DNA of 64,000 nucleotides from Treponema sp. Its GTDB lineage: Bacteria; Spirochaetota; Spirochaetia; Treponematales; Breznakiellaceae. Shown one piece after another: positions 1 through 64,000 of this stretch. A model generated the notes under the pieces. That model was given only the letters and a program-made list of their open reading frames with translations, did no database searches and was not told the DNA's origin. Position 1 is the stretch's first letter, and each line of letters starts with the position of its first letter. The position numbers and the translations under genes are program-made. The DNA lies in assembly GCA_009785215.1 (NCBI GenBank), contig WQWU01000003.1, positions 17,680-81,679 of the forward strand, in the 5' to 3' direction.

Positions 1-460
1 GAGATTATTGAGATAGTCGAGCATATAGAAGAAGAGGAATTTGAGGAAATAATCGAAATAGTTGAAGCGGAAGAAGAGGAAGAGTTCGAAGAAATCATTG
101 TAATAGTCGAACTTATCGAAGAAGAGGAGTTCGAGGAAATTATTGAACTGGTTGAAGCGGAGGAAGAAGAAGAGTTCGAAGAAATTATTGAAATAGTCGA
201 GCATATAGAAGAAGAGGAATTTGAAGAAATCATTGAGATAGTCGAAGTGATTGAAGAAGAGGAATTTGAGGAAATAATAGAAATAGTTGAAGCAGAGGAA
301 GAAGAATTCGAAGAAATCATTGAGATTGTCGAAGTGATTGAAGAAGAGGAATTCGAGGAAATAATTGAACTTGTTGAAGTGATAGAAGAGGAACTTGAAG
401 AAATAATTGAGATAGTCGAGGTGATTGAAGAAGAGGAACTCGAAGAAATAATAGAGTTAG
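1..460 (+). repeat. Coding tandem repeat, about 45-bp period (15 aa)
   Basis: Repeated gaagaagaggaatttgaggaaataatygaaatagtygaa units. Confidence 0.85.
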
Positions 461-867
461 CGGAACACAGGCAGGAATTGGTACCTGTAGAAGCATCTGA
501 ATTAACTCCTTCTGAAAGGTCAAATGTCACCATTAACCCGGAAGATATTATCCCCGGTATTGTGTCAACTACACCACAGGAATCAACACCTGCCGATTCT
601 TCGGCTGAACCGGCTTTTTCAATTCGTACAATCCCCAGGCTGGAACGCGGTTTATACTATGTACAAATTGCCTCATTAACCGAAGACCTTGTTGAAAATA
701 CCATAAAGAAAATAGATTTAAGATACGATCCTGTAATCTTTAAAGACAAAGACAGGGACAGGTATCAAATTCTTATAGGACCGTTAAATCAGGGTGAAAG
801 CGCCGCTATCCGTTCCCGCTTTATAAGTTTTGGCTATAGAGACGCTTTTGTAAGGCGCGGCACCTGA
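1..867 (+). CDS. Partial CDS (5' end outside window): Glu-rich tandem-repeat protein with C-terminal SPOR-like domain
   Basis: Frame is open from base 1; about 10 units of a 15-aa repeat (VIEEEEFEEIIEIVE-like), then a linker and a SPOR-like end (GLYYVQIASL...YQILIGPLNQGESAAIRSRFISFGYRDAFV). Confidence 0.8.
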   Translation, partial: EIIEIVEHIEEEEFEEIIEIVEAEEEEEFEEIIVIVELIEEEEFEEIIELVEAEEEEEFEEIIEIVEHIEEEEFEEIIEIVEVIEEEEFEEIIEIVEAEEEEFEEIIEIVEVIEEEEFEEIIELVEVIEEELEEIIEIVEVIEEEELEEIIELAEHRQELVPVEASELTPSERSNVTINPEDIIPGIVSTTPQESTPADSSAEPAFSIRTIPRLERGLYYVQIASLTEDLVENTIKKIDLRYDPVIFKDKDRDRYQILIGPLNQGESAAIRSRFISFGYRDAFVRRGT

Positions 868-916
868 TTTTCATACTTGACAAAGTTGGGAAATTTATTC
901 AAATTTAAGAATAGAT

Positions 917-989
917 GGTGGATATAGCTCAGGGGTAGAGTGCAAGATTGTGGTTCTTGCTGTCGCGGGTTCAAATCCCGTTATCCACC
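917..989 (+). tRNA. tRNA-His (GTG)
   Basis: Acceptor GTGGATA/TATCCAC with G-1 and C73; anticodon arm CAAGA-TTGTGGT-TCTTG; T-arm GCGGGTTCAAATCCCGT. Confidence 0.93.
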
Positions 990-1015
990 CGAATAAATTG
1001 ACAAATTAGGGTTTT

Positions 1016-1089
1016 GCGTTCGTAGCTCACCTGGATAGAGTACCAGACTTCGAATCTGGTGGTAGCAGGTTCGAGTCCTGCCGGACGCG
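1016..1089 (+). tRNA. tRNA-Arg (TCG)
   Basis: Acceptor GCGTTCG/CGGACGC (one mismatch/wobble); anticodon arm CCAGA-CTTCGAA-TCTGG; T-loop GGTTCGAGTCC. Confidence 0.92.
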
Positions 1090-1186
1090 GTTTTTACTAA
1101 AATATCAGTATTTTTGATACTTTTTACCATAAAATGTGTTATAATCAGTATATAGGTTTCAGAAATTGACTTTTTAGGGTATAAAA

Positions 1187-4100
1187 GTGTCATTTTTTAT
1201 TAAAAAGAACGGGATTATTACTATTCCCGGTTCAATGTATATAAAACTCCTCGTTTTTCTGTCACTTATTACTATGTCTGTCATTATCGTAAGGCCAATA
1301 CAGGCGGTTTTAATTTCTGTAATGCAGCAAATCAGAAGCGAATTCATAGAAAAAGCAGAAGAAATTATAAAATTGGATATTCGCTATTCTTCATTGCGTC
1401 CGTCTTTTTTCGGGACAATTGACATAAGAAACTTAAGACTTATAAATAACAAGGGGTCCCCCCATGACGCCCTGCTTTCCATCTCACGCGTAAGAATACA
1501 TTTTTCCATACGTGAATTATTGCTGCGAAAAAAAACATTTATACATACTTTTCAGATAGATCGTCCTGTGCTTAGTATTGACACAAAAAGAGATAAAGAT
1601 GTTCTGGAGCATCTGTCATCTTTAATTAATAATCAATATACCGCGATAGAAGTTTTACAGCTAATTTCTGAATTCCTGCCGGAAAACGCTGATTACCTTA
1701 TAAGACAATGCAGTTTATCCTTTACAAACGGTGATACAGTTTACAAAGCAGACGAAATGAATCTAAACGCATGGGGAAACAACGGCGATATTTTTTTGGC
1801 GGGAAGATTTAACGCGCAGGTTAGTCATTCAGGTATTACTGTAAAAACAAATATCGGTATAGACGCGTCTTTTTCTGATAATTTTGAAGACAGTAAAGCT
1901 GATATAACAACATATTCACTTTCAATATCCGGTAAAGACAGCATAAATCCCCTTGTTACTGTCTCCCCGTTTAATGCGGCAGTCTTGTTAAAAGATCGTA
2001 TATTAAGCCTGACCCCCGGGATAACACTTGATAAAAAAGAAGATAATCTTAATTATTCATTTAGTTATAATCTGGAAACAGGGGATTTATACGCCAATTT
2101 TAATTTAGATAATTTTAAGCCCGCAGAAAAACTTGCTTTTTCAGATCAATTAAAAGACGCGCGCCATTTACTGCAATTACAGATAACAGGAAATTCATGG
2201 TTTAAACAGAATGACGGCTCTATGGAATACAGCGTTAATTTTTCCGGTATTAACCGTTCTTCCCGCATCGCCGATAATTTTTTGATTAATGTTCATGGAA
2301 ATGATAAATCTGTCACTTTAAATAATATTCTTATTAATTCCAATACAACTGCCAATTTCTTTCAGGGAAGATTTCAGGCAAACGGCAGTATTGAATTTGC
2401 AAATGATACAAACAGCTTTATAAAGCCAAGAGGAACAATTTCTTTTAATAATTTCAGCCTGACAGGGAAAGAAAGCGTAAACGCTTTTTTTAATGTAACA
2501 AATCATAACAGAGAAATCAGAATATCAAGCAGCAAAGCGGATATAGCAAAAACACAATTAAATGATCTTAATATAACTATATATCCTACCCAAAGAGATT
2601 TAGCTGTTTCTTTATCCGGCATCTTTAACAATGACGGCGCTATTCATCTTGATTCCGTCATAAACAGCACAGCAGGGGCATCCCCGGGAGGTCTGGAAGC
2701 ATCCTTGGTTTTTGATTCTGTTTCATTTTATGATATTTCTGAACTTTTCCGCCCGTATACAGATTATTTTAATCTGCCATTAAGCGCGCCCCTTAAGGAA
2801 ACCTTATTGGATGCAGAAATATTTCTTTCTACAGATTTTAACAGCATAGTTTTTAATGCTCCCAACATTAAAATAAAAAACAATGAAACAATCGGAACAT
2901 TGTCCGTATCAGGAACAGATCGCCAGGTAACAATAAGCGAAGGTATTTTTAATATTGGAGACAATGATTTTAATTTATCCGCAAATCTTGTATACGCGAA
3001 TCCTATGGATCTTGTTTTTAATTTTAACGCCAGTTATCTTGACCTGTCCTGGCAGCTTGAAGGGCAGATTTTTGACAAAACTACTCTTATTATCCGCGAT
3101 CCAAACGGACTTAACATGTACGGAAGTTTGTCAAATAACAAAACAGCATCGGGCTACATAGAAGGCATTAATTTTCCAATTCTTGCCGATTTTCTTAATG
3201 AACGTACAAATCAAATACGCACGCAGATTGTTTATTTAAATTTTTATATTTCTCTTCGTTACAGTTCAATCGATTCCTGGACACTTAATGTTAATCATTT
3301 TACAGCGCGTGAACAAAACGCTCTTAATAACGCTGAATTTTTAAGAATTTCAGGAGAAGCCAATCAGGACGGAGCAAGTTTCAGGGATTTTGTTTTTAGC
3401 GATTTTGTCGGAATGCTTGCGGGAAGCGTTGATTTTTCCTGGGATAATGATTTTTCGTATATTGAGTTTTTGGTAAATATAACAGACGGACGGGACGGGG
3501 GAGAAACATATTTTCTGGAAGGTGTTTTAAAAGACGAAAATATTAACATAAACGCGTCCATTAACAAAATGCATTTTAACAGGTTTATAAAAGAAACAAG
3601 ACCAATGCTCTTAAGCGCCGACGCTTCTTTTTCCTGGGATTCAATTGATTCATTTAACGCGGATGTAAACATTTCCTCATTCGATGCAAAAATGGGAGAT
3701 AATTCAATTAAGGCATCCGGTAAAATTAACATAAGCGATGATGAAATAAGATTAAATAATCTTTATTTTGATTTTGGCGAATTAAAAACAATTGTTCCCT
3801 TATTTCAGTTAAACAGAACTAAAGGCAATACATCAGGTTATGCTGATGTAAACGGAATAATATTTGAAAGAAAAATAGACACGAATATCAGCATTGAGGC
3901 TAATTTCGGTCAAACTGATTCATGGCTGGATTTGGGGCGCGCGCTGAATGTTTTTAACGGTGTATTCAGAATAGACAATATGAAATATGACGGAGATGAC
4001 TTTGAATCTATTGTTTTTTTAGTTTCAGGAGACAGGGGCGCGTTATCAGTATCAGGCGGCATAAGAAATATGCTTCGCCTTGAAATGGACAGAGACGGCA

Positions 4101-5659
4101 ATTTTTTCGCAGGTTTATCCGCTCCGTTTCCTATCAGATGTTCAATCATGGGCACTTTTAAAAACGGTTATATAGACGCCCGCTGCAATAATTTCTTTGT
4201 AGATTTGGCGGCTATCTGGTCTTCGCTTGTTTCAGTTCCGGAATTTATAATCAGCGCAGGCTACATTACAGGAAGCGTAGACATACGCGGACCATTGTTA
4301 AATCCGGAATTTTTCGGCACAGGCAGAGGTTCAAGTTTTCGTTTTAAAGTTCCGGATTATATCCCGGAAGATTTAAGACCTGTTCCGTTTAATGTCCAGG
4401 CAGAGGGAAATGTTATGACTTTTGGACCTGTTGTTGCCGGAGTAGGCAACGGCGGCGGAATCGTAAACGGATATTTTATTTTTGAAAACTGGATACCAAA
4501 AAACATCGGGATTGAAATTTCTGTGCCCCATGATATTCCGATTCCCTATGATTTTAATGTATACGGATTTTTGGCAAGCGGAGATGCCAGCGGCGATTTA
4601 TATTTAACAGTAGATCTTATAAATGAAATACTGGAAGTAGGAGGAGATCTTGTAACAACCAATGCCAATTTAGGCATTAACATGGAAGAAATAATGGAGG
4701 ACAGAGATTTTGCTTCAGAAGTTGTAAAACTATACGCGATTGTGGATTTTAAAATAACAGCAGGTCCTACGGTAGAATTTATCTGGCCAAGTACAAGCCC
4801 CATTTTAAGAATAAATCCTGAAATGGGTACAGCTATCCACATTACAGCCGATAATCGGGCAGGACAGTATTCTTTTAACAGCAATGTAAGAATACGTTCC
4901 GGTGAAATTTACTATATGGACAGAAGTTTTTATATACGCCAGGGGTCAATTGTTTTTAATGAAAATGAAAACAAATTTGATCCGATTTTCAGCGCCAGAG
5001 CCGAAATCCGCGACCGCGCTGAATCGGGGCCTGTGACATTATCGCTTGTTGTAGAAAATCAGCCTTTACTCAGTTTTGAACCCCGTTTTGAAGCAAGACC
5101 CAGCCTTACACAGCTTGAAATATATTCAATTTTGGGGCAAAATGTGAACAGTATACAGGGGTATGAAAATGCGGATATGCGCTTTTTGATTACCTCTACT
5201 ACTGATATTCTAACCCAGGTTATAGCTGCATCGGATTTATTCGGTCAATTTACCTTTTTAAGGCAATTTGAACGTCATGTAAGGGACTTTTTAGGGTTGG
5301 ATATGTTTACAATAAGAACCAGAATACTGCAAAATGCGGTAGTTACTGGCGCTACAGGGGGATTTGCGCGGACCGACGGAAGAAATGTCGCAAGAGGTAA
5401 CCGATTTGGTAACTATTTTGACAATACAACTGTTTTTGTAGGTAAATACATCGGTAAGGATATGTTTATTCAGGGTATGCTTACAATGAGATACGATGAA
5501 AACAGCGCTTTATTCGGAGGTTTAAGGTTTGAACCTGATATTGGAATAGAATTACAGAGTCCTTTTATCAATATCAGATGGGATTTTTTCCCATACAACC
5601 CGCAGAATTGGTGGGTAAACGATAATTCAATTACTCTAAGCTGGAGTAAGTCATTTTAG
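1187..5659 (+). CDS. tamB: TamB-like translocation/assembly module protein (DUF490)
   Basis: 1490 aa, N-terminal membrane anchor, beta-rich repeats, C-terminal TamB domain; directly upstream of bamA. Confidence 0.85.
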   Translation: MSFFIKKNGIITIPGSMYIKLLVFLSLITMSVIIVRPIQAVLISVMQQIRSEFIEKAEEIIKLDIRYSSLRPSFFGTIDIRNLRLINNKGSPHDALLSISRVRIHFSIRELLLRKKTFIHTFQIDRPVLSIDTKRDKDVLEHLSSLINNQYTAIEVLQLISEFLPENADYLIRQCSLSFTNGDTVYKADEMNLNAWGNNGDIFLAGRFNAQVSHSGITVKTNIGIDASFSDNFEDSKADITTYSLSISGKDSINPLVTVSPFNAAVLLKDRILSLTPGITLDKKEDNLNYSFSYNLETGDLYANFNLDNFKPAEKLAFSDQLKDARHLLQLQITGNSWFKQNDGSMEYSVNFSGINRSSRIADNFLINVHGNDKSVTLNNILINSNTTANFFQGRFQANGSIEFANDTNSFIKPRGTISFNNFSLTGKESVNAFFNVTNHNREIRISSSKADIAKTQLNDLNITIYPTQRDLAVSLSGIFNNDGAIHLDSVINSTAGASPGGLEASLVFDSVSFYDISELFRPYTDYFNLPLSAPLKETLLDAEIFLSTDFNSIVFNAPNIKIKNNETIGTLSVSGTDRQVTISEGIFNIGDNDFNLSANLVYANPMDLVFNFNASYLDLSWQLEGQIFDKTTLIIRDPNGLNMYGSLSNNKTASGYIEGINFPILADFLNERTNQIRTQIVYLNFYISLRYSSIDSWTLNVNHFTAREQNALNNAEFLRISGEANQDGASFRDFVFSDFVGMLAGSVDFSWDNDFSYIEFLVNITDGRDGGETYFLEGVLKDENININASINKMHFNRFIKETRPMLLSADASFSWDSIDSFNADVNISSFDAKMGDNSIKASGKINISDDEIRLNNLYFDFGELKTIVPLFQLNRTKGNTSGYADVNGIIFERKIDTNISIEANFGQTDSWLDLGRALNVFNGVFRIDNMKYDGDDFESIVFLVSGDRGALSVSGGIRNMLRLEMDRDGNFFAGLSAPFPIRCSIMGTFKNGYIDARCNNFFVDLAAIWSSLVSVPEFIISAGYITGSVDIRGPLLNPEFFGTGRGSSFRFKVPDYIPEDLRPVPFNVQAEGNVMTFGPVVAGVGNGGGIVNGYFIFENWIPKNIGIEISVPHDIPIPYDFNVYGFLASGDASGDLYLTVDLINEILEVGGDLVTTNANLGINMEEIMEDRDFASEVVKLYAIVDFKITAGPTVEFIWPSTSPILRINPEMGTAIHITADNRAGQYSFNSNVRIRSGEIYYMDRSFYIRQGSIVFNENENKFDPIFSARAEIRDRAESGPVTLSLVVENQPLLSFEPRFEARPSLTQLEIYSILGQNVNSIQGYENADMRFLITSTTDILTQVIAASDLFGQFTFLRQFERHVRDFLGLDMFTIRTRILQNAVVTGATGGFARTDGRNVARGNRFGNYFDNTTVFVGKYIGKDMFIQGMLTMRYDENSALFGGLRFEPDIGIELQSPFINIRWDFFPYNPQNWWVNDNSITLSWSKSF

Positions 5660-5667
5660 GAGTTTTA

Positions 5668-8199
5668 ATGAAATTTAGAGTTTTTGCTTTATTATTGTTC
5701 CTGCCGGCAGTTTTTGCTTTTTCGCAGGATACAGATAATGCTGATGATTGGTTTCAGGGAAAGCCAATCAGGGATATTGTATTTTCCGGGCTTAAAAATA
5801 TATCTCCGTCGGAACTGGACGGATTGATGCAGCCTTTTAAAGGACGCGCCTTTAACGACAGTATTTTCTGGGAAATAACGGGAAGGCTGTATGCGCTTGA
5901 ATATTTTGATAGTATTGAATCTTCCACTCACCGCGCGAATCAGGCAGGCACAGAGGTAGTAATAAGATTTACCGTCTCAGAAAGACCCGTAATAGGAAGA
6001 ATTAGCTTTGTTGGAAATTCAGGCATAAGACGTCATGAATTGATGGATGTTATCATTTCCAAAGTAAGCGATGTTTATAATCTTGCAAAAGTCCGCATTG
6101 ATACAGAAGCAATTATAAACAAATATCTGGAAAAAGGTTATCCCAATGCTACTGTTACAACAACTGAAATACAATCAAGTGACACATCTATTTCGCTGAT
6201 TTTTAACATTGACGAAGGCGATAAAATAACCATATCAAGAATTGAGTTTCAGGGGAATAACAGATTTACAAATAACGCCCTAAGAGGCCAGCTTTCGTTA
6301 AAAGCAAAATCGCTTCTTAATGACGGCGCTTTTCAGGAAGCGAAACTTTTGGCGGACAGGGAAGCCATAACAAGATATTATCATGATCGCGGATACATTG
6401 ACATGTTTATCCGGGACGTAATCCAGACTGCGGAAAGTGATGATAAAGGAACCAATATGGTTCTTGTCTTCATGATAGAAGAAGGCAATGAATTTAAATT
6501 TGACGGCATAACATTTGAGGGCAATGTTATTTTTAAAACAGAACAGCTTCAAAAACTTGTATATTCCAAAGTAGGCGATATCGTTAACATGACGCGTCTT
6601 GAAATGGATATGCAGCGCGTTGCCGACCTTTATTTTGAAAACGGATATATTTTTAATTTAATAACAAGAACTCAGAATAAGGATGATCATAATCTTACGC
6701 TTTCTTACGCGGTTCATATCGTGGAAAGAAGCCGCGCATACATAGAAAATGTAATAATAATTGGTAATGAAAAGACAAAAACCAATGTTATTTTAAGGGA
6801 AATCCCCCTGGAACCCGGAGATGTTTTTTCCAAAACCAAAGTCATGGAAGCCATGAGAAATCTTTTTAACCTTCAGTATTTTTCCATGATAATTCCGGAT
6901 ACACTTCCTGGCAGCACAGAAAACATGATGGATTTGGTTTTTACCTTTGAAGAACAGGCTACTACAGACATTCAGTTTGGACTTACATTCTCCGGCAGCG
7001 CAGACCCTGACTCTTTTCCAATATCAGGGTTATTCAAATGGCATGACAGAAATTTCTTTGGAACCGGAAATGAACTTGGAGCGGAATTAAATTCATCCAT
7101 CGTTGACTCAACTTCGTTTTCATTAAATTATCTGCATCGCTGGGTATTCGGTCTTCCTCTTTCTCTTGGCATCGATTTTACCTTTAACCATACAATACGT
7201 CTTGCATTAATGAATAATCAGTCTCCGTTATTTTTCGGCAATGAAGATTATGCTTTCCCGGACGGATTCAAATCTTATGAAGAGTTCAGGGCAAGAAACT
7301 ATACTCCTACAAGAGATTTCCTTATGGATTACAGAAATTTCTATTTATCCGTAGGGTTTTCTACAGGTTACCGCTGGTCAACGTTCATGGGGATTTTGGG
7401 AATCAGCGGAGGAGTGCGTTTTGGATGGGAAATGAATGAATATGACGCAGACCTCTACAGACCCTTTGATCCTGTTTTAAGAGCGGGAAACAATTCATGG
7501 ATGCCAAGAAATTCATTCTGGCTTACATTTACGCTAGATCAGCGTGATATTTTCTATGATCCAAGCAGGGGTTTTTATTTATACGACCGCATAGCTTTCT
7601 TTGGCTTTTTGGACAGCGAACGTGAACATTTTATGCGCAATGATTTAAAAGTGCAGTATTATCATACATTGTTTAATTTTCAAATAACAGATAAATGGAG
7701 CTTTAAATGCGTATTGGCAATGCACGCAGGATTGTCAATGATATTCAATCAGCCGTTCAGAGGCGATCCTTTACAGCCGGATATCTCCCGCCAGAATATG
7801 CTTTCGATAGACGGTATGTTTATAGGAAGAGGCTGGAATGAATTCAACGACAAAGGATACGTGCTTTTTGAAAGCTGGGTAGAGCTGCGCTTCCCGATAG
7901 TTTACGGCATTTTGGCTTTGGATTTATTTTTTGACTCAGCTGCGAAAGAAGAAAAAGCAGGCTCTTATTTTGGACGTAACATAGAAGGAAGACCTAATTT
8001 TACAATCGAGAGATTTAGGTTTAGTTTCGGCGGCGGATTAAGATTTACAATACCTCAATTCCCAATCCGTTTAAGCCTTGCTAAAGGTTTCACAATTGAA
8101 GACGGCAATATAGTATGGAAAACCGGCAGTATATTTAATAGTGCCAATACGCCCGGTAAGGGACTGGATCTTGTAGTTTCATTTGCAATATCATATTAG
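5668..8199 (+). CDS. bamA: Outer membrane protein assembly factor BamA (POTRA + Omp85 barrel)
   Basis: 843 aa, signal peptide, POTRA repeats, C-terminal barrel. Confidence 0.92.
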   Translation: MKFRVFALLLFLPAVFAFSQDTDNADDWFQGKPIRDIVFSGLKNISPSELDGLMQPFKGRAFNDSIFWEITGRLYALEYFDSIESSTHRANQAGTEVVIRFTVSERPVIGRISFVGNSGIRRHELMDVIISKVSDVYNLAKVRIDTEAIINKYLEKGYPNATVTTTEIQSSDTSISLIFNIDEGDKITISRIEFQGNNRFTNNALRGQLSLKAKSLLNDGAFQEAKLLADREAITRYYHDRGYIDMFIRDVIQTAESDDKGTNMVLVFMIEEGNEFKFDGITFEGNVIFKTEQLQKLVYSKVGDIVNMTRLEMDMQRVADLYFENGYIFNLITRTQNKDDHNLTLSYAVHIVERSRAYIENVIIIGNEKTKTNVILREIPLEPGDVFSKTKVMEAMRNLFNLQYFSMIIPDTLPGSTENMMDLVFTFEEQATTDIQFGLTFSGSADPDSFPISGLFKWHDRNFFGTGNELGAELNSSIVDSTSFSLNYLHRWVFGLPLSLGIDFTFNHTIRLALMNNQSPLFFGNEDYAFPDGFKSYEEFRARNYTPTRDFLMDYRNFYLSVGFSTGYRWSTFMGILGISGGVRFGWEMNEYDADLYRPFDPVLRAGNNSWMPRNSFWLTFTLDQRDIFYDPSRGFYLYDRIAFFGFLDSEREHFMRNDLKVQYYHTLFNFQITDKWSFKCVLAMHAGLSMIFNQPFRGDPLQPDISRQNMLSIDGMFIGRGWNEFNDKGYVLFESWVELRFPIVYGILALDLFFDSAAKEEKAGSYFGRNIEGRPNFTIERFRFSFGGGLRFTIPQFPIRLSLAKGFTIEDGNIVWKTGSIFNSANTPGKGLDLVVSFAISY

Positions 8200-8207
8200 G
8201 AGTTGTT

Positions 8208-8738
8208 ATGTTTAAGCGTGTTTTATTGTTATTTTTAATTGTTTTTTCATGCGCAGGATTTGCTTTTTCCCAGCAAATAACAAGGTTTGCGGTAGTAGAC
8301 ATGCCGCGTGTTTATAACGCGTTTTTCCGTGAATCAAGGGCTGTAAGAGAATACGAAGAACGTCATGCGAGAGTTTTAAGTGATATTCAAAGATATACGC
8401 AGGAAATACAGGCACTAAGAGGAAGGCACGCGGAAGCTGTATTGCAGGATAATCAGTCTGAAGCTCTAAGGCTGGAAAGCCAGATTACAAGAAGAACAGA
8501 ATTCTTAAGAGAATTTCATCAGATAAGAATTGCGGAACTTGAAGAACAAAGAAATCGCCTGATGCAATCATCTTCGTATTGGACACAATTACAGGAAGAA
8601 ATAAGATTTTTTGCGGAAAGCGAAGGATACAGTATGGTTTTGAATTTAAAAGATAATCCAAGCATTATTTGGTACAGCCATACTGTAGATATAACGGATA
8701 AATTGATTCAAAGCATGCAATCAAGATCAAGAAATTAG
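8208..8738 (+). CDS. skp: OmpH/Skp family periplasmic chaperone
   Basis: Signal peptide, coiled coil, position after bamA. Confidence 0.85.
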   Translation: MFKRVLLLFLIVFSCAGFAFSQQITRFAVVDMPRVYNAFFRESRAVREYEERHARVLSDIQRYTQEIQALRGRHAEAVLQDNQSEALRLESQITRRTEFLREFHQIRIAELEEQRNRLMQSSSYWTQLQEEIRFFAESEGYSMVLNLKDNPSIIWYSHTVDITDKLIQSMQSRSRN

Positions 8739-8741
8739 AAC

Positions 8742-11444
8742 ATGGATGTCTGCGCGTCAAAAACAAGCCCAATGCTGGAACAGTACAGACGCATCAAAAA
8801 AGAGCAGCAGGGAAATGTTCTGTTCTTCAGGCTTGGAGATTTTTATGAAATGTTCGGCGAAGATGCCGTAGAAATTTCCGCGCTTCTTAATTTAACTCTT
8901 ACAAGCCGCAACGGAGTCCCCATGTGCGGCGTTCCGTATCATGCCGCAAAAACCTATGTTTCAAGACTTTTAAAACTTGGAAAAAAAATCGCGATTTGCG
9001 AACAGCTTACAGGACCAGGCAAGGGAACAAAAGTTATAGAGCGCGATGTTGTAGAAATAATAACTCCCGGCACAACTGTAGATGAAGATTTCCTGGAAAA
9101 AGGAAGCGCAAATTATCTTGGATGCCTTGCCGCTGCAAATACACAGCTTTCTTTTTCTTATATAGACCTTTCAACAGGGGATTTTTTTTCTACCTGTTTT
9201 AAAAAAGACGAAGTTCAGGGGAGCCATCCTTTGCTTCGCCAGGAATTTGAACGCTTGGCTATTAAAGAAATATTAATTCAGGAATCTCTTCTGGAAGACA
9301 ATAATATTGCACTGGCTGTCTATGACAGAAGCGGTCTTGTTTTAAACCGCTGGGCAGATTGGCTTTTTGATTTTTCTTCGGCAAAAACCAGGCTGGAAAA
9401 ACAATTTGGACTTTCTAATTTAAAAAGTTTCGGCTTACAGGAAGGCAGCGGGGAAATAATCTCGGCGGGAACTTTACTTGACTATCTTGATACAACATCA
9501 AAAAGCCTTTTGCCTCACATAAGAAGCATTAAATTATACCGGGATAATGAATATCTGGGACTTGATGAATCGAGCCAGCGTAATCTTGAACTTTTATACA
9601 ATCAAAGAGACGGAGATGTTCGTTTTTCGCTTTTTGAAACAATGGATGAAACGCGCTGTTCAATGGGAAAGCGCCTTTTAAAAAGACGTATCCTTCATCC
9701 GCTGCGTGATTTATCCAAAATTAACAACCGCCTTGATATGACAGAAAAACTATACCGCGAACAGGGTAAACTCGGAAAGTTACGTGAAATATTCGGCAAA
9801 ACACCGGATCTGGAAAGATTATGTTCAAGACTTGCCATGGATAAAGCGCACGGACGTGATATGCTTGCCGTAAAAATAGCAATTAACAATTATCTTTTAA
9901 TATGCGAAGAATTTAAAGACAGCAATTTTTGCTTTGAAAACGAAGAGGTTATGGAAAACCCCGAGGCACTTTTAGTGCTTGAAGATTTGCTTGAAAAGGG
10001 TATCAGCAATGAGCCGTCTGTTGTATTAAACGAAGGAAATTTAATAAAAGAAGGATACAGCGAAGAGCTGGACGGGTTGCGCTCCATGAGAGACAACAGC
10101 AGACAGATACTGGAAGATTATCTTGAAGAAGAAAAGCAGGCAACAGGAATACCAAGCCTTAAGATACGTTACAATCGTTTAATCGGCTATTATTTTGAAG
10201 TAACAAAGGTCAATCTTTCCCGTGTTCCCAAACATTTTATCAGAAGACAAGGAATAGCCGGCGGTGAGCGTTATTCTACAGATCGTCTTGCGGAACTTGA
10301 GTCGGAAATTAATGGAGCGTCAGACAGGGTAGTAGAGCTGGAAAGAAAACTTTTTATACAAATCAGAGATGAGGCAAAAAAACACCTGCCTCTCCTTTCA
10401 TCGGCTGCCCGCCGCCTTGCACAACTGGATGTAGCCCAGTCTTTGGCAAAAGCTGCTACGCTAAGAAGCTGGACGCGCCCGTTATTGAACGATAGCGGCA
10501 ATATGGAAATTTATGAAGGACGCCACCCCGTTGTAGAGGCGCATCTTAACAGAGGCGAATATATCCCCAATGACATTTTGCTGACAGACGACGGAATTTC
10601 CTTCGCGATGATAACAGGTCCCAACATGGCAGGAAAATCAACTTATCTGCGCTCTGCCGCCCTGATTACGATAATGGCTCAGATGGGAAGTTTTGTGCCG
10701 GCAAGGGAGGCGCACATAGGACTTTGCGACCGTATTTACTGCAGGGTAGGTGCATCTGACAATCTGGCTCGCGGAGAATCAACTTTCCTTGTAGAAATGA
10801 ATGAGACGGCGTTTATTTTAAATACGGCTACAAAAAAGAGCCTTGTTATCATGGACGAAGTGGGCAGGGGAACCGGCACTAACGACGGACTTTCGATAGC
10901 ATGGGCTGTAAGTGAAGAACTGCTTAACAGGGTTAAGTGCAGAACGCTTTTTGCCACGCATTTTCATGAACTTTCGCTATTGTCTAATCCGCGCATGGCA
11001 AACCGCTCCATGGAAGTTCTGGAACAGGGAGAAAAAATAATCTTTCTTAGAAAATTAAAAGAGGGGCCAACAGAGGAATCTTACGGAATACATGTAGCGC
11101 GTCTTGCAGGTCTTTCACAGGAAGTTTTACAGAGAGCAGGGCAAATTATGCGTCTTTTAAAAGAACGCGATTCAGATTTACGCGGCACTTTTGGCGGAAA
11201 AGAAGATGTTAACCGCTTTATTCCAGAGGTTAACAAAGAAGATAATAAGCCTGATAAATTTGAAATACTGCTTAAAGAAATTGATCCGCAAATCATGACA
11301 CCTATGGAAGCGCTTAATATCCTGTCCCAGTGGAAAAAACTATCACAATCAGGGATAGATATTTCTGCCTCGAATTTAACAAAACAAAAAACCAAGACTT
11401 CCAAGCCAAAAAACAACGAAAATTCTCCCTCTTTATTCGATTAA
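8742..11444 (+). CDS. mutS: DNA mismatch repair protein MutS
   Basis: SPMLEQYRRIKKEQ...LFFRLGDFYEMF; TGPNMAGKSTYLR Walker A; DEVGRGTGTNDG. Confidence 0.97.
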   Translation: MDVCASKTSPMLEQYRRIKKEQQGNVLFFRLGDFYEMFGEDAVEISALLNLTLTSRNGVPMCGVPYHAAKTYVSRLLKLGKKIAICEQLTGPGKGTKVIERDVVEIITPGTTVDEDFLEKGSANYLGCLAAANTQLSFSYIDLSTGDFFSTCFKKDEVQGSHPLLRQEFERLAIKEILIQESLLEDNNIALAVYDRSGLVLNRWADWLFDFSSAKTRLEKQFGLSNLKSFGLQEGSGEIISAGTLLDYLDTTSKSLLPHIRSIKLYRDNEYLGLDESSQRNLELLYNQRDGDVRFSLFETMDETRCSMGKRLLKRRILHPLRDLSKINNRLDMTEKLYREQGKLGKLREIFGKTPDLERLCSRLAMDKAHGRDMLAVKIAINNYLLICEEFKDSNFCFENEEVMENPEALLVLEDLLEKGISNEPSVVLNEGNLIKEGYSEELDGLRSMRDNSRQILEDYLEEEKQATGIPSLKIRYNRLIGYYFEVTKVNLSRVPKHFIRRQGIAGGERYSTDRLAELESEINGASDRVVELERKLFIQIRDEAKKHLPLLSSAARRLAQLDVAQSLAKAATLRSWTRPLLNDSGNMEIYEGRHPVVEAHLNRGEYIPNDILLTDDGISFAMITGPNMAGKSTYLRSAALITIMAQMGSFVPAREAHIGLCDRIYCRVGASDNLARGESTFLVEMNETAFILNTATKKSLVIMDEVGRGTGTNDGLSIAWAVSEELLNRVKCRTLFATHFHELSLLSNPRMANRSMEVLEQGEKIIFLRKLKEGPTEESYGIHVARLAGLSQEVLQRAGQIMRLLKERDSDLRGTFGGKEDVNRFIPEVNKEDNKPDKFEILLKEIDPQIMTPMEALNILSQWKKLSQSGIDISASNLTKQKTKTSKPKNNENSPSLFD

Positions 11445-11491
11445 TATTCCCATTTCCTGAAATTCATTGTATAATGTAACCGGAGGAAAAA

Positions 11492-12790
11492 ATGTCAAAT
11501 AACGAAATTTTAAAACCGCAGGACAGACCCAGTATCGGAAAATGGATCCCTTTATCGTTTCAGCATGTTTTTGCAATGTTTGGAGCGACAATTCTGGTTC
11601 CGCTTTTAACGGGATTAAGCCCTGCAACAGCGCTTTTTACAGCAGGTACAGGAACAATGCTGTTCATCCTTTGTACAGGCGCAAAAGTACCGGCCTTTTT
11701 AGGTTCATCATTCAGCTTTATAGCGCCGTTGATTGGCGTATCGGCTGCTTACGGTCTTTCATACGCGCTTGGCGGCGCGATAGTGGCGGGATTATTCTAT
11801 TGTCTTATCGCGACTATAATTCGCTTTACAGGTACAGGATGGCTTGACCGTGTAATGCCGCCTGTAGTTATCGGCTCTGTAATCGTGGTAATCGGTCTCT
11901 ACCTGGCTCCTGTCGCAATGAACATGGCATCACGCGTTAACCCCAATGATCCGGGTACATACAGTCTTGTATTCCTTTCCATTGCTGCGGTAACCCTTTG
12001 TGTAACAATCGTATCCAATATTTTTCTCAAAGGTTTCTTCAGCGCCATTCCCATATTGATAGGGCTTATTGCAGGCTATATTTTTACGCTTCTTATGGGT
12101 TTGGTGTTTCCAGCCTACGCGATTATAGATTTTCAAATTGTAAAAGACGCGGCATGGTTTGGCTTCCCGAAATTCCACGTACCCAGTTTTAACATTGTTC
12201 CCATTATAATTTTCGTAATTGTTTCACTTGCTACTATCTGCGAACATTTGGGAGACATGGTTGTAACAAGTAAAATTGTAGGTCAGGATTTCTACAAAAA
12301 TCCCGGGCTTCACCGCACACTTATCGGAGACGGTATTGCCACAACCTGGGCGGCTATCTGGGGCGGACCTCCCAATACCACTTACAGCGAAAATGTCGGC
12401 GTAATGGCTATTACCCGCGTTTACTCGGTTTGGGTAATAGGAGGAGCGGCTGTAATCGCTGTCTTCCTTTCGTTCTTTACAAAATTCGGCGCGATTATTC
12501 AAACTATTCCTACACCGGTTCTGGGCGGCGTATCCATTCTGCTCTTCGGAATTATTGCATCCAGCGGCCTTCGCACAATCGTAGAAAGCGGCGTAGATTA
12601 CAAAGACAAACGTAACCTGATAATTACCTCTGTAATTCTTGTTATCGGTATCGGCGGCGGAAAACTGGCATTTAAAATCGCGCAGGATATAAACGGCGAC
12701 CCGATTATGTTTGAACTTGCAGGTATTGCGCTTGCAACAGTTGTGGGGATTATACTTAACCTTGTGATTCCTGTGACCAAAAAAGACTAG
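11492..12790 (+). CDS. uraA: NCS2 family uracil/xanthine permease (UraA-like)
   Basis: QHVFAMFGATILVPLLTGLSPATALF; membrane protein of 432 aa. Confidence 0.88.
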   Translation: MSNNEILKPQDRPSIGKWIPLSFQHVFAMFGATILVPLLTGLSPATALFTAGTGTMLFILCTGAKVPAFLGSSFSFIAPLIGVSAAYGLSYALGGAIVAGLFYCLIATIIRFTGTGWLDRVMPPVVIGSVIVVIGLYLAPVAMNMASRVNPNDPGTYSLVFLSIAAVTLCVTIVSNIFLKGFFSAIPILIGLIAGYIFTLLMGLVFPAYAIIDFQIVKDAAWFGFPKFHVPSFNIVPIIIFVIVSLATICEHLGDMVVTSKIVGQDFYKNPGLHRTLIGDGIATTWAAIWGGPPNTTYSENVGVMAITRVYSVWVIGGAAVIAVFLSFFTKFGAIIQTIPTPVLGGVSILLFGIIASSGLRTIVESGVDYKDKRNLIITSVILVIGIGGGKLAFKIAQDINGDPIMFELAGIALATVVGIILNLVIPVTKKD

Positions 12791-12800
12791 CGAGCTCTCC

Positions 12801-12945
12801 GTGCCCTTGCACCGCAGGGCGGCGGGCGTGGAAAACATTTGCAAAGAGTCTGCTACGGAGCCTCACATCCTTCGGATGCAAGTCTCCTCCGCAGAGAACG
12901 GCAAAAATTGTTTTCCACGCTCGCCGCCCAGCGGTGCAAGGGCAC
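12801..12945. repeat. Long imperfect intergenic palindrome (MITE/REP-like)
   Basis: Outer arms GTGCCCTTGCACCGC..GGGCGGCG..GCGTGGAAAACA / TGTTTTCCACGC..CGCCGCCC..GCGGTGCAAGGGCAC; inner stem CATCC-TTC-GGATG. Confidence 0.8.
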
Positions 12946-12977
12946 AAAAGTGCCTGCTAAGGGAGAAGATTTTCTAT

Positions 12978-13391
12978 ATGAATAATATTATGAAAATATT
13001 TTTACTGTTTTTTGTTTTCTCATTAATATCTTTTAATATTTATGCTAATGATGTTAATACTTTGATTGATGATCTTGGTCCTGAGTATACTGCTAATTTT
13101 ATAAATATGGCTCGTGTGAGAAATATTAATATTCCTGTGGGGAAAAGATATACGGTTAGGGTTGGTTCTGTTTTGGATTATCTTACTTTATCTGATAATG
13201 AAAATACGATAATCGGTATTGATGCTTCAAGAGGAACAAGGCGTTATATTACAATAGCTGTTAGGGGGTTTCCCCGTTTTGGCAACAGAATTGAAATTGA
13301 ATATAAAGGCACATTAACTGTTACCGCGCCCAATAATAGCGAGCAGGCGTTTTATTTAGCGTATTTTGAGATCGTGAATTATATTAGATAA
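12978..13391 (+). CDS. Hypothetical secreted protein
   Basis: Signal peptide MNNIMKIFLLFFVFSLISFNIYA; ORF-track start at 12801 lies inside a palindrome and is probably not the true start. Confidence 0.6.
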   Translation: MNNIMKIFLLFFVFSLISFNIYANDVNTLIDDLGPEYTANFINMARVRNINIPVGKRYTVRVGSVLDYLTLSDNENTIIGIDASRGTRRYITIAVRGFPRFGNRIEIEYKGTLTVTAPNNSEQAFYLAYFEIVNYIR

Positions 13392-13410
13392 TAAGAATTA
13401 ATACTTATTT

Positions 13411-13827
13411 CTACTTTGCCAATTCATAAAAAGTAACAGACATTCCGCTTTCACCGTCCAGAAGAGCAAGGCGGTTTGTCGCAGGGTCGTATGTAAGAGT
13501 ATCGTTCATTTCGTATTCACCGTAATCACTAATGGACAAATATTTAAAATTATAAACATTATCTTCCATTTTGCTCAAATTACCTTGATAAACAAACGCG
13601 CCTCTTACAAATTCTACTTTTGCTATGCTGTCTTTATCTTTAGTTATTCGTAATACAGAGGTAGAAAGTCTTTCTTCCGCATAAGTATCTCCGTATTCAC
13701 CTCTGGTTATAACATAACGCCAATTTCCATAAATTTCTCCGTCATCATTTGCAGATGCCGTACTCGCGCAAGACATTACCGTAATCGCAATAATACCGAT
13801 AACCGCAATTGTTAAATACTTTTTCAT
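13411..13827 (-). CDS. Putative lipoprotein
   Basis: Lipobox-like ITVMSCAS after signal peptide. Confidence 0.65.
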   Translation of the reverse strand: MKKYLTIAVIGIIAITVMSCASTASANDDGEIYGNWRYVITRGEYGDTYAEERLSTSVLRITKDKDSIAKVEFVRGAFVYQGNLSKMEDNVYNFKYLSISDYGEYEMNDTLTYDPATNRLALLDGESGMSVTFYELAK

Positions 13828-13836
13828 AAAAACTCC

Positions 13837-14280
13837 TTAACCCGCTGCTTCAGAAAAATCATACCAGGATATTAAATTTGTTTCCTGATTCATATTAAAA
13901 TTAAATTTATAACCCTGCCAATTTGGAAACCCCTGATTATCAGTTGCTTGTATCATTAAATAAACATGGAATTCGCCGTTTTTTCTAAATGGCTCATTTG
14001 TTTTCCCTGATTTAGTATCTATCATTAGTAAATTAGAAATAGTAGTATCATTTATTAACACAGGCTGTGACCAGGCAAGCCAGTCAAATATCCCATTTTC
14101 GTCATAAACTGCCAAAGATACATTGCAATACATACCAATAAACATTGTAGGAATATCAAAAATTATCACATTTTTTTGCAGATTTTCCCTTTGCGAACCA
14201 GCAGACGCACACCCGGCAAAACCCAAAGCAAAAACCGACATGCAAACCAGCAATACCAAGGTAACAAGTTTTCTTTTCAT
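13837..14280 (-). CDS. Putative lipoprotein
   Basis: Lipobox-like LGFAGCAS after signal peptide. Confidence 0.65.
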   Translation of the reverse strand: MKRKLVTLVLLVCMSVFALGFAGCASAGSQRENLQKNVIIFDIPTMFIGMYCNVSLAVYDENGIFDWLAWSQPVLINDTTISNLLMIDTKSGKTNEPFRKNGEFHVYLMIQATDNQGFPNWQGYKFNFNMNQETNLISWYDFSEAAG

Positions 14281-14367
14281 AATAACTCCTTATAAATTAT
14301 AATTATACCATATGTTTTAATTTTGTCCAGAAAAAAAGTGACAGTTGCCTGAATTTAGGGAAGATTT

Positions 14368-14403
14368 TTTACCACGAACCAAACGAACACACACGAACCT
14401 GTT
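14368..14403. repeat. Fragment of the ACCACGAAC..CACGAACACACACGAAC repeat family
   Basis: ttttaccacgaaccaaacgaacacacacgaacctgt matches the left arm of the element at 60253-60365. Confidence 0.75.
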
Positions 14404-14525
14404 GTTTGTTGTCAAGGCGCAGTTTGTGAAGATACAACACATCGTTCCCATGTATGTAATAGAAAGGTAGCTACCGCTTTTAATAAAAGAAAAACAATTG
14501 GTACCTGATACCATTTTTTTTATAT

Positions 14526-14685
14526 ACCAAGCAACAGGAAGGCGGGGCAGACTGCGGGCGCAGAAAAACATCTTCCGAAATTCTCCGGCGGAGAGACCGA
14601 GCGTAGCGAGAGGCTCATAGCCGGGCTCTTGAGGGGTTTTTCTGCGCACGCAGGCTGCCCCGTCTTCCCGGATTCTTGTAATTGT
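14526..14685. repeat. Palindromic MITE/REP-like element, copy A
   Basis: Inverted arms GGAAGGCGGGGCAGACTGCGGGCGCAGAAAAA / TTTTTCTGCGCACGCAGGCTGCCCCGTCTTCC; second copy in inverse orientation at 62165-62375. Confidence 0.88.
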
Positions 14686-14741
14686 GATTAATTAATGGTA
14701 ACAGGTACTCTGCGTGACCTGGACACTAGATAGCAATTATT

Positions 14742-16052
14742 TCAGCTTTTTTCCAGAATTCCCGGTAATCCGCCAACCATATAAAGAGGTACAGAATATA
14801 ACCCATCTATAAAACCGTAATTTTTAAGAGAAAAGCGTATTGAACGAGCAGGTTTAAATTCGTTTCTATACATATTAAGGCTTTCGGATTTAACGCTTTT
14901 TCCGGATTTTACCTCAATAGGGATAATATCGTTTTTATATTGAATAACAAATTCAACTTCTGCAGTATTTTTATCGGTTGCCCAGTAGTAAATTGGAAGT
15001 GAAGCATTAGCTGCTAACAATTCCTGCAAAACAAATTGTTCAGCAAGTCCACCCTTATAATGAGTAAATGTTTTACTGCTATCATCTAGGTAGCTTTTGG
15101 GATCAAGATCGGTTCTTGCGGACAAAAGACCTATATCGTTCATATATAATTTAAAAATCGAAGATTGTTTATACCCTATTAATGGCATATTAGGCAGGCT
15201 AACACGATATAGTTTAAGGATGAGGTTAGTATCGGTAAGCCAGTTAAGGGCAATTTCATAGTCCCGCCCGCGAGAGCCTTCTTTCATATCAGAATACAGA
15301 AATCGCTTGTTCTCTTTGGCAAGCTGTGTTGGAATAGACTCCCAAATATCCCGCGTACGCGCAATGTAAGAAGATGGAATATGCTTTGCAAAATCAGCAT
15401 AATAAGAATCGATAATTACTTTTTGCACTTCACGCACTTCTTTAAAATTTCGGTTTTCTGAATATTTCTTTACAGCAGCAGGCATTCCGCCGGTAAAAAA
15501 ATACTGCTTTAATAACTCGACAATCGGATCATGAAATGTCGTTATAGTTTGAAAATCAAAAATTTTAATGCTAGGTAAAAAACGATCGTCTATCTCGCTC
15601 ATGAATTCATAAAATGACATTGGATACATCGTCAATATATCTACCTTACCTACAGGAAAGCCCGTGCCTTCCAATGTCATAACGCCAAGCAAACTACCTG
15701 CGGCAATCACATGGTATTCCGGAGCGTTTTCGTTAAAATATTTTAATGATGTAAGCGCACGCGGGCATTCCTGAACCTCATCAAAAATAATGAGCGTTTC
15801 CGGCGTAATTTTTATATTTGCCGCAATACTCAGTTCATGGATAATACGCGGAATACTAAGGTCTTTTTCGAAAATATTTTTAAGCAGACTATCGGAATCA
15901 AAGGAAATATAAGCGGCAGAATCGTAGTATTTTGCACCAAATTCCTTCATGAGCCAGGTCTTGCCAACCTGCCTTGCCCCATAAAGAACCAGAGGCTTTT
16001 TGTCTGAGGATTTCTTCCATTTTTCCAACTTTTCAACCATTGAACGGTACAT
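14742..16052 (-). CDS. AAA ATPase with DUF4143 domain
   Basis: LVLYGARQVGKTWLMKEFG Walker A; LIIFDEVQECPRALTSLKYF; C-terminal EVEFVIQYKNDIIPIEVKSGK. Confidence 0.9.
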   Translation of the reverse strand: MYRSMVEKLEKWKKSSDKKPLVLYGARQVGKTWLMKEFGAKYYDSAAYISFDSDSLLKNIFEKDLSIPRIIHELSIAANIKITPETLIIFDEVQECPRALTSLKYFNENAPEYHVIAAGSLLGVMTLEGTGFPVGKVDILTMYPMSFYEFMSEIDDRFLPSIKIFDFQTITTFHDPIVELLKQYFFTGGMPAAVKKYSENRNFKEVREVQKVIIDSYYADFAKHIPSSYIARTRDIWESIPTQLAKENKRFLYSDMKEGSRGRDYEIALNWLTDTNLILKLYRVSLPNMPLIGYKQSSIFKLYMNDIGLLSARTDLDPKSYLDDSSKTFTHYKGGLAEQFVLQELLAANASLPIYYWATDKNTAEVEFVIQYKNDIIPIEVKSGKSVKSESLNMYRNEFKPARSIRFSLKNYGFIDGLYSVPLYMVGGLPGILEKS

Positions 16053-16246
16053 TTTTACCCCTATTTACCTTGTTTTCTTTAATTATAACGCTTTTTTATA
16101 GTTTGTCAAGAATTATGTGGGATTTTGCACGGAATTCCGCGGAATTCTGTGCAGATTTGGCACATAATTCCGTTTGTAATATAGAGCTTGTCTTTATTTC
16201 AAATTTATGGTAATATAACTATAGGTTTTACAAAAAAAATGGGGTT

Positions 16247-18931
16247 ATGAATAACAAAAAAATAAACCAGCAAAAGAAAAACCAAATACCGCGTTTCTTT
16301 ATTGTATCCATTTTTATAATTGTAATACTGCTTGTTGTAATACCTTTAACAACTATTTATATACTCACCAAGGCTTATGATGACCAGATTCGGAACGAAA
16401 CGACTAAAACATCGGCGTTTATCAGAAAAACAGTTCGTTCCTTTGTTGACGGCGCGTATAACCTGTCAAGCGAATTGGCGACAAACCCTGCTATCCTTAC
16501 CATGAAAAATGATATTTTGTCGCCAATACTTGCCGACTGTGTAAACCGTAACGACTACATGGTGCTTTTATACATAACCGGTATGGACGGGATGCAGATA
16601 GCGCGATCCAGCGGACAGTTGGGCGACCGCAGCGGACGCTTTTGGTTTAAACAGATGAAGGTAACCGGACAGCCGTTCGTCTCTCCGTCGTATTATTCGC
16701 TGACGGGAAATATGCCCTGTACTTCTATTTTTTTGCCCATGTGCCAAAGCAATTCCGATGAAATGATAGGTATTTTCGGCGCGGATATTGATCTTATATA
16801 TCTTCAGCAGCTGGCAGAGCAATTCGCAAATCCGGAAAGCGGGCTTCATTCTTTCATTATTGACGGCGAAGGAGTTGTAATCGCGCATCCTGATTACCGC
16901 TATTTGGAAACGCTTACAAATTATAAAACATTGATCCGCACCGTTTCTGTAATGGATGAACATGGAAATGCGCTTTTAAACCCGGACACAAGCGTAGTAA
17001 CAATGGAAGAAGAATTTACCGTCTCTGACAGTTTTAGCAAAATGATAACATCGGTAATGAGCGGGAACAGCGGTCTTGATGTCGTAGAGTATAACGGTAC
17101 AAGTTACTATATGAGTTATGAACCCATTAACCTTCCCGGTTATTCGGACTCCTGGTCTGTTGTCACGATGCAAAACAGAAGCATTGCCATGAGCGCAGTG
17201 TCACGGCTTATAATCCAGGTGACAATTATAGTAGCTGCTATAATAATTATTTTTACCGCGCTGATTTATACGCTTTTTAAAACTTTACGGAAAACCATGA
17301 CACATCTTGAAACAGCCAACGATCGTTTTAAAATCATGTTCGACTCAAACCCCTATATAAATATTCTCTTTAACAGCCGTTTTGAGGTGATTGATTGTAA
17401 TTCCGTCGCTTTGAATTTTATGGGTTTTGAGTCGAAAGAACAAATATCTGCGGGGTTTGCGCAGCGTGTGGCAAGAAGCCTGCCAAAAGTCCAGTCAGAC
17501 GGACGAATCACAACATCATTGATAGAAAGGCTGACAGCAGCCGTAGAAAAAGGCGTCGAAAAATTTGAAACAGAGCTTCATTTTGAAGACCGTAAAAGAA
17601 TTGTAGATGTGGAGTTTAAAAAAATATCTTATGATGACAGCTTTGCCATAATTGCAAACGCTCATGATATAACCGATATTCGCAGACGGGAACTGGAACT
17701 TAAAAAAGCGCGGATGGATGCTGAAATAGCAAGTCAATCAAAAAGCAACTTTCTTGCCAATATGAGCCATGAGATGCGTACTCCGATGAACGCGATCATC
17801 GGCATGACAGCGATAGGGAGGAAATCCAAATCTATTGTAGATAAAAACCACTCTTTGAACAAGATCGGGGACGCGTCTTCGCACCTGCTTGGAGTGATCA
17901 ATGACGTACTTGACATGGCAAAAATCGAAGCTGACAAGCTGGAACTTTCTCCCATAGAGTATAGCTTTGAACGCGTTCTTCAAAAGGTGCTGACCGTAGT
18001 AAATTTCCGTGTTGAAGAAAAAGAGCAGCAATTGACAGTAAATGTTGATAAAAATATTCCGCGCTTTTTGATTGGGGATGAACAGCGCTTAGTGCAGATT
18101 ATTACGAATCTGATGTCCAATGCTGTTAAATTTACTCCTGAGGGAGGTCATATCAGCCTGAACGCGTTTTTGGTTTCTGAAAATGAAGGTAATTGCGAGC
18201 TTCGTATCGAGGTGACAGACTCAGGGATTGGCATATCTGCCGAACAAAAGGAAAGGTTGTTCCTGGCTTTTGAGCAGGCTGATGCCGGAACAAGCCGACA
18301 ATACGGAGGCACAGGGCTTGGTCTGACTATATCAAAACGGATCATAGAGCTTATGGGCGGCAAGATTTGGGTAGAATCTGATCTTGGAAAAGGCGCGAAA
18401 TTTATTTTTACTGTGAAAGCCCGGCGCAGCAATAACGCAAACGAGAATTTAGGTTTATTTGATAAAGACAAAGAAGATAATATTATAGGCGGTGAGTTCA
18501 CAGGCAAGAATCTTTTGGTTGTAGAAGATGTAGAAATAAACCGGGAAATACTTATTTCCCTTTTACACGATACAGGGCTTTCGATTGACTGCGCCGAAAA
18601 CGGCAAGGAAGCGCTTAAAATGGTAGAAGCAAATACCGATAAATACGACATCGTTTTTATGGATGTGCAAATGCCTGTAATGAACGGACATGAAGCAACC
18701 CGGCGTATCCGCGCCTTTGAAGCAAGTCAATATAAGAAAGACAAGCGAATTCCTATTATTGCTTTAACTGCAAATGTCTTTAAAAGCGACATAGAGGACT
18801 GTCTTGCAGCAGGCATGAACGATCATCTTGGCAAACCGCTCGACATAGACAGGGTGATAGAAAAGCTAAGACAATGGTGCCAGACACCAAGCAACGGCGC
18901 CCATGGCGGTGACAGGCACCAACGAAAATAA
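16247..18931 (+). CDS. Hybrid sensor histidine kinase (Cache-like sensor, PAS, HisKA, HATPase, receiver)
   Basis: NFLANMSHEMRTPMNAIIGM H-box; GGTGLGLTISKRIIELMGG; MDVQMPVMNGHEATRRIR receiver. Confidence 0.93.
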   Translation: MNNKKINQQKKNQIPRFFIVSIFIIVILLVVIPLTTIYILTKAYDDQIRNETTKTSAFIRKTVRSFVDGAYNLSSELATNPAILTMKNDILSPILADCVNRNDYMVLLYITGMDGMQIARSSGQLGDRSGRFWFKQMKVTGQPFVSPSYYSLTGNMPCTSIFLPMCQSNSDEMIGIFGADIDLIYLQQLAEQFANPESGLHSFIIDGEGVVIAHPDYRYLETLTNYKTLIRTVSVMDEHGNALLNPDTSVVTMEEEFTVSDSFSKMITSVMSGNSGLDVVEYNGTSYYMSYEPINLPGYSDSWSVVTMQNRSIAMSAVSRLIIQVTIIVAAIIIIFTALIYTLFKTLRKTMTHLETANDRFKIMFDSNPYINILFNSRFEVIDCNSVALNFMGFESKEQISAGFAQRVARSLPKVQSDGRITTSLIERLTAAVEKGVEKFETELHFEDRKRIVDVEFKKISYDDSFAIIANAHDITDIRRRELELKKARMDAEIASQSKSNFLANMSHEMRTPMNAIIGMTAIGRKSKSIVDKNHSLNKIGDASSHLLGVINDVLDMAKIEADKLELSPIEYSFERVLQKVLTVVNFRVEEKEQQLTVNVDKNIPRFLIGDEQRLVQIITNLMSNAVKFTPEGGHISLNAFLVSENEGNCELRIEVTDSGIGISAEQKERLFLAFEQADAGTSRQYGGTGLGLTISKRIIELMGGKIWVESDLGKGAKFIFTVKARRSNNANENLGLFDKDKEDNIIGGEFTGKNLLVVEDVEINREILISLLHDTGLSIDCAENGKEALKMVEANTDKYDIVFMDVQMPVMNGHEATRRIRAFEASQYKKDKRIPIIALTANVFKSDIEDCLAAGMNDHLGKPLDIDRVIEKLRQWCQTPSNGAHGGDRHQRK

Positions 18932-18934
18932 ATC

Positions 18935-19984
18935 ATGCCAAACCTTCGCGACAGGCTAAGACGAATACAGGAACAAAAAACAGTAAAGACATACGAAAAT
19001 ACCGTTTCTAAAAATAATTTAGAAGGCTGGGAAACTTGCGGATTTAATGTTTTAAAGAGGGTAGTAACAGTTCCTTCTGTATTATATAAAATTAAAAAAT
19101 TGCCGGACGCGCTGCCTGTCATTATTCCGGATTTAAAAAAAATACCGGATATCGGGGATTTTGTTTTTTTTGACCTTGAAACATCAGGGCTTTCTATGGG
19201 AGCCGGTACAGTCGCTTTCCTTGCCGCTTTTGGACGAATTACAGGTAAACAATTGAGCATTAAACAATATCTGCTTTTGGACTATTCAGGGCAAAATGAT
19301 TTTTTGGAAAATGTAATTGGCGAATTTAAATATAAAAAAGATGTTATTGTCAGTTATAACGGAAAATGTTTTGACGCTCAGATAATAAAAACAATGTGCC
19401 TTATGAACAGAATTAAACCGCCCGAATATAATCATGCCGATTTATTATATCCTGCTCGCCGTCTTTGGAAATCTATTATTCAGGATTGTTCTCAAGGATC
19501 GATAGAAAGAAATATACTTGGTATTCACAGAAATAATGACATACCTGGAGTCCTTGCTCCTGATATCTGGTTTGATTTTTTAAAAACAGGCAGAACAGAG
19601 CGTTTAATTGGTATCTGTAATCATAATTGTTATGATATTTCAGGATTATCTTCCATTCTGGATAAAATGATTTCTATAGCAAATGATCCTTTCGATTCAA
19701 AACACAAGTATGATATTGAACGTCTTGCTTTATACTGCAGAAAATATTTAAGTTATTCTGAAGATTTATCAATTATAAAAAATGAGCTTTTACGCCATGC
19801 GGCAGTTAAGGGTTATTCTCAGGCTGTTTATATTTATTCTTATGAACAAATGCGAAACAGGAATTACAGGGAAGCGTTAAAGTTTGTAAATAAAGGATTA
19901 AAACTTTATGATGAAGAATCCCGGCAGTACCTTGTATTATTCAGAAGAAAAGAAAGACTTGAAAAGATTATCGCAAAATGCTAA
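18935..19984 (+). CDS. YprB-like RNase H-fold exonuclease domain protein
   Basis: FVFFDLETSGLSMGAGTVAFLAAFGRI; SYNGKCFDAQIIKTMC; HADLLYPARRLWK. Confidence 0.75.
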   Translation: MPNLRDRLRRIQEQKTVKTYENTVSKNNLEGWETCGFNVLKRVVTVPSVLYKIKKLPDALPVIIPDLKKIPDIGDFVFFDLETSGLSMGAGTVAFLAAFGRITGKQLSIKQYLLLDYSGQNDFLENVIGEFKYKKDVIVSYNGKCFDAQIIKTMCLMNRIKPPEYNHADLLYPARRLWKSIIQDCSQGSIERNILGIHRNNDIPGVLAPDIWFDFLKTGRTERLIGICNHNCYDISGLSSILDKMISIANDPFDSKHKYDIERLALYCRKYLSYSEDLSIIKNELLRHAAVKGYSQAVYIYSYEQMRNRNYREALKFVNKGLKLYDEESRQYLVLFRRKERLEKIIAKC

Positions 19985-20007
19985 TGTAAATTATATTGGA
20001 GATATAA

Positions 20008-21825
20008 ATGTACGATTTTATTGAAACATGGAAAACAAATACTGCGCAAATTATAAATGAACTTTTAGCTGAATCGGGAATTGATACCAAAATAAATGCA
20101 CTAGAGGTAATTGCGGAAATTCCGCCCAACCCGCAAATGGGGGATCTTGGGATTCCCATGTTCAGTTTTGCAAAAATGCTGCGGAAAGGACCTCCGCAAA
20201 TTGCTCAATTGGCTGCCGTTAAACTTAATAATATGCTTTCTTCGCAGGAAACTAACGCAAAAGCAGAGGCTCAGGGACCGTATTTGAATATTAAAATGGA
20301 TCGCGCTTTAACAGCAAATGCTATTCTTAAAGATTTTTTTGACCCTTCAAAAAAAGCAAAACAAAAGGAGAGCATGGCGGGGAAGAGGGTAATGATAGAA
20401 TTTTCCAGCCCCAATACCAATAAACCTCTGCATTTAGGGCATCTTCGAAACGATGTTCTGGGTGAAAGTATTTCAAGGATAATTAAAGAATGCGGGGCGG
20501 AAGTTTACAAAGTTTGCATAATAAACGATCGCGGGATTCATATTTGTAAATCCATGCTTGCCTACAAAGAAAATTTTCAGGGTAAAACTCCCGAATCAGA
20601 GGGAATAAAGAGTGATCATTTTGTGGGCGACTGTTATATCAGTTTTAATAAAGAGCTAAAAAAAGAAACTCAAGAGTTAATAGAAGCTGGTGTAAAAAAA
20701 GAAGAAGCGGATGCGCAAACATCTGTCATGAAAAAAGCGGCGCAAATGCTTCGTGATTGGGAAGCGGGAGATTCAGAAACAGTTGAATTATGGAAAAAAA
20801 TGAATAGCTGGGCAATTGAAGGTATGAAAAAAACATATAATCGCACAGGTGTATCATTTGATAAATATTACTATGAAAGCGAAACATATATGTTAGGCAA
20901 GGACGAAGTTTTAAAAGGGCTCGAAAAAGGTATCTTTTTTAAACAGGAAGACGGCTCTGTCGCTGTTGATTTAACCGAAGAAAAACTGGATAAAAAAATA
21001 CTTTTAAGAAGCGACGGCACTTCAATTTATATAACTCAGGATTTCGGTACCGCGATAAATCGGTATAAAGACTGGCAGTTTGACAAATTAATTTATGTTG
21101 TTGGCTCTGAACAGCAATATCATTTTAAGGTTTTATTTATCATTCTGGAAAAGTTAGGTTATTCTTGGGCAAAAAATCTGCATCATCTTTCATATGGCAT
21201 GGTAAATCTTCCGGAAGGAAAAATGAAAAGCAGGGAAGGCACTGTCGTTGATGCTGACGAATTAATTGATTCGCTTCGCGACATGGCATTATCAGAAATA
21301 AAAGAGAAGGGCAGGGAAGATGATGTAGGAAACCCGCAGGAAGTTGCGGAAAATATCGCTATAGGCGCTCTTCATTATTTTTTACTCCAGCCGAGCCCTG
21401 TAAAAGATATGCTTTTTGATCCAAAGGAATCCCTTTCTTTCACCGGAAATACCGGTCCTTATCTGCAATACATGGGAGCGAGAATTTCTTCTATGCTCAG
21501 GAAAAATGAGGAAACAGGAAATAAAAACAAGGAGCCGGGAATTTGGAATGAAGTGCTCTTTGACGCGGAATGGGAGTTGGTTAAATTGGTTAATGGTTAT
21601 TCTTCTGCTGTAAATGAAGCGGCAGAAAAAATGGATCCTTCTCATCTAACAGGCTATCTTTATGAATTATCCAAAGCATTCAGCAGGTTTTATCATGAAT
21701 GTCCTATTTTAACCTGTGATGATCCCACGCTGTCAAAAGCAAGACTGGAACTTTCACGCGCTGTTATGCTTGTGCTAAAAGACGCTTTTTATCTTGTATG
21801 CATTCCCTTTTTAAATGTTATGTAA
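20008..21825 (+). CDS. argS: Arginyl-tRNA synthetase
   Basis: EFSSPNTNKPLHLGHLRNDVLGES; LPEGKMKSREGTVV; 605 aa. Confidence 0.95.
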   Translation: MYDFIETWKTNTAQIINELLAESGIDTKINALEVIAEIPPNPQMGDLGIPMFSFAKMLRKGPPQIAQLAAVKLNNMLSSQETNAKAEAQGPYLNIKMDRALTANAILKDFFDPSKKAKQKESMAGKRVMIEFSSPNTNKPLHLGHLRNDVLGESISRIIKECGAEVYKVCIINDRGIHICKSMLAYKENFQGKTPESEGIKSDHFVGDCYISFNKELKKETQELIEAGVKKEEADAQTSVMKKAAQMLRDWEAGDSETVELWKKMNSWAIEGMKKTYNRTGVSFDKYYYESETYMLGKDEVLKGLEKGIFFKQEDGSVAVDLTEEKLDKKILLRSDGTSIYITQDFGTAINRYKDWQFDKLIYVVGSEQQYHFKVLFIILEKLGYSWAKNLHHLSYGMVNLPEGKMKSREGTVVDADELIDSLRDMALSEIKEKGREDDVGNPQEVAENIAIGALHYFLLQPSPVKDMLFDPKESLSFTGNTGPYLQYMGARISSMLRKNEETGNKNKEPGIWNEVLFDAEWELVKLVNGYSSAVNEAAEKMDPSHLTGYLYELSKAFSRFYHECPILTCDDPTLSKARLELSRAVMLVLKDAFYLVCIPFLNVM

Positions 21826-22831
21826 TTATAAAAGCAAGAGAAACAGAACCATGGTTAAAATAAAGTTCTCCCTTTTCTTTTGTTTTTAATATACATCTTC
21901 CGGCAGGGTCTATGCCTGCAAATATTCCGCGTGCCAGAATGTTTTTAGGGTTATTCGTTATATTGTCATTTTTATACTGAGGCTCAAATACAGCGGCTTT
22001 GGCTCCTATGCAATCTGCCATCTGATTCCATTCATTGGCAAGAGTACGGTTTCCCTGCGTATATACGGCATTCGCGTTCAAACTTTTCTTTACAATTTCT
22101 ATTTCTTCCAGTATTTTATCTAAAACTGCTTTTCTTGAAATTGGTTTTCCAAGTACTTCTTCGCAGCTAATTGCTTTTGCGCTGGGCGCTTTATTGTTAA
22201 CATTAACTCCAATTCCGCCTGTAAACCAGCTGATTAAATCGGCTTCTCCGCAAATTTCTGTCGTAATACCCGCGATTTTTCGCCTGTTTATGTAAATGTC
22301 ATTGGGCCAGCGAAGATACGCCTGCTTGCCGCAAATAGAAGTTAAACTTTTAACAACTGCTATCTGAATAACAAGCGACATTAGTGAATAGTCCGCTATC
22401 GTAAGTTTTGGTTTTTCCAGTATCGAAAAGAAAAGTCCGCCCTGACGCGATACCCATGTTCTGCCGTATCTTCCTCTTCCCGCGCTTTGTTTTTCCGCGC
22501 TTATAACCGCTTTTTCAATTCCGCGTACTGCCAATTCTCTTGCTCTGTCCATTGTGCTGCCTGTATTATAATAATGGTAAAATAAATTTTCCTTTTCGCC
22601 GAATTCCCACGGATAAAGAAAATCTTTTTCATTTTCAGGCTCTAATAGATAACCATTATCATTTGTTTCTATTAAATATCCGCTTTCCAAAAGAGACTGT
22701 ACCGCTTTCCAGACTGCTACACGTGATATTCCCATATCCCTTGCAAGAATGCTGCCGCTTACAGGCGCTCCCTGTTTTTCCCTTAAATGATAAAGTAATT
22801 GAGCTTTGCTTGATAATTTTATTTCATTCAT
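21818..22831 (-). CDS. birA: BirA: biotin-protein ligase with N-terminal HTH repressor domain
   Basis: N-terminal winged-HTH (GSILARDMGISRVAVWKAVQSL); AEKQSAGRGRYGRTWVS; RWPNDIYI. Confidence 0.93.
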   Translation of the reverse strand: MNEIKLSSKAQLLYHLREKQGAPVSGSILARDMGISRVAVWKAVQSLLESGYLIETNDNGYLLEPENEKDFLYPWEFGEKENLFYHYYNTGSTMDRARELAVRGIEKAVISAEKQSAGRGRYGRTWVSRQGGLFFSILEKPKLTIADYSLMSLVIQIAVVKSLTSICGKQAYLRWPNDIYINRRKIAGITTEICGEADLISWFTGGIGVNVNNKAPSAKAISCEEVLGKPISRKAVLDKILEEIEIVKKSLNANAVYTQGNRTLANEWNQMADCIGAKAAVFEPQYKNDNITNNPKNILARGIFAGIDPAGRCILKTKEKGELYFNHGSVSLAFIIT

Positions 22832-23487
22832 ATTTTTCTCCCCTGTATAACCTTTGCTTTTAATGCCGCTTTTTCAAAACAAAGTGAAATTAAAACAAAG
22901 AGCAGTTTTGTTTTTTTCAGCCCCTGTTTTCCGCATCTTGCTTTCCATGATAAATTTATATTCGACCAAATTAAAAATATTTGCGGTATAAAACAAATAA
23001 ATAAAGAAATACTTTCGCTTAATTTTGGCATTATTTTATTTAAACTATCTCTTATTTCCAAAGAACTTGTTGTGCGGAAAAACAGCGCGGAGATTTGAAC
23101 AATCATAAAAAGACGCAATGATAAACGCAAGTATTCTGTATTGGGCGTTAATAATTTTAATGTAAGAATTCCATGCCCGCCCAATAGCTCAAAAAGGTTC
23201 GAAAATACCGAAAGTGAATACATCAGGACAGCGTAAAAGAATGCAGGTTTTAAATCCGTTACTTGCTCAAGTAATGTAAAACGAAAAATAAAGGCTATAA
23301 TAACAAGGGCTATAATTCCAAATGAAAGATATAAAGAGGGAAGGAGCATACATAAGACAGACAGCGGCAGCAGCAATAAAAGTTTTAAAATAGCAGGCGC
23401 TTTATGCAGGGCAGTTTTATTGGTTTTATATTTGAATACAGCGTTTACCATATAAGACCTTTTCGAAGAGGATTTCGTATTCCCCAT
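22828..23487 (-). CDS. bioN: ECF transporter transmembrane component (BioN/EcfT-like)
   Basis: Membrane protein with EcfT-like C-terminus, in cluster with bioM and bioY. Confidence 0.75.
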   Translation of the reverse strand: MGNTKSSSKRSYMVNAVFKYKTNKTALHKAPAILKLLLLLPLSVLCMLLPSLYLSFGIIALVIIAFIFRFTLLEQVTDLKPAFFYAVLMYSLSVFSNLFELLGGHGILTLKLLTPNTEYLRLSLRLFMIVQISALFFRTTSSLEIRDSLNKIMPKLSESISLFICFIPQIFLIWSNINLSWKARCGKQGLKKTKLLFVLISLCFEKAALKAKVIQGRKI

Positions 23488-24173
23488 TTTTCAATATCTT
23501 CAGAGAACGAAACATCTGCGTCATATACTTTTTTTCCTTTGTAAAGCACTATGAAACGGTTAGCGAGCGACATACATTTTTCCAGTTCATGTGTAAGAAT
23601 AATTAAAGTTTTTCCGCCTAAAATAAGTTCTTTAAAAAGACAGTTAACCTGCAATACTCCGGGATAATCCATGTTTGCATAAGGTTCATCAAAAATGATA
23701 ATTTGCGCGTCCATTGCCAAAACACCTGCCGCGGCAAGACGGCGTTTTTCGCCGCCGGAAAGTGTTCGCGCCGGAAATCCGGCTTTGAGAGACAACCCTG
23801 TCTGAAAAAGGGCATTTTCTACTCTTAGATTTGTTTCTGTCTTTGAAAACCCCAAATTACGCGGACCAAAAGCAACATCTTCTTGCGGAGTTTCTCCAAG
23901 TATCTGCGCATCCGGCTCCTGAAAAACAAGTCCGACTCTCGCGCTTGTTTTCACTGTCCCCAAAGTCGGCTCTTCAAGACCCGCGACAATCGACATTAAA
24001 ATACTTTTCCCGGATCCATTCGCGCCCGCTATAATTGCGCATTCGCCGTCCTCGATAGAAAGCGAAACATCATCAAGCGCATAAAAAAAACCATCCCGCA
24101 CCTGCTCACTGCCTCTATCATCATAAAGAGGAAACCTTTTAGTGATATTAGAAAGTTCTATGGCTTTATTCAT
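23445..24173 (-). CDS. bioM: ECF transporter ATPase (BioM/EcfA-like)
   Basis: IIAGANGSGKSILMSIVAGLEEPT; TLSGGEKRRLAAAGVLAMDAQIIIFDEP. Confidence 0.88.
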   Translation of the reverse strand: MNKAIELSNITKRFPLYDDRGSEQVRDGFFYALDDVSLSIEDGECAIIAGANGSGKSILMSIVAGLEEPTLGTVKTSARVGLVFQEPDAQILGETPQEDVAFGPRNLGFSKTETNLRVENALFQTGLSLKAGFPARTLSGGEKRRLAAAGVLAMDAQIIIFDEPYANMDYPGVLQVNCLFKELILGGKTLIILTHELEKCMSLANRFIVLYKGKKVYDADVSFSEDIEKWGIRNPLRKGLIW

Positions 24174-24201
24174 ATAACTTCCCGGGAAGAGTTGGCAAAG
24201 A

Positions 24202-24381
24202 CTCTCGCAGAGGCGCGGAGACGCAGAGGACGCAGAGGAAGAGGGGGAAGAAGGGGAGGAGTTCTTGCTTCTTTCTTTTTAATCCTTTTTTATTTCTTTG
24301 AAATCTCTCGTATTCTTGAGTTTTAGGTATGATATCGAACAATAACTCTGCGTCCTCTGCGCCTCTGCGTCTCTGCGAGAG
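24202..24381. repeat. Inverted-repeat element of the CTCTGCGCCTCTGCGTCTCTGCG type
   Basis: Arms ctctcgcagaggcgcggagacgcagaggacgcagag and ctctgcgtcctctgcgcctctgcgtctctgcgagag. Confidence 0.85.
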
Positions 24382-24412
24382 GTTTTCCTCAAAGAGGTTT
24401 TTGGAAAAAAAA

Positions 24413-24973
24413 TTATTCATTTATGTACCTCGCTGCTATTGGTCTTAGTTTTAGCGCAAGGGGGATGCTTATAATCAGTTTGATTAAATCGCCGGGTAGA
24501 AACGGCAGAAAACCCGCTGCCATTGCCGCCGCGAATGACATCGAGCTGATATACATCATAAAAAAGACGCCGCAGAAAAGTATTATTAAAAATCCCAAAA
24601 ATGAGGCAATTATCAATCTTGTTAAAAAAAGCGGTTTTACTTTTTTTTCGCTTGTTTTGGGCAGCCCGCAAATCAGCCCTGACACAAGGCTTGCGATAAA
24701 ATAACCGATGATATAACCGCCCAAAGGAGTTGTAAATACCGCAATCCCGCCCGGAATTACAAAAACAGGCACACCAATTAACCCTGCGGCTATAAATATA
24801 AGAATAGACAGACCGCCGTAAAAACTGCCAAGTATGGTGCCGGATAACACTATGAATAGATTTTTTAACACCAAAGGGACAGGAATGCCCGGAAGCGGAA
24901 TAATTAAAAAACTTGAAACCGCGATCATTGCCGCAAAAGCAGCCGCGAATACATAACGATTCCTGACACTCAT
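24413..24973 (-). CDS. bioY: BioY family biotin transporter substrate-binding component
   Basis: FLIIPLPGIPVPLVLKNLFIVLSGTILGSFYGGLSILIFIAAGLIGVPVF...GGYIIGY. Confidence 0.9.
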   Translation of the reverse strand: MSVRNRYVFAAAFAAMIAVSSFLIIPLPGIPVPLVLKNLFIVLSGTILGSFYGGLSILIFIAAGLIGVPVFVIPGGIAVFTTPLGGYIIGYFIASLVSGLICGLPKTSEKKVKPLFLTRLIIASFLGFLIILFCGVFFMMYISSMSFAAAMAAGFLPFLPGDLIKLIISIPLALKLRPIAARYINE

Positions 24974-24975
24974 TC

Positions 24976-25002
24976 GTTAACCCCAGTTGCACACAGGTTA
25001 AC
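24976..25002. promoter_or_regulatory. Candidate BirA operator upstream of bioY
   Basis: GTTAACC-N13-GGTTAAC dyad starting 3 bp upstream of the bioY start codon; birA with HTH in the same cluster. Confidence 0.65.
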
Positions 25003-25032
25003 ATAAAGCCGCCTGTTTGTCAACCTGCAATA

Positions 25033-25072
25033 TGGTAGCAGCTACCAAATTTAAAAACGGTAGCTGCTACCA
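25033..25072. repeat. Nested inverted repeat: TGGTAGCAGCTACC..GGTAGCTGCTACCA
   Basis: Two 14-15 bp palindromes that are also perfect inverted copies of each other, separated by AAATTTAAAAAC. Confidence 0.85.
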
Positions 25073-25125
25073 TTTTCCCGTTTTCTCCATTTTCATTTTG
25101 TTTTTTTTGTGTTATACTTACAGTA

Positions 25126-25830
25126 ATGGAAACTCGCAGTTTTAAACTCAGTGAATTTGAAGGACCGCTTGACCTTTTGTGGCAGCTAATTCGTAAAAAC
25201 GAAGTTAATATTTTTGATATTCCGATATCAGAGATTACAGAGCAGTATATCGAGTCCCTTAACAATATCGAAATATTGGATCTGGAAGAATTAACCGCTT
25301 TTCATACAATGGCTACTTCATTGTTATATATAAAAAGCCGCACGCTTTTACCTGTAGAAATGGACGATTTTTATGAAGATCCAAGAGCGGAACTTGTTGA
25401 CCGCCTCATTGAATATCAAAAATTTAAAAAACTATCTGAACTCATGGAAGAAAAAGAAAAGGATAATGAATGGATTTTGGAAAGACGCAGGCTTCAGTAT
25501 AATCTCCCCTTTACAGATGATGATATCTGGCAAAAAGTTGATATATGGGACCTTGTAAAAACATTTTCAAGCCTGACGGTGAATATGAGCGCGGAGCGGA
25601 TTATCGACCTTTACGAAGAAGTTTCCGTAAACGAAAAAACAACTTTGCTTGCCGAGTTTCTGGAAAATAAGGGAGAATGCCGTTTTACAGAACTAATTAT
25701 CCGCCCGGGCGCAATGGATATTGTCTGCGCTTTTCTTGCCGTCCTGGAAGCCGCAAAAATGCGCATGATCGTGCTATTTCAAAACCGCCTTTTTGGTGAT
25801 ATACTTATAAGAGCGGCGGGGAGCATATAG
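25126..25830 (+). CDS. scpA: Segregation and condensation protein A
   Basis: FKLSEFEGPLDLLWQLIRKNEVNIFDIPISEITEQY. Confidence 0.94.
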   Translation: METRSFKLSEFEGPLDLLWQLIRKNEVNIFDIPISEITEQYIESLNNIEILDLEELTAFHTMATSLLYIKSRTLLPVEMDDFYEDPRAELVDRLIEYQKFKKLSELMEEKEKDNEWILERRRLQYNLPFTDDDIWQKVDIWDLVKTFSSLTVNMSAERIIDLYEEVSVNEKTTLLAEFLENKGECRFTELIIRPGAMDIVCAFLAVLEAAKMRMIVLFQNRLFGDILIRAAGSI

Positions 25831-26393
25831 TGACAAAAAACACAGAAAAAGAAACAAACTACACAGCGCTTGTCGAGGCAATTCTTCTTATGGAATCTGA
25901 AGCAATCGATGAAGATAAAATAGCCTCGATTGCGGAACTTCCCAAAGAAACAATAATATCTGCCCTGGAAAAATTAAGTGAAAAGTACGCGTCAGCCGAA
26001 AGCGGAATAGAGCTGTCGCGTGCAGGCGGCGGTATTATGCTTTCTGCCAAACGTGAACATTGGGAAAAATTAAAAGACAGGTACGGCAAAAAAAACGCGG
26101 GGAAAATTTCCCGGGCGGCAATGGAAACCCTCGCCATAGTCGCGTATTCTCAGCCTGTTACCCGGGCAGAAATAGAAAAAATAAGAGGCGTATCGGCAGA
26201 CAATATGATAAGGCTCCTTTTGGAAAAAGATTTTATTAAAGAAGCGGGAAAAAAAGACATACCCGGAAGACCTACACTGTACGGAACTACAAAAGAATTC
26301 TTAAAACAATTTCATTTAAATTCAATTTCTGAACTGCCAAAATTGGGCGAAAGTGATATTGATAAATTTGAACTTGAGGGAGAAAAATATTAG
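25830..26393 (+). CDS. scpB: Segregation and condensation protein B
   Basis: RAAMETLAIVAYSQPVTRAEIEKIRGV; overlaps scpA stop. Confidence 0.94.
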   Translation: MTKNTEKETNYTALVEAILLMESEAIDEDKIASIAELPKETIISALEKLSEKYASAESGIELSRAGGGIMLSAKREHWEKLKDRYGKKNAGKISRAAMETLAIVAYSQPVTRAEIEKIRGVSADNMIRLLLEKDFIKEAGKKDIPGRPTLYGTTKEFLKQFHLNSISELPKLGESDIDKFELEGEKY

Positions 26394-27072
26394 GCTGCAG
26401 GTTTTTCTGGCTTCTGCAGGATTGGCTTCAAGGCGCGCTGCGGAAGAGATTATCGCGAAAGGAAGAGTGTCGGTAAACGGCGAAATAATTACCGCGCAGG
26501 GTACAAAGGTAACAGAAGGTGATGTAATCCTCGTTGACGGAAAACCTGTTTACCCGGAAAGCCGTAAGATCTACATCGCCCTGAATAAGCCTCCAGGATA
26601 CATTTGCACTTCAAGTGATCCTCAAGACCGCCCTCTGGCTTTAAGCCTGCTTGATAGCCCCATGCGCCTTTACAGTGTAGGACGGCTGGATTATATGTCC
26701 TCTGGTCTAATTTTCTTTACCAACGACGGAGCGTTTGCAAGCCGCCTGGGGCATCCAAGCACAGGGCTTGAAAAGGAATATATCGTGGAAGCAACCGGTC
26801 AAATCCCGGATGAAACTGTTGACGCTTTTAACTGCGGAATAACAATAGATAGTATATTCTACAAGGCTAAATCGGCAGAAAAAACAGGCCGCAAAAGCAT
26901 GAGAATTGTTCTTGTCGAAGGTAAAAACCGCGAAATAAGGCGTGTCTTTTCACACTTTCATTTGCACCCCTGCTTGCTTCGCAGAGTACGAATTGGTCCG
27001 GTCTTACTGGGAAATCTTGCGGAAGGCAGCTCCCGCCCGCTTACGGAGAAAGAAAGGAGAGATATATGGTAA
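26374..27072 (+). CDS. rluB: RsuA/RluB-family pseudouridine synthase
   Basis: RLQVFLASAGLASRRAAEEIIAKGRVSVNG S4 domain; VGRLDYMSSGLIFFTNDG. Start uncertain; TTG at 26374 is plausible (ORF track gives GTG 26353). Confidence 0.88.
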   Translation: MREKNIRLQVFLASAGLASRRAAEEIIAKGRVSVNGEIITAQGTKVTEGDVILVDGKPVYPESRKIYIALNKPPGYICTSSDPQDRPLALSLLDSPMRLYSVGRLDYMSSGLIFFTNDGAFASRLGHPSTGLEKEYIVEATGQIPDETVDAFNCGITIDSIFYKAKSAEKTGRKSMRIVLVEGKNREIRRVFSHFHLHPCLLRRVRIGPVLLGNLAEGSSRPLTEKERRDIW

Positions 27073-27695
27073 TTGCTATTGATGGACCTGCGGGGTCGGG
27101 GAAGAGCACTATCGCTAAAATGGTAGCCGAAGGAAAAGGGTTTACCTATATCAATTCGGGGAAACTTTACAGAGCGATAACTTTAGGATGTTTACAGGCA
27201 GGAATTGACCTAAAAAACAGCGAAAAAGTGATTGAATTTGCAAAAAATATCGATATAACCTACGAAAAAGACCAGGTTTTCCTTGACGGAAAGGATGTAA
27301 CAGCTTTTTTGCATACGGACGAAATAGATCGTCATTCTTCACCGCTTTCGGCAATTGTGCCTGTCAGACACATTGTAAATGACCTTATCCGTAAAATAGC
27401 CAGGGACAGCAATATAGTGGTGGAGGGCAGGGACATGACTACCGTTGTTTTCCCGGATGCCCGGCACCGCTTTTATATTGACGCTTCGGCGGATGCAAGG
27501 GCAAAAAGGCGCTTTGACCAGGGGGTTTCAAATTTAAGCCTTGAAGAGATAAAAACGGCTATTTTACAGCGGGATGAGATTGACAAAAACAAGGAAGAAG
27601 GCAGTTTAAAAATTGCCCCGGATGTTCAATATTTGGACACTTCGGACTTGACCATTATTGAAGTTTATGACAAATTGATAGATAAGATAGATTAA
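27066..27695 (+). CDS. cmk: Cytidylate kinase
   Basis: VIAIDGPAGSGKSTIAKMVAEGKGFTYINSGKLYRAIT; VVEGRDMTTVVFPDA. Confidence 0.95.
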   Translation: MVIAIDGPAGSGKSTIAKMVAEGKGFTYINSGKLYRAITLGCLQAGIDLKNSEKVIEFAKNIDITYEKDQVFLDGKDVTAFLHTDEIDRHSSPLSAIVPVRHIVNDLIRKIARDSNIVVEGRDMTTVVFPDARHRFYIDASADARAKRRFDQGVSNLSLEEIKTAILQRDEIDKNKEEGSLKIAPDVQYLDTSDLTIIEVYDKLIDKID

Positions 27696-27714
27696 TTATT
27701 AAGGAAAGAAAACG

Positions 27715-29460
27715 ATGGCAGAAGAGAAGGAAGTGGGCACGCCATTCAAAGGTGGCGCGGACACAGGCAAAGATGGAGAAAACATTCAAACTCAATTACA
27801 GGAAGAATACCTCAAGACCCTGGAGCAGCTGGAAGAAGGTCAGCTTGTCGAGGGCAAGGTTGTACAGGTTACATCCGATCAGGTATTTATCGACGTTGGC
27901 TACAAATCAGAAGGAAAGATTCCGATTTCTGAATTTTCCGAGATTCCAAGTATCGGTGATTCTGTGCCGGTTATCCTTATCGCTAAGGAAAACAAACACG
28001 GGGAAGTAATCGTATCCAAACAAAAAGCGGATGCGAAACTTTTCTGGAAAAATCTGCGGCTGGCATTTACCGAAAAACGCGCAATCGAAGGAACTGTTGA
28101 TAAACAGGTAAAAGGCGGCTTTGAAGTTTTCCTTGGCGCGGACGCGCGCGCATTCCTTCCCGTCAGTCAGGCTGATACGCAAAAACTGGAAAAACCGGAA
28201 AAATTATTAAATCAGAAAATCAGGGTTTATGTTGAACGTCTTTATTCAGACGGAAAAATCAACATTGTTGTAAACAGGCGCAAGTGCATGGAAGAAGAGC
28301 TTGAAAGCATGCGCAATAATTTCTTTGAAAATACTCCCATTGGCACAGATGTTACCGGCACCGTAAAAAGTTTTACCTCATTCGGCGCTTTTATAGACCT
28401 TGGCGGTTTTGACGGACTTCTGCACATCAACGATATGAGCTGGGGCCATGTTACGCGTCCGAAAGACTTTGTAAAAAAAGGCCAGGAAATCCGTTTAAAA
28501 GTAATTCGTATAGACAAAAATGAAAAGAGAATTAATCTTTCTCTTAAACATTATACCGATGATCCATGGGTTCACTTTGAAGAAAAATATCATGTAAACG
28601 ATATAATAAAAGGCAAGGTAACAAAGCTTACGGAATTCGGAGCGTTTATAGAACTTGAAGAAGGTATCGAAGGACTTGCTCATATTTCAGAATTCTCGTG
28701 GTTAAAGAAAATTCAAAAACCGCAGGATCTTTTAAAATCCGGCGATGTTGTTGAATGTATGATACTTGGTTATGATTTGCAGGCGGGCAGAGTGTCGCTT
28801 GGGCTTAAACAGGTTCAGGAAAATCCCTGGGACAACATCGAAGAAAAATACCAGGTAGGCGCAAGGATAAAACGTAAAATCGTTAAAATAACCAATGCGG
28901 GCGCTTTTATTGAATTAGGCGACGGTATTGACGGTTTCCTGCACGGAGATGATATTTCATGGACCAGAAAGTCCAAGAATTTCGGGCTTGCCGCGGGTCA
29001 GGAAGTTGAGGTAATGGTTATTGCCGTAGATCCGGATAAGCGTAATATCAAACTTGGTATAAAACAGCTTTCAGATGACCCTTGGAAAGAATTTTGCAGC
29101 AATTACAGAAGCGGGTCTCCTGTGGAAGGTGAGATTGCTTCGGTTACTGACTTTGGCGTATTTTTACGTGTTAGCGGCGGAATCGAAGGGCTTATCCATA
29201 AATCCAACCTTGTAGAAAACCGTGAGGAAGATCCGGATGAAGCATTAAAGAAATATAAAGCCGGAGATACTTTAAAAGCAGTTGTTCTGGAAATTCAACA
29301 GGATAAACAAAAAGTTGCCTTTTCCATCCGCGATTTACAAAAGAAAGTGCAAAGGGATGATATTTCCCGTTACATGGCAAAAGAAGAATCATCAGATTCC
29401 ACTTATACCCTGGGCGCTGTTCTTAAATCGAAAAGCAACGATGCCTCTGATACAGAATAG
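27715..29460 (+). CDS. rpsA: 30S ribosomal protein S1
   Basis: Multiple S1 repeats (GTVKSFTSFGAFIDLGGFDGLLHINDMSW etc.); cmk-rpsA adjacency. Confidence 0.94.
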   Translation: MAEEKEVGTPFKGGADTGKDGENIQTQLQEEYLKTLEQLEEGQLVEGKVVQVTSDQVFIDVGYKSEGKIPISEFSEIPSIGDSVPVILIAKENKHGEVIVSKQKADAKLFWKNLRLAFTEKRAIEGTVDKQVKGGFEVFLGADARAFLPVSQADTQKLEKPEKLLNQKIRVYVERLYSDGKINIVVNRRKCMEEELESMRNNFFENTPIGTDVTGTVKSFTSFGAFIDLGGFDGLLHINDMSWGHVTRPKDFVKKGQEIRLKVIRIDKNEKRINLSLKHYTDDPWVHFEEKYHVNDIIKGKVTKLTEFGAFIELEEGIEGLAHISEFSWLKKIQKPQDLLKSGDVVECMILGYDLQAGRVSLGLKQVQENPWDNIEEKYQVGARIKRKIVKITNAGAFIELGDGIDGFLHGDDISWTRKSKNFGLAAGQEVEVMVIAVDPDKRNIKLGIKQLSDDPWKEFCSNYRSGSPVEGEIASVTDFGVFLRVSGGIEGLIHKSNLVENREEDPDEALKKYKAGDTLKAVVLEIQQDKQKVAFSIRDLQKKVQRDDISRYMAKEESSDSTYTLGAVLKSKSNDASDTE

Positions 29461-29507
29461 ATTAATCCGGGGGGGATCCCCATGGCTGTCGCAGCCAGGG
29501 TTCGGCT

Positions 29508-31028
29508 ATGCTGACAAAGATTGATATTAATAAGTTCCATACTCTTATAGAGATAAATTCGTCTTTAAATTCCAGTTATAAGGATGTGCACAGTGTTTTG
29601 TCGCGGATTATGGAATCGGCAACACGGCTGTGTGACGCGCATGCTTCCAGTCTTTTGTTAATGGACAAGGAAAAAAACGAACTTTATTTTGAGGTAGCGC
29701 TCGGTGAAAAAGGCGGCGATGTTAAAAAGTATACCGTAAAATTCGGAGAGGGTATTGCCGGATGGGTCGCGCAAAACAATAAATCTATCATTGTAAATGA
29801 TGTTGCAAACGATAAACGTCATCTGCGCAATATCGGAGAAGAAATAAATTTTACCTGTAAAACAATATTGGCTGTACCCATGCGTATCAAGGATGAATGT
29901 ATCGGGGTTCTTGAGCTAATCAATAAAAAAGATGATGGTCTTTTTACCCAGGATGATATTGAATGGCTTGAAATTTTCGCGAATCAGGCAGCGCTTGCGA
30001 TTATTAATGCCAGAAGCATGGAAGAATCTCTTCGTGAAATAAAACAATTACAGGAACAGTTAACCCATAATCAATACCACACCGTTATTGCAAAAAGCCC
30101 TTGCTTTCTGGAAAAACTGGAAATCATTGACAAGGTTGCAAAAACCGACTCTTCCGTTCTGCTTTTGGGAGAAAGCGGTGTTGGCAAGGAACTTTTCGCG
30201 GAGCAGATTCATCTGCGCAGTACGCGGAAAAACGCTCCGTTTATAAGAGTTAATTGCGCGGCTCTTCCGGAAGGTTTGCTGGAAAGCGAACTTTTCGGCC
30301 ATGTAAAAGGCGCTTTTACAAACGCAATTTCCAACCGTCAGGGGCGCTTTGAAATGGCAAACGGCGGCACGATCTTTCTTGATGAAATAGGAGATTTGCC
30401 CCTTTCCTTACAGGCTAAAATACTGCGTGTTATCCAGGAAAAAAAATATGAAAAAGTAGGGTCTGATGCCACAGTTACAGTAAATGTGCGTATCGTTGCT
30501 GCTACAAATAAAGACCTTGAGCAGCAGGTTCAGAAAGGGGAGTTTCGCCATGATCTGTTCTACCGGCTGAATGTATTCCCTATCTATATTCCTCCTCTTC
30601 GTCAGCGTCCTGAAGATATTATTGAATTGGCTCATTTTTTCCTTAAAAATTTCATGAAGGAAACAAAAAAGCAAAAAGAAGCCATGGCAGAAGGTTTTTC
30701 CCAGAGCGCCATTGAAGCCATGCTGTCGTATTCATGGCCCGGCAATGTCCGTGAACTGCAAAATTGCATTGAACGGGCATGCGTAATCGGCAAAAACAAA
30801 CTAATAGGCATAGAAGACCTGTTTCTTAAAACAGGTACCCAGGATAAAGATGACGGAATGAGGGATTTAAAAGCGGCGCTTAATGCTTTTAAGGTCAATT
30901 TTATACGTAAAGTGCTTGAAGAAAACAACTGGAATCAGACAGAAACCGCAAAGGCTCTTGCCATACAGCGGACTTATTTGTCAAGATTAATAAAAGATCT
31001 GCAAATTGATGCCATAGAAAAGGCGTGA
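29508..31028 (+). CDS. Sigma-54-type enhancer-binding protein: GAF + AAA+ + Fis-type HTH
   Basis: GESGVGKELFAEQIH; GAFTNA in place of GAFTGA; GTIFLDEIGDLPLSLQAKILRVIQ; C-terminal NWNQTETAKALAIQRTYLSRLIK. Confidence 0.92.
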   Translation: MLTKIDINKFHTLIEINSSLNSSYKDVHSVLSRIMESATRLCDAHASSLLLMDKEKNELYFEVALGEKGGDVKKYTVKFGEGIAGWVAQNNKSIIVNDVANDKRHLRNIGEEINFTCKTILAVPMRIKDECIGVLELINKKDDGLFTQDDIEWLEIFANQAALAIINARSMEESLREIKQLQEQLTHNQYHTVIAKSPCFLEKLEIIDKVAKTDSSVLLLGESGVGKELFAEQIHLRSTRKNAPFIRVNCAALPEGLLESELFGHVKGAFTNAISNRQGRFEMANGGTIFLDEIGDLPLSLQAKILRVIQEKKYEKVGSDATVTVNVRIVAATNKDLEQQVQKGEFRHDLFYRLNVFPIYIPPLRQRPEDIIELAHFFLKNFMKETKKQKEAMAEGFSQSAIEAMLSYSWPGNVRELQNCIERACVIGKNKLIGIEDLFLKTGTQDKDDGMRDLKAALNAFKVNFIRKVLEENNWNQTETAKALAIQRTYLSRLIKDLQIDAIEKA

Positions 31029-31050
31029 AAATAACATTTAAGGAGTAACA

Positions 31051-31731
31051 ATGCAAAACGAAAAAACGAGCCAGGAGAAAGACAATTTTTTAGGGAAAAT
31101 CAATGACTTTATTCAAAGGAACAGAAAACCTATTTTCGCTGTGACAGGCATTATAGTTTTCCTGTTTGTGGGAGCTGTCGTATTTCTTGCTGTAAATGAC
31201 AGTTTAAACAAGAAAGCTATCATTAAAGCAGAAGAATTCAACACCAGATACGAATATCTGACAGAAAATTTTGATGACGAAGATTTTAAAGATGATATTA
31301 ATGGTTTTATAAACGACATAGCGGCATTTGCAGGCAGAAAAAAGGGAGTAGCCTACAGTAAAGCATGGTCTTTGGCTGCCGATCTTCACACAAGGAATAA
31401 AGACTGGCAAAACTCGCAGGAAGCCTGGGTTAACGCGGCACGCGCGGGAGATAATTATTTAGCGCCTATCGCATTTTTTAATGCGGCGGCTGCCGCAGAA
31501 GAGCAGGGGAATATCGAGCAGGCAATTGATTTATTAAAACAGTGCCTCTCCCTTAAGGTTGAGTTTCCCGCGGCTCCAAGAGCGCAGTTTTCCGTAGGAA
31601 GGCTCTATGAACAGCTTGGCGATTTTCCGCAGGCTTTGGAAGCATACAGGGAAGTAATGATTAATTGGCCTGAAATACCTGTATGGCACCAGCTTGCCCG
31701 CAGCAGAATTATCGCAATTGAGATTCAATGA
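31051..31731 (+). CDS. TPR-containing membrane-anchored protein
   Basis: N-terminal TM; TPR-like AQFSVGRLYEQLGDFPQALEAYREVMINWP. Confidence 0.7.
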   Translation: MQNEKTSQEKDNFLGKINDFIQRNRKPIFAVTGIIVFLFVGAVVFLAVNDSLNKKAIIKAEEFNTRYEYLTENFDDEDFKDDINGFINDIAAFAGRKKGVAYSKAWSLAADLHTRNKDWQNSQEAWVNAARAGDNYLAPIAFFNAAAAAEEQGNIEQAIDLLKQCLSLKVEFPAAPRAQFSVGRLYEQLGDFPQALEAYREVMINWPEIPVWHQLARSRIIAIEIQ

Positions 31732-32471
31732 AAATAATAAGGGGGTTACCCCCATTGCTGCTGTATATTTTATTCGCGCTTTTATCCTGCGGAATAGAAG
31801 AGTATTATTATCTTCCGCAGGATGTTGATATAAGAAAAGAATTGAATACAGCAGCAGTCCTGGAAATCGAGCCCATTACTGAACGCTATGCTACAGGTTT
31901 TACCATTTTTTACAGGATATATATTACAAACGCGTTTCTTAGCGGAGTTGAAATAAATACAGAAAATCTGATGCGTGATATCAGCGCTTCGCTTTTTAAT
32001 GATTTTAGGGATTTAACCCCGTTTGCAGACCCTGCAAATAACACATCCATAACAACAGAGAATACATTTAAAAACCGTAATTACCATGAACTGGAACTTG
32101 AAGGAATAGATATAAAAACAGTTTTTAAAACAACAGGCGGCACCTTCAGGATTAATTTTCAGGACAGAGCCGGCACAGAACCTTTTTTATCCTATGACGA
32201 TGCGGGCACAGAAAGAGTATATTTTTTATTAAGAAATAACGGAGGCGGCGTTTTTACACCAGAACCTGAAGACCGTTATTTTTTCTACACACCCGAACTT
32301 ACATCAACCGAAACAGACGTTAACAACGACGTTATCCGCCGCAGCGACAATGCAGACGGATACGCCTATGTTTCAATGTACATAGTAGCCATCGGGCAAA
32401 ACCCCGATACCTTCCAGCGTATCCTCAGCAAACCCACCCACATCAACATTTTTAAATTACCGGACAATTAA
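31728..32471 (+). CDS. Hypothetical lipoprotein
   Basis: Lipobox-like LFALLSCGIEE. Confidence 0.6.
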   Translation: MKIIRGLPPLLLYILFALLSCGIEEYYYLPQDVDIRKELNTAAVLEIEPITERYATGFTIFYRIYITNAFLSGVEINTENLMRDISASLFNDFRDLTPFADPANNTSITTENTFKNRNYHELELEGIDIKTVFKTTGGTFRINFQDRAGTEPFLSYDDAGTERVYFLLRNNGGGVFTPEPEDRYFFYTPELTSTETDVNNDVIRRSDNADGYAYVSMYIVAIGQNPDTFQRILSKPTHINIFKLPDN

Positions 32472-32515
32472 TGAGTAGAACATTGGTTTTCCAGCCTGAT
32501 TGGTATATATCCGCT

Positions 32516-32543
32516 ACTGTGTATAATGTTTATTCTGTCTACT
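32516..32543 (+). other. dif: Candidate chromosomal dif site (attL): ACTGTGTATAA-TGTTTA-TTCTGTCTACT
   Basis: 11-6-11 architecture; spacer differs from E. coli TGTATA by one base; arms resemble known dif arms; located at the coding-strand switch and phage integration point. Confidence 0.75.
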
Positions 32544-32560
32544 AGGAAATAGGGGTTTTA
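32525..32560 (+). repeat. Left copy of 36-bp direct repeat (attL core)
   Basis: AATGTTTATTCTGTCTACTAGGAAATAGGGGTTTTA, identical to 36999-37034. Confidence 0.97.
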
Positions 32561-32588
32561 CCCCTATTTCGGACCCCCCGTCAGGGGG
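32546..32588. other. Two adjacent hairpins next to the att core
   Basis: GAAATAGGGG-TTTTA-CCCCTATTTC (perfect 10-bp stem) followed by CCCCC-GTCA-GGGGG. Confidence 0.85.
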
Positions 32589-32615
32589 AAATCAAAGTAG
32601 ATAGGAGAGACAAAA

Positions 32616-32846
32616 ATGCAAATTTACGCTATTTATGACACGATTGCTCAGGAATTAGGACCTATTTTTGAGGCAAAAAACGACGAAGTTGCTCGTCGCC
32701 AGGCGATATATTCACTTGGAAAACAAAACGTTAACCCTAAGGAATTTTGGGTTTACAGATTAGGCGAAATTATTCGCAATGATGACAAGTTTGAGATCCG
32801 TGGTTTATCACCGGAGAAATTAGAGGTTAACTATGAAACGGCGTAG
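32616..32846 (+). CDS. Gokushovirus VP5-like small nonstructural protein
   Basis: QIYAIYDTIAQELGPIFEAKNDEVARRQ resembles the 'YDSKAE..PF' N-terminus of gokushovirus VP5. Confidence 0.75.
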   Translation: MQIYAIYDTIAQELGPIFEAKNDEVARRQAIYSLGKQNVNPKEFWVYRLGEIIRNDDKFEIRGLSPEKLEVNYETA

Positions 32847-34494
32847 GAATGCGCCGTTCCGGCATGTTGGCGCTGTAAGAGCTCCAAAAACAGCTTTTAA
32901 TTTAAGTTATGAAAAAGTATTCACTTGTGACATGGGACAGCTGATCCCTGTATTATGTGATGAAGCTTTACCTGGTGATGTTTGGCATATGTCAAACGAG
33001 ATTGTAGCAAGATTACAACCGTTGGTAGCTCCAATATTACATGAGATAAATATATTCACTCATACATTCTTCGTACCGTATCGCCTCCTCTGGGAAGATT
33101 GGGAACAATTTATTACAGGCGGCGAAGATGGAGAATTTGTAGAACCTGAACCAAGATGGGAGCCATCCAGATATATAGGTCAACATGGTCCTGAATGTGC
33201 AGTTCAAAATAAATTGTGGGACTTTATGGGTTTACCTGTAACTAGAGTTTCAGGAGTACCCGGAGTTGGAGCGTTAGGTTATATTTATTTAGCAAATTGG
33301 ACCAAAAATTGCAGTCCGCTTATATATCCCAAAAGAGCATATAACTTAATATTTAACGAGTATTACAGAGATCAGAATTTACAGGATGAAGTAGAAATTG
33401 ACCAGGAGGAAATATTATTTCGTAATTGGGAAAAAGATTATTTTACTTCTGCCTTGCCCTGGCAACAAAAAGGCACTGCTCCATCGCTTCCTATATCAGG
33501 GCTTCTTGATTTAGTTTATGCAAGTAGTGGAAATATTGCGGGAGATTTGAAAGTATATGTTAATAGATTAACAAATACATATCCACCTCCATTACAACCG
33601 GATATGGAAAATTTAACTTTATTAGGAGATCAAGACGGAAATTTAGTATTCGGTGATAATGCATATGCACCACCAAATAGTAGATGGTGGATTGAAGGCG
33701 CAACAACTTTAGGTGGAATAAAAGCAGATATGTCTAAAGCTGTATCTTTCGACATATCAGATCTAAGGAATGCTTTTCAAATTCAAAAATGGCTTGAAAG
33801 AAATGCAAGAGCTGGATCTCGCTATACAGAATTTTTAAAGGCACACTTCCCTGCTTACCCACGTGATGAAAGATTACAACGTCCGGAATATATTGGCGGT
33901 TCAAAAGCACCTATAATTGTCTCAGAAGTATTACAAACGTCAAGATCGGATCCAAATCAAACACCTCAAGGTACAATGGCAGGACACGGAATTAGTGCGG
34001 CACGTACACGTATAGGAAAATACAGAGTCCAAGAACATGGTTTAATAATGACATTAATGTCAATAATGCCTAAAGCATCGTATCAACAAGGTATAAATCG
34101 ACAGTGGTTAAGATATGATAAATTAGATCATCCGTTTATAGAATTTGTAAATTTAAGTGAACAAAAAGTATTACGAGGAGAAATATATACTTCATCTATT
34201 GATGCAGATAATACATCTACATTTGGTTATCAAGGACAATATGACGAGCTGCGTGTAAAGAATAACATAGTATGTTCAGAAATGCGTGATACATTTGCCT
34301 ATTGGCATATAGGCAGAAAGTTCAGTAACCCGCCTCATCTTAATGAAATATTTATTTCAACAAAAAATACGATAAGAAAAGACATATTTGCAGTACCGAG
34401 TAGACCTGGATTTATAATATCTTATGGGAATGTAGTAACAGCAATGAGACCAATACCCTATATGTCTGAACCTGGTTTAATAGATCATAATTAG
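32833..34494 (+). CDS. Microvirus major capsid protein VP1 (F-type)
   Basis: FNLSYEKVFTCDMGQLIPVLCDEALPGDVWHMSNEIVARLQPLVAPILHEINIFTHTFFVPYRLLW is characteristic of gokushovirus VP1. Confidence 0.96.
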   Translation: MKRRRNAPFRHVGAVRAPKTAFNLSYEKVFTCDMGQLIPVLCDEALPGDVWHMSNEIVARLQPLVAPILHEINIFTHTFFVPYRLLWEDWEQFITGGEDGEFVEPEPRWEPSRYIGQHGPECAVQNKLWDFMGLPVTRVSGVPGVGALGYIYLANWTKNCSPLIYPKRAYNLIFNEYYRDQNLQDEVEIDQEEILFRNWEKDYFTSALPWQQKGTAPSLPISGLLDLVYASSGNIAGDLKVYVNRLTNTYPPPLQPDMENLTLLGDQDGNLVFGDNAYAPPNSRWWIEGATTLGGIKADMSKAVSFDISDLRNAFQIQKWLERNARAGSRYTEFLKAHFPAYPRDERLQRPEYIGGSKAPIIVSEVLQTSRSDPNQTPQGTMAGHGISAARTRIGKYRVQEHGLIMTLMSIMPKASYQQGINRQWLRYDKLDHPFIEFVNLSEQKVLRGEIYTSSIDADNTSTFGYQGQYDELRVKNNIVCSEMRDTFAYWHIGRKFSNPPHLNEIFISTKNTIRKDIFAVPSRPGFIISYGNVVTAMRPIPYMSEPGLIDHN

Positions 34495-34503
34495 GAGAAA
34501 AAA

Positions 34504-34848
34504 ATGGAAAAAAACAAAAAACCAAAAATACAAAATCAGTTGGAATATGATGGTCCTGAAGAAGCTGAAATGTCGGATATAGATGAAGTGGAAACCGCGG
34601 GATACAGGACAAACAAACAACAGATTGAATCGTTAATTGAATCAGGACGTCGCCTTGAAAATTTCAGGAGAGATATGTATGACGCTGATTACGATGATGA
34701 CGGAGATGACTTCGCTGAAGACATAAATGAAGCGAGATTTAAAAGGCGATATAGATCATTTTTAGAAAAAGAAAATGAAAAATCACAGGAGCCAAAAAAA
34801 CAGGCTCCTACTGAAGCGACAGCGCCATCAGAAGAGCCGAAGGCGTAA
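34504..34848 (+). CDS. Microvirus internal scaffolding protein VP3 (B-type)
   Basis: Position between VP1 and VP2, size, acidic composition. Confidence 0.72.
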   Translation: MEKNKKPKIQNQLEYDGPEEAEMSDIDEVETAGYRTNKQQIESLIESGRRLENFRRDMYDADYDDDGDDFAEDINEARFKRRYRSFLEKENEKSQEPKKQAPTEATAPSEEPKA

Positions 34849-34857
34849 AAATTGGGT

Positions 34858-34912
34858 CTGGGCATTATGACCCTACTTGATGTTAATAATGCCCAGTGAC
34901 ACCAAAGTGTCA
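34858..34912. other. Tandem hairpins in the VP3-VP2 intergenic region
   Basis: CTGGGCATTA-N19-TAATGCCCAG and TGACAC-CAAA-GTGTCA, directly adjacent. Confidence 0.88.
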
Positions 34913-34954
34913 ATGAAAAACGACATAACATGCGTTAAGTAAAAGAGGAAAAAA

Positions 34955-35821
34955 ATGAGTGTATTTGCGGCAGTAGCTGCCATAATTGGATCCGTAATTG
35001 CTGCCGGCGTAGGTATTGCCGGCATATCAAGCTCAAATAGAGTTGCAAGACAAAACTTAGATTTCCAGCAGTCAACATTTGATTATATGCAGGATATGCA
35101 AAGAGAAACTTGGAACAGAGAAGACACATCTATAGCCAGGAGAGTGCAAGATTTAGAAGCAGCAGGAATGAGCCCTGTATTGGCGGCTGGTCAAGGTGCA
35201 CAGTCCAGCTCGCCTGTACGTGTAGAAGCTCCACAAAGAGAAAATAATAAAATAGATCAAGCTGAATTAGTTATTAATGCACTAAGGATGAAAGCAGACT
35301 ATAGTATGACAATGGCACAAAAAAGACTATTGGATACAGAGAGACAAGAAATAGAACAAAGAATGGCGCATAACAAAGAAATGCACCCTGAAGAATTAGC
35401 AAGGAAAGTCATGGAAAATGATTATACGAGAAAAACATTTACTACAAGAGTAAATAAAGCTATTGCAGAATTAAATGGTATGCAAACGGAAAACCGGCAA
35501 AGATTATTAGAATTTAATTTGGATAAAGAATATATGAATCAAGAGAGATTGTTAAAGTTAACTTTAATGGAACTGAATTTATCAAAAGGAGATGCTGAAC
35601 TGGTAGCAAAAAAACTATTAATTGAAGCTCAGAGACATGACTTAAATATTTGGAAATTGTTAGGATTACCAACTAATACAACATTTGGAAGTAGTCTAAC
35701 AGATCAAGGAATGAAACTTGGTCTTCGACGAAGTAATAGTGAAGGTGGCAAATCTAGTACATATCAAAATACTACTAAAGGAAGAAATAGATTATTTGAC
35801 TTATTTGGAAGTCATCATTAA
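34955..35821 (+). CDS. Microvirus DNA pilot/minor capsid protein VP2 (H-type)
   Basis: Gly/Ala-rich hydrophobic N-terminus; RVQDLEAAGMSPVLAAGQGAQSSSP motif typical of VP2. Confidence 0.92.
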   Translation: MSVFAAVAAIIGSVIAAGVGIAGISSSNRVARQNLDFQQSTFDYMQDMQRETWNREDTSIARRVQDLEAAGMSPVLAAGQGAQSSSPVRVEAPQRENNKIDQAELVINALRMKADYSMTMAQKRLLDTERQEIEQRMAHNKEMHPEELARKVMENDYTRKTFTTRVNKAIAELNGMQTENRQRLLEFNLDKEYMNQERLLKLTLMELNLSKGDAELVAKKLLIEAQRHDLNIWKLLGLPTNTTFGSSLTDQGMKLGLRRSNSEGGKSSTYQNTTKGRNRLFDLFGSHH

Positions 35822-35838
35822 AACTAAGGAGAAAAAAA

Positions 35839-35946
35839 ATGAGAAGAAGAAGAAATTTCAGAAGAGGAAAAGCTAGATTATCTAGAAAAAGGTCCGGAAG
35901 AAGGATCCGTCGGTACGGTGTATCTCGTGGTGGAATACGTTTGTGA
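35839..35946 (+). CDS. 35-aa Arg-rich DNA-condensing protein (J/VP8-like), not in ORF track
   Basis: MRRRRNFRRGKARLSRKRSGRRIRRYGVSRGGIRL*; SD aaggag upstream. Confidence 0.82.
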   Translation: MRRRRNFRRGKARLSRKRSGRRIRRYGVSRGGIRL

Positions 35947-36068
35947 AATTTAAAAATAAAAAATGGAAGTATATTCCAGGATGGTTAAAAAATCTTCAAA
36001 AGAGAAGATGGAAAAACAGATCAAGACCTAACAGAATAAAAGGATATAAATATAGAAGGAAGAGATAA
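35943..36068 (+). CDS. 41-aa basic, Trp-containing protein, not in ORF track
   Basis: GTG start overlapping the previous stop (GTGA); VKFKNKKWKYIPGWLKNLQKRRWKNRSRPNRIKGYKYRRKR*; its TAA overlaps the ATG of rep. Confidence 0.6.
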   Translation: MKFKNKKWKYIPGWLKNLQKRRWKNRSRPNRIKGYKYRRKR

Positions 36069-36943
36069 TGCAATGCTCTTTTCCTAGAACTATAAAGATC
36101 AAAAAGCCTGCTCATGCAATATTTGAATTTAAAACAGGTGTCTATAAGTCACCAGATATAGGATATGGATATATGAAAGTACCATGTGGAAAATGTATGA
36201 ATTGTAGGATATCGAGAGCCCGTGAATGGGCAACTAGACTATTGCACGAATTGGATGCTTGGCAAGGTAAAGGATTATTTGTTACACTTACTTATGATGA
36301 AGAATTTCTGCCTCCCGGAGGATCCCTGGACAAAAAAGAATTACAGAGATTTTTCAAAAGATTAAGGAGAGATTTAAATGGCGAAAGAATCAAATACTTT
36401 GCTAGCGGTGAGTATGGTGATACTAGCAACCGTGCTCATTATCATGCTATTGTTTATTATAGTTGTTGCAGTAACGACATCAAACATAGTATCAAAAGGT
36501 GCTGGCCTCTAGGTCATATTAAATTTGGCACGGTTACATATGATTCATGCCGATATGTTGCCGGCTATATAACAAAAAAATTAAATGGTCCGGCCGGCGA
36601 AGCCCATTATAATGGCCGCACTCCCCCATTCCAATTACAAAGCCAAGGAATAGGTCTGGAATGGGCAGAAAAAAATAAAAAATATTTACAAAATAAATTA
36701 GGTATAACAGTAAAAGGCGTAGAAGTTGGACTCCCCCGCTATTACGTAAAAAAACTAGATCTGAATGTAAAAAAAATAAAAGAAGAATCTATAAAAAGAC
36801 AAAAATGCTTAGATGAAAAAATTATAGATAAATACGGCGAAACAAAATACAGTAACGCGATGATAAAATCAAATGAACAACGTGAAAGAAATGTAGTTAG
36901 CCGTATGAATCTAAATGACAGAAGAAAAAGTAAAAAACTGTAA
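36068..36943 (+). CDS. Microvirus replication initiation protein VP4 (HUH endonuclease)
   Basis: VPCGKCMNCRISRAREWATRLLHEL; FVTLTYDEEFLP; RAHYHAIVYY HUH motif; YVAGYITKKL. Confidence 0.96.
   Translation: MQCSFPRTIKIKKPAHAIFEFKTGVYKSPDIGYGYMKVPCGKCMNCRISRAREWATRLLHELDAWQGKGLFVTLTYDEEFLPPGGSLDKKELQRFFKRLRRDLNGERIKYFASGEYGDTSNRAHYHAIVYYSCCSNDIKHSIKRCWPLGHIKFGTVTYDSCRYVAGYITKKLNGPAGEAHYNGRTPPFQLQSQGIGLEWAEKNKKYLQNKLGITVKGVEVGLPRYYVKKLDLNVKKIKEESIKRQKCLDEKIIDKYGETKYSNAMIKSNEQRERNVVSRMNLNDRRKSKKL
36378..36512 (+). CDS. Candidate overlapping 44-aa single-TM protein (possible lysis gene) in the +1 frame of rep
   Basis: AAGGAG, 8-nt spacer, ATG; MAKESNTLLAVSMVILATVLIIMLLFIIVVAVTTSNIVSKGAGL*. Confidence 0.45.
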   Translation: MAKESNTLLAVSMVILATVLIIMLLFIIVVAVTTSNIVSKGAGL

Positions 36944-36998
36944 AATACAAAAAATAGTATGTTTATTTATAAAGATGCCAGTTGACACCTAGCCTATC

Positions 36999-37034
36999 AA
37001 TGTTTATTCTGTCTACTAGGAAATAGGGGTTTTA
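36999..37034 (+). repeat. Right copy of 36-bp direct repeat (attR core)
   Basis: Identical to 32525-32560. Confidence 0.97.
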
Positions 37035-39388
37035 TATAAAGACCTATAGGCGTCAAAGTATGAAACCTGTTCACCGGATGAGTTTTTTGCAAGGACGCCG
37101 GTTCGTTTTAAATCAAAGACTGAGGCGCAATCGTTTTCCAGCCTTGACTGTCTGTATGCTTTTTCCGCTGCCGAATTAACATAATCGATATTTTCTGCGT
37201 TCTTGTAGGAATAACCCCATAACAGAGATGACAATGAATGTTTTTTTTCTCCGCTTTTAATTAAAAATATTTCGGCTCTTTTTATAATAATGCCGGAAGG
37301 CAAATTTGCATTAAGGCTTTTTACAAAACTATCAACCGATACCTCGTTTAGAAAATCGGCAATTGCCATCTCGAATTCGCCGCTTACGCCTGTTGATAAG
37401 GGAGACGCGAATTCTATTTTTGCCAGCGGGTTAAAACCTTTGGTATACATTATTGGAATGCCAGCCCGTTTAAATGACATGGAAAAAATCTCAATCAGGC
37501 TTAAATGCCCATGAAAAACAGCGCTTCCTTCCTTGCTGAAACTGAATAATACCCTGTAAATCGGCGGGTCGCTTTTGTTCGGCAATGCGGCGTTAACCGC
37601 GCTTCTTTCATGGTTAACAAGAGGCTCCTTAGTCTCTTCTTTTGCTTTTATTTCGGGCAGACAATTAACGCCGCATAAACTGCATTTTTCCCTGCATGAC
37701 GGTGTACGGGTTGTTTTTACAAACTCTTTTTTTAGATAATAATCTGTAACACAGGAATCAACACGCGACCAGGGTAATAAGTCAATTTTTCCTTCAAATA
37801 TGCCGGAAACATAATCAGAGTTTTTCTCCAGAATTTCCTGCCATTTTTCCTTGTTAATATATTCATTCCACGGCTCAAGTCTGCTGCCAAATCTAAAAGC
37901 CTCTTCGCATAATAACCCGGATCTTTCATCCCCCCTGCTTAATACCCCTTCTATTTGAGAAATAAGAAAATCTGAGATGCTTACTTTATGCCCCATTGGC
38001 TTTAACTTTGAACGGATAAAATAAAGTTTTTTTTCTGCTGTTTCGCTATTGAGCTGGGCTGCCCATTGATACGGGGTATGCGGTTTTGGAATAAAAATCC
38101 CGACATTGATATTAAAGTGCATCCTTGCCCTGCGCGAAACTTCTGTTATAAAAGAAACAATTTCGTCTTCTTCGGGAGCACCGGTATCTGTTTCCGGTAT
38201 CAAGCCTATCATAAAATAAAATTTTGCTCCTCTGTAACCGCGTTTTTTTGCCTCTTGCAGAATTTCAACAACATAATCTATGTTAACATCCTTGTTTATT
38301 GACATCTGCCATGCTTCCTGCGGTGTTTCTACAGCAAAGGTTAAGCCGCTTTTTCTTGTAACAGAAATTTTTTCAAGAAGCGACAGGGCAAAGCTTGATA
38401 CTTTAAGCGATGGCAGCTGAAAAGACACATGGTTATTGCTAAAATTTAAGTTTAATGTTTCTATTAGTTTTTCTATGCCTGTATAATCCCCTGATGAAAG
38501 CGAAGAAAGGCTAATCTCCTGCCAGCCTCCCTTTGTAACCAATTCGTTAACCTGTTCAATTATTTGTTCCTGACTTTTTTGCCTAGCAGGTCTGTACCAA
38601 AAACCGGCGTGACAAAAACGGCAGCCGTTCGGGCATCCGCGCATTATTTCTACTGTGCCGTGATTTTGAATTGTTTTCATGCTGGGAACAGGATACACTA
38701 TCGAAGGGGATTGTTTTTTACCAAAGTCTCTGTAAATTGCCCTTACTGCTTTTTCTTTTCCTCTTGTCCAAATATTAGGGTGAGAAATAATTTTTTCAAG
38801 CAGCGCTCCCCTGCTCTCCCCTTCCTTTTTTAAATTTGAAAGTTCTTCCGTTAAATCAAAAAATCCGGCTTCCGCTTCCCCTATCCAGAAAGCGTCAATG
38901 TAGGCACAATACGGCAGAGGATTTGAAACAGCGGGTCCTCCCGCGATTATTATCGGGTATAAATCATCTTTCCTCTCTTCGCATTTAAGAGGAATCCCTG
39001 ATACATCCAGCATTGTCAGTATGCCGTTAAATCCCAGCTCATATCCCAGGGTAAACATAAGAATATCAAGACTTGCAAGGCTAATTCCGGTATCAAGTCC
39101 GTAAAGAGGCAGATTATTTTCACGTAACAATTTTTCAAAATCGGGAGCCGGGGCAAACGCTCTGTCACAGCAAACATCCGCCATATTGTTCATGTAATTA
39201 TAAATAATTCTTAAAGCCTGATTCCCCATTCCAATTTCATAAAGATCCGGAAACGCTATTAGTGTTTTTAAAATTTTGTTTTTATCCGCTATACAGCCGA
39301 CTTCTCCTCCGGTATAGCGCGCCGGTTTTTCTATGTCCAATAATTTATGCCCCAATGCAAAAGCAGGATCTATGTATATTTCTCTCAA
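37016..39388 (-). CDS. Radical SAM protein (TIGR03960-like) with C-terminal DUF2344-like domain
   Basis: TVEIMRGCPNGCRFCHAGFWYRPARQKS; C-terminal YRVLFSFSKEGSAVFHGHLSLIEIFSMSFKRAGIPIMYTKGFNPLAKIEFASPLSTGVSG. Confidence 0.92.
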   Translation of the reverse strand: MREIYIDPAFALGHKLLDIEKPARYTGGEVGCIADKNKILKTLIAFPDLYEIGMGNQALRIIYNYMNNMADVCCDRAFAPAPDFEKLLRENNLPLYGLDTGISLASLDILMFTLGYELGFNGILTMLDVSGIPLKCEERKDDLYPIIIAGGPAVSNPLPYCAYIDAFWIGEAEAGFFDLTEELSNLKKEGESRGALLEKIISHPNIWTRGKEKAVRAIYRDFGKKQSPSIVYPVPSMKTIQNHGTVEIMRGCPNGCRFCHAGFWYRPARQKSQEQIIEQVNELVTKGGWQEISLSSLSSGDYTGIEKLIETLNLNFSNNHVSFQLPSLKVSSFALSLLEKISVTRKSGLTFAVETPQEAWQMSINKDVNIDYVVEILQEAKKRGYRGAKFYFMIGLIPETDTGAPEEDEIVSFITEVSRRARMHFNINVGIFIPKPHTPYQWAAQLNSETAEKKLYFIRSKLKPMGHKVSISDFLISQIEGVLSRGDERSGLLCEEAFRFGSRLEPWNEYINKEKWQEILEKNSDYVSGIFEGKIDLLPWSRVDSCVTDYYLKKEFVKTTRTPSCREKCSLCGVNCLPEIKAKEETKEPLVNHERSAVNAALPNKSDPPIYRVLFSFSKEGSAVFHGHLSLIEIFSMSFKRAGIPIMYTKGFNPLAKIEFASPLSTGVSGEFEMAIADFLNEVSVDSFVKSLNANLPSGIIIKRAEIFLIKSGEKKHSLSSLLWGYSYKNAENIDYVNSAAEKAYRQSRLENDCASVFDLKRTGVLAKNSSGEQVSYFDAYRSLYKTPIS

Positions 39389-40695
39389 CGGTTATACCTT
39401 CTTATGTAGATGCTTAAAGCAAGACCTATTCCAATCATAGAGGCAAGAATTGATGAACCTCCGTAAGACATGAACATAAGAGGAAGTCCTGTTATCGGCA
39501 TAATGCCCATAGTCATGCCAACATTAATTATAAAGTGAAATCCAATCATTCCCGAAAGACCTGCGCATATATATTTTGCAAAAGGATCCGTTGTAATTTT
39601 CATGGAAAACAAAATACGATTTACAATTAAAAGATAAAGAGAAAATACAATAATGGCTCCCAAAAAACCCGTTTCTTCAGAAAATATGGAAAAAATAAAA
39701 TCTGTGCTTTGTTCAGGCAAAAATCTATAATGACTTTGTGTTCCCTGCAAATAACCTCTGCCTGTAAGCCCGCCCGCTCCAATCGCTGTTACAGATTGAA
39801 TAATATTCCAGCCTGCTCCGCGCGGATCCACATTTGGATCCAGAAAAACAATAAGCCTCATTATCTGATAATTTTTAAGCACAATGCGCGCTACAAAAGA
39901 AGCGCCCAGTGATAATACAACTATTGCGGATGAATAAACCATCCAAAAGAAATATTTCTTTTTAAATTTAATATAGCCAAAAATGGAAATAGCGGCTATA
40001 AGAACAAAAAATAGTATTGCGATTGTAATTATTCTTATATTTGTAAGCACTGCAAGAAAGGGAATTGTTTTTCTTAAAATAAATGTTTGCCAAAGCGGAA
40101 GCACCAAAAATATTCCTGTAAGCGCTATACATGAAACCATAAATGCCACATAACGCATGGATACCCCTGCCAAAAAAATCATTGTTAAAAGAATTGCAAT
40201 ATAAACAAGCGCTGTGCCAAGATCAGGCTGAAGAAGAACTATTACCATCGGTATAAAGACTATAATACAGCTTACAAAAAAACGGGAAAATGTCCCTCTG
40301 TTATGATCTGTATCGGCAAGAAAGCGCGCAAGAAGTATAATTACAGATATTTTAACAAATTCAGACATTTGAATTCCAAATGATCCTATTCTTAACCAGC
40401 GCGCCGCATTATAAATTACATTGCCAAAAAGCAATGTATAAATAAGAGGCAGTAACGAAAAAAGATATATATACAAAGAAATGTTATAAAATCTTCTGTA
40501 ATTTATCATGGATAAGACAATTACTGCAACAAGACCTATTGATGCCCATATTATCTGCCTTACATATTCATTTGAAACCTGCACTCCTTCAGAAGTTATT
40601 CCGGAAGAATAAATAAACAATATGCCGAATACTATTAAGGTAATTACAGGAAGCAGCAGTAAATAATCTATTTCCAGTATGTTTCGTAATCTCAA
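39385..40695 (-). CDS. rodA: Rod shape-determining protein RodA (SEDS)
   Basis: SEDS multi-TM protein; LLQPDLGTALVYIAILLTMIFLAG; next to PBP2. Confidence 0.93.
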   Translation of the reverse strand: MRLRNILEIDYLLLLPVITLIVFGILFIYSSGITSEGVQVSNEYVRQIIWASIGLVAVIVLSMINYRRFYNISLYIYLFSLLPLIYTLLFGNVIYNAARWLRIGSFGIQMSEFVKISVIILLARFLADTDHNRGTFSRFFVSCIIVFIPMVIVLLQPDLGTALVYIAILLTMIFLAGVSMRYVAFMVSCIALTGIFLVLPLWQTFILRKTIPFLAVLTNIRIITIAILFFVLIAAISIFGYIKFKKKYFFWMVYSSAIVVLSLGASFVARIVLKNYQIMRLIVFLDPNVDPRGAGWNIIQSVTAIGAGGLTGRGYLQGTQSHYRFLPEQSTDFIFSIFSEETGFLGAIIVFSLYLLIVNRILFSMKITTDPFAKYICAGLSGMIGFHFIINVGMTMGIMPITGLPLMFMSYGGSSILASMIGIGLALSIYIRRYNR

Positions 40696-40710
40696 ATTTA
40701 TCTCCGCCTT

Positions 40711-42543
40711 TTAATTTGACACTATGTGCTGAAATCCCAGAGTACGGACTGCAGTTTCATAATCCTGCTTGGCAAAATACCCCTGAAATATTATTGCCGA
40801 TGCCGAAGATGCTCTCCAAACCTGAAAGCTTGATGCTTCGATAATAACTGTAACTACAATTTGCTCATCAGGATTTGTACTGTTATACGGAGCAAAGGCA
40901 GTAAACCATGAATGCCACCTGTCTACAAGCCCAATTTCCGCGGTTCCTGTTTTTCCCGCAATTTGCACTGTTCTTATATTTAACGGATACTGCGCTGTTC
41001 CATGACTTACAACGCTTCTCATATCCTGCCGTACAGTTTCAAAAATGGAATGAGGTATATCGCTTTTGTGCAAGATTTCCGGTTCTGTTATTTGTATTAT
41101 AGCGTTTGTATCAGGATCGCGAACTTCTTTTAATACATGAGGTTTATAAATCACTCCGTTATTTACAATCATGCTGACCATATTGCACATTTGAAGAGGC
41201 GTAACCAGTGTATACCCCTGCCCAATAGACATATTCATTGTATCGCCCAAAACCCATCTTTCATGAAAACGTCTTTCTTTCCATTGAGGCGTTGGAATAA
41301 AACCTGTTATTTCTCCCGGCAGATCAATTCCCGTTATTTCTCCGTAACCGTAATTTCTTGCATAGTTAACGATTCTTTCTACGCCAACATTATCTCTGCC
41401 AATCGTCATATAATAAATATTGCATGATTGCCTTAGGGCTCCCGCTAAATTTAATCTTCCGTGTCCTGTTCTAAGATGACAGTGCCAGTCCCTGTTTCCG
41501 TACCTTATAACACCCTGACATAATACATTCTGTTCAGGCGGAAATGTATTCTCTCTTAAAATTGCAGTAGACAATATCATTTTAAAAGTTGAAGCCGGAG
41601 GATAACTTGACTGAATAGCGCGGTTTAAAAACGGCTTGTTCGGATCATCTGCGAGAATTCTAAAATTGGAAATATTTCCGTCTGTAAAAATATTTGGGTC
41701 ATACCACGGATAGGAAACCATTGCAAGTATTTCCCCTGTTGATGGTTTCATAACAATGGCAGATCCTATCTGAGGACCTATCGCTTTCTCTGCAAGAAGC
41801 TGAAGGTCTGCATCTATTGTAAGTACCAGGTTTTTTCCCATCTCAGGAAGTGTTCTTATAATGTTTTCCTGCCCTGCGATACGCCTGCCCCTTGAATCTA
41901 CTGTTCTTGTTTCCCATCCTTCTTTTCCGCGCAAAAGCTCGTCATATTGCCTTTCAATACCGGATTTACCTATAACATCTCCCTGCTGATAGCCTAAATT
42001 GTAAAGTGTGGTAAGTTCATCACGGGTAATGTCTCCTACATAGCCAAGTATATGGGAAAGGCTTCCTACGTTAACATAATTGCGAATTGCCTTGATGTGC
42101 CAGGTTATACCGGGCAGCACGTCTTTTCTTTCTGCAAGAGATGCAATGGAAGAAAACGTTACGTTAGACGCAATTTCTACAGGCTGGTAAAGCTGAAAAT
42201 ACTGGCTTGGAAGTTTAGATCTTATCTCATCCTGCGAGATTCCCAATATCTGTGAAACAGAAGCAATTACTTCATCCATTTTTCCGCGCGGAACTTCCGC
42301 AGGCGTAATTGTAACTGCATAAGAATCCCTGTTAATTACAAGAGGACGCGTAATATTGCGATCGTATATTTCTCCCCTTTGCGTTGGAATAATATATGTT
42401 CTTCGTGAAATATCCTGCGCTCTTGTAAGATATATTTCACCGGAAAGTATTTGCATGCTAAAAAGCCTTATTACATAAGTAAAGACAACAATAAAAAAGA
42501 GAATCCGAAAAACAATTATGCGGCTTCCCTGATTATCAATCAT
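40711..42543 (-). CDS. mrdA: Penicillin-binding protein 2
   Basis: PPASTFKMI active site; GKTGTAE. Confidence 0.95.
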   Translation of the reverse strand: MIDNQGSRIIVFRILFFIVVFTYVIRLFSMQILSGEIYLTRAQDISRRTYIIPTQRGEIYDRNITRPLVINRDSYAVTITPAEVPRGKMDEVIASVSQILGISQDEIRSKLPSQYFQLYQPVEIASNVTFSSIASLAERKDVLPGITWHIKAIRNYVNVGSLSHILGYVGDITRDELTTLYNLGYQQGDVIGKSGIERQYDELLRGKEGWETRTVDSRGRRIAGQENIIRTLPEMGKNLVLTIDADLQLLAEKAIGPQIGSAIVMKPSTGEILAMVSYPWYDPNIFTDGNISNFRILADDPNKPFLNRAIQSSYPPASTFKMILSTAILRENTFPPEQNVLCQGVIRYGNRDWHCHLRTGHGRLNLAGALRQSCNIYYMTIGRDNVGVERIVNYARNYGYGEITGIDLPGEITGFIPTPQWKERRFHERWVLGDTMNMSIGQGYTLVTPLQMCNMVSMIVNNGVIYKPHVLKEVRDPDTNAIIQITEPEILHKSDIPHSIFETVRQDMRSVVSHGTAQYPLNIRTVQIAGKTGTAEIGLVDRWHSWFTAFAPYNSTNPDEQIVVTVIIEASSFQVWRASSASAIIFQGYFAKQDYETAVRTLGFQHIVSN

Positions 42544-42545
42544 TA

Positions 42546-43046
42546 TTATCTCCGCCCTGCCATTATGGGCTTAAAGTTTTTTAACAGGAAAAATAATCCG
42601 GGCGCTAACAATGAATTTAAACCTAACTGTATCCAGAAAGCAGATGTAGTTAATGAATAAGCCGGAACAGCAGATCCCATAATGAGATGAAGTATAAAAA
42701 CTATCAATGCTTTTATTAATGTTGCAGATGCGCATAAAACAACCGGCATAATAAATATATCAAGAAATAAAGCGCCTTTAAAAAGACCTGCAAGCGCGCC
42801 TATCAGCGTGCGGACAAGACAATTCATTCCAAGCGGAGATGCTGATAAAAAATCAAGTAAAACTCCTGAGAAAAAACCCGACACCTGTCCTGTCATGGTT
42901 CCGTTAACATAAGCAGAAAATACAAGAATGCATAAAGCAAGATCCGGTACCACCTTTAAAAAAGGTATATAGCCAAGAATAGTGGATTGTAAAATTCCCG
43001 CAATTATGCAGAACAACACTGTCCAAATTGTACATCTAATCATCAA
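42546..43046 (-). CDS. mreD: Rod shape-determining protein MreD
   Basis: Multi-TM, position in mreB-mreC-mreD order. Confidence 0.82.
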   Translation of the reverse strand: MMIRCTIWTVLFCIIAGILQSTILGYIPFLKVVPDLALCILVFSAYVNGTMTGQVSGFFSGVLLDFLSASPLGMNCLVRTLIGALAGLFKGALFLDIFIMPVVLCASATLIKALIVFILHLIMGSAVPAYSLTTSAFWIQLGLNSLLAPGLFFLLKNFKPIMAGRR

Positions 43047-43941
43047 TTTTTCCTGTATCTTCTGAATTTTCTACTTCAATAACAAAAATATATTCCAATC
43101 TGGAAAAATCTATCATTGGAACAATATCAACTTCCAGAGTTGTTTCATATTCAAGAACATTAACAGCGCTGACACGTCCTATATTTATTCCTGCAGGATA
43201 TATACCGCCCATGCCGCTTGTAACAACTATATCTCCGATATTGATATCCTCTCTCGCGCGCCTTGGAACAAAACGCATTAAAATAGGAACATCTGAACTT
43301 CCCTGCCCTTCTACAATACCTTCAAAACGGGAAACAGAAAACCTGCATGACACTTGCGAGTTAATGTCAAAAACAGGCATAACAAGACTTTCAAAAACTC
43401 CTGTCTGAATAACTTTTCCTACCAAAGCCTGAACTCCGTTTTGCCATGCGACAACCGGCATATTATTTGATACTCCGGAATAACTACCCTTGTTAATTAC
43501 TACAGCGGAAAATAAATTATCCGGATCACGTCCCGAAATTTGCGCGGGGATTCGCCTGTAACGCAGAGACCTTGAAAAATCAAGCTGTTCTTTTAAACGT
43601 ATATTTTCCTGATAAATTTCCGCATTGCTGCGTTCCATATCTTCAAAACGATCGAGCTGCCTTAAAAGATCCGCGTGTTCTTTTCTTAAATTTGAAAGTT
43701 CAGAAATACTTAAAACAGTTCTGGAAATAAAAGAAGTAAATTCATATATACCTCCCCTAACCCCTGAAAAAAATGATAACCCTACATTTTTAACATCAAA
43801 AATAAAACTTCTGCTTGACAGTAAAAGCATAATCGAAGAAAGCAGCACAAGCAATACAAAAACAAAGACAGTTATATTTATTTGAGCTCCCGGTAATTTT
43901 CCGCCTCTTCGCGTTAATTTACCAAAGAATCTTCGCTGCAT
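43036..43941 (-). CDS. mreC: Rod shape-determining protein MreC
   Basis: N-terminal TM, coiled coil, beta domain (DPDNLFSAVVINKGSYSGVSNNMPVV). Confidence 0.92.
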   Translation of the reverse strand: MQRRFFGKLTRRGGKLPGAQINITVFVFVLLVLLSSIMLLLSSRSFIFDVKNVGLSFFSGVRGGIYEFTSFISRTVLSISELSNLRKEHADLLRQLDRFEDMERSNAEIYQENIRLKEQLDFSRSLRYRRIPAQISGRDPDNLFSAVVINKGSYSGVSNNMPVVAWQNGVQALVGKVIQTGVFESLVMPVFDINSQVSCRFSVSRFEGIVEGQGSSDVPILMRFVPRRAREDINIGDIVVTSGMGGIYPAGINIGRVSAVNVLEYETTLEVDIVPMIDFSRLEYIFVIEVENSEDTGKIDD

Positions 43942-43946
43942 AAATA

Positions 43947-44975
43947 TTACCCGTTTAATCTGTCATAGATATTTTTAGTAAGGTCTGCGCCTTTTATATA
44001 TTCAAAATATTTACCTGCTCCCAGGGCTACGCAAATTTCCGGGTTTTCCGCAATAATTGCGGGAACCCCTGTTTCCTTTACGATAAGCTTGTCAAAACCT
44101 TTTAAAAGGGAGCCTCCGCCTGTTAGTACAATTCCGCGATCTACAATGTCGGCAGCAAGTTCAGGCGGCGTTTTTCCCAAAACCAGTTTTATCTCATCTA
44201 TGATTGACGTAATTGGATCTTTAAGAGCCTCCCTTACTTCGACGGAGTCTATCTCTAACCTTCGCGGCAATCCTGTAATTGCGTCATTTCCTTTTACTTC
44301 AAGTTTTTCTATTGTCTTATCCGGAAAAGCATTGCCTATTTCTATTTTAAGTTTTTCAGCCATCTGCTCTCCGACAATAAGGTTATGAACGCTGCGGATA
44401 TGTTTAATAATTGATTCATCAAATTCATCGCCGCCTACGCGGATTGCCCTTGTAACTACCATTCCACCAAGCGAGATAACAGAAATTTCTGTTGTGCCTC
44501 CTCCAATATCACAAATCATGTGACCTGCGGGCTCTCTTATCGGAATATCAGCGCCGATTGCGGCTGCCAAACTTTCATCTATGATGTGAACTTCTCTTGC
44601 TCCTGATTTATACGCGCTTTCTTCTACAGCGCGTCTTTCAACATCTGTTATGCATGAAGGAACGCCTATTACCATTCTTGGTTTTAAAAATCTATAGCGG
44701 GGATAAACACGGTAAATAAAATAACGAATCATTTTTTCTGTTGATTCGATATCCGCTATTACCCCGTCACGCATCGGTCTTATGGCGATTATATTTTCCG
44801 GCGTTTTCCAGAGCATTCGTTTTGCATCCTGTCCTACCGCAACAATTCTTTTTGTACCGCGTTCAACAGCAACAACCGATGGTTCATTTAAAACAATACC
44901 CTTACTCTTGATATAGATAAGCGTATTGCAGGTTCCTAAATCAATGCCAAAATCTGACGATAAGTTGCTAAACAT
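43947..44975 (-). CDS. mreB: Rod shape-determining protein MreB
   Basis: [30 protein letters not shown]; actin fold; 342 aa. Confidence 0.96.
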
Positions 44976-44999
44976 GCACCCTCCGAATAAATATATATT

Positions 45000-45968
45000 T
45001 TAAAGCCGAGCTCTTGCCCTTGCATGAGTCGGATCCAGTCTAAATGCTTCTCTCCATTGAGAACGCGCCCTTGTATTATCACCCTGCTGACTGTAAAGTA
45101 CGCCTAACTGATAACGAGTTTCGGCATTTTCTCCAATTACGCCCAGTATCACAGAATATTGATTTTCTGCTTTTTCAAAATCTTTTGTGTTTCTGTAAAT
45201 TTCGGCTAACATATACCGCGCAAAAACTTTAGCTTTTGAATCTTCGGAATTATCAATACAATTCTGCAAATAACTCATTGCCATATTGTATTCTTCCATT
45301 TCCATGTATGATCTTGCAATTGACAATAAAATATTATCTGACGGTTTTTGTCCCGCAGCAAATACACGGGAAAAAGCTTCTACACTGCTTCTGTAATCGC
45401 CGTATTCTGCATAGGAAAGACCTAAATATTCAGGAATATCAGCGGCTTTGTATGAAAGTTTATCTGCCATTTCTAGAAATTTAACAGACAGATCCGCATA
45501 TTCTCTGCCTTTTTGTCTGTAAGCTTTTCCCAAAACATAATAAACGCTTGCATCATTTGAATTTTGAATGAGAGCTTTACGCAATGAAAAAATACATTCG
45601 TCTATATAGTAAAGCATACTTTGATAATTAATTTGAGAAATACCAAGCTGATATGCAGAAAAACCATTAACTGTTAGAAATAAATAATCAACAGGTTTAT
45701 TAATAAGCAGATTTTTTGTTATTTCGTACGCGCGTTCATAATCCGCATCTGCCCAGACACGATAAAGCTCTCTTTTTTCGTTGCTTATACCGCTTCTGGC
45801 GCGGGAAATACCAAAAATGGAGCCAATTATCACCAATAAAGTAATAATAATTAACCCAGCAACGCGAATTTTCTTGAGAATATATACATGCCTTCCATAA
45901 TGGGACTGTTTGCTGCTATTAAACATCTTATTAAATGGAATTCTATAGAATAAAACGTTTAGTGTCAA
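45000..45968 (-). CDS. TPR repeat protein
   Basis: Repeated TPR motifs (DASVYYVLGKAYRQKGREYADLSVKFLEMADKL). Confidence 0.78.
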   Translation of the reverse strand: MTLNVLFYRIPFNKMFNSSKQSHYGRHVYILKKIRVAGLIIITLLVIIGSIFGISRARSGISNEKRELYRVWADADYERAYEITKNLLINKPVDYLFLTVNGFSAYQLGISQINYQSMLYYIDECIFSLRKALIQNSNDASVYYVLGKAYRQKGREYADLSVKFLEMADKLSYKAADIPEYLGLSYAEYGDYRSSVEAFSRVFAAGQKPSDNILLSIARSYMEMEEYNMAMSYLQNCIDNSEDSKAKVFARYMLAEIYRNTKDFEKAENQYSVILGVIGENAETRYQLGVLYSQQGDNTRARSQWREAFRLDPTHARARARL

Positions 45969-46024
45969 TTATTTTCTATAAATTTGCTTGAAAATCATGT
46001 AAAAAAAGACGTATAATGGGTTAG

Positions 46025-46530
46025 CGATGAACCAGGCTGCCGCCTGACTTGTAAATTTTACGAGCCGGGAGGAAAGTCCGGGCTCCGCAGGGCATGATGC
46101 CGGGTAACCCCCGGACCCGTTTAACGGCGGGATAGACAGCGCCACAGAAAAAATACCGCCCGACCACTTAAACACTTAAAAATGTACATTTTTGAGTGTT
46201 TAAATGGTCGGGTAAGGGTGAAAAGGCGGGGTAAGAGCCCACCTCGGCGGCGGCAACGCCGCCGGTAAGATCGGTTGAACCAGTGCGGCTTGCCGTTTTG
46301 GCGCAGCCGAAACGGCAAGCCTCATCAGGAGCAAAGTCAAATAAGCGCACGGCTGCCCGCCGGTATGCGCGGGTAGACTGCTAAAAATAGCTGGAAACAG
46401 CCCTTTTAGACAGATGGCAGCAGTGAGTGTCCATTTTTGGATGAATTCATTTGGGGTTTTGCTCTGCAAAACCCCAAGCTAATACAGCCGAAAGGCTGTA
46501 TTAGCACAGAACCCGGCTTACGGTTCATCG
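46025..46530 (+). ncRNA. rnpB: RNase P RNA (bacterial type A)
   Basis: P1 CGATGAACC/GGTTCATCG; GAGGAAAGTCCGGGCTC; GGTAAGGGTGAAAAGGCGGGGTAAGAGCCCACC; ACAGAACCCGGCTTAC; T-rich 3' flank. Confidence 0.96.
46159..46212. repeat. 54-nt near-perfect palindrome inside rnpB
   Basis: CCCGACCACTTAAACACTTAAAAATGT/ACATTTTTGAGTGTTTAAATGGTCGGG between ACCGCC and GGTAAGGGTGAAA. Confidence 0.9.
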
Positions 46531-46538
46531 TGTTTTTT

Positions 46539-47387
46539 TTAATTATCGCTCTCTGAATCGATATTTACGATTTCTTCCTCTTCGTCGTCGTCTTCGTATT
46601 CATCTTCTTCGATATCGTCAAGGTCCGAAAGAGCGCCTGTGTCTTCTGTGTTAAAGAAATCTTCTTCGCCTTCGGCTGATTCTTCGTAATACAGAATACG
46701 CGAGCAATACGGACAGAAAATAAACTCTTCTCCTATGCGTACTTCGTTGGCAAACTGGACAGGAAGGATCATGTGGCAGCCCATACATACATTTCCCTTG
46801 ATGGCTACAATGCCAATGCCCATTTTATTTCTTATAATTCTTTCAAATTTAAAAACAACTTCCGGGTCGAGGTTTTCTGTAAGTTTAGTTTCTTTTTTGC
46901 GAAGAACTTCCAGCTGTTTTTGTTTGTCATTAATTTCTGCTTCTATTTTTTTTCTGCGTTCTTCCAGCTCTTTTTCCTGCTGTTCAATCATGGCAGTTTG
47001 TTCTTTAATTTTACCGTCAAGTTCAAAAAGAAGCTTTTCTTTTTGCTGTAAATCCTTGCGGTACTGGGTTTCCTTTTCTGTAAGCTCTTTTATAACTTTT
47101 TCCAGAATTTCAAATTCTCTCTGAGGAATTGCATGCTCTGTATTTTTTTCGTTTCTCTCCCTTAAAGCTTCTGTTTCAAAAAGTTTGTTTTTAAGATCGA
47201 TTTCTTCTGCCTTGGTTCTTTCATAGTCAGCGTTTCTTTCTATAAAAGTTTTCTTTAATCTGCTTAAAAGTTCTTCCTGAGTTCCCAAAAGTTTAGGAAT
47301 TTCCTGAATACTTTTATTCAGCCCGATTTTTTCATAAATGATTTCCTGTAAATCCCTTAGTTTTTCCAAATCATTTTCAGTTACCAT
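46539..47387 (-). CDS. Coiled-coil C4-type zinc ribbon protein (DUF164/CdsZ-like)
   Basis: Long coiled coil; CMGCHMILPVQFANEVRIGEEFIFCPYCSRILYY. Confidence 0.88.
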   Translation of the reverse strand: MVTENDLEKLRDLQEIIYEKIGLNKSIQEIPKLLGTQEELLSRLKKTFIERNADYERTKAEEIDLKNKLFETEALRERNEKNTEHAIPQREFEILEKVIKELTEKETQYRKDLQQKEKLLFELDGKIKEQTAMIEQQEKELEERRKKIEAEINDKQKQLEVLRKKETKLTENLDPEVVFKFERIIRNKMGIGIVAIKGNVCMGCHMILPVQFANEVRIGEEFIFCPYCSRILYYEESAEGEEDFFNTEDTGALSDLDDIEEDEYEDDDEEEEIVNIDSESDN

Positions 47388-47404
47388 ATTGTCCCTCCGT
47401 AAAA

Positions 47405-49294
47405 TTAATGGTCTAAATAATCTTTAAGCCTGCGGCTCCTTTTCGGATGCCTCAGGCGGCGCAGCGCTTTTGCTTCTATCTGTCTTATTCTTTCACGTGT
47501 TACGCTAAAGAACAAGCCCACCTCTTCCAGTGTCAGCGAGTAATTGTTATCAAGCCCAAAGCGCATTTTTAAAACTTCCTGTTCGCGGGCAGGAAGCGTA
47601 GAAAGCACGCTCTCTATCTGTTCTTTAAGAACTTTAAATGCTGTCTGGTTTGCAGGATTTTCAACATCTTTGTCTTCGATAAAGTCGCCCAAAAGCGAAT
47701 CTTCTTCTTCGCCTATCGGTGTCTCAAGACTGATGGGTTCACGCGCGACATTTTTAACATTTTTTACTTTTATTGTAGGCCATCCCAGTTTTTCAGCTAT
47801 TTCTTCATCTGTAGGTTCACGTCCCAATGTCTGCAAGAGCTGTCTTGATTCACGCACCACTTTGTTTATTTGCTCTATCATGTGAACAGGAACCCTTATG
47901 GTCCTTGCCTGATCCGAAATTGAACGTGTGATAGCCTGCCTGATCCACCATGTAGCATAGGTAGAAAATTTAAAACCTTTTTGATATTCAAATTTTTCTA
48001 CAGCTTTAATAAGTCCGATATTTCCTTCCTGAACAAGATCAAAGAAATGAAGGCCTCTGTTTGTATATTTTTTTGCAATAGATACAACAAGGCGCAAATT
48101 TGCCCTTATAAGCTTGTCCTTAGCGTTTTTCATCATAATGCGTCCGCTGGAAATTTCATCCGCATTAATGGTGATATTGTTTATATTTTCGATTGATTCT
48201 TCGAATTCTTCCGCAAGGAATTTCAAGTTTTTGTCAGTAACCTGTATCTGGCTTATTTTTTCCTTAATTTCATCTGCGCAAAGCCCTAAATCATTTTCAA
48301 GGCGCTGCCTTTCTTCCTTGATAGTTAAAAGACGTCCCAATGTACGAAGTTCCTTTAAAGAATCTATTTTTAAATGTTTTTCCAGTTTTTCCTTTTCTTT
48401 GTTAAAAAGCTTTATCTTTTTTGAAGCCTGTATAAATTTTTCAGAGAATGCATGTATTTCATCCGGATGAATTTGCGTATTTTTTATTGCTTTCATTATT
48501 TTGCTTCTTATTGTGATACATTCTTTATTATTAAAATAATCATCATCTTTGGAAATAAGAAGTTTTTTTAGCTCTATATAATTTTTTAAATCACCCTGAA
48601 TTGTGCGCAATGTTTCTCTGTAAAATTGATTTAACCTGCGGTATTCGGACATGTGATCTGTCATTTCCTTTTTGGAAAGATTAAGTTCACGCAAATCTTT
48701 TTTGGAAAATGTTTTTTGCGCTATGTTATAAAATTCCGGTATTATCATGCCGGATTTTTTTATTACTTTTATTACGGTTTTTTCGCCTTCTTCCATTTGT
48801 TTGGAAAGTTCAATTTCCTGTTCCGCGGTTAAAAGATGTTCTTTTCCTATTTCGCGCAAATAAAGCCTTATAGGATCGTCTACCAGAGAGGAATCCTTGT
48901 CTGTGCTCCCTTGCGCCCTTTTTTTAGCGTTTTCCTGCTGTTTGGAGCTTCCGTTTTCTTCGTCTTCCGAAGAACTGTCTTCTTCTACCAGCTGTACATT
49001 ATGTCTTTCCAGAAGCGCAAGAACAGGTTCGATTCTTTCCGGGCTGTTAATAATATCCTCGGGAAGAAAATCTGAAAGTTCATCATAGGAAAGGGATTTT
49101 TTAATTTTAGCGTATTCAAGCAATTTATTAATTGCAGGATCCATTATCGCAGGATCAAAGAGCGGATCCAGCGCAGATAATACCGGAACAATAACTTCAG
49201 GCGGACGTTTAACAGGTTTGTATGCTGTTTTTTTTACAAAGTGTTTTAAAAGCGGCGATACTTTTTTACATTTTAAACGAATATTATTTAACAT
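47405..49294 (-). CDS. rpoD: RNA polymerase primary sigma factor
   Basis: [68 protein letters not shown]. Confidence 0.96.
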
Positions 49295-49317
49295 AAATTA
49301 TTATCCTTGTCTTTTCC

Positions 49318-51117
49318 TTAATCGAATTGCCGAATTTGGGTATCAAGCAGCTTTTTTTCTTCAAGCAGCTCGTCTATTAACACCAAATTAACATCATTAT
49401 GCGCGCGTTCTATTTCACGCATTTGCGCATTTATCTCCGTCAGCCTTTTTTCCAGTCTTTTTTTCCTGATTTTTTTTATTCCATCCTCCATTAACCGGCG
49501 GGCAAAATTGCCCTTATATTCACCTGATGTTCCCCTGTCTGCGACAAAGTTGCGCAAATTATCGTCCTTTATTCTTGAGAGCAATGCATCAATTCCGTTT
49601 TCATCGTGCGTAAAACACTCTTCCAGCGCAATAAAGATTTCCTTTGCGGCTCTGTCTTCTATCTCCTTAATTTCCAAAGCGCTGCGGAAATCCGTGTACA
49701 GTTCCATATTTACCGCTACAATCGTAAGCAGGCTTAACTCCGCGTTTCTGCGGATATGTATCAGCGCCTCCTGCTGTTTTTCGTCCGTTTTCCGGGAAAA
49801 ACTTTTTGATTTCCAGTCTGAATAATCCTTTATTACCGCCGCTCTCTCAATTTTAAAAGAATCGGCAATACGGGTAAAACAATCCGCACGGTCTACTTCC
49901 GAAGCCAATGCCTCCAAATAGGGAAACATATACCCTGCGTTGATACCACCCCCAGCCTTTGAGCGGGAAATAAGGTACTCAAAGTCATTTATAATGAATT
50001 TTAAAATATTTTTCAATATCTCTGGGCCGAATTTTTGCAGAATTTCCGCAGGATCCTTGAAATTTTCAGTTTTTCCGGAAATTTCGTTTTTTAGCCCTTC
50101 CTGAAGATTAACCAAAAAGCAGGAAATTCCGTTTTTACGGCAGGTAATTATCGCCTTGTAAGCAGCTTTTATACCAGCCTCATCATTATCAAAAATAAGG
50201 ATTGCCTTTTCTGCCCAGCGCCGCAGCCAGGTTGCCTGTTCATCCGTAAAAGCGGTTCCAAGGGGAGCTACTGCATTTGTAATTCCAGCCTGATGCAGGG
50301 CAATTACGTCAAAATAGCCTTCAGCGAGGTAGACTGTTTTACTCTGCCTCATTGCGTCCTTCGCAAGTTCTATGGCAAAGAGGGTTTGTCCTTTTTTATA
50401 AATTTCTGTTTCCGGGGAGTTTATGTATTTGGGATTTTCATCTGTAAGCGCCCTGCCTCCGAAAGCGACTATCCTTCCCTGCCTGTCCGTTATGGGAAAC
50501 ATTAACCTTCCGGAAAACAGGGGAAGTCTTTTATATTTACTGGAAAACAAACCTGACTTTTCCAAAAAATCATCTGAATAACCTTTTTGTTTTAAAAAAC
50601 CAAATAAAAAATCACGATTGGAAGGCGCGTATCCCAATTGAAATAATTTGATCATTTCAGCTGTTATACCTCTGTCCAGGATGTATTTTAAAGCGCCTTC
50701 TCCTTCCTGTTTTTCATTTAAAAAATGTACAAAAGTGTTTGTTGTTCTTTTATACAATTCCCAAAGCTGCTCTTTGTTCGATTCATCATGTTCATTTAAT
50801 CCTGATTTTTCATCGTATTGAATTTCTATACCCATCTTGCGGGCGATTGATTTAATTGCTTCAGGATAGCTAAGATTATCAATTTCCATTACAAAACTTA
50901 TTACGCTTCCGCCTTTTTGACAGCCAAAGCAATGGTACATTTTTAAATCCGGATCAACTTTAAAAGACGGAGTTTTTTCCTGACCGCCGCCGTGAAAGGG
51001 ACATCTTCCCCACCACCTTCCGCCTTTATTTTCCAGGCGTACATAATCTCCTACAACCGTTATTGCGTCAAGACGGCTGTTAACTTCCGCAATTGTTGCT
51101 TTTGATATTAACGCCAT
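49318..51117 (-). CDS. dnaG: DNA primase
   Basis: CHC2 zinc finger (CPFHGGGQEKTPSFKVDPDLKMYHCFGC); Toprim region YLAEGYFDVIALHQAG. Confidence 0.95.
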   Translation of the reverse strand: MALISKATIAEVNSRLDAITVVGDYVRLENKGGRWWGRCPFHGGGQEKTPSFKVDPDLKMYHCFGCQKGGSVISFVMEIDNLSYPEAIKSIARKMGIEIQYDEKSGLNEHDESNKEQLWELYKRTTNTFVHFLNEKQEGEGALKYILDRGITAEMIKLFQLGYAPSNRDFLFGFLKQKGYSDDFLEKSGLFSSKYKRLPLFSGRLMFPITDRQGRIVAFGGRALTDENPKYINSPETEIYKKGQTLFAIELAKDAMRQSKTVYLAEGYFDVIALHQAGITNAVAPLGTAFTDEQATWLRRWAEKAILIFDNDEAGIKAAYKAIITCRKNGISCFLVNLQEGLKNEISGKTENFKDPAEILQKFGPEILKNILKFIINDFEYLISRSKAGGGINAGYMFPYLEALASEVDRADCFTRIADSFKIERAAVIKDYSDWKSKSFSRKTDEKQQEALIHIRRNAELSLLTIVAVNMELYTDFRSALEIKEIEDRAAKEIFIALEECFTHDENGIDALLSRIKDDNLRNFVADRGTSGEYKGNFARRLMEDGIKKIRKKRLEKRLTEINAQMREIERAHNDVNLVLIDELLEEKKLLDTQIRQFD

Positions 51118-52208
51118 GCGGGTTTAACAAATAATTGTCCGGCTCTTATGTGCTCATCAAGAGTTCGTGAAAAATAATGCCTGCCGCTTGCAGGATCTGT
51201 AAGCCGGAAATAAAAATAATTGCTGCTTTGCGGATAAATTGCGGCTTTAAGAGCAACTTCTCCCGGAGCGGAAATAGGTCCCGGAGGAAGACCCGGCCGC
51301 TGATATGTGTTATAAGGTGATCTTATTTCCAAATCGCTGTTGTACAGTACAGACGGATGAGGCTTTCCCTGAATTTCCGTAATTATATATTCAACCGTAG
51401 CGCATGACTGCAGCGCCATATTAATATTTAAACGGTTATAAAAAACACCTGCCATAAGTGGCGCTTCCTGCGCTATCCTGTATTCTCTTTCAACTATGGA
51501 AGCGAGAATAACAATTCTGTTTAATTCGCCAGAACTCATATTTTTTACTGAAGGGCTTATATTTTCTATCCTGCCGAAAAAGTTATCCGCCATTGTTCTT
51601 ACGGTTTTATCCGCGGGATATTCTTTTGGGAAAAAATATGTATCCGGAAAAAGATAACCTTCCATTGAGGAAGCAGGAATATTGTAATCGTTTATTATCG
51701 CTTTGTCATTTGCAGATGCAAGAAAATCATCAAAAGAACAAATACCTGCTTCATCCAGAATTCTAGCAGCCCTTTTCAGCGTTACGCCTTCCGGAATTGT
51801 TACCCTGTATAATATCTGTTTTCCTGAAACAAAAAGCTTTAAAAGCGCTATCTGGCTTAAAGGCTCTTCTATTTTGTATGTGCCTGTTTTAATATGTTCT
51901 TTTTCTAGCCTGCAAATAAGATTCCAAAAATATCTGTCTCTTATAAGCCCCGCTCTTTCCAGCCGAAGCCCTACAGATTGGGAACTTTCTCCCCTGCGGA
52001 CATCAATAAAAAAAGCGCCGTTATCTGCCAAACTGATACCGTCAATTTCTGATAAATAAATCATGCTGTCTAAAAAATTAACAGGTGAGTTTAAATACAT
52101 TACCAAACCCAATGAGACAACCATAACAATCATAAACAATACGATTAATACAGAGATAAACTTAAAAAAACTTTTTATGGCAGTATTTTTTTTCTTTTTA
52201 TTTTCCAA
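51108..52208 (-). CDS. mltG: MltG/YceG endolytic transglycosylase
   Basis: IPEGVTLKRAARIL; ASIVEREYRIAQEAPLMAGVFYNRL; YNTYQRPGLPPGPISAPG. Likely TTG start at 52208; ORF track extends to 52304. Confidence 0.92.
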   Translation of the reverse strand: MENKKKKNTAIKSFFKFISVLIVLFMIVMVVSLGLVMYLNSPVNFLDSMIYLSEIDGISLADNGAFFIDVRRGESSQSVGLRLERAGLIRDRYFWNLICRLEKEHIKTGTYKIEEPLSQIALLKLFVSGKQILYRVTIPEGVTLKRAARILDEAGICSFDDFLASANDKAIINDYNIPASSMEGYLFPDTYFFPKEYPADKTVRTMADNFFGRIENISPSVKNMSSGELNRIVILASIVEREYRIAQEAPLMAGVFYNRLNINMALQSCATVEYIITEIQGKPHPSVLYNSDLEIRSPYNTYQRPGLPPGPISAPGEVALKAAIYPQSSNYFYFRLTDPASGRHYFSRTLDEHIRAGQLFVKPAWR

Positions 52209-52228
52209 GTAAAGCTTCCTATATAAAA

Positions 52229-53170
52229 TTAAATTGAAATTTCCAAGCCCTCGTAAGCAAGGGTTAATTCTATTCCTTTTAAATTCATCCTTTCCAAATA
52301 CCATCTTGCGGACTGCAATATTCCGTATAGTTTATGATCATCATAGGTAGGATCATGGTGGAACATTACCATGTGTTTTATATTCCAGTTGGCGGCAAAA
52401 TCAACAGCAAGGCTGAACGCGCTGTGTCCCCAGTTATATTTTTCGATTGCCTCCCCCAATGTATACTGACAATCAATAACGATAAGGTCTGCATCTTTAA
52501 AAAAGGCGGTATTTTCATCGTTCTTTATAAAATCATTTGACGTGAGCTCCGTATCTGTAGCATAAATTATTCTTTTGCCGTTATGATTTACACAATACGC
52601 GTAAGAATCCCCGGGATGATTCATTTTCTTTGCGCTTATTGTGCAGCCGCAAATATCAATATCTTTTTCCATGTAATGAAATGTTTTCTTTGATCCCATA
52701 ACATCAAGAGAAACCGGAAAATAAGGATGAATCATCTGGCCGCCGATAATTTGTTCAAGCCCTCCGACAGGCGAGTAAAAATCCATTTTATTTGCTGGGT
52801 TATAACCCGGCGAGAAAAAAGGAAGCCCCTGAATATGATCCCAATGAAAATGAGAAAGAAAAAAGTGATACTGATTTATTTTTGTTTTTTCATTTATCTG
52901 CGCCAGGCCCATTTCACGTAGTCCGCTGCCGCAGTCAAAAACAATACATTCATTAAGATTTTCAAATGTCAGGCTTACGCACGGGCTATTCCCTCCGACT
53001 GTTCCAAAAAGCCACGGCGGAAGACCAGCAAGAAATCTCTCGCGGCTTTCCTGGCTTTCGATATCATCAGGCGTAATCTGTTCCACAATCGCAGAAATTT
53101 TACTTTTAATGCGGGACGGCGATGTTGGCGTCGGAATTGACCCGCGTACTCCCCAAAAATGTATTTTCAT
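52229..53170 (-). CDS. MBL-fold metallohydrolase
   Basis: GVRGSIPTP; HFHWDHIQGLPFF; ADLIVIDCQYT. Confidence 0.9.
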   Translation of the reverse strand: MKIHFWGVRGSIPTPTSPSRIKSKISAIVEQITPDDIESQESRERFLAGLPPWLFGTVGGNSPCVSLTFENLNECIVFDCGSGLREMGLAQINEKTKINQYHFFLSHFHWDHIQGLPFFSPGYNPANKMDFYSPVGGLEQIIGGQMIHPYFPVSLDVMGSKKTFHYMEKDIDICGCTISAKKMNHPGDSYAYCVNHNGKRIIYATDTELTSNDFIKNDENTAFFKDADLIVIDCQYTLGEAIEKYNWGHSAFSLAVDFAANWNIKHMVMFHHDPTYDDHKLYGILQSARWYLERMNLKGIELTLAYEGLEISI

Positions 53171-53583
53171 AATTCTCCTAAGTATTTGCCTATCATATCT
53201 TTTGTATGCAGCTGCCCGTTATTGATACCGGGACAGCCTGTTGCCGCAATTTCCCAGCTTTCCTGCGACATTAGAACAGATTCCCAAAATGGAAAAGTGA
53301 TACATTGCCGCGGGCGATTATCATAAACAGTGCAGCCATTGTCCCATAAAATGCAGTCTTTATTATGTTTTTCCTTTAAGGAAAGGGCTTTATCTCCCTG
53401 CCAGTCTGTTACCCAGCGGCAATACATATCAATAACGCTTTTCTTATCCATTTTTAGCGCGGATTCCAGATTTTCCATGTCTTTTTCTGAAATAAATACA
53501 AATCCCGAGTCATGACGGCAGCAGGCGGAGCAGCGTTTGCAGGAAAAGTTTAAGCCGTTTGCATAAAAGGGTGTTTTTTCCAT
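53167..53583 (-). CDS. YkgJ-type Cys-cluster protein
   Basis: FSCKRCSACCRHDSGFVFIS; C-X-YDNRPRQCITFPFW. Confidence 0.88.
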   Translation of the reverse strand: MEKTPFYANGLNFSCKRCSACCRHDSGFVFISEKDMENLESALKMDKKSVIDMYCRWVTDWQGDKALSLKEKHNKDCILWDNGCTVYDNRPRQCITFPFWESVLMSQESWEIAATGCPGINNGQLHTKDMIGKYLGEL

Positions 53584-53633
53584 GTAAAGTCAATTATAAC
53601 ACATTTTTCAGGATTTTATCAATATGTTCATGT

Positions 53634-54059
53634 TTATTGCTTTTTTGCCAATTGAAGGTTATGTTTTGCTTCTTCGTTGTTTGGGTTGAATCTTAGCGCT
53701 GCCTCCCAATCTTCGATAGCTTTGGCAGTATCTCCGTTTTTAATAAATGCGTTGCCCCGTATGGTAAATGCCGCCGAATTGCTTCTGTCAAGCCTTATTG
53801 CGTGGGTACAATCCGCTATCGCCTTTTCCAGGTCATTCAGTTCGTAATACGCGCGGGCTCTCAAAATGTAATTTACGGCAGATCGCGGGTCAAGCCTTAT
53901 AACATGATTTATGCTGATTACGGCGTTGTTGTAATCACCGGATAATAAATATTCTATGCCGCGTTTTAAATGTTCAAGCGCTGTTTGATTATACGCCTGC
54001 TGAGCGTTTAAGTTTGAAAAGACAAATAAAATTATAAAAACAACAAATAATTTTTTCAT
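53634..54059 (-). CDS. Secreted TPR protein
   Basis: Signal peptide and TPR repeats. Confidence 0.8.
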   Translation of the reverse strand: MKKLFVVFIILFVFSNLNAQQAYNQTALEHLKRGIEYLLSGDYNNAVISINHVIRLDPRSAVNYILRARAYYELNDLEKAIADCTHAIRLDRSNSAAFTIRGNAFIKNGDTAKAIEDWEAALRFNPNNEEAKHNLQLAKKQ

Positions 54060-54079
54060 TACAACTCCTTGAGGTACCC

Positions 54080-55342
54080 TTAATATCTGCCTATATCTTT
54101 ACGATAATGTTTACCTTCAAAATTTATTTCCTCTGCCGCTTTGTATGCTTTTTGCAGAGCGAGTTCCAGCGTGGAAGATTTTGCGGTTATTCCAAGCACT
54201 CTGCCCCCTTTTGTAAGAAACAACTTATCATTGTCTTCGTTACTGGTTCCTGAATGATAAATTGTAACATCTTTTATGTTATCAAGTCCATTTATGGGAA
54301 AGCCCGTTTTAAAATTACCGGGGTATCCCGCGCTTGCCAGAATTACACAGACGGATTTTTCATCTGAAAAGACAATTTTCGCGCTATCCAGTGTTTCATC
54401 TGTTACGGATTCCATTATTTCCAAAAGGCTTGTCTGTAAAAGAGGGAGAACCGCCTGAGTTTCCGGATCACCAAAGCGGCAGTTATATTCGATTACCATA
54501 GGACCTTTATCTGTAAGCATAAGCCCAAAATAAAGGCAGCCCTTAAAAGGACATCCTTCCTGCTGCATAGCCCGTATTGTAGGTAAAAAGATTTTTTTTT
54601 CGCATTCCTTTGCTATTTCATCTGAGTAATGCGGATTCGGAGCAATTGCGCCCATACCTCCGGTATTGGGACCTTTATTATCGTCAAAAACCGTTTTGTG
54701 ATCCATCGAAGAAACAAGCGGTACAATTGTTTTTCCGTCTGTAAACGCAAGCACTGTAACTTCAGGGCCTTTTAAATATTCTTCGATTACTATACTTGAA
54801 CCGGAGTTTCCGAATCTTTTTTCCATCATTATGGAAAATACAGCGTCAATTGCCTGTGTCTGATTATCCGCAATGATAACGCCTTTTCCCAACGCAAGCC
54901 CGTCTGCTTTAATTACAATCGGAAAAACAACAGAATCTGATTTTATATAATTGCATGCATCATCTGAATTTGTAAATATTTCATATTTGGCAGTTGGAAT
55001 ATTATATTTTTTCATCAGGTTTTTGGAAAAAACTTTGCTGCTCTCCAAACGCGCCGCTTTTTTATCCGGTCCAAAACAACGCACTCCCTTTTCCTTAAGC
55101 GCGTCAACCATTCCAAGCGCAAGAGGGTCATCAGGAGCAACAACAACATAATCAATTGAATTATTTTCTGCAAAGCCTGTCATTCCCGCAATATCAGTCG
55201 CTTTTACAGGCACACATTCAGCGTCAATTTTTATTCCGCCGTTGCCGGGCGCTGCGTATATTTTACTTACCCTGCCGTCTTTTTTAAGCGCCTTAATAAT
55301 CGCGTGCTCCCTGCCGCCGCCGCCAATTACCAATACCTTCAT
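54080..55342 (-). CDS. purD: Phosphoribosylamine-glycine ligase
   Basis: MKVLVIGGGGREHAI; NPHYSDEIAKECEKKIFLPTIRAM; VIEYNCRFGDPETQAVLPLL. Confidence 0.96.
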   Translation of the reverse strand: MKVLVIGGGGREHAIIKALKKDGRVSKIYAAPGNGGIKIDAECVPVKATDIAGMTGFAENNSIDYVVVAPDDPLALGMVDALKEKGVRCFGPDKKAARLESSKVFSKNLMKKYNIPTAKYEIFTNSDDACNYIKSDSVVFPIVIKADGLALGKGVIIADNQTQAIDAVFSIMMEKRFGNSGSSIVIEEYLKGPEVTVLAFTDGKTIVPLVSSMDHKTVFDDNKGPNTGGMGAIAPNPHYSDEIAKECEKKIFLPTIRAMQQEGCPFKGCLYFGLMLTDKGPMVIEYNCRFGDPETQAVLPLLQTSLLEIMESVTDETLDSAKIVFSDEKSVCVILASAGYPGNFKTGFPINGLDNIKDVTIYHSGTSNEDNDKLFLTKGGRVLGITAKSSTLELALQKAYKAAEEINFEGKHYRKDIGRY

Positions 55343-55947
55343 TTTTTACCCCCCGTCATTTCCCGCTCACAAAAAAGCTCGACTGCTTTTGGAAGAATTA
55401 CCCATTCCGCTTCCTGCATGACACGTTTTTGCAAAGACTGCGGCGTATCATCCGGCATAACATCCACTGCTTTTTGTAAAATTATTTTACCGCCGTCTAT
55501 AATATCATTTACCAAATGTACTGTAGCGCCTGTAATTTTTACTCCGGCTTTTAAAGCTGCCTCGTGAACACGAAGGCCGTAAAATCCTTTACCGCAAAAA
55601 GAAGGTATTAAAGACGGATGAACATTTATTATTCTATCCTTAAAAGCCTCCAATACTTTTGCGCCTAAAACAGATAAAAAACCGGCAAGGACCACAAGAT
55701 CTATTTTTTCTTCTGTGAGGGCTGCTGCAAGAGCTTCATCAAATTCAGATATTTCCCTGTATTTTTTTCTTTCTATCGTTATTGTTTTAATTTCTTCTTT
55801 TTTAGCGCGCTGTAAAGCAAAGGCATCCGCAACGGAGGATATAACCAAAGACAATACTCCTCCCCCCAAAGCGCCCTCTTTCCGGGCATCAAGCAGAGCC
55901 TGAAGATTTGTCCCGCCTCCGCTGACAAGTACCGCGATTCTAATCAA
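55339..55947 (-). CDS. purN: Phosphoribosylglycinamide formyltransferase
   Basis: IAVLVSGGGTNLQALLDA; INVHPSLIPSFCGKGFYG. Confidence 0.95.
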   Translation of the reverse strand: MIRIAVLVSGGGTNLQALLDARKEGALGGGVLSLVISSVADAFALQRAKKEEIKTITIERKKYREISEFDEALAAALTEEKIDLVVLAGFLSVLGAKVLEAFKDRIINVHPSLIPSFCGKGFYGLRVHEAALKAGVKITGATVHLVNDIIDGGKIILQKAVDVMPDDTPQSLQKRVMQEAEWVILPKAVELFCEREMTGGKK

Positions 55948-56977
55948 TTTGAACTCCAGTAATGCCTTCTTTGATTTCGCCTATTATATTTGCTTTTTCT
56001 GCGCATTCACGAAGCAGCCGCACAGCCTCATCGGCATATTCCGGCGCTATAATTACACACATTCCAATTCCCATATTGTAAGTATTATACATATCACGCT
56101 CTGGAATATTTCCTGTTTCCGCTATAATTTTAAATATCGAAGGTGTTTCAAATTCGCTTCTTTTAATTACAGCGCCAAGATTTTCTCCAAAAGCGCGGGG
56201 AATATTTTCATAAAATCCTCCGCCTGTTATGTGACATACAGATTTTACGGGAGTTTTTTTTAAAACTTCCAGAATTGGATTTACATAGATTCTTGTAGGT
56301 ATTAAAAGCTCTTCTCCCAATGTTTTTCCAAGTTCATCATATTTTTTTTCCAGTATCTTGCTGTTTTTATCTATACCAAAAACCTTACGCGTCAGGGAAA
56401 ATCCGTTTGAATGTACGCCGGAAGAAGCCAAAGCGATAATTACATCGCCTTTTTTTACATTGTTTTTATCAGGTATTTTTGATTTTTCTGCAATACCTAC
56501 AGAAAAACCTGCAATATCATAATCATCTTCTGCCATCATCCCTGGATGCTCTGCTGTCTCTCCGCCGATAAGCGCGCATCCTGACTGAACGCATCCTTGC
56601 GCTACACCGCTTACAATCTGCTCAACCTTTTGCGGTTTGTTTTTGCCCATTGCAATATAATCCAAAAAAAACAAAGGTTTTGCAGACGCGCAGATAATGT
56701 CATTTACGCACATTGCGACACAGTCTATTCCGATAGTGTCATGTTTATCCATAAGCATTGCTATTTTTAATTTTGTGCCAACACCGTCTGTTCCGGATAC
56801 CAGAACAGGCTCATTTATTTGCGGAATAGAAAACAAGCCGCCAAAACCGCCGATATTTTCAAGTACGCCGGGTATCCTTGTGCGTTCAACATGTTTTTTA
56901 ATAAGTTCTATTGATTCGTAGCCGGCTGTAACATCAACGCCTGCTTCTTTATAACTTTCGCTGTAACTGTTTTTCAT
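55940..56977 (-). CDS. purM: Phosphoribosylformylglycinamidine cyclo-ligase
   Basis: YKEAGVDVTAGYESIELIKKHVERT; VSGTDGVGTKLKIA; GGETAEHPGMM. Confidence 0.96.
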   Translation of the reverse strand: MKNSYSESYKEAGVDVTAGYESIELIKKHVERTRIPGVLENIGGFGGLFSIPQINEPVLVSGTDGVGTKLKIAMLMDKHDTIGIDCVAMCVNDIICASAKPLFFLDYIAMGKNKPQKVEQIVSGVAQGCVQSGCALIGGETAEHPGMMAEDDYDIAGFSVGIAEKSKIPDKNNVKKGDVIIALASSGVHSNGFSLTRKVFGIDKNSKILEKKYDELGKTLGEELLIPTRIYVNPILEVLKKTPVKSVCHITGGGFYENIPRAFGENLGAVIKRSEFETPSIFKIIAETGNIPERDMYNTYNMGIGMCVIIAPEYADEAVRLLRECAEKANIIGEIKEGITGVQID

Positions 56978-58392
56978 TAAAACGACTCTCCAATTTTAAG
57001 ATCGTATTTGTTCTTTGTGCGTGCTTCCGGCTCCGGGATCGGATAATTGCCGGAAAAACATCCGTTACAGAATCCGCATTTCGCGTTTTTTGCTATTTTT
57101 GAAACATTTTCTATGGATAAAAAACCAAGGCTGTCTGCTTCCAGATAATTGCAAATTTCCTGTATGTTCATTTTACAGGCAATTAAATTATCGCGGCTGC
57201 TGATATCTGTTCCGAAATAACACGGGTTTTTAAAAGGAGGAGATGATATTCTAAGATGAACTTCTTTTGCTCCTGTTTCACGCAAAAGATGTACGATTCT
57301 TTTCATTGTAGTTCCGCGGACAATTGAATCATCTATTAAAACTACAGTTTTATTGCTGATTGCGGCTTTTATTGTATTCAGTTTTATACGGACTGCCTTG
57401 TCGCGTTCTTCCTGAGTCGGCTGAATAAATGTGCGTCCAATATAACGGTTTTTTATAAAACCAACTTCGTATGGGATACCCGATTGCCGTGAAAAACCAA
57501 GCGCGGCATCAAGACCTGAATCCGGCACTCCTATAACAATATCTGCCTTAACAGGATGTTCTATCGCAAGAAAAGCGCCTGCATTAAGACGCGCTTCGTG
57601 TACGCTCATATTTTCTATGACAGAATCGGGGCGCGCGAAATAAATATATTCAAAAACGCATAAACTGCTTTTTTTTCCGCAATGAGTTTTAATGCTGCGT
57701 GTTCCGTTTTTATCAACAACAACAATTTCTCCGGGTTCTACATCACGGACAAAATCCGCCCCGATGCTGTCAAGAGCGCAGCTTTCCGATGCAAAAATAA
57801 TATCGCCGTTTAGTTTTCCCATACAAAGCGGTCTGAAACCGCACGAATCGCGAACAGCAATGAGCTTACTGGGAGACATAATAACAAGCGAAAAAGCGCC
57901 CTCTATCTCTTTCATTGCCTCATCAATTGCGTCTTCTATCGTTTCTGTCTTGATTCTTTTTTTTGTAATTATATTTATTATTATTTCCGTATCATTTGTA
58001 GTATGAAAAACGGTGCCTTCTTTTTGCAGTTTTTCACATAAAAAATCCGCATTTGTAAGGCTTCCATTATGGGCAATTGCCATAGATCCCTTGATATGCC
58101 TTACAACAAGAGGCTGCGCATTGGCTCTGTTTTTCTGATCCATCGGAGAATAGCGGACATGACCTACCGCCATGTTACCCTTTCCCAGCCTTTCCAGTGT
58201 CTCTTTGGAAAAGACATCCGGAACAAGCCCAATATCATTATGATACTGCATAACCCCGTCACTGCAAACAGCAATGCCGCAGCTCTCCTGTCCTCTGTGC
58301 TGCAATGCGTAAAGCGCGAGATAACTTTGAGACGCTACATCAGATGCAGAATCTTTTGAATATATTCCAAATACCCCGCACTTTTCCTGCAT
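56977..58392 (-). CDS. purF: Amidophosphoribosyltransferase
   Basis: CGVFGIYSKD; YALQHRGQESCGIAV; VVLIDDSIVRGTT. Confidence 0.96.
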   Translation of the reverse strand: MQEKCGVFGIYSKDSASDVASQSYLALYALQHRGQESCGIAVCSDGVMQYHNDIGLVPDVFSKETLERLGKGNMAVGHVRYSPMDQKNRANAQPLVVRHIKGSMAIAHNGSLTNADFLCEKLQKEGTVFHTTNDTEIIINIITKKRIKTETIEDAIDEAMKEIEGAFSLVIMSPSKLIAVRDSCGFRPLCMGKLNGDIIFASESCALDSIGADFVRDVEPGEIVVVDKNGTRSIKTHCGKKSSLCVFEYIYFARPDSVIENMSVHEARLNAGAFLAIEHPVKADIVIGVPDSGLDAALGFSRQSGIPYEVGFIKNRYIGRTFIQPTQEERDKAVRIKLNTIKAAISNKTVVLIDDSIVRGTTMKRIVHLLRETGAKEVHLRISSPPFKNPCYFGTDISSRDNLIACKMNIQEICNYLEADSLGFLSIENVSKIAKNAKCGFCNGCFSGNYPIPEPEARTKNKYDLKIGESF

Positions 58393-58393
58393 T

Positions 58394-58882
58394 TTATTTA
58401 AGCTTCTCCTGTAACAGATTGTCTTTTTCTATAACTTTCTTTGCCATATCGGCTTTCATAGCAAGAAGTTTTTCAGACATAGAATCGTCCGCTACCCCCA
58501 GAATCTGCGCCGCAAGAATTGCCGCATTGTCGGCTCCGTCGATAGCCACTGTTGCCACAGGTATCCCCGGAGGCATCTGTACCATGGCAAGAAGCGCGTC
58601 AAGGCCGTCCAGAGAGGATTTTATCGGAATAGCGATAACAGGCAGAGTTGTACAAGCCGCAAGAACCCCTGCCAGATGGGCAGCCATACCGGCAGCAGCA
58701 ATAATCACCCCAAAACCGTTATTTCTTGCATTTTTAGCGAAATCAACCGCCCTGTCAGGCGTCCTGTGAGCGCTCATTACATGAGCTTCAAACGGAATAC
58801 CGAAATCCTTCAATCTTTTGAATGCTTTTTCCACAATAGGCAGATCGCTATCGCTTCCCATAATTACCGCTGCTTTTTTCAT
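58394..58882 (-). CDS. purE: N5-carboxyaminoimidazole ribonucleotide mutase
   Basis: IMGSDSDLPIVEKAFKRLKDFGIPFEAHVMSAHRTPD; GMAAHLAGVLAA. Confidence 0.95.
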   Translation of the reverse strand: MKKAAVIMGSDSDLPIVEKAFKRLKDFGIPFEAHVMSAHRTPDRAVDFAKNARNNGFGVIIAAAGMAAHLAGVLAACTTLPVIAIPIKSSLDGLDALLAMVQMPPGIPVATVAIDGADNAAILAAQILGVADDSMSEKLLAMKADMAKKVIEKDNLLQEKLK

Positions 58883-58962
58883 AACCCCATCCTTAATATT
58901 TTGTTACCTGGACTATATCATTTTTATTTGTTTTTGAATACTATTAAAAAGAGGAGATTTTT

Positions 58963-60246
58963 ATGTCAACAAAAAAATATCGTTTTGAAACAATTCAGGT
59001 CCATGCGGGACAGGAAAAACCGGACCCCGCAACAGATTCAAGAGCGGTGCCGATTTATCAGACTACATCTTATGTTTTTCCAAATTCCAAATCAGCCGCC
59101 GACCGCTTTGCCTTAACCGAGGCAGGTAATATTTATACAAGGATAATGAATCCTACCTGGGATATTTTTGAACAGCGCATGGCGGCTCTTGAAAACGGCG
59201 CCGCAGCCCTTGCGCTTGCGTCAGGGCAGGCTGCGTCAACTTTGGCGATTCAAAATATCACAAGGTCTGGCGATCATATCATCGCGGATACACAGGTTTA
59301 CGGAGGCACTTATAATTTATTTGCCCACACTTTCGAAGACATGGGCGTAGAAACAACATTTGTAGACGGCAATGACCCGGCAAACTTTGAAAAGGCGATA
59401 AAACCCAACACAAAAGCCATCTTTTTTGAGACTTTGGGTAACCCTAACTCCAGTATTGTAGATATCGAAGCCGTCAGCGCCATTGCCCATAAACACGGTA
59501 TCCCCGTAATCGCGGACAACACTTTCGCCACCCCCTATCTTTTAAGACCTCTTGAACTGGGAGCCGACATTGTCGTTCATTCCGCAACCAAATTCATAGG
59601 CGGGCACGGCACATCGATAGGCGGCATTATAATAGACGGCGGAAAATTCGACTGGGCAAAAAGCGGCAAATTCCCCGGGTTATCAAAACCGAACCCAAGT
59701 TATCACGGTGTGGTATTTACGGAAGCGGCAAAAAATCTTGCGTATATTATAAAAGCGCGCACTACATTGTTACGTGACACAGGAGCATGCCTTTCGCCCT
59801 TTAACGCCTTTTTATTTTTACAGGGGCTTGAAACGCTTTCCCTTCGCGTTGAACGCCATGTAGAAAACGCTCTTAAAGTCGTAGATTTTTTAAAGAGCCA
59901 TCCGCAGATAGAAAGGGTAAATCATCCCGTGCTTTCCAGCCACAGGGATCACAAGCTTTATAACCGTTATTTCCCAAAAGGAGCAGGTTCAATTTTTACG
60001 ATAGAACTCAAGGGAGACGCGCAGAAAGCCAAAGTCTTTACAGAAAAACTTAAATTATTCTCGCTTCTCGCGAATGTAGCGGACGTTAAATCTCTTGTTA
60101 TACACCCTGCTTCCACGACACATTCACAAATGACAGAAAAGGAACTTTTGGAAAGCGGAATTAAACCTAACACAATAAGGCTTTCGATCGGCACAGAACA
60201 CATTGATGATATTATCGAAGACCTTAAACAGGGGCTAGAGGGATAG
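58963..60246 (+). CDS. metY: O-acetylhomoserine sulfhydrylase (Cys/Met PLP enzyme)
   Basis: FETIQVHAGQEKPDPATDSRAVPIYQTTSYVF; VVHSATKFIGGHGTSIGGIIID. Confidence 0.94.
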   Translation: MSTKKYRFETIQVHAGQEKPDPATDSRAVPIYQTTSYVFPNSKSAADRFALTEAGNIYTRIMNPTWDIFEQRMAALENGAAALALASGQAASTLAIQNITRSGDHIIADTQVYGGTYNLFAHTFEDMGVETTFVDGNDPANFEKAIKPNTKAIFFETLGNPNSSIVDIEAVSAIAHKHGIPVIADNTFATPYLLRPLELGADIVVHSATKFIGGHGTSIGGIIIDGGKFDWAKSGKFPGLSKPNPSYHGVVFTEAAKNLAYIIKARTTLLRDTGACLSPFNAFLFLQGLETLSLRVERHVENALKVVDFLKSHPQIERVNHPVLSSHRDHKLYNRYFPKGAGSIFTIELKGDAQKAKVFTEKLKLFSLLANVADVKSLVIHPASTTHSQMTEKELLESGIKPNTIRLSIGTEHIDDIIEDLKQGLEG

Positions 60247-60252
60247 GATTTT

Positions 60253-60365
60253 TTTACCACGAACCGCACGAACACACACGAACAGAAGAATTAAGTGTTT
60301 ATGTTTGCACTTTATTAAACCTGTTCGTGTTTTGCCAACGAAGTTTCTAGGCGGTTCGTGGTAAA
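60253..60365. repeat. Inverted-repeat element of the CACGAAC type
   Basis: TTTACCACGAACCGC / GCGGTTCGTGGTAAA termini with internal CACGAACAG/CTGTTCGTG. Confidence 0.88.
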
Positions 60366-60393
60366 TTTCTTTGAATTAAATTTTAGGAAAACA

Positions 60394-61302
60394 ATGTTAG
60401 CGGAAAAAATTACGGATTTAATAGGCAACACTCCTCTTGTAAAGATTAACAGGCTAAACAAAAGTAAAGCTCTTATTTATGTTAAGCTTGAAAGCTTTAA
60501 TCCGCATCACAGTATTAAAGATCGTATAGCACTTTCCATGATTGAAGCTGCCGAAAAAGAAGGAAAATTAAAAAAGGATTCCGTAATTATAGAACCGACA
60601 AGCGGCAACACAGGAATTGGTCTTGCGTATATTTCCGCCGTTAAGGGCTACAAAATAATTCTTACTATGCCTTCTTCCATGAGTATCGAACGGCAAAAAC
60701 TTTTAAAAGCCCTTGGAGCGCAAATTGTTCTTACCGAAGGAAATATGCAATCTGCGATAGACAAAGCGCATGAATTGGCTGCTACCATATCCAACTCATT
60801 AATTTTACAGCAATTCAGTAATCCCGCAAATCCGGATATTCATGAAAAAACCACAGGTCCAGAAATATGGAACGACTTAAACGGCAAAATTGATATTCTG
60901 GTAAGCGGTGTTGGAACCGGAGGCACATTGACAGGCACCGGGCGTTATCTTAAATCAAAAAATCCCGCAATAAAAATAATCGCCGTTGAGCCGACTTCTT
61001 CGCCTGTGTTATCCGGCGGGAAAGCCGGCTCTCACAAAATTCAGGGGATAGGCGCAGGTTTTATTCCCGCTAATACCGACATGTCCGTAATAGACGAAGT
61101 AATTCAGATAAACGATGATGCTGCTATAAACACAACACGTCTTTTGGCAAAAGAGGAAGGTATATTGGCAGGTATCTCATCCGGCGCCGCGCTGGAAGCA
61201 GCGTTAGCCGTTGCCAGCCGCCCGCAGAACGCGGGTAAAATAATTGTTGTTATACTTGCGGATACGGGGGAGAGGTATCTTTCTACTGATCTTTGGGATT
61301 AG
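60394..61302 (+). CDS. cysK: Cysteine synthase
   Basis: [43 protein letters not shown]. Start likely 60394; ORF-track start 60358 is within the repeat element. Confidence 0.94.
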
Positions 61303-61306
61303 TAAT

Positions 61307-62065
61307 TTATATTGTTTTTCTTGCTATTGACCAGTAGGCCAGGGAGAGGGCTATTCCTCCTAAAATGTTTCCTGTTGTTGTTGCCGCCAGGTTTACAATC
61401 ATCCGGGTGAAGATTGTAATATTTACTCCTGCCATTGTTTCCATGCTGAAAAGGGTCATGTTGGCTATTGAGTGTTCAAAACCGCAGACTACAAATACAT
61501 AGATGCACCAAAAAATCATGATAAGTTTGCTGCTTTCTGCCTGTAATCTGTACATACACCACACTGCCGCGCAAACCAGTATATTACAGAGAATACCGCG
61601 GACAAAAAGTTCAAAAAACAACGGTTCTGTTTTACTGTACATCGCTGTATGAGCCGCTTCCAGTACGGGTCCCTGCAGATAACCTGTTCCCAAAAAAAGC
61701 GCCGCAATTAATATTGATCCCGCAAGGTTTCCCAGATAACAGTAAGCGCAAAGAGCTATCGCATCCAGAGGTTTAACTGTTTTATGCATAATGCCGGCTG
61801 TCATTACAAAAACATTGCCTGTAAAAAGCTCTGCTCCCGCGAAAACCACAAGGCTTAGAGCTGCCGCAAAACTGACACCCTGCAAGATTTTAATACCGGC
61901 AAAATTATCCATTGCCCCTGCCATAACTAGAATTGTAATCATGCACAGCCCGACGTAAATTCCAGCCATAAGGGAGGAAATAAAATAGGCGCCTTTTTCT
62001 CTTTTAAAAAAGTTTACTTTTTTCGCGGCAGCGGATTCTACCAGTTTGTAATCTATGTTTATCAT
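61307..62065 (-). CDS. Formate/nitrite transporter family channel (FocA/NirC)
   Basis: FAGAELFTGNVFVMTAG; CGFEHSIANMTLFSM; multi-TM. Confidence 0.9.
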   Translation of the reverse strand: MINIDYKLVESAAAKKVNFFKREKGAYFISSLMAGIYVGLCMITILVMAGAMDNFAGIKILQGVSFAAALSLVVFAGAELFTGNVFVMTAGIMHKTVKPLDAIALCAYCYLGNLAGSILIAALFLGTGYLQGPVLEAAHTAMYSKTEPLFFELFVRGILCNILVCAAVWCMYRLQAESSKLIMIFWCIYVFVVCGFEHSIANMTLFSMETMAGVNITIFTRMIVNLAATTTGNILGGIALSLAYWSIARKTI

Positions 62066-62173
62066 TTGTTAATTGTAATCATACTAATGGGGGATGGTCA
62101 ATGATGCCTAAGGGAATGATGGCGCGCTTTCACATTTTTTACGTTTTCGCATTTTCTTACAATTACAAGAAAT

Positions 62174-62359
62174 CGGGAAGGCGGGGCAGCCTGCGTGCGC
62201 AGAAAAACTCCTCAGGAGCCCGGCTATAAGCCCTGACCACTAAAATTTAAAAGATAGAAAACAATTATTTTAAAATTCTGTAATTTTAGTGGTCAGGTCT
62301 CTCCGCCGGAGAATTTCGGAAGATTTTTTTCTGCGCCCGCAGGCTGCCCCGCCTTCCCG
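62174..62359. repeat. Palindromic MITE/REP-like element, copy B, carrying a nested palindrome (62232-62297)
   Basis: CGGGAAGGCGGGGCAGCCTGCGTGCGCAGAAAAA / TTTTTTCTGCGCCCGCAGGCTGCCCCGCCTTCCCG; nested CCTGACCACTAAAATT / AATTTTAGTGGTCAGG. Confidence 0.9.
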
Positions 62360-62479
62360 TTGCTTGGTATTGTTGAAACATGGTAGCAAGTACCAATTTT
62401 AATAAAATTGAAAATCAAGTTAGCCGCTACAAGTCCTAAGCCGTTTGTAATGTTTTTTGTCACACTTGGAAACATGGTA

Positions 62480-63466
62480 TCAGATACCAATTTTATTTAT
62501 TTCAATTTCCAGTTTTTGTAAATTTGATAATATCGTATCCCATTGCGGTATCTCACCAAAAAGCATTTTTTGCATTTTTATATAGTCTTCTGCCAGAGAT
62601 TGAATGTTATATTTTGCAGGAAGTATGCAGATAGTTCCGGGAAGTGCCGCATCATAATTTGCCCAGCCTCTTGGATAAAACCTCTTTTTAAAGTTTACTA
62701 CTTCAATAAGTAATTCTGTATTAGCTAATGCAATATTTTTTACTTCATTGTTTCCCATCTTGTATACATCGTAATAATGCCGTGAATATCTTGGTTGTAA
62801 CGGGCTTGTAACAGGCCGATGATGTTCATGATGTAAAATTGTTATCTTTTCCCAAAAGGTTCTTTCAGGTTTAATTATTGGAACAACAGGTTCAATTAAT
62901 TTTAATTCCGGTAATGCCTTTGTTAGAAACGAAGAAATAGAATAACGGTTATTTGGATTCCATAATGCCAATGGACCAATTTCAAGTTTTATCTCTTGTT
63001 GAATATATGAATAATTAAAGACATGAGGAAATTTTATATATAAAGAATGTCCGTCTTCGTTATCGGGATAAACAAAGCAAGTACTTCCAAGAACGCCGGT
63101 AATCTTTTTAAATAGATTCGTCCTAATATATTCTAAAGCACGTTCTTCAATTATTTTTATGAATTCTACCTGTTTTGTTTTGGAAGATTGTATTAATGTT
63201 TCATTTTTATTTAGTACAATAGATTCTGATAAAATTAAATCTATATCTTCAGAGAATCTGTCAATTAAATTAAACGCTTTTGACAGAGATGTACCGCCTT
63301 TAAAGCATAGAATTTGCGAAAGTTCATTATTTTCAAAGATTTTTTCTAACACCCATGATACCCAAAAATCCTTTTCTACGATACTTTCACTAATATTTAG
63401 TTTATCTGCGGCTTCAATAAATATACTTTTTCTTTCGATATCAGATGCAAAAGCAATCTTATCCAT
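62480..63466 (-). CDS. Nucleotidyltransferase, AbiEii/AbiGii toxin family
   Basis: KDFWVSWVLEKIFENNELSQILCFKGGTSLSKAFNLIDRFSEDIDLIL. Confidence 0.88.
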   Translation of the reverse strand: MDKIAFASDIERKSIFIEAADKLNISESIVEKDFWVSWVLEKIFENNELSQILCFKGGTSLSKAFNLIDRFSEDIDLILSESIVLNKNETLIQSSKTKQVEFIKIIEERALEYIRTNLFKKITGVLGSTCFVYPDNEDGHSLYIKFPHVFNYSYIQQEIKLEIGPLALWNPNNRYSISSFLTKALPELKLIEPVVPIIKPERTFWEKITILHHEHHRPVTSPLQPRYSRHYYDVYKMGNNEVKNIALANTELLIEVVNFKKRFYPRGWANYDAALPGTICILPAKYNIQSLAEDYIKMQKMLFGEIPQWDTILSNLQKLEIEINKIGI

Positions 63467-64000
63467 AATTTATATCCTTTATTATTTGATAAACCCAGCC
63501 TGTCGCTTTTGAGGCATCTAATTTAATTTTATCCCATTCATCAGATGAGAATTTCCCGGATAATTTATTCAGGAATTCTGTTGATACATGTTGTTCTCCA
63601 ATGGCTTTTATCGACTGAATAACCAATGCCGTATTTAAATATTCCAGCGCAGACTCTCTTTGCGTTGTATGTTTAAAAATTATATCACGATTACCAATGT
63701 TAATTTTTTTACTTGGTCCATCGGACAAATAAATATTTTTCGCTACTACTTGAGTAGATAATCCAAGATAATTTAAGGCAGTATCACTGTCAGGATAGAT
63801 TTTCCAGTTAAATTTTCTTGCTATTGCGTAAGCAACCTGATTTATATCTGCTGCTACAGTTTTTCTTAAGAAATCGCTGTACATTGGGTAGTCATAAATA
63901 CCCCGAATAACCCGGCGGATTTCTCCGTCTTCAGCTAAATATGACAAAGATTCGTCTATCTCTCTTCGTTTAAAATCATGGATAAAATCATAAGCGGAAA
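63459..64000 (-). CDS. AbiEi-like antitoxin (DUF6088-type), 5' end beyond window
   Basis: IRRVIRGIYDYPMYSDFL...QVAYAIARKFNWKIYPDSDTALNYLGLSTQV; frame stays open to base 64000; overlaps toxin start. Confidence 0.8.
   Translation of the reverse strand, partial: SAYDFIHDFKRREIDESLSYLAEDGEIRRVIRGIYDYPMYSDFLRKTVAADINQVAYAIARKFNWKIYPDSDTALNYLGLSTQVVAKNIYLSDGPSKKINIGNRDIIFKHTTQRESALEYLNTALVIQSIKAIGEQHVSTEFLNKLSGKFSSDEWDKIKLDASKATGWVYQIIKDINYG

Follow-up and report, generated by a model that had tools for sequence, protein, structure and literature searches.

Probable capture of the chromosomal dif site by an integrase-free microvirus in a relative of Treponema

An integrase-free microvirus has very probably captured the chromosomal dif site of a Treponema relative through exchange in the dif spacer, leaving a full dif at attL and a half-site at attR. 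The host is probably of termite-gut origin, and the window analysed is a 64-kb (64,000-nucleotide) stretch of one of its contigs. Direct support exists for the element and its limits, for where dif lies and how well it is conserved, for the host recombinase genes and for the same layout in three further genomes. From these sequences we infer that host XerCD was the agent, that attL continues to serve in chromosome dimer resolution and that the phage is able to excise.

That microviruses become lysogens by way of XerCD was proposed in 2011 (PMC3091885) and tested in Escherichia coli in 2020, where integration required xerC, xerD and both dif arms of the phage, and deletion of either arm abolished lysogeny (PMC7062461). 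Such capture is already known in Enterobacteria and Bacteroidetes. A 2022 survey also saw microviruses in Spirochaetes, but took each for a lone contig within a fragmented metagenomic assembly and a possible binning error (PMC9239249). Kono et al. (2011) predicted dif in a few spirochaetes and do not name Treponema in their main text. We found nothing specific in the literature on Treponema dif or Treponema microviruses, an absence that is not proof of novelty.

Results

By position and conservation, the 28-mer at 32516-32543 is the host's chromosomal dif, with predicted binding of XerC and XerD. It reads ACTGTGTATAA-TGTTTA-TTCTGTCTACT on the + strand, a layout of two 11-bp arms and a 6-bp spacer that is conserved among relatives. 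A preliminary description had singled it out as dif-like, and its sequence, position and matches to the E. coli dif quoted there (7/11, 5/6 and 7/11) were all reproduced. A weight matrix built from 49 relatives, whose own sites range from 34.1 to 47.8 bits, gives it 36.6 bits; the second-best 28-mer in the 64 kb is attR at 0.5 bits and every other scores below 0, so the window holds no better candidate. Searched at ≤3 mismatches, the 1.9-Mb assembly (about 75% complete) has no other match to the 28-mer. Absence from relatives lacking the phage would have told against the site; its core TAATGTNNATTCTGTCTACY (≤1 mismatch) is present there in single copy. Across the family, 137 of 203 genomes have the core, as do 40 of the 46 good ones, nearly always once; the reversed core pattern is found in 3 genomes only. 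Five genomes (G013, G020, G110, G131 and G157) have 2 or 3 core matches each, on different contigs and in part at contig ends; these may be other dif-integrated elements or contamination.

The site lies opposite the replication origin and at the GC-skew switch, the first measured in relatives and the second in the window's contig. Cumulative skew of that contig, with the phage removed, peaks at window position 32010, 506 bp from the single dif copy, as the preliminary description had anticipated for a true dif. The distance from dif to dnaA is 46-51% of the chromosome in four single-contig relatives (genome sizes rounded):

G055: dif opposite dnaA, 1.57 of 3.2 Mb
G185: dif opposite dnaA, 1.90 of 4.1 Mb
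G183: dif opposite dnaA, 1.99 of 3.9 Mb
G053: dif 2.24 Mb from dnaA, of 4.6 Mb

Genes flanking dif are conserved beside it in most relatives. The two host genes next to the site in the window are:

31728..32471, + strand: gene for an unnamed 247-aa protein on the XerC side of dif, kept there in most relatives of the genus (tblastn)
37016..39388, − strand: on the XerD side, a radical SAM gene (TIGR03960/TIGR03936) whose final codons fall within the attR copy of the repeat

The radical SAM gene adjoins dif in G039 and G124 too, followed by rodA and a penicillin-binding protein gene (compare window 37016-42543; L119; L157); in G124, dif is inverted relative to that gene. Because rodA directly adjoins dif even in G497, from another family, this terminus neighbourhood is old.

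The insert is a 4,474-bp microvirus without integrase, bounded by exact 36-bp repeats. Its genes are all on the + strand:

32616..32846: VP5-like protein, 76 aa (PF20577 Phage_ORF5, E 2.1e-6; PHROG 1670, DNA binding protein)
32833..34494: major capsid protein, 553 aa (PF02305 Phage_F, E 2e-93; PHROG 514)
34504..34848: 114-aa open reading frame with no family match, in the VP3 scaffold position (putative role from gene order)
34955..35821: pilot protein for DNA ejection, VP2-like (PHROG 8689, E 3.7e-10)
36068..36943: rolling-circle replication initiator, VP4-like (PF23343, E 1.4e-21; PHROG 942, E 4.8e-83)

An F-type capsid, a rolling-circle replication initiator, a pilot protein and a size within 4-6 kb place the element in Microviridae. 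The best named matches of its capsid are unclassified microviruses at about 50% identity.

The element encodes no recombinase of its own, and the host encodes a candidate XerC/XerD pair. Family and PHROG searches found no recombinase or integrase among the element's genes, and no tyrosine recombinase is present in the 64-kb window; four are present elsewhere in the assembly. The xerC and xerD genes that the preliminary description proposed looking for stand in classical gene neighbourhoods on contig C18, the XerC-like gene adjoining topA and hslU and the XerD-like gene between dprA and ftsZ (neighbours named from reading of translations). In NCBIfam they match XerC and XerD best, both under the equivalog cut-offs.

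Both junctions are dif-like, and the insertion falls exactly in dif. The features that define them, all on the + strand, are:

32516..32543: attL, a complete dif (host XerC arm 32516-32526, spacer 32527-32532, XerD arm 32533-32543)
36990..37017: attR, with a phage-derived degenerate XerC arm TAGCCTATCAA, the spacer and an intact XerD arm
32525..32560: left copy of the exact 36-bp repeat
36999..37034: right copy of the repeat, at a spacing of 4474
32544..32569: phage hairpin beside the XerD arm, GAAATAGGGG TTTTA CCCCTATTTC, from sequence and predicted fold; its left arm and loop lie in the repeat

The preliminary description had the phage inserted in dif with a full site restored at attL, the XerC-side arm being host sequence and the spacer and XerD arm lying in the repeat. 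That account stands, with the refinement that the repeat also includes the last 2 bp of the XerC arm and 17 bp past dif. Exchange in the spacer explains the full attL and the degenerate attR alike. Only one arm of the phage att site is recognisable: by the 49-relative matrix, the XerC arm at attR scores −27.5 bits against 20.7 bits for the XerD arm.

Spacer exchange alone does not account for the 17-bp identity beyond dif. This segment, AGGAAATAGGGGTTTTA, is identical at both junctions (32544-32560 and 37018-37034). On the phage side it forms one arm and the loop of the perfect hairpin; in the host flank it makes up the final part of the radical SAM gene, immediately past the last conserved codons (YFD-Y--LY). 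We lean towards a hairpin that is the phage's own and a host flank that is the scar of an earlier phage, because the radical SAM tail there differs in length and sequence between relatives and the G039 phage has a hairpin at the same place. Alternatively, the phage may have captured a host segment.

The same event recurs in other genomes, with either arm of dif. Microviruses also lie in dif in G039 (same genus), G124 (another genus) and G497 (another family; 235,711-bp contig), which with the window makes four genomes from two families with a microvirus inside a host contig at dif. The capsids of the window, G039 and G124 phages are 46-53% identical, which makes a single inherited insertion unlikely. 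Flanking repeats measure 23 bp in G039, 12 bp in G124 and 20 bp in G497. In these three, phage and dif have the XerC arm and spacer in common, and the poor phage arm is XerD; in the window, and likewise in viral contig L151, it is the spacer and XerD arm that are shared, and XerC is the poor arm. The phage genes have the same orientation as dif in the window and G039, and the opposite one in G124, G497 and L151. All four integrations leave one complete dif.

L151 (IMGVR_UViG_3300002449_000002) is a free microvirus contig of 4,713 bp, with a capsid identity of 45.7%. Both its ends carry a 22-bp terminal repeat equal to the dif half-site TAATGTATATTCTGTCTACTAT, as if the assembler had broken the sequence at an att site existing in free and integrated forms. 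It was the one true case in pattern scans of viral contigs: L150, L152 and L153 were rejected because they have one non-dif flank in common, and L154 because it is without the XerD arm. A half-site scan of 80 microvirus contigs gave no match.

Three further microvirus loci differ from these. A microvirus in G021, a Treponema sp. MAG of the same genus as the window's host (L112, G021:C16, about 7000-12140), was rejected as a dif insertion; its neighbours are rplM/rpsI on one side and a nuclease-like gene on the other, it has no clear flanking repeat, and it represents either another integration route or a misassembly. In L031, from an Endomicrobium sp. MAG, 17-bp direct repeats ATATATCTTATCGGACA at 5587 and 9711, 4,124 bp apart, surround a microvirus capsid gene, which may mark a comparable integration in a different phylum. 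In a more distantly related member of the class, a microvirus capsid gene stands near a contig end (L158, G272:C3), and no dif is recognisable by the consensus of the window's family.

Discussion

Exchange in the spacer offers a route from two sites to the observed junctions. The phage att site would have the 6-bp spacer and XerD arm in common with dif, and strands would be exchanged inside the dif spacer. The host XerC arm and phage XerD arm would then form a full dif at attL, and the phage XerC arm and host XerD arm a half-site at attR. One good phage arm would suffice to restore one full site, because exchange in the spacer swaps arms between attL and attR.

Capture of dif in this way is favoured by a single-copy, conserved site opposite dnaA and at the skew maximum, by its matrix score, by host XerC and XerD genes in classical neighbourhoods, by the absence of a phage recombinase, by the independent insertions in G039, G124 and G497, by the L151 half-site and by the E. 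coli experiments. Weighing against it are the poor phage XerC arm, whereas the E. coli phage needed both arms, the unpredicted 17-bp identity past dif, the XerC and XerD calls below equivalog cut-offs and a fragmented, incomplete host assembly. The poor arm lowers our certainty about the synapse more than about the layout, because other members of the group are reported with one variable arm.

Several integrase-free elements provide points of comparison. The filamentous phages TLCphi, CTXphi and VGJphi of Vibrio are ssDNA phages that use XerCD at dif; no good XerD site is known in the attP of TLCphi, and CTXphi relies on a folded single strand. The window's phage is of the icosahedral kind, and its missing arm is XerC. 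Free microviruses of INPHARED and IMG/VR have capsids up to about 51-53% identical to that of the window's phage over its length, and L151 among them carries the half-site, but they are unattached to a host chromosome. The enterogokushovirus prophages of Enterobacteria are likewise 4.3-4.7-kb microviruses without integrase in dif; one of their junctions holds a canonical dif, the second a variable one derived from the phage (Kirchberger and Ochman 2020, PMC7062461). Their phage site varies in the spacer and XerD arm, whereas the phage described here has a degenerate XerC arm and a perfect XerD arm, and a spirochaete rather than an enterobacterial host. BMV proviruses of Bacteroidetes also lie between dif-like repeats without an integrase, some with second dif-like sequences, and XerCD was proposed for them (Krupovic and Forterre 2011, PMC3091885). 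They belong to another phylum, and draft genomes barred GC-skew analysis there, whereas the window's dif was placed by dnaA distance and skew.

How the missing XerC arm is dealt with invites a more specific proposal. Some spirochaete microviruses might capture dif with an att site of spacer and XerD arm only, the XerC site being dispensable or replaced by a folded single strand. We think this unlikely; if true, it would be the mirror image of known phages without a good XerD arm. A related variant of XerCD integration, to which we give a rather low probability, is that a folded single strand inserts in the manner of CTXphi, its spacer and XerD arm made duplex by downstream phage sequence:

32527..32612, + strand: possible single-strand fold, with spacer and XerD arm pairing with 32596-32612 (16/17 pairs)

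On the coding-sense strand, pairing this good was matched by 4 of 20,000 shuffles, and the predicted minimum-energy DNA fold pairs the XerD arm likewise. The fold was, however, found post hoc and provides no XerC arm, and four other phages are without such pairing, which rules it out as a general feature. Folding of the window's phage is a lead only.

Exchange within the spacer, our preferred reading, must also be weighed against an assembly artefact, in which the assembler worked a free, circular microvirus into the host contig by way of 36 bp that it has in common with dif. An assembler word shorter than 36 could produce an identical pattern, the source assembly is fragmented and microvirus contigs in MAGs have been doubted earlier (PMC9239249). 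The repeats in G497, G039 and G124 are nevertheless too short for most assembler words, and the phages, found in separate genomes, are divergent; we regard an artefact as very unlikely. RecA-type or illegitimate recombination through the 36-bp identity is likewise very unlikely: the identity does extend 17 bp past dif and the phage XerC arm is poor, but elsewhere identity ends near a dif arm and spacer, is as short as 12 bp and always includes the spacer, and four insertions, each within the single 28-bp site of its genome, speak for site-specific exchange.

Two aspects are new: well-supported Spirochaetota hosts, a link doubted by the 2022 survey, and a phage site with the XerD arm kept and the XerC arm missing, the mirror of the enterogokushoviruses. 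These integrations provide good evidence for Spirochaetota as microvirus hosts, an association set aside in 2022 (PMC9239249). They also define dif for a large Treponema-related family, a sequence that no paper we found gives. In all four integrations one good phage arm, whichever it is, pairs with one regenerated dif, and this makes the arm requirement of Xer capture testable.
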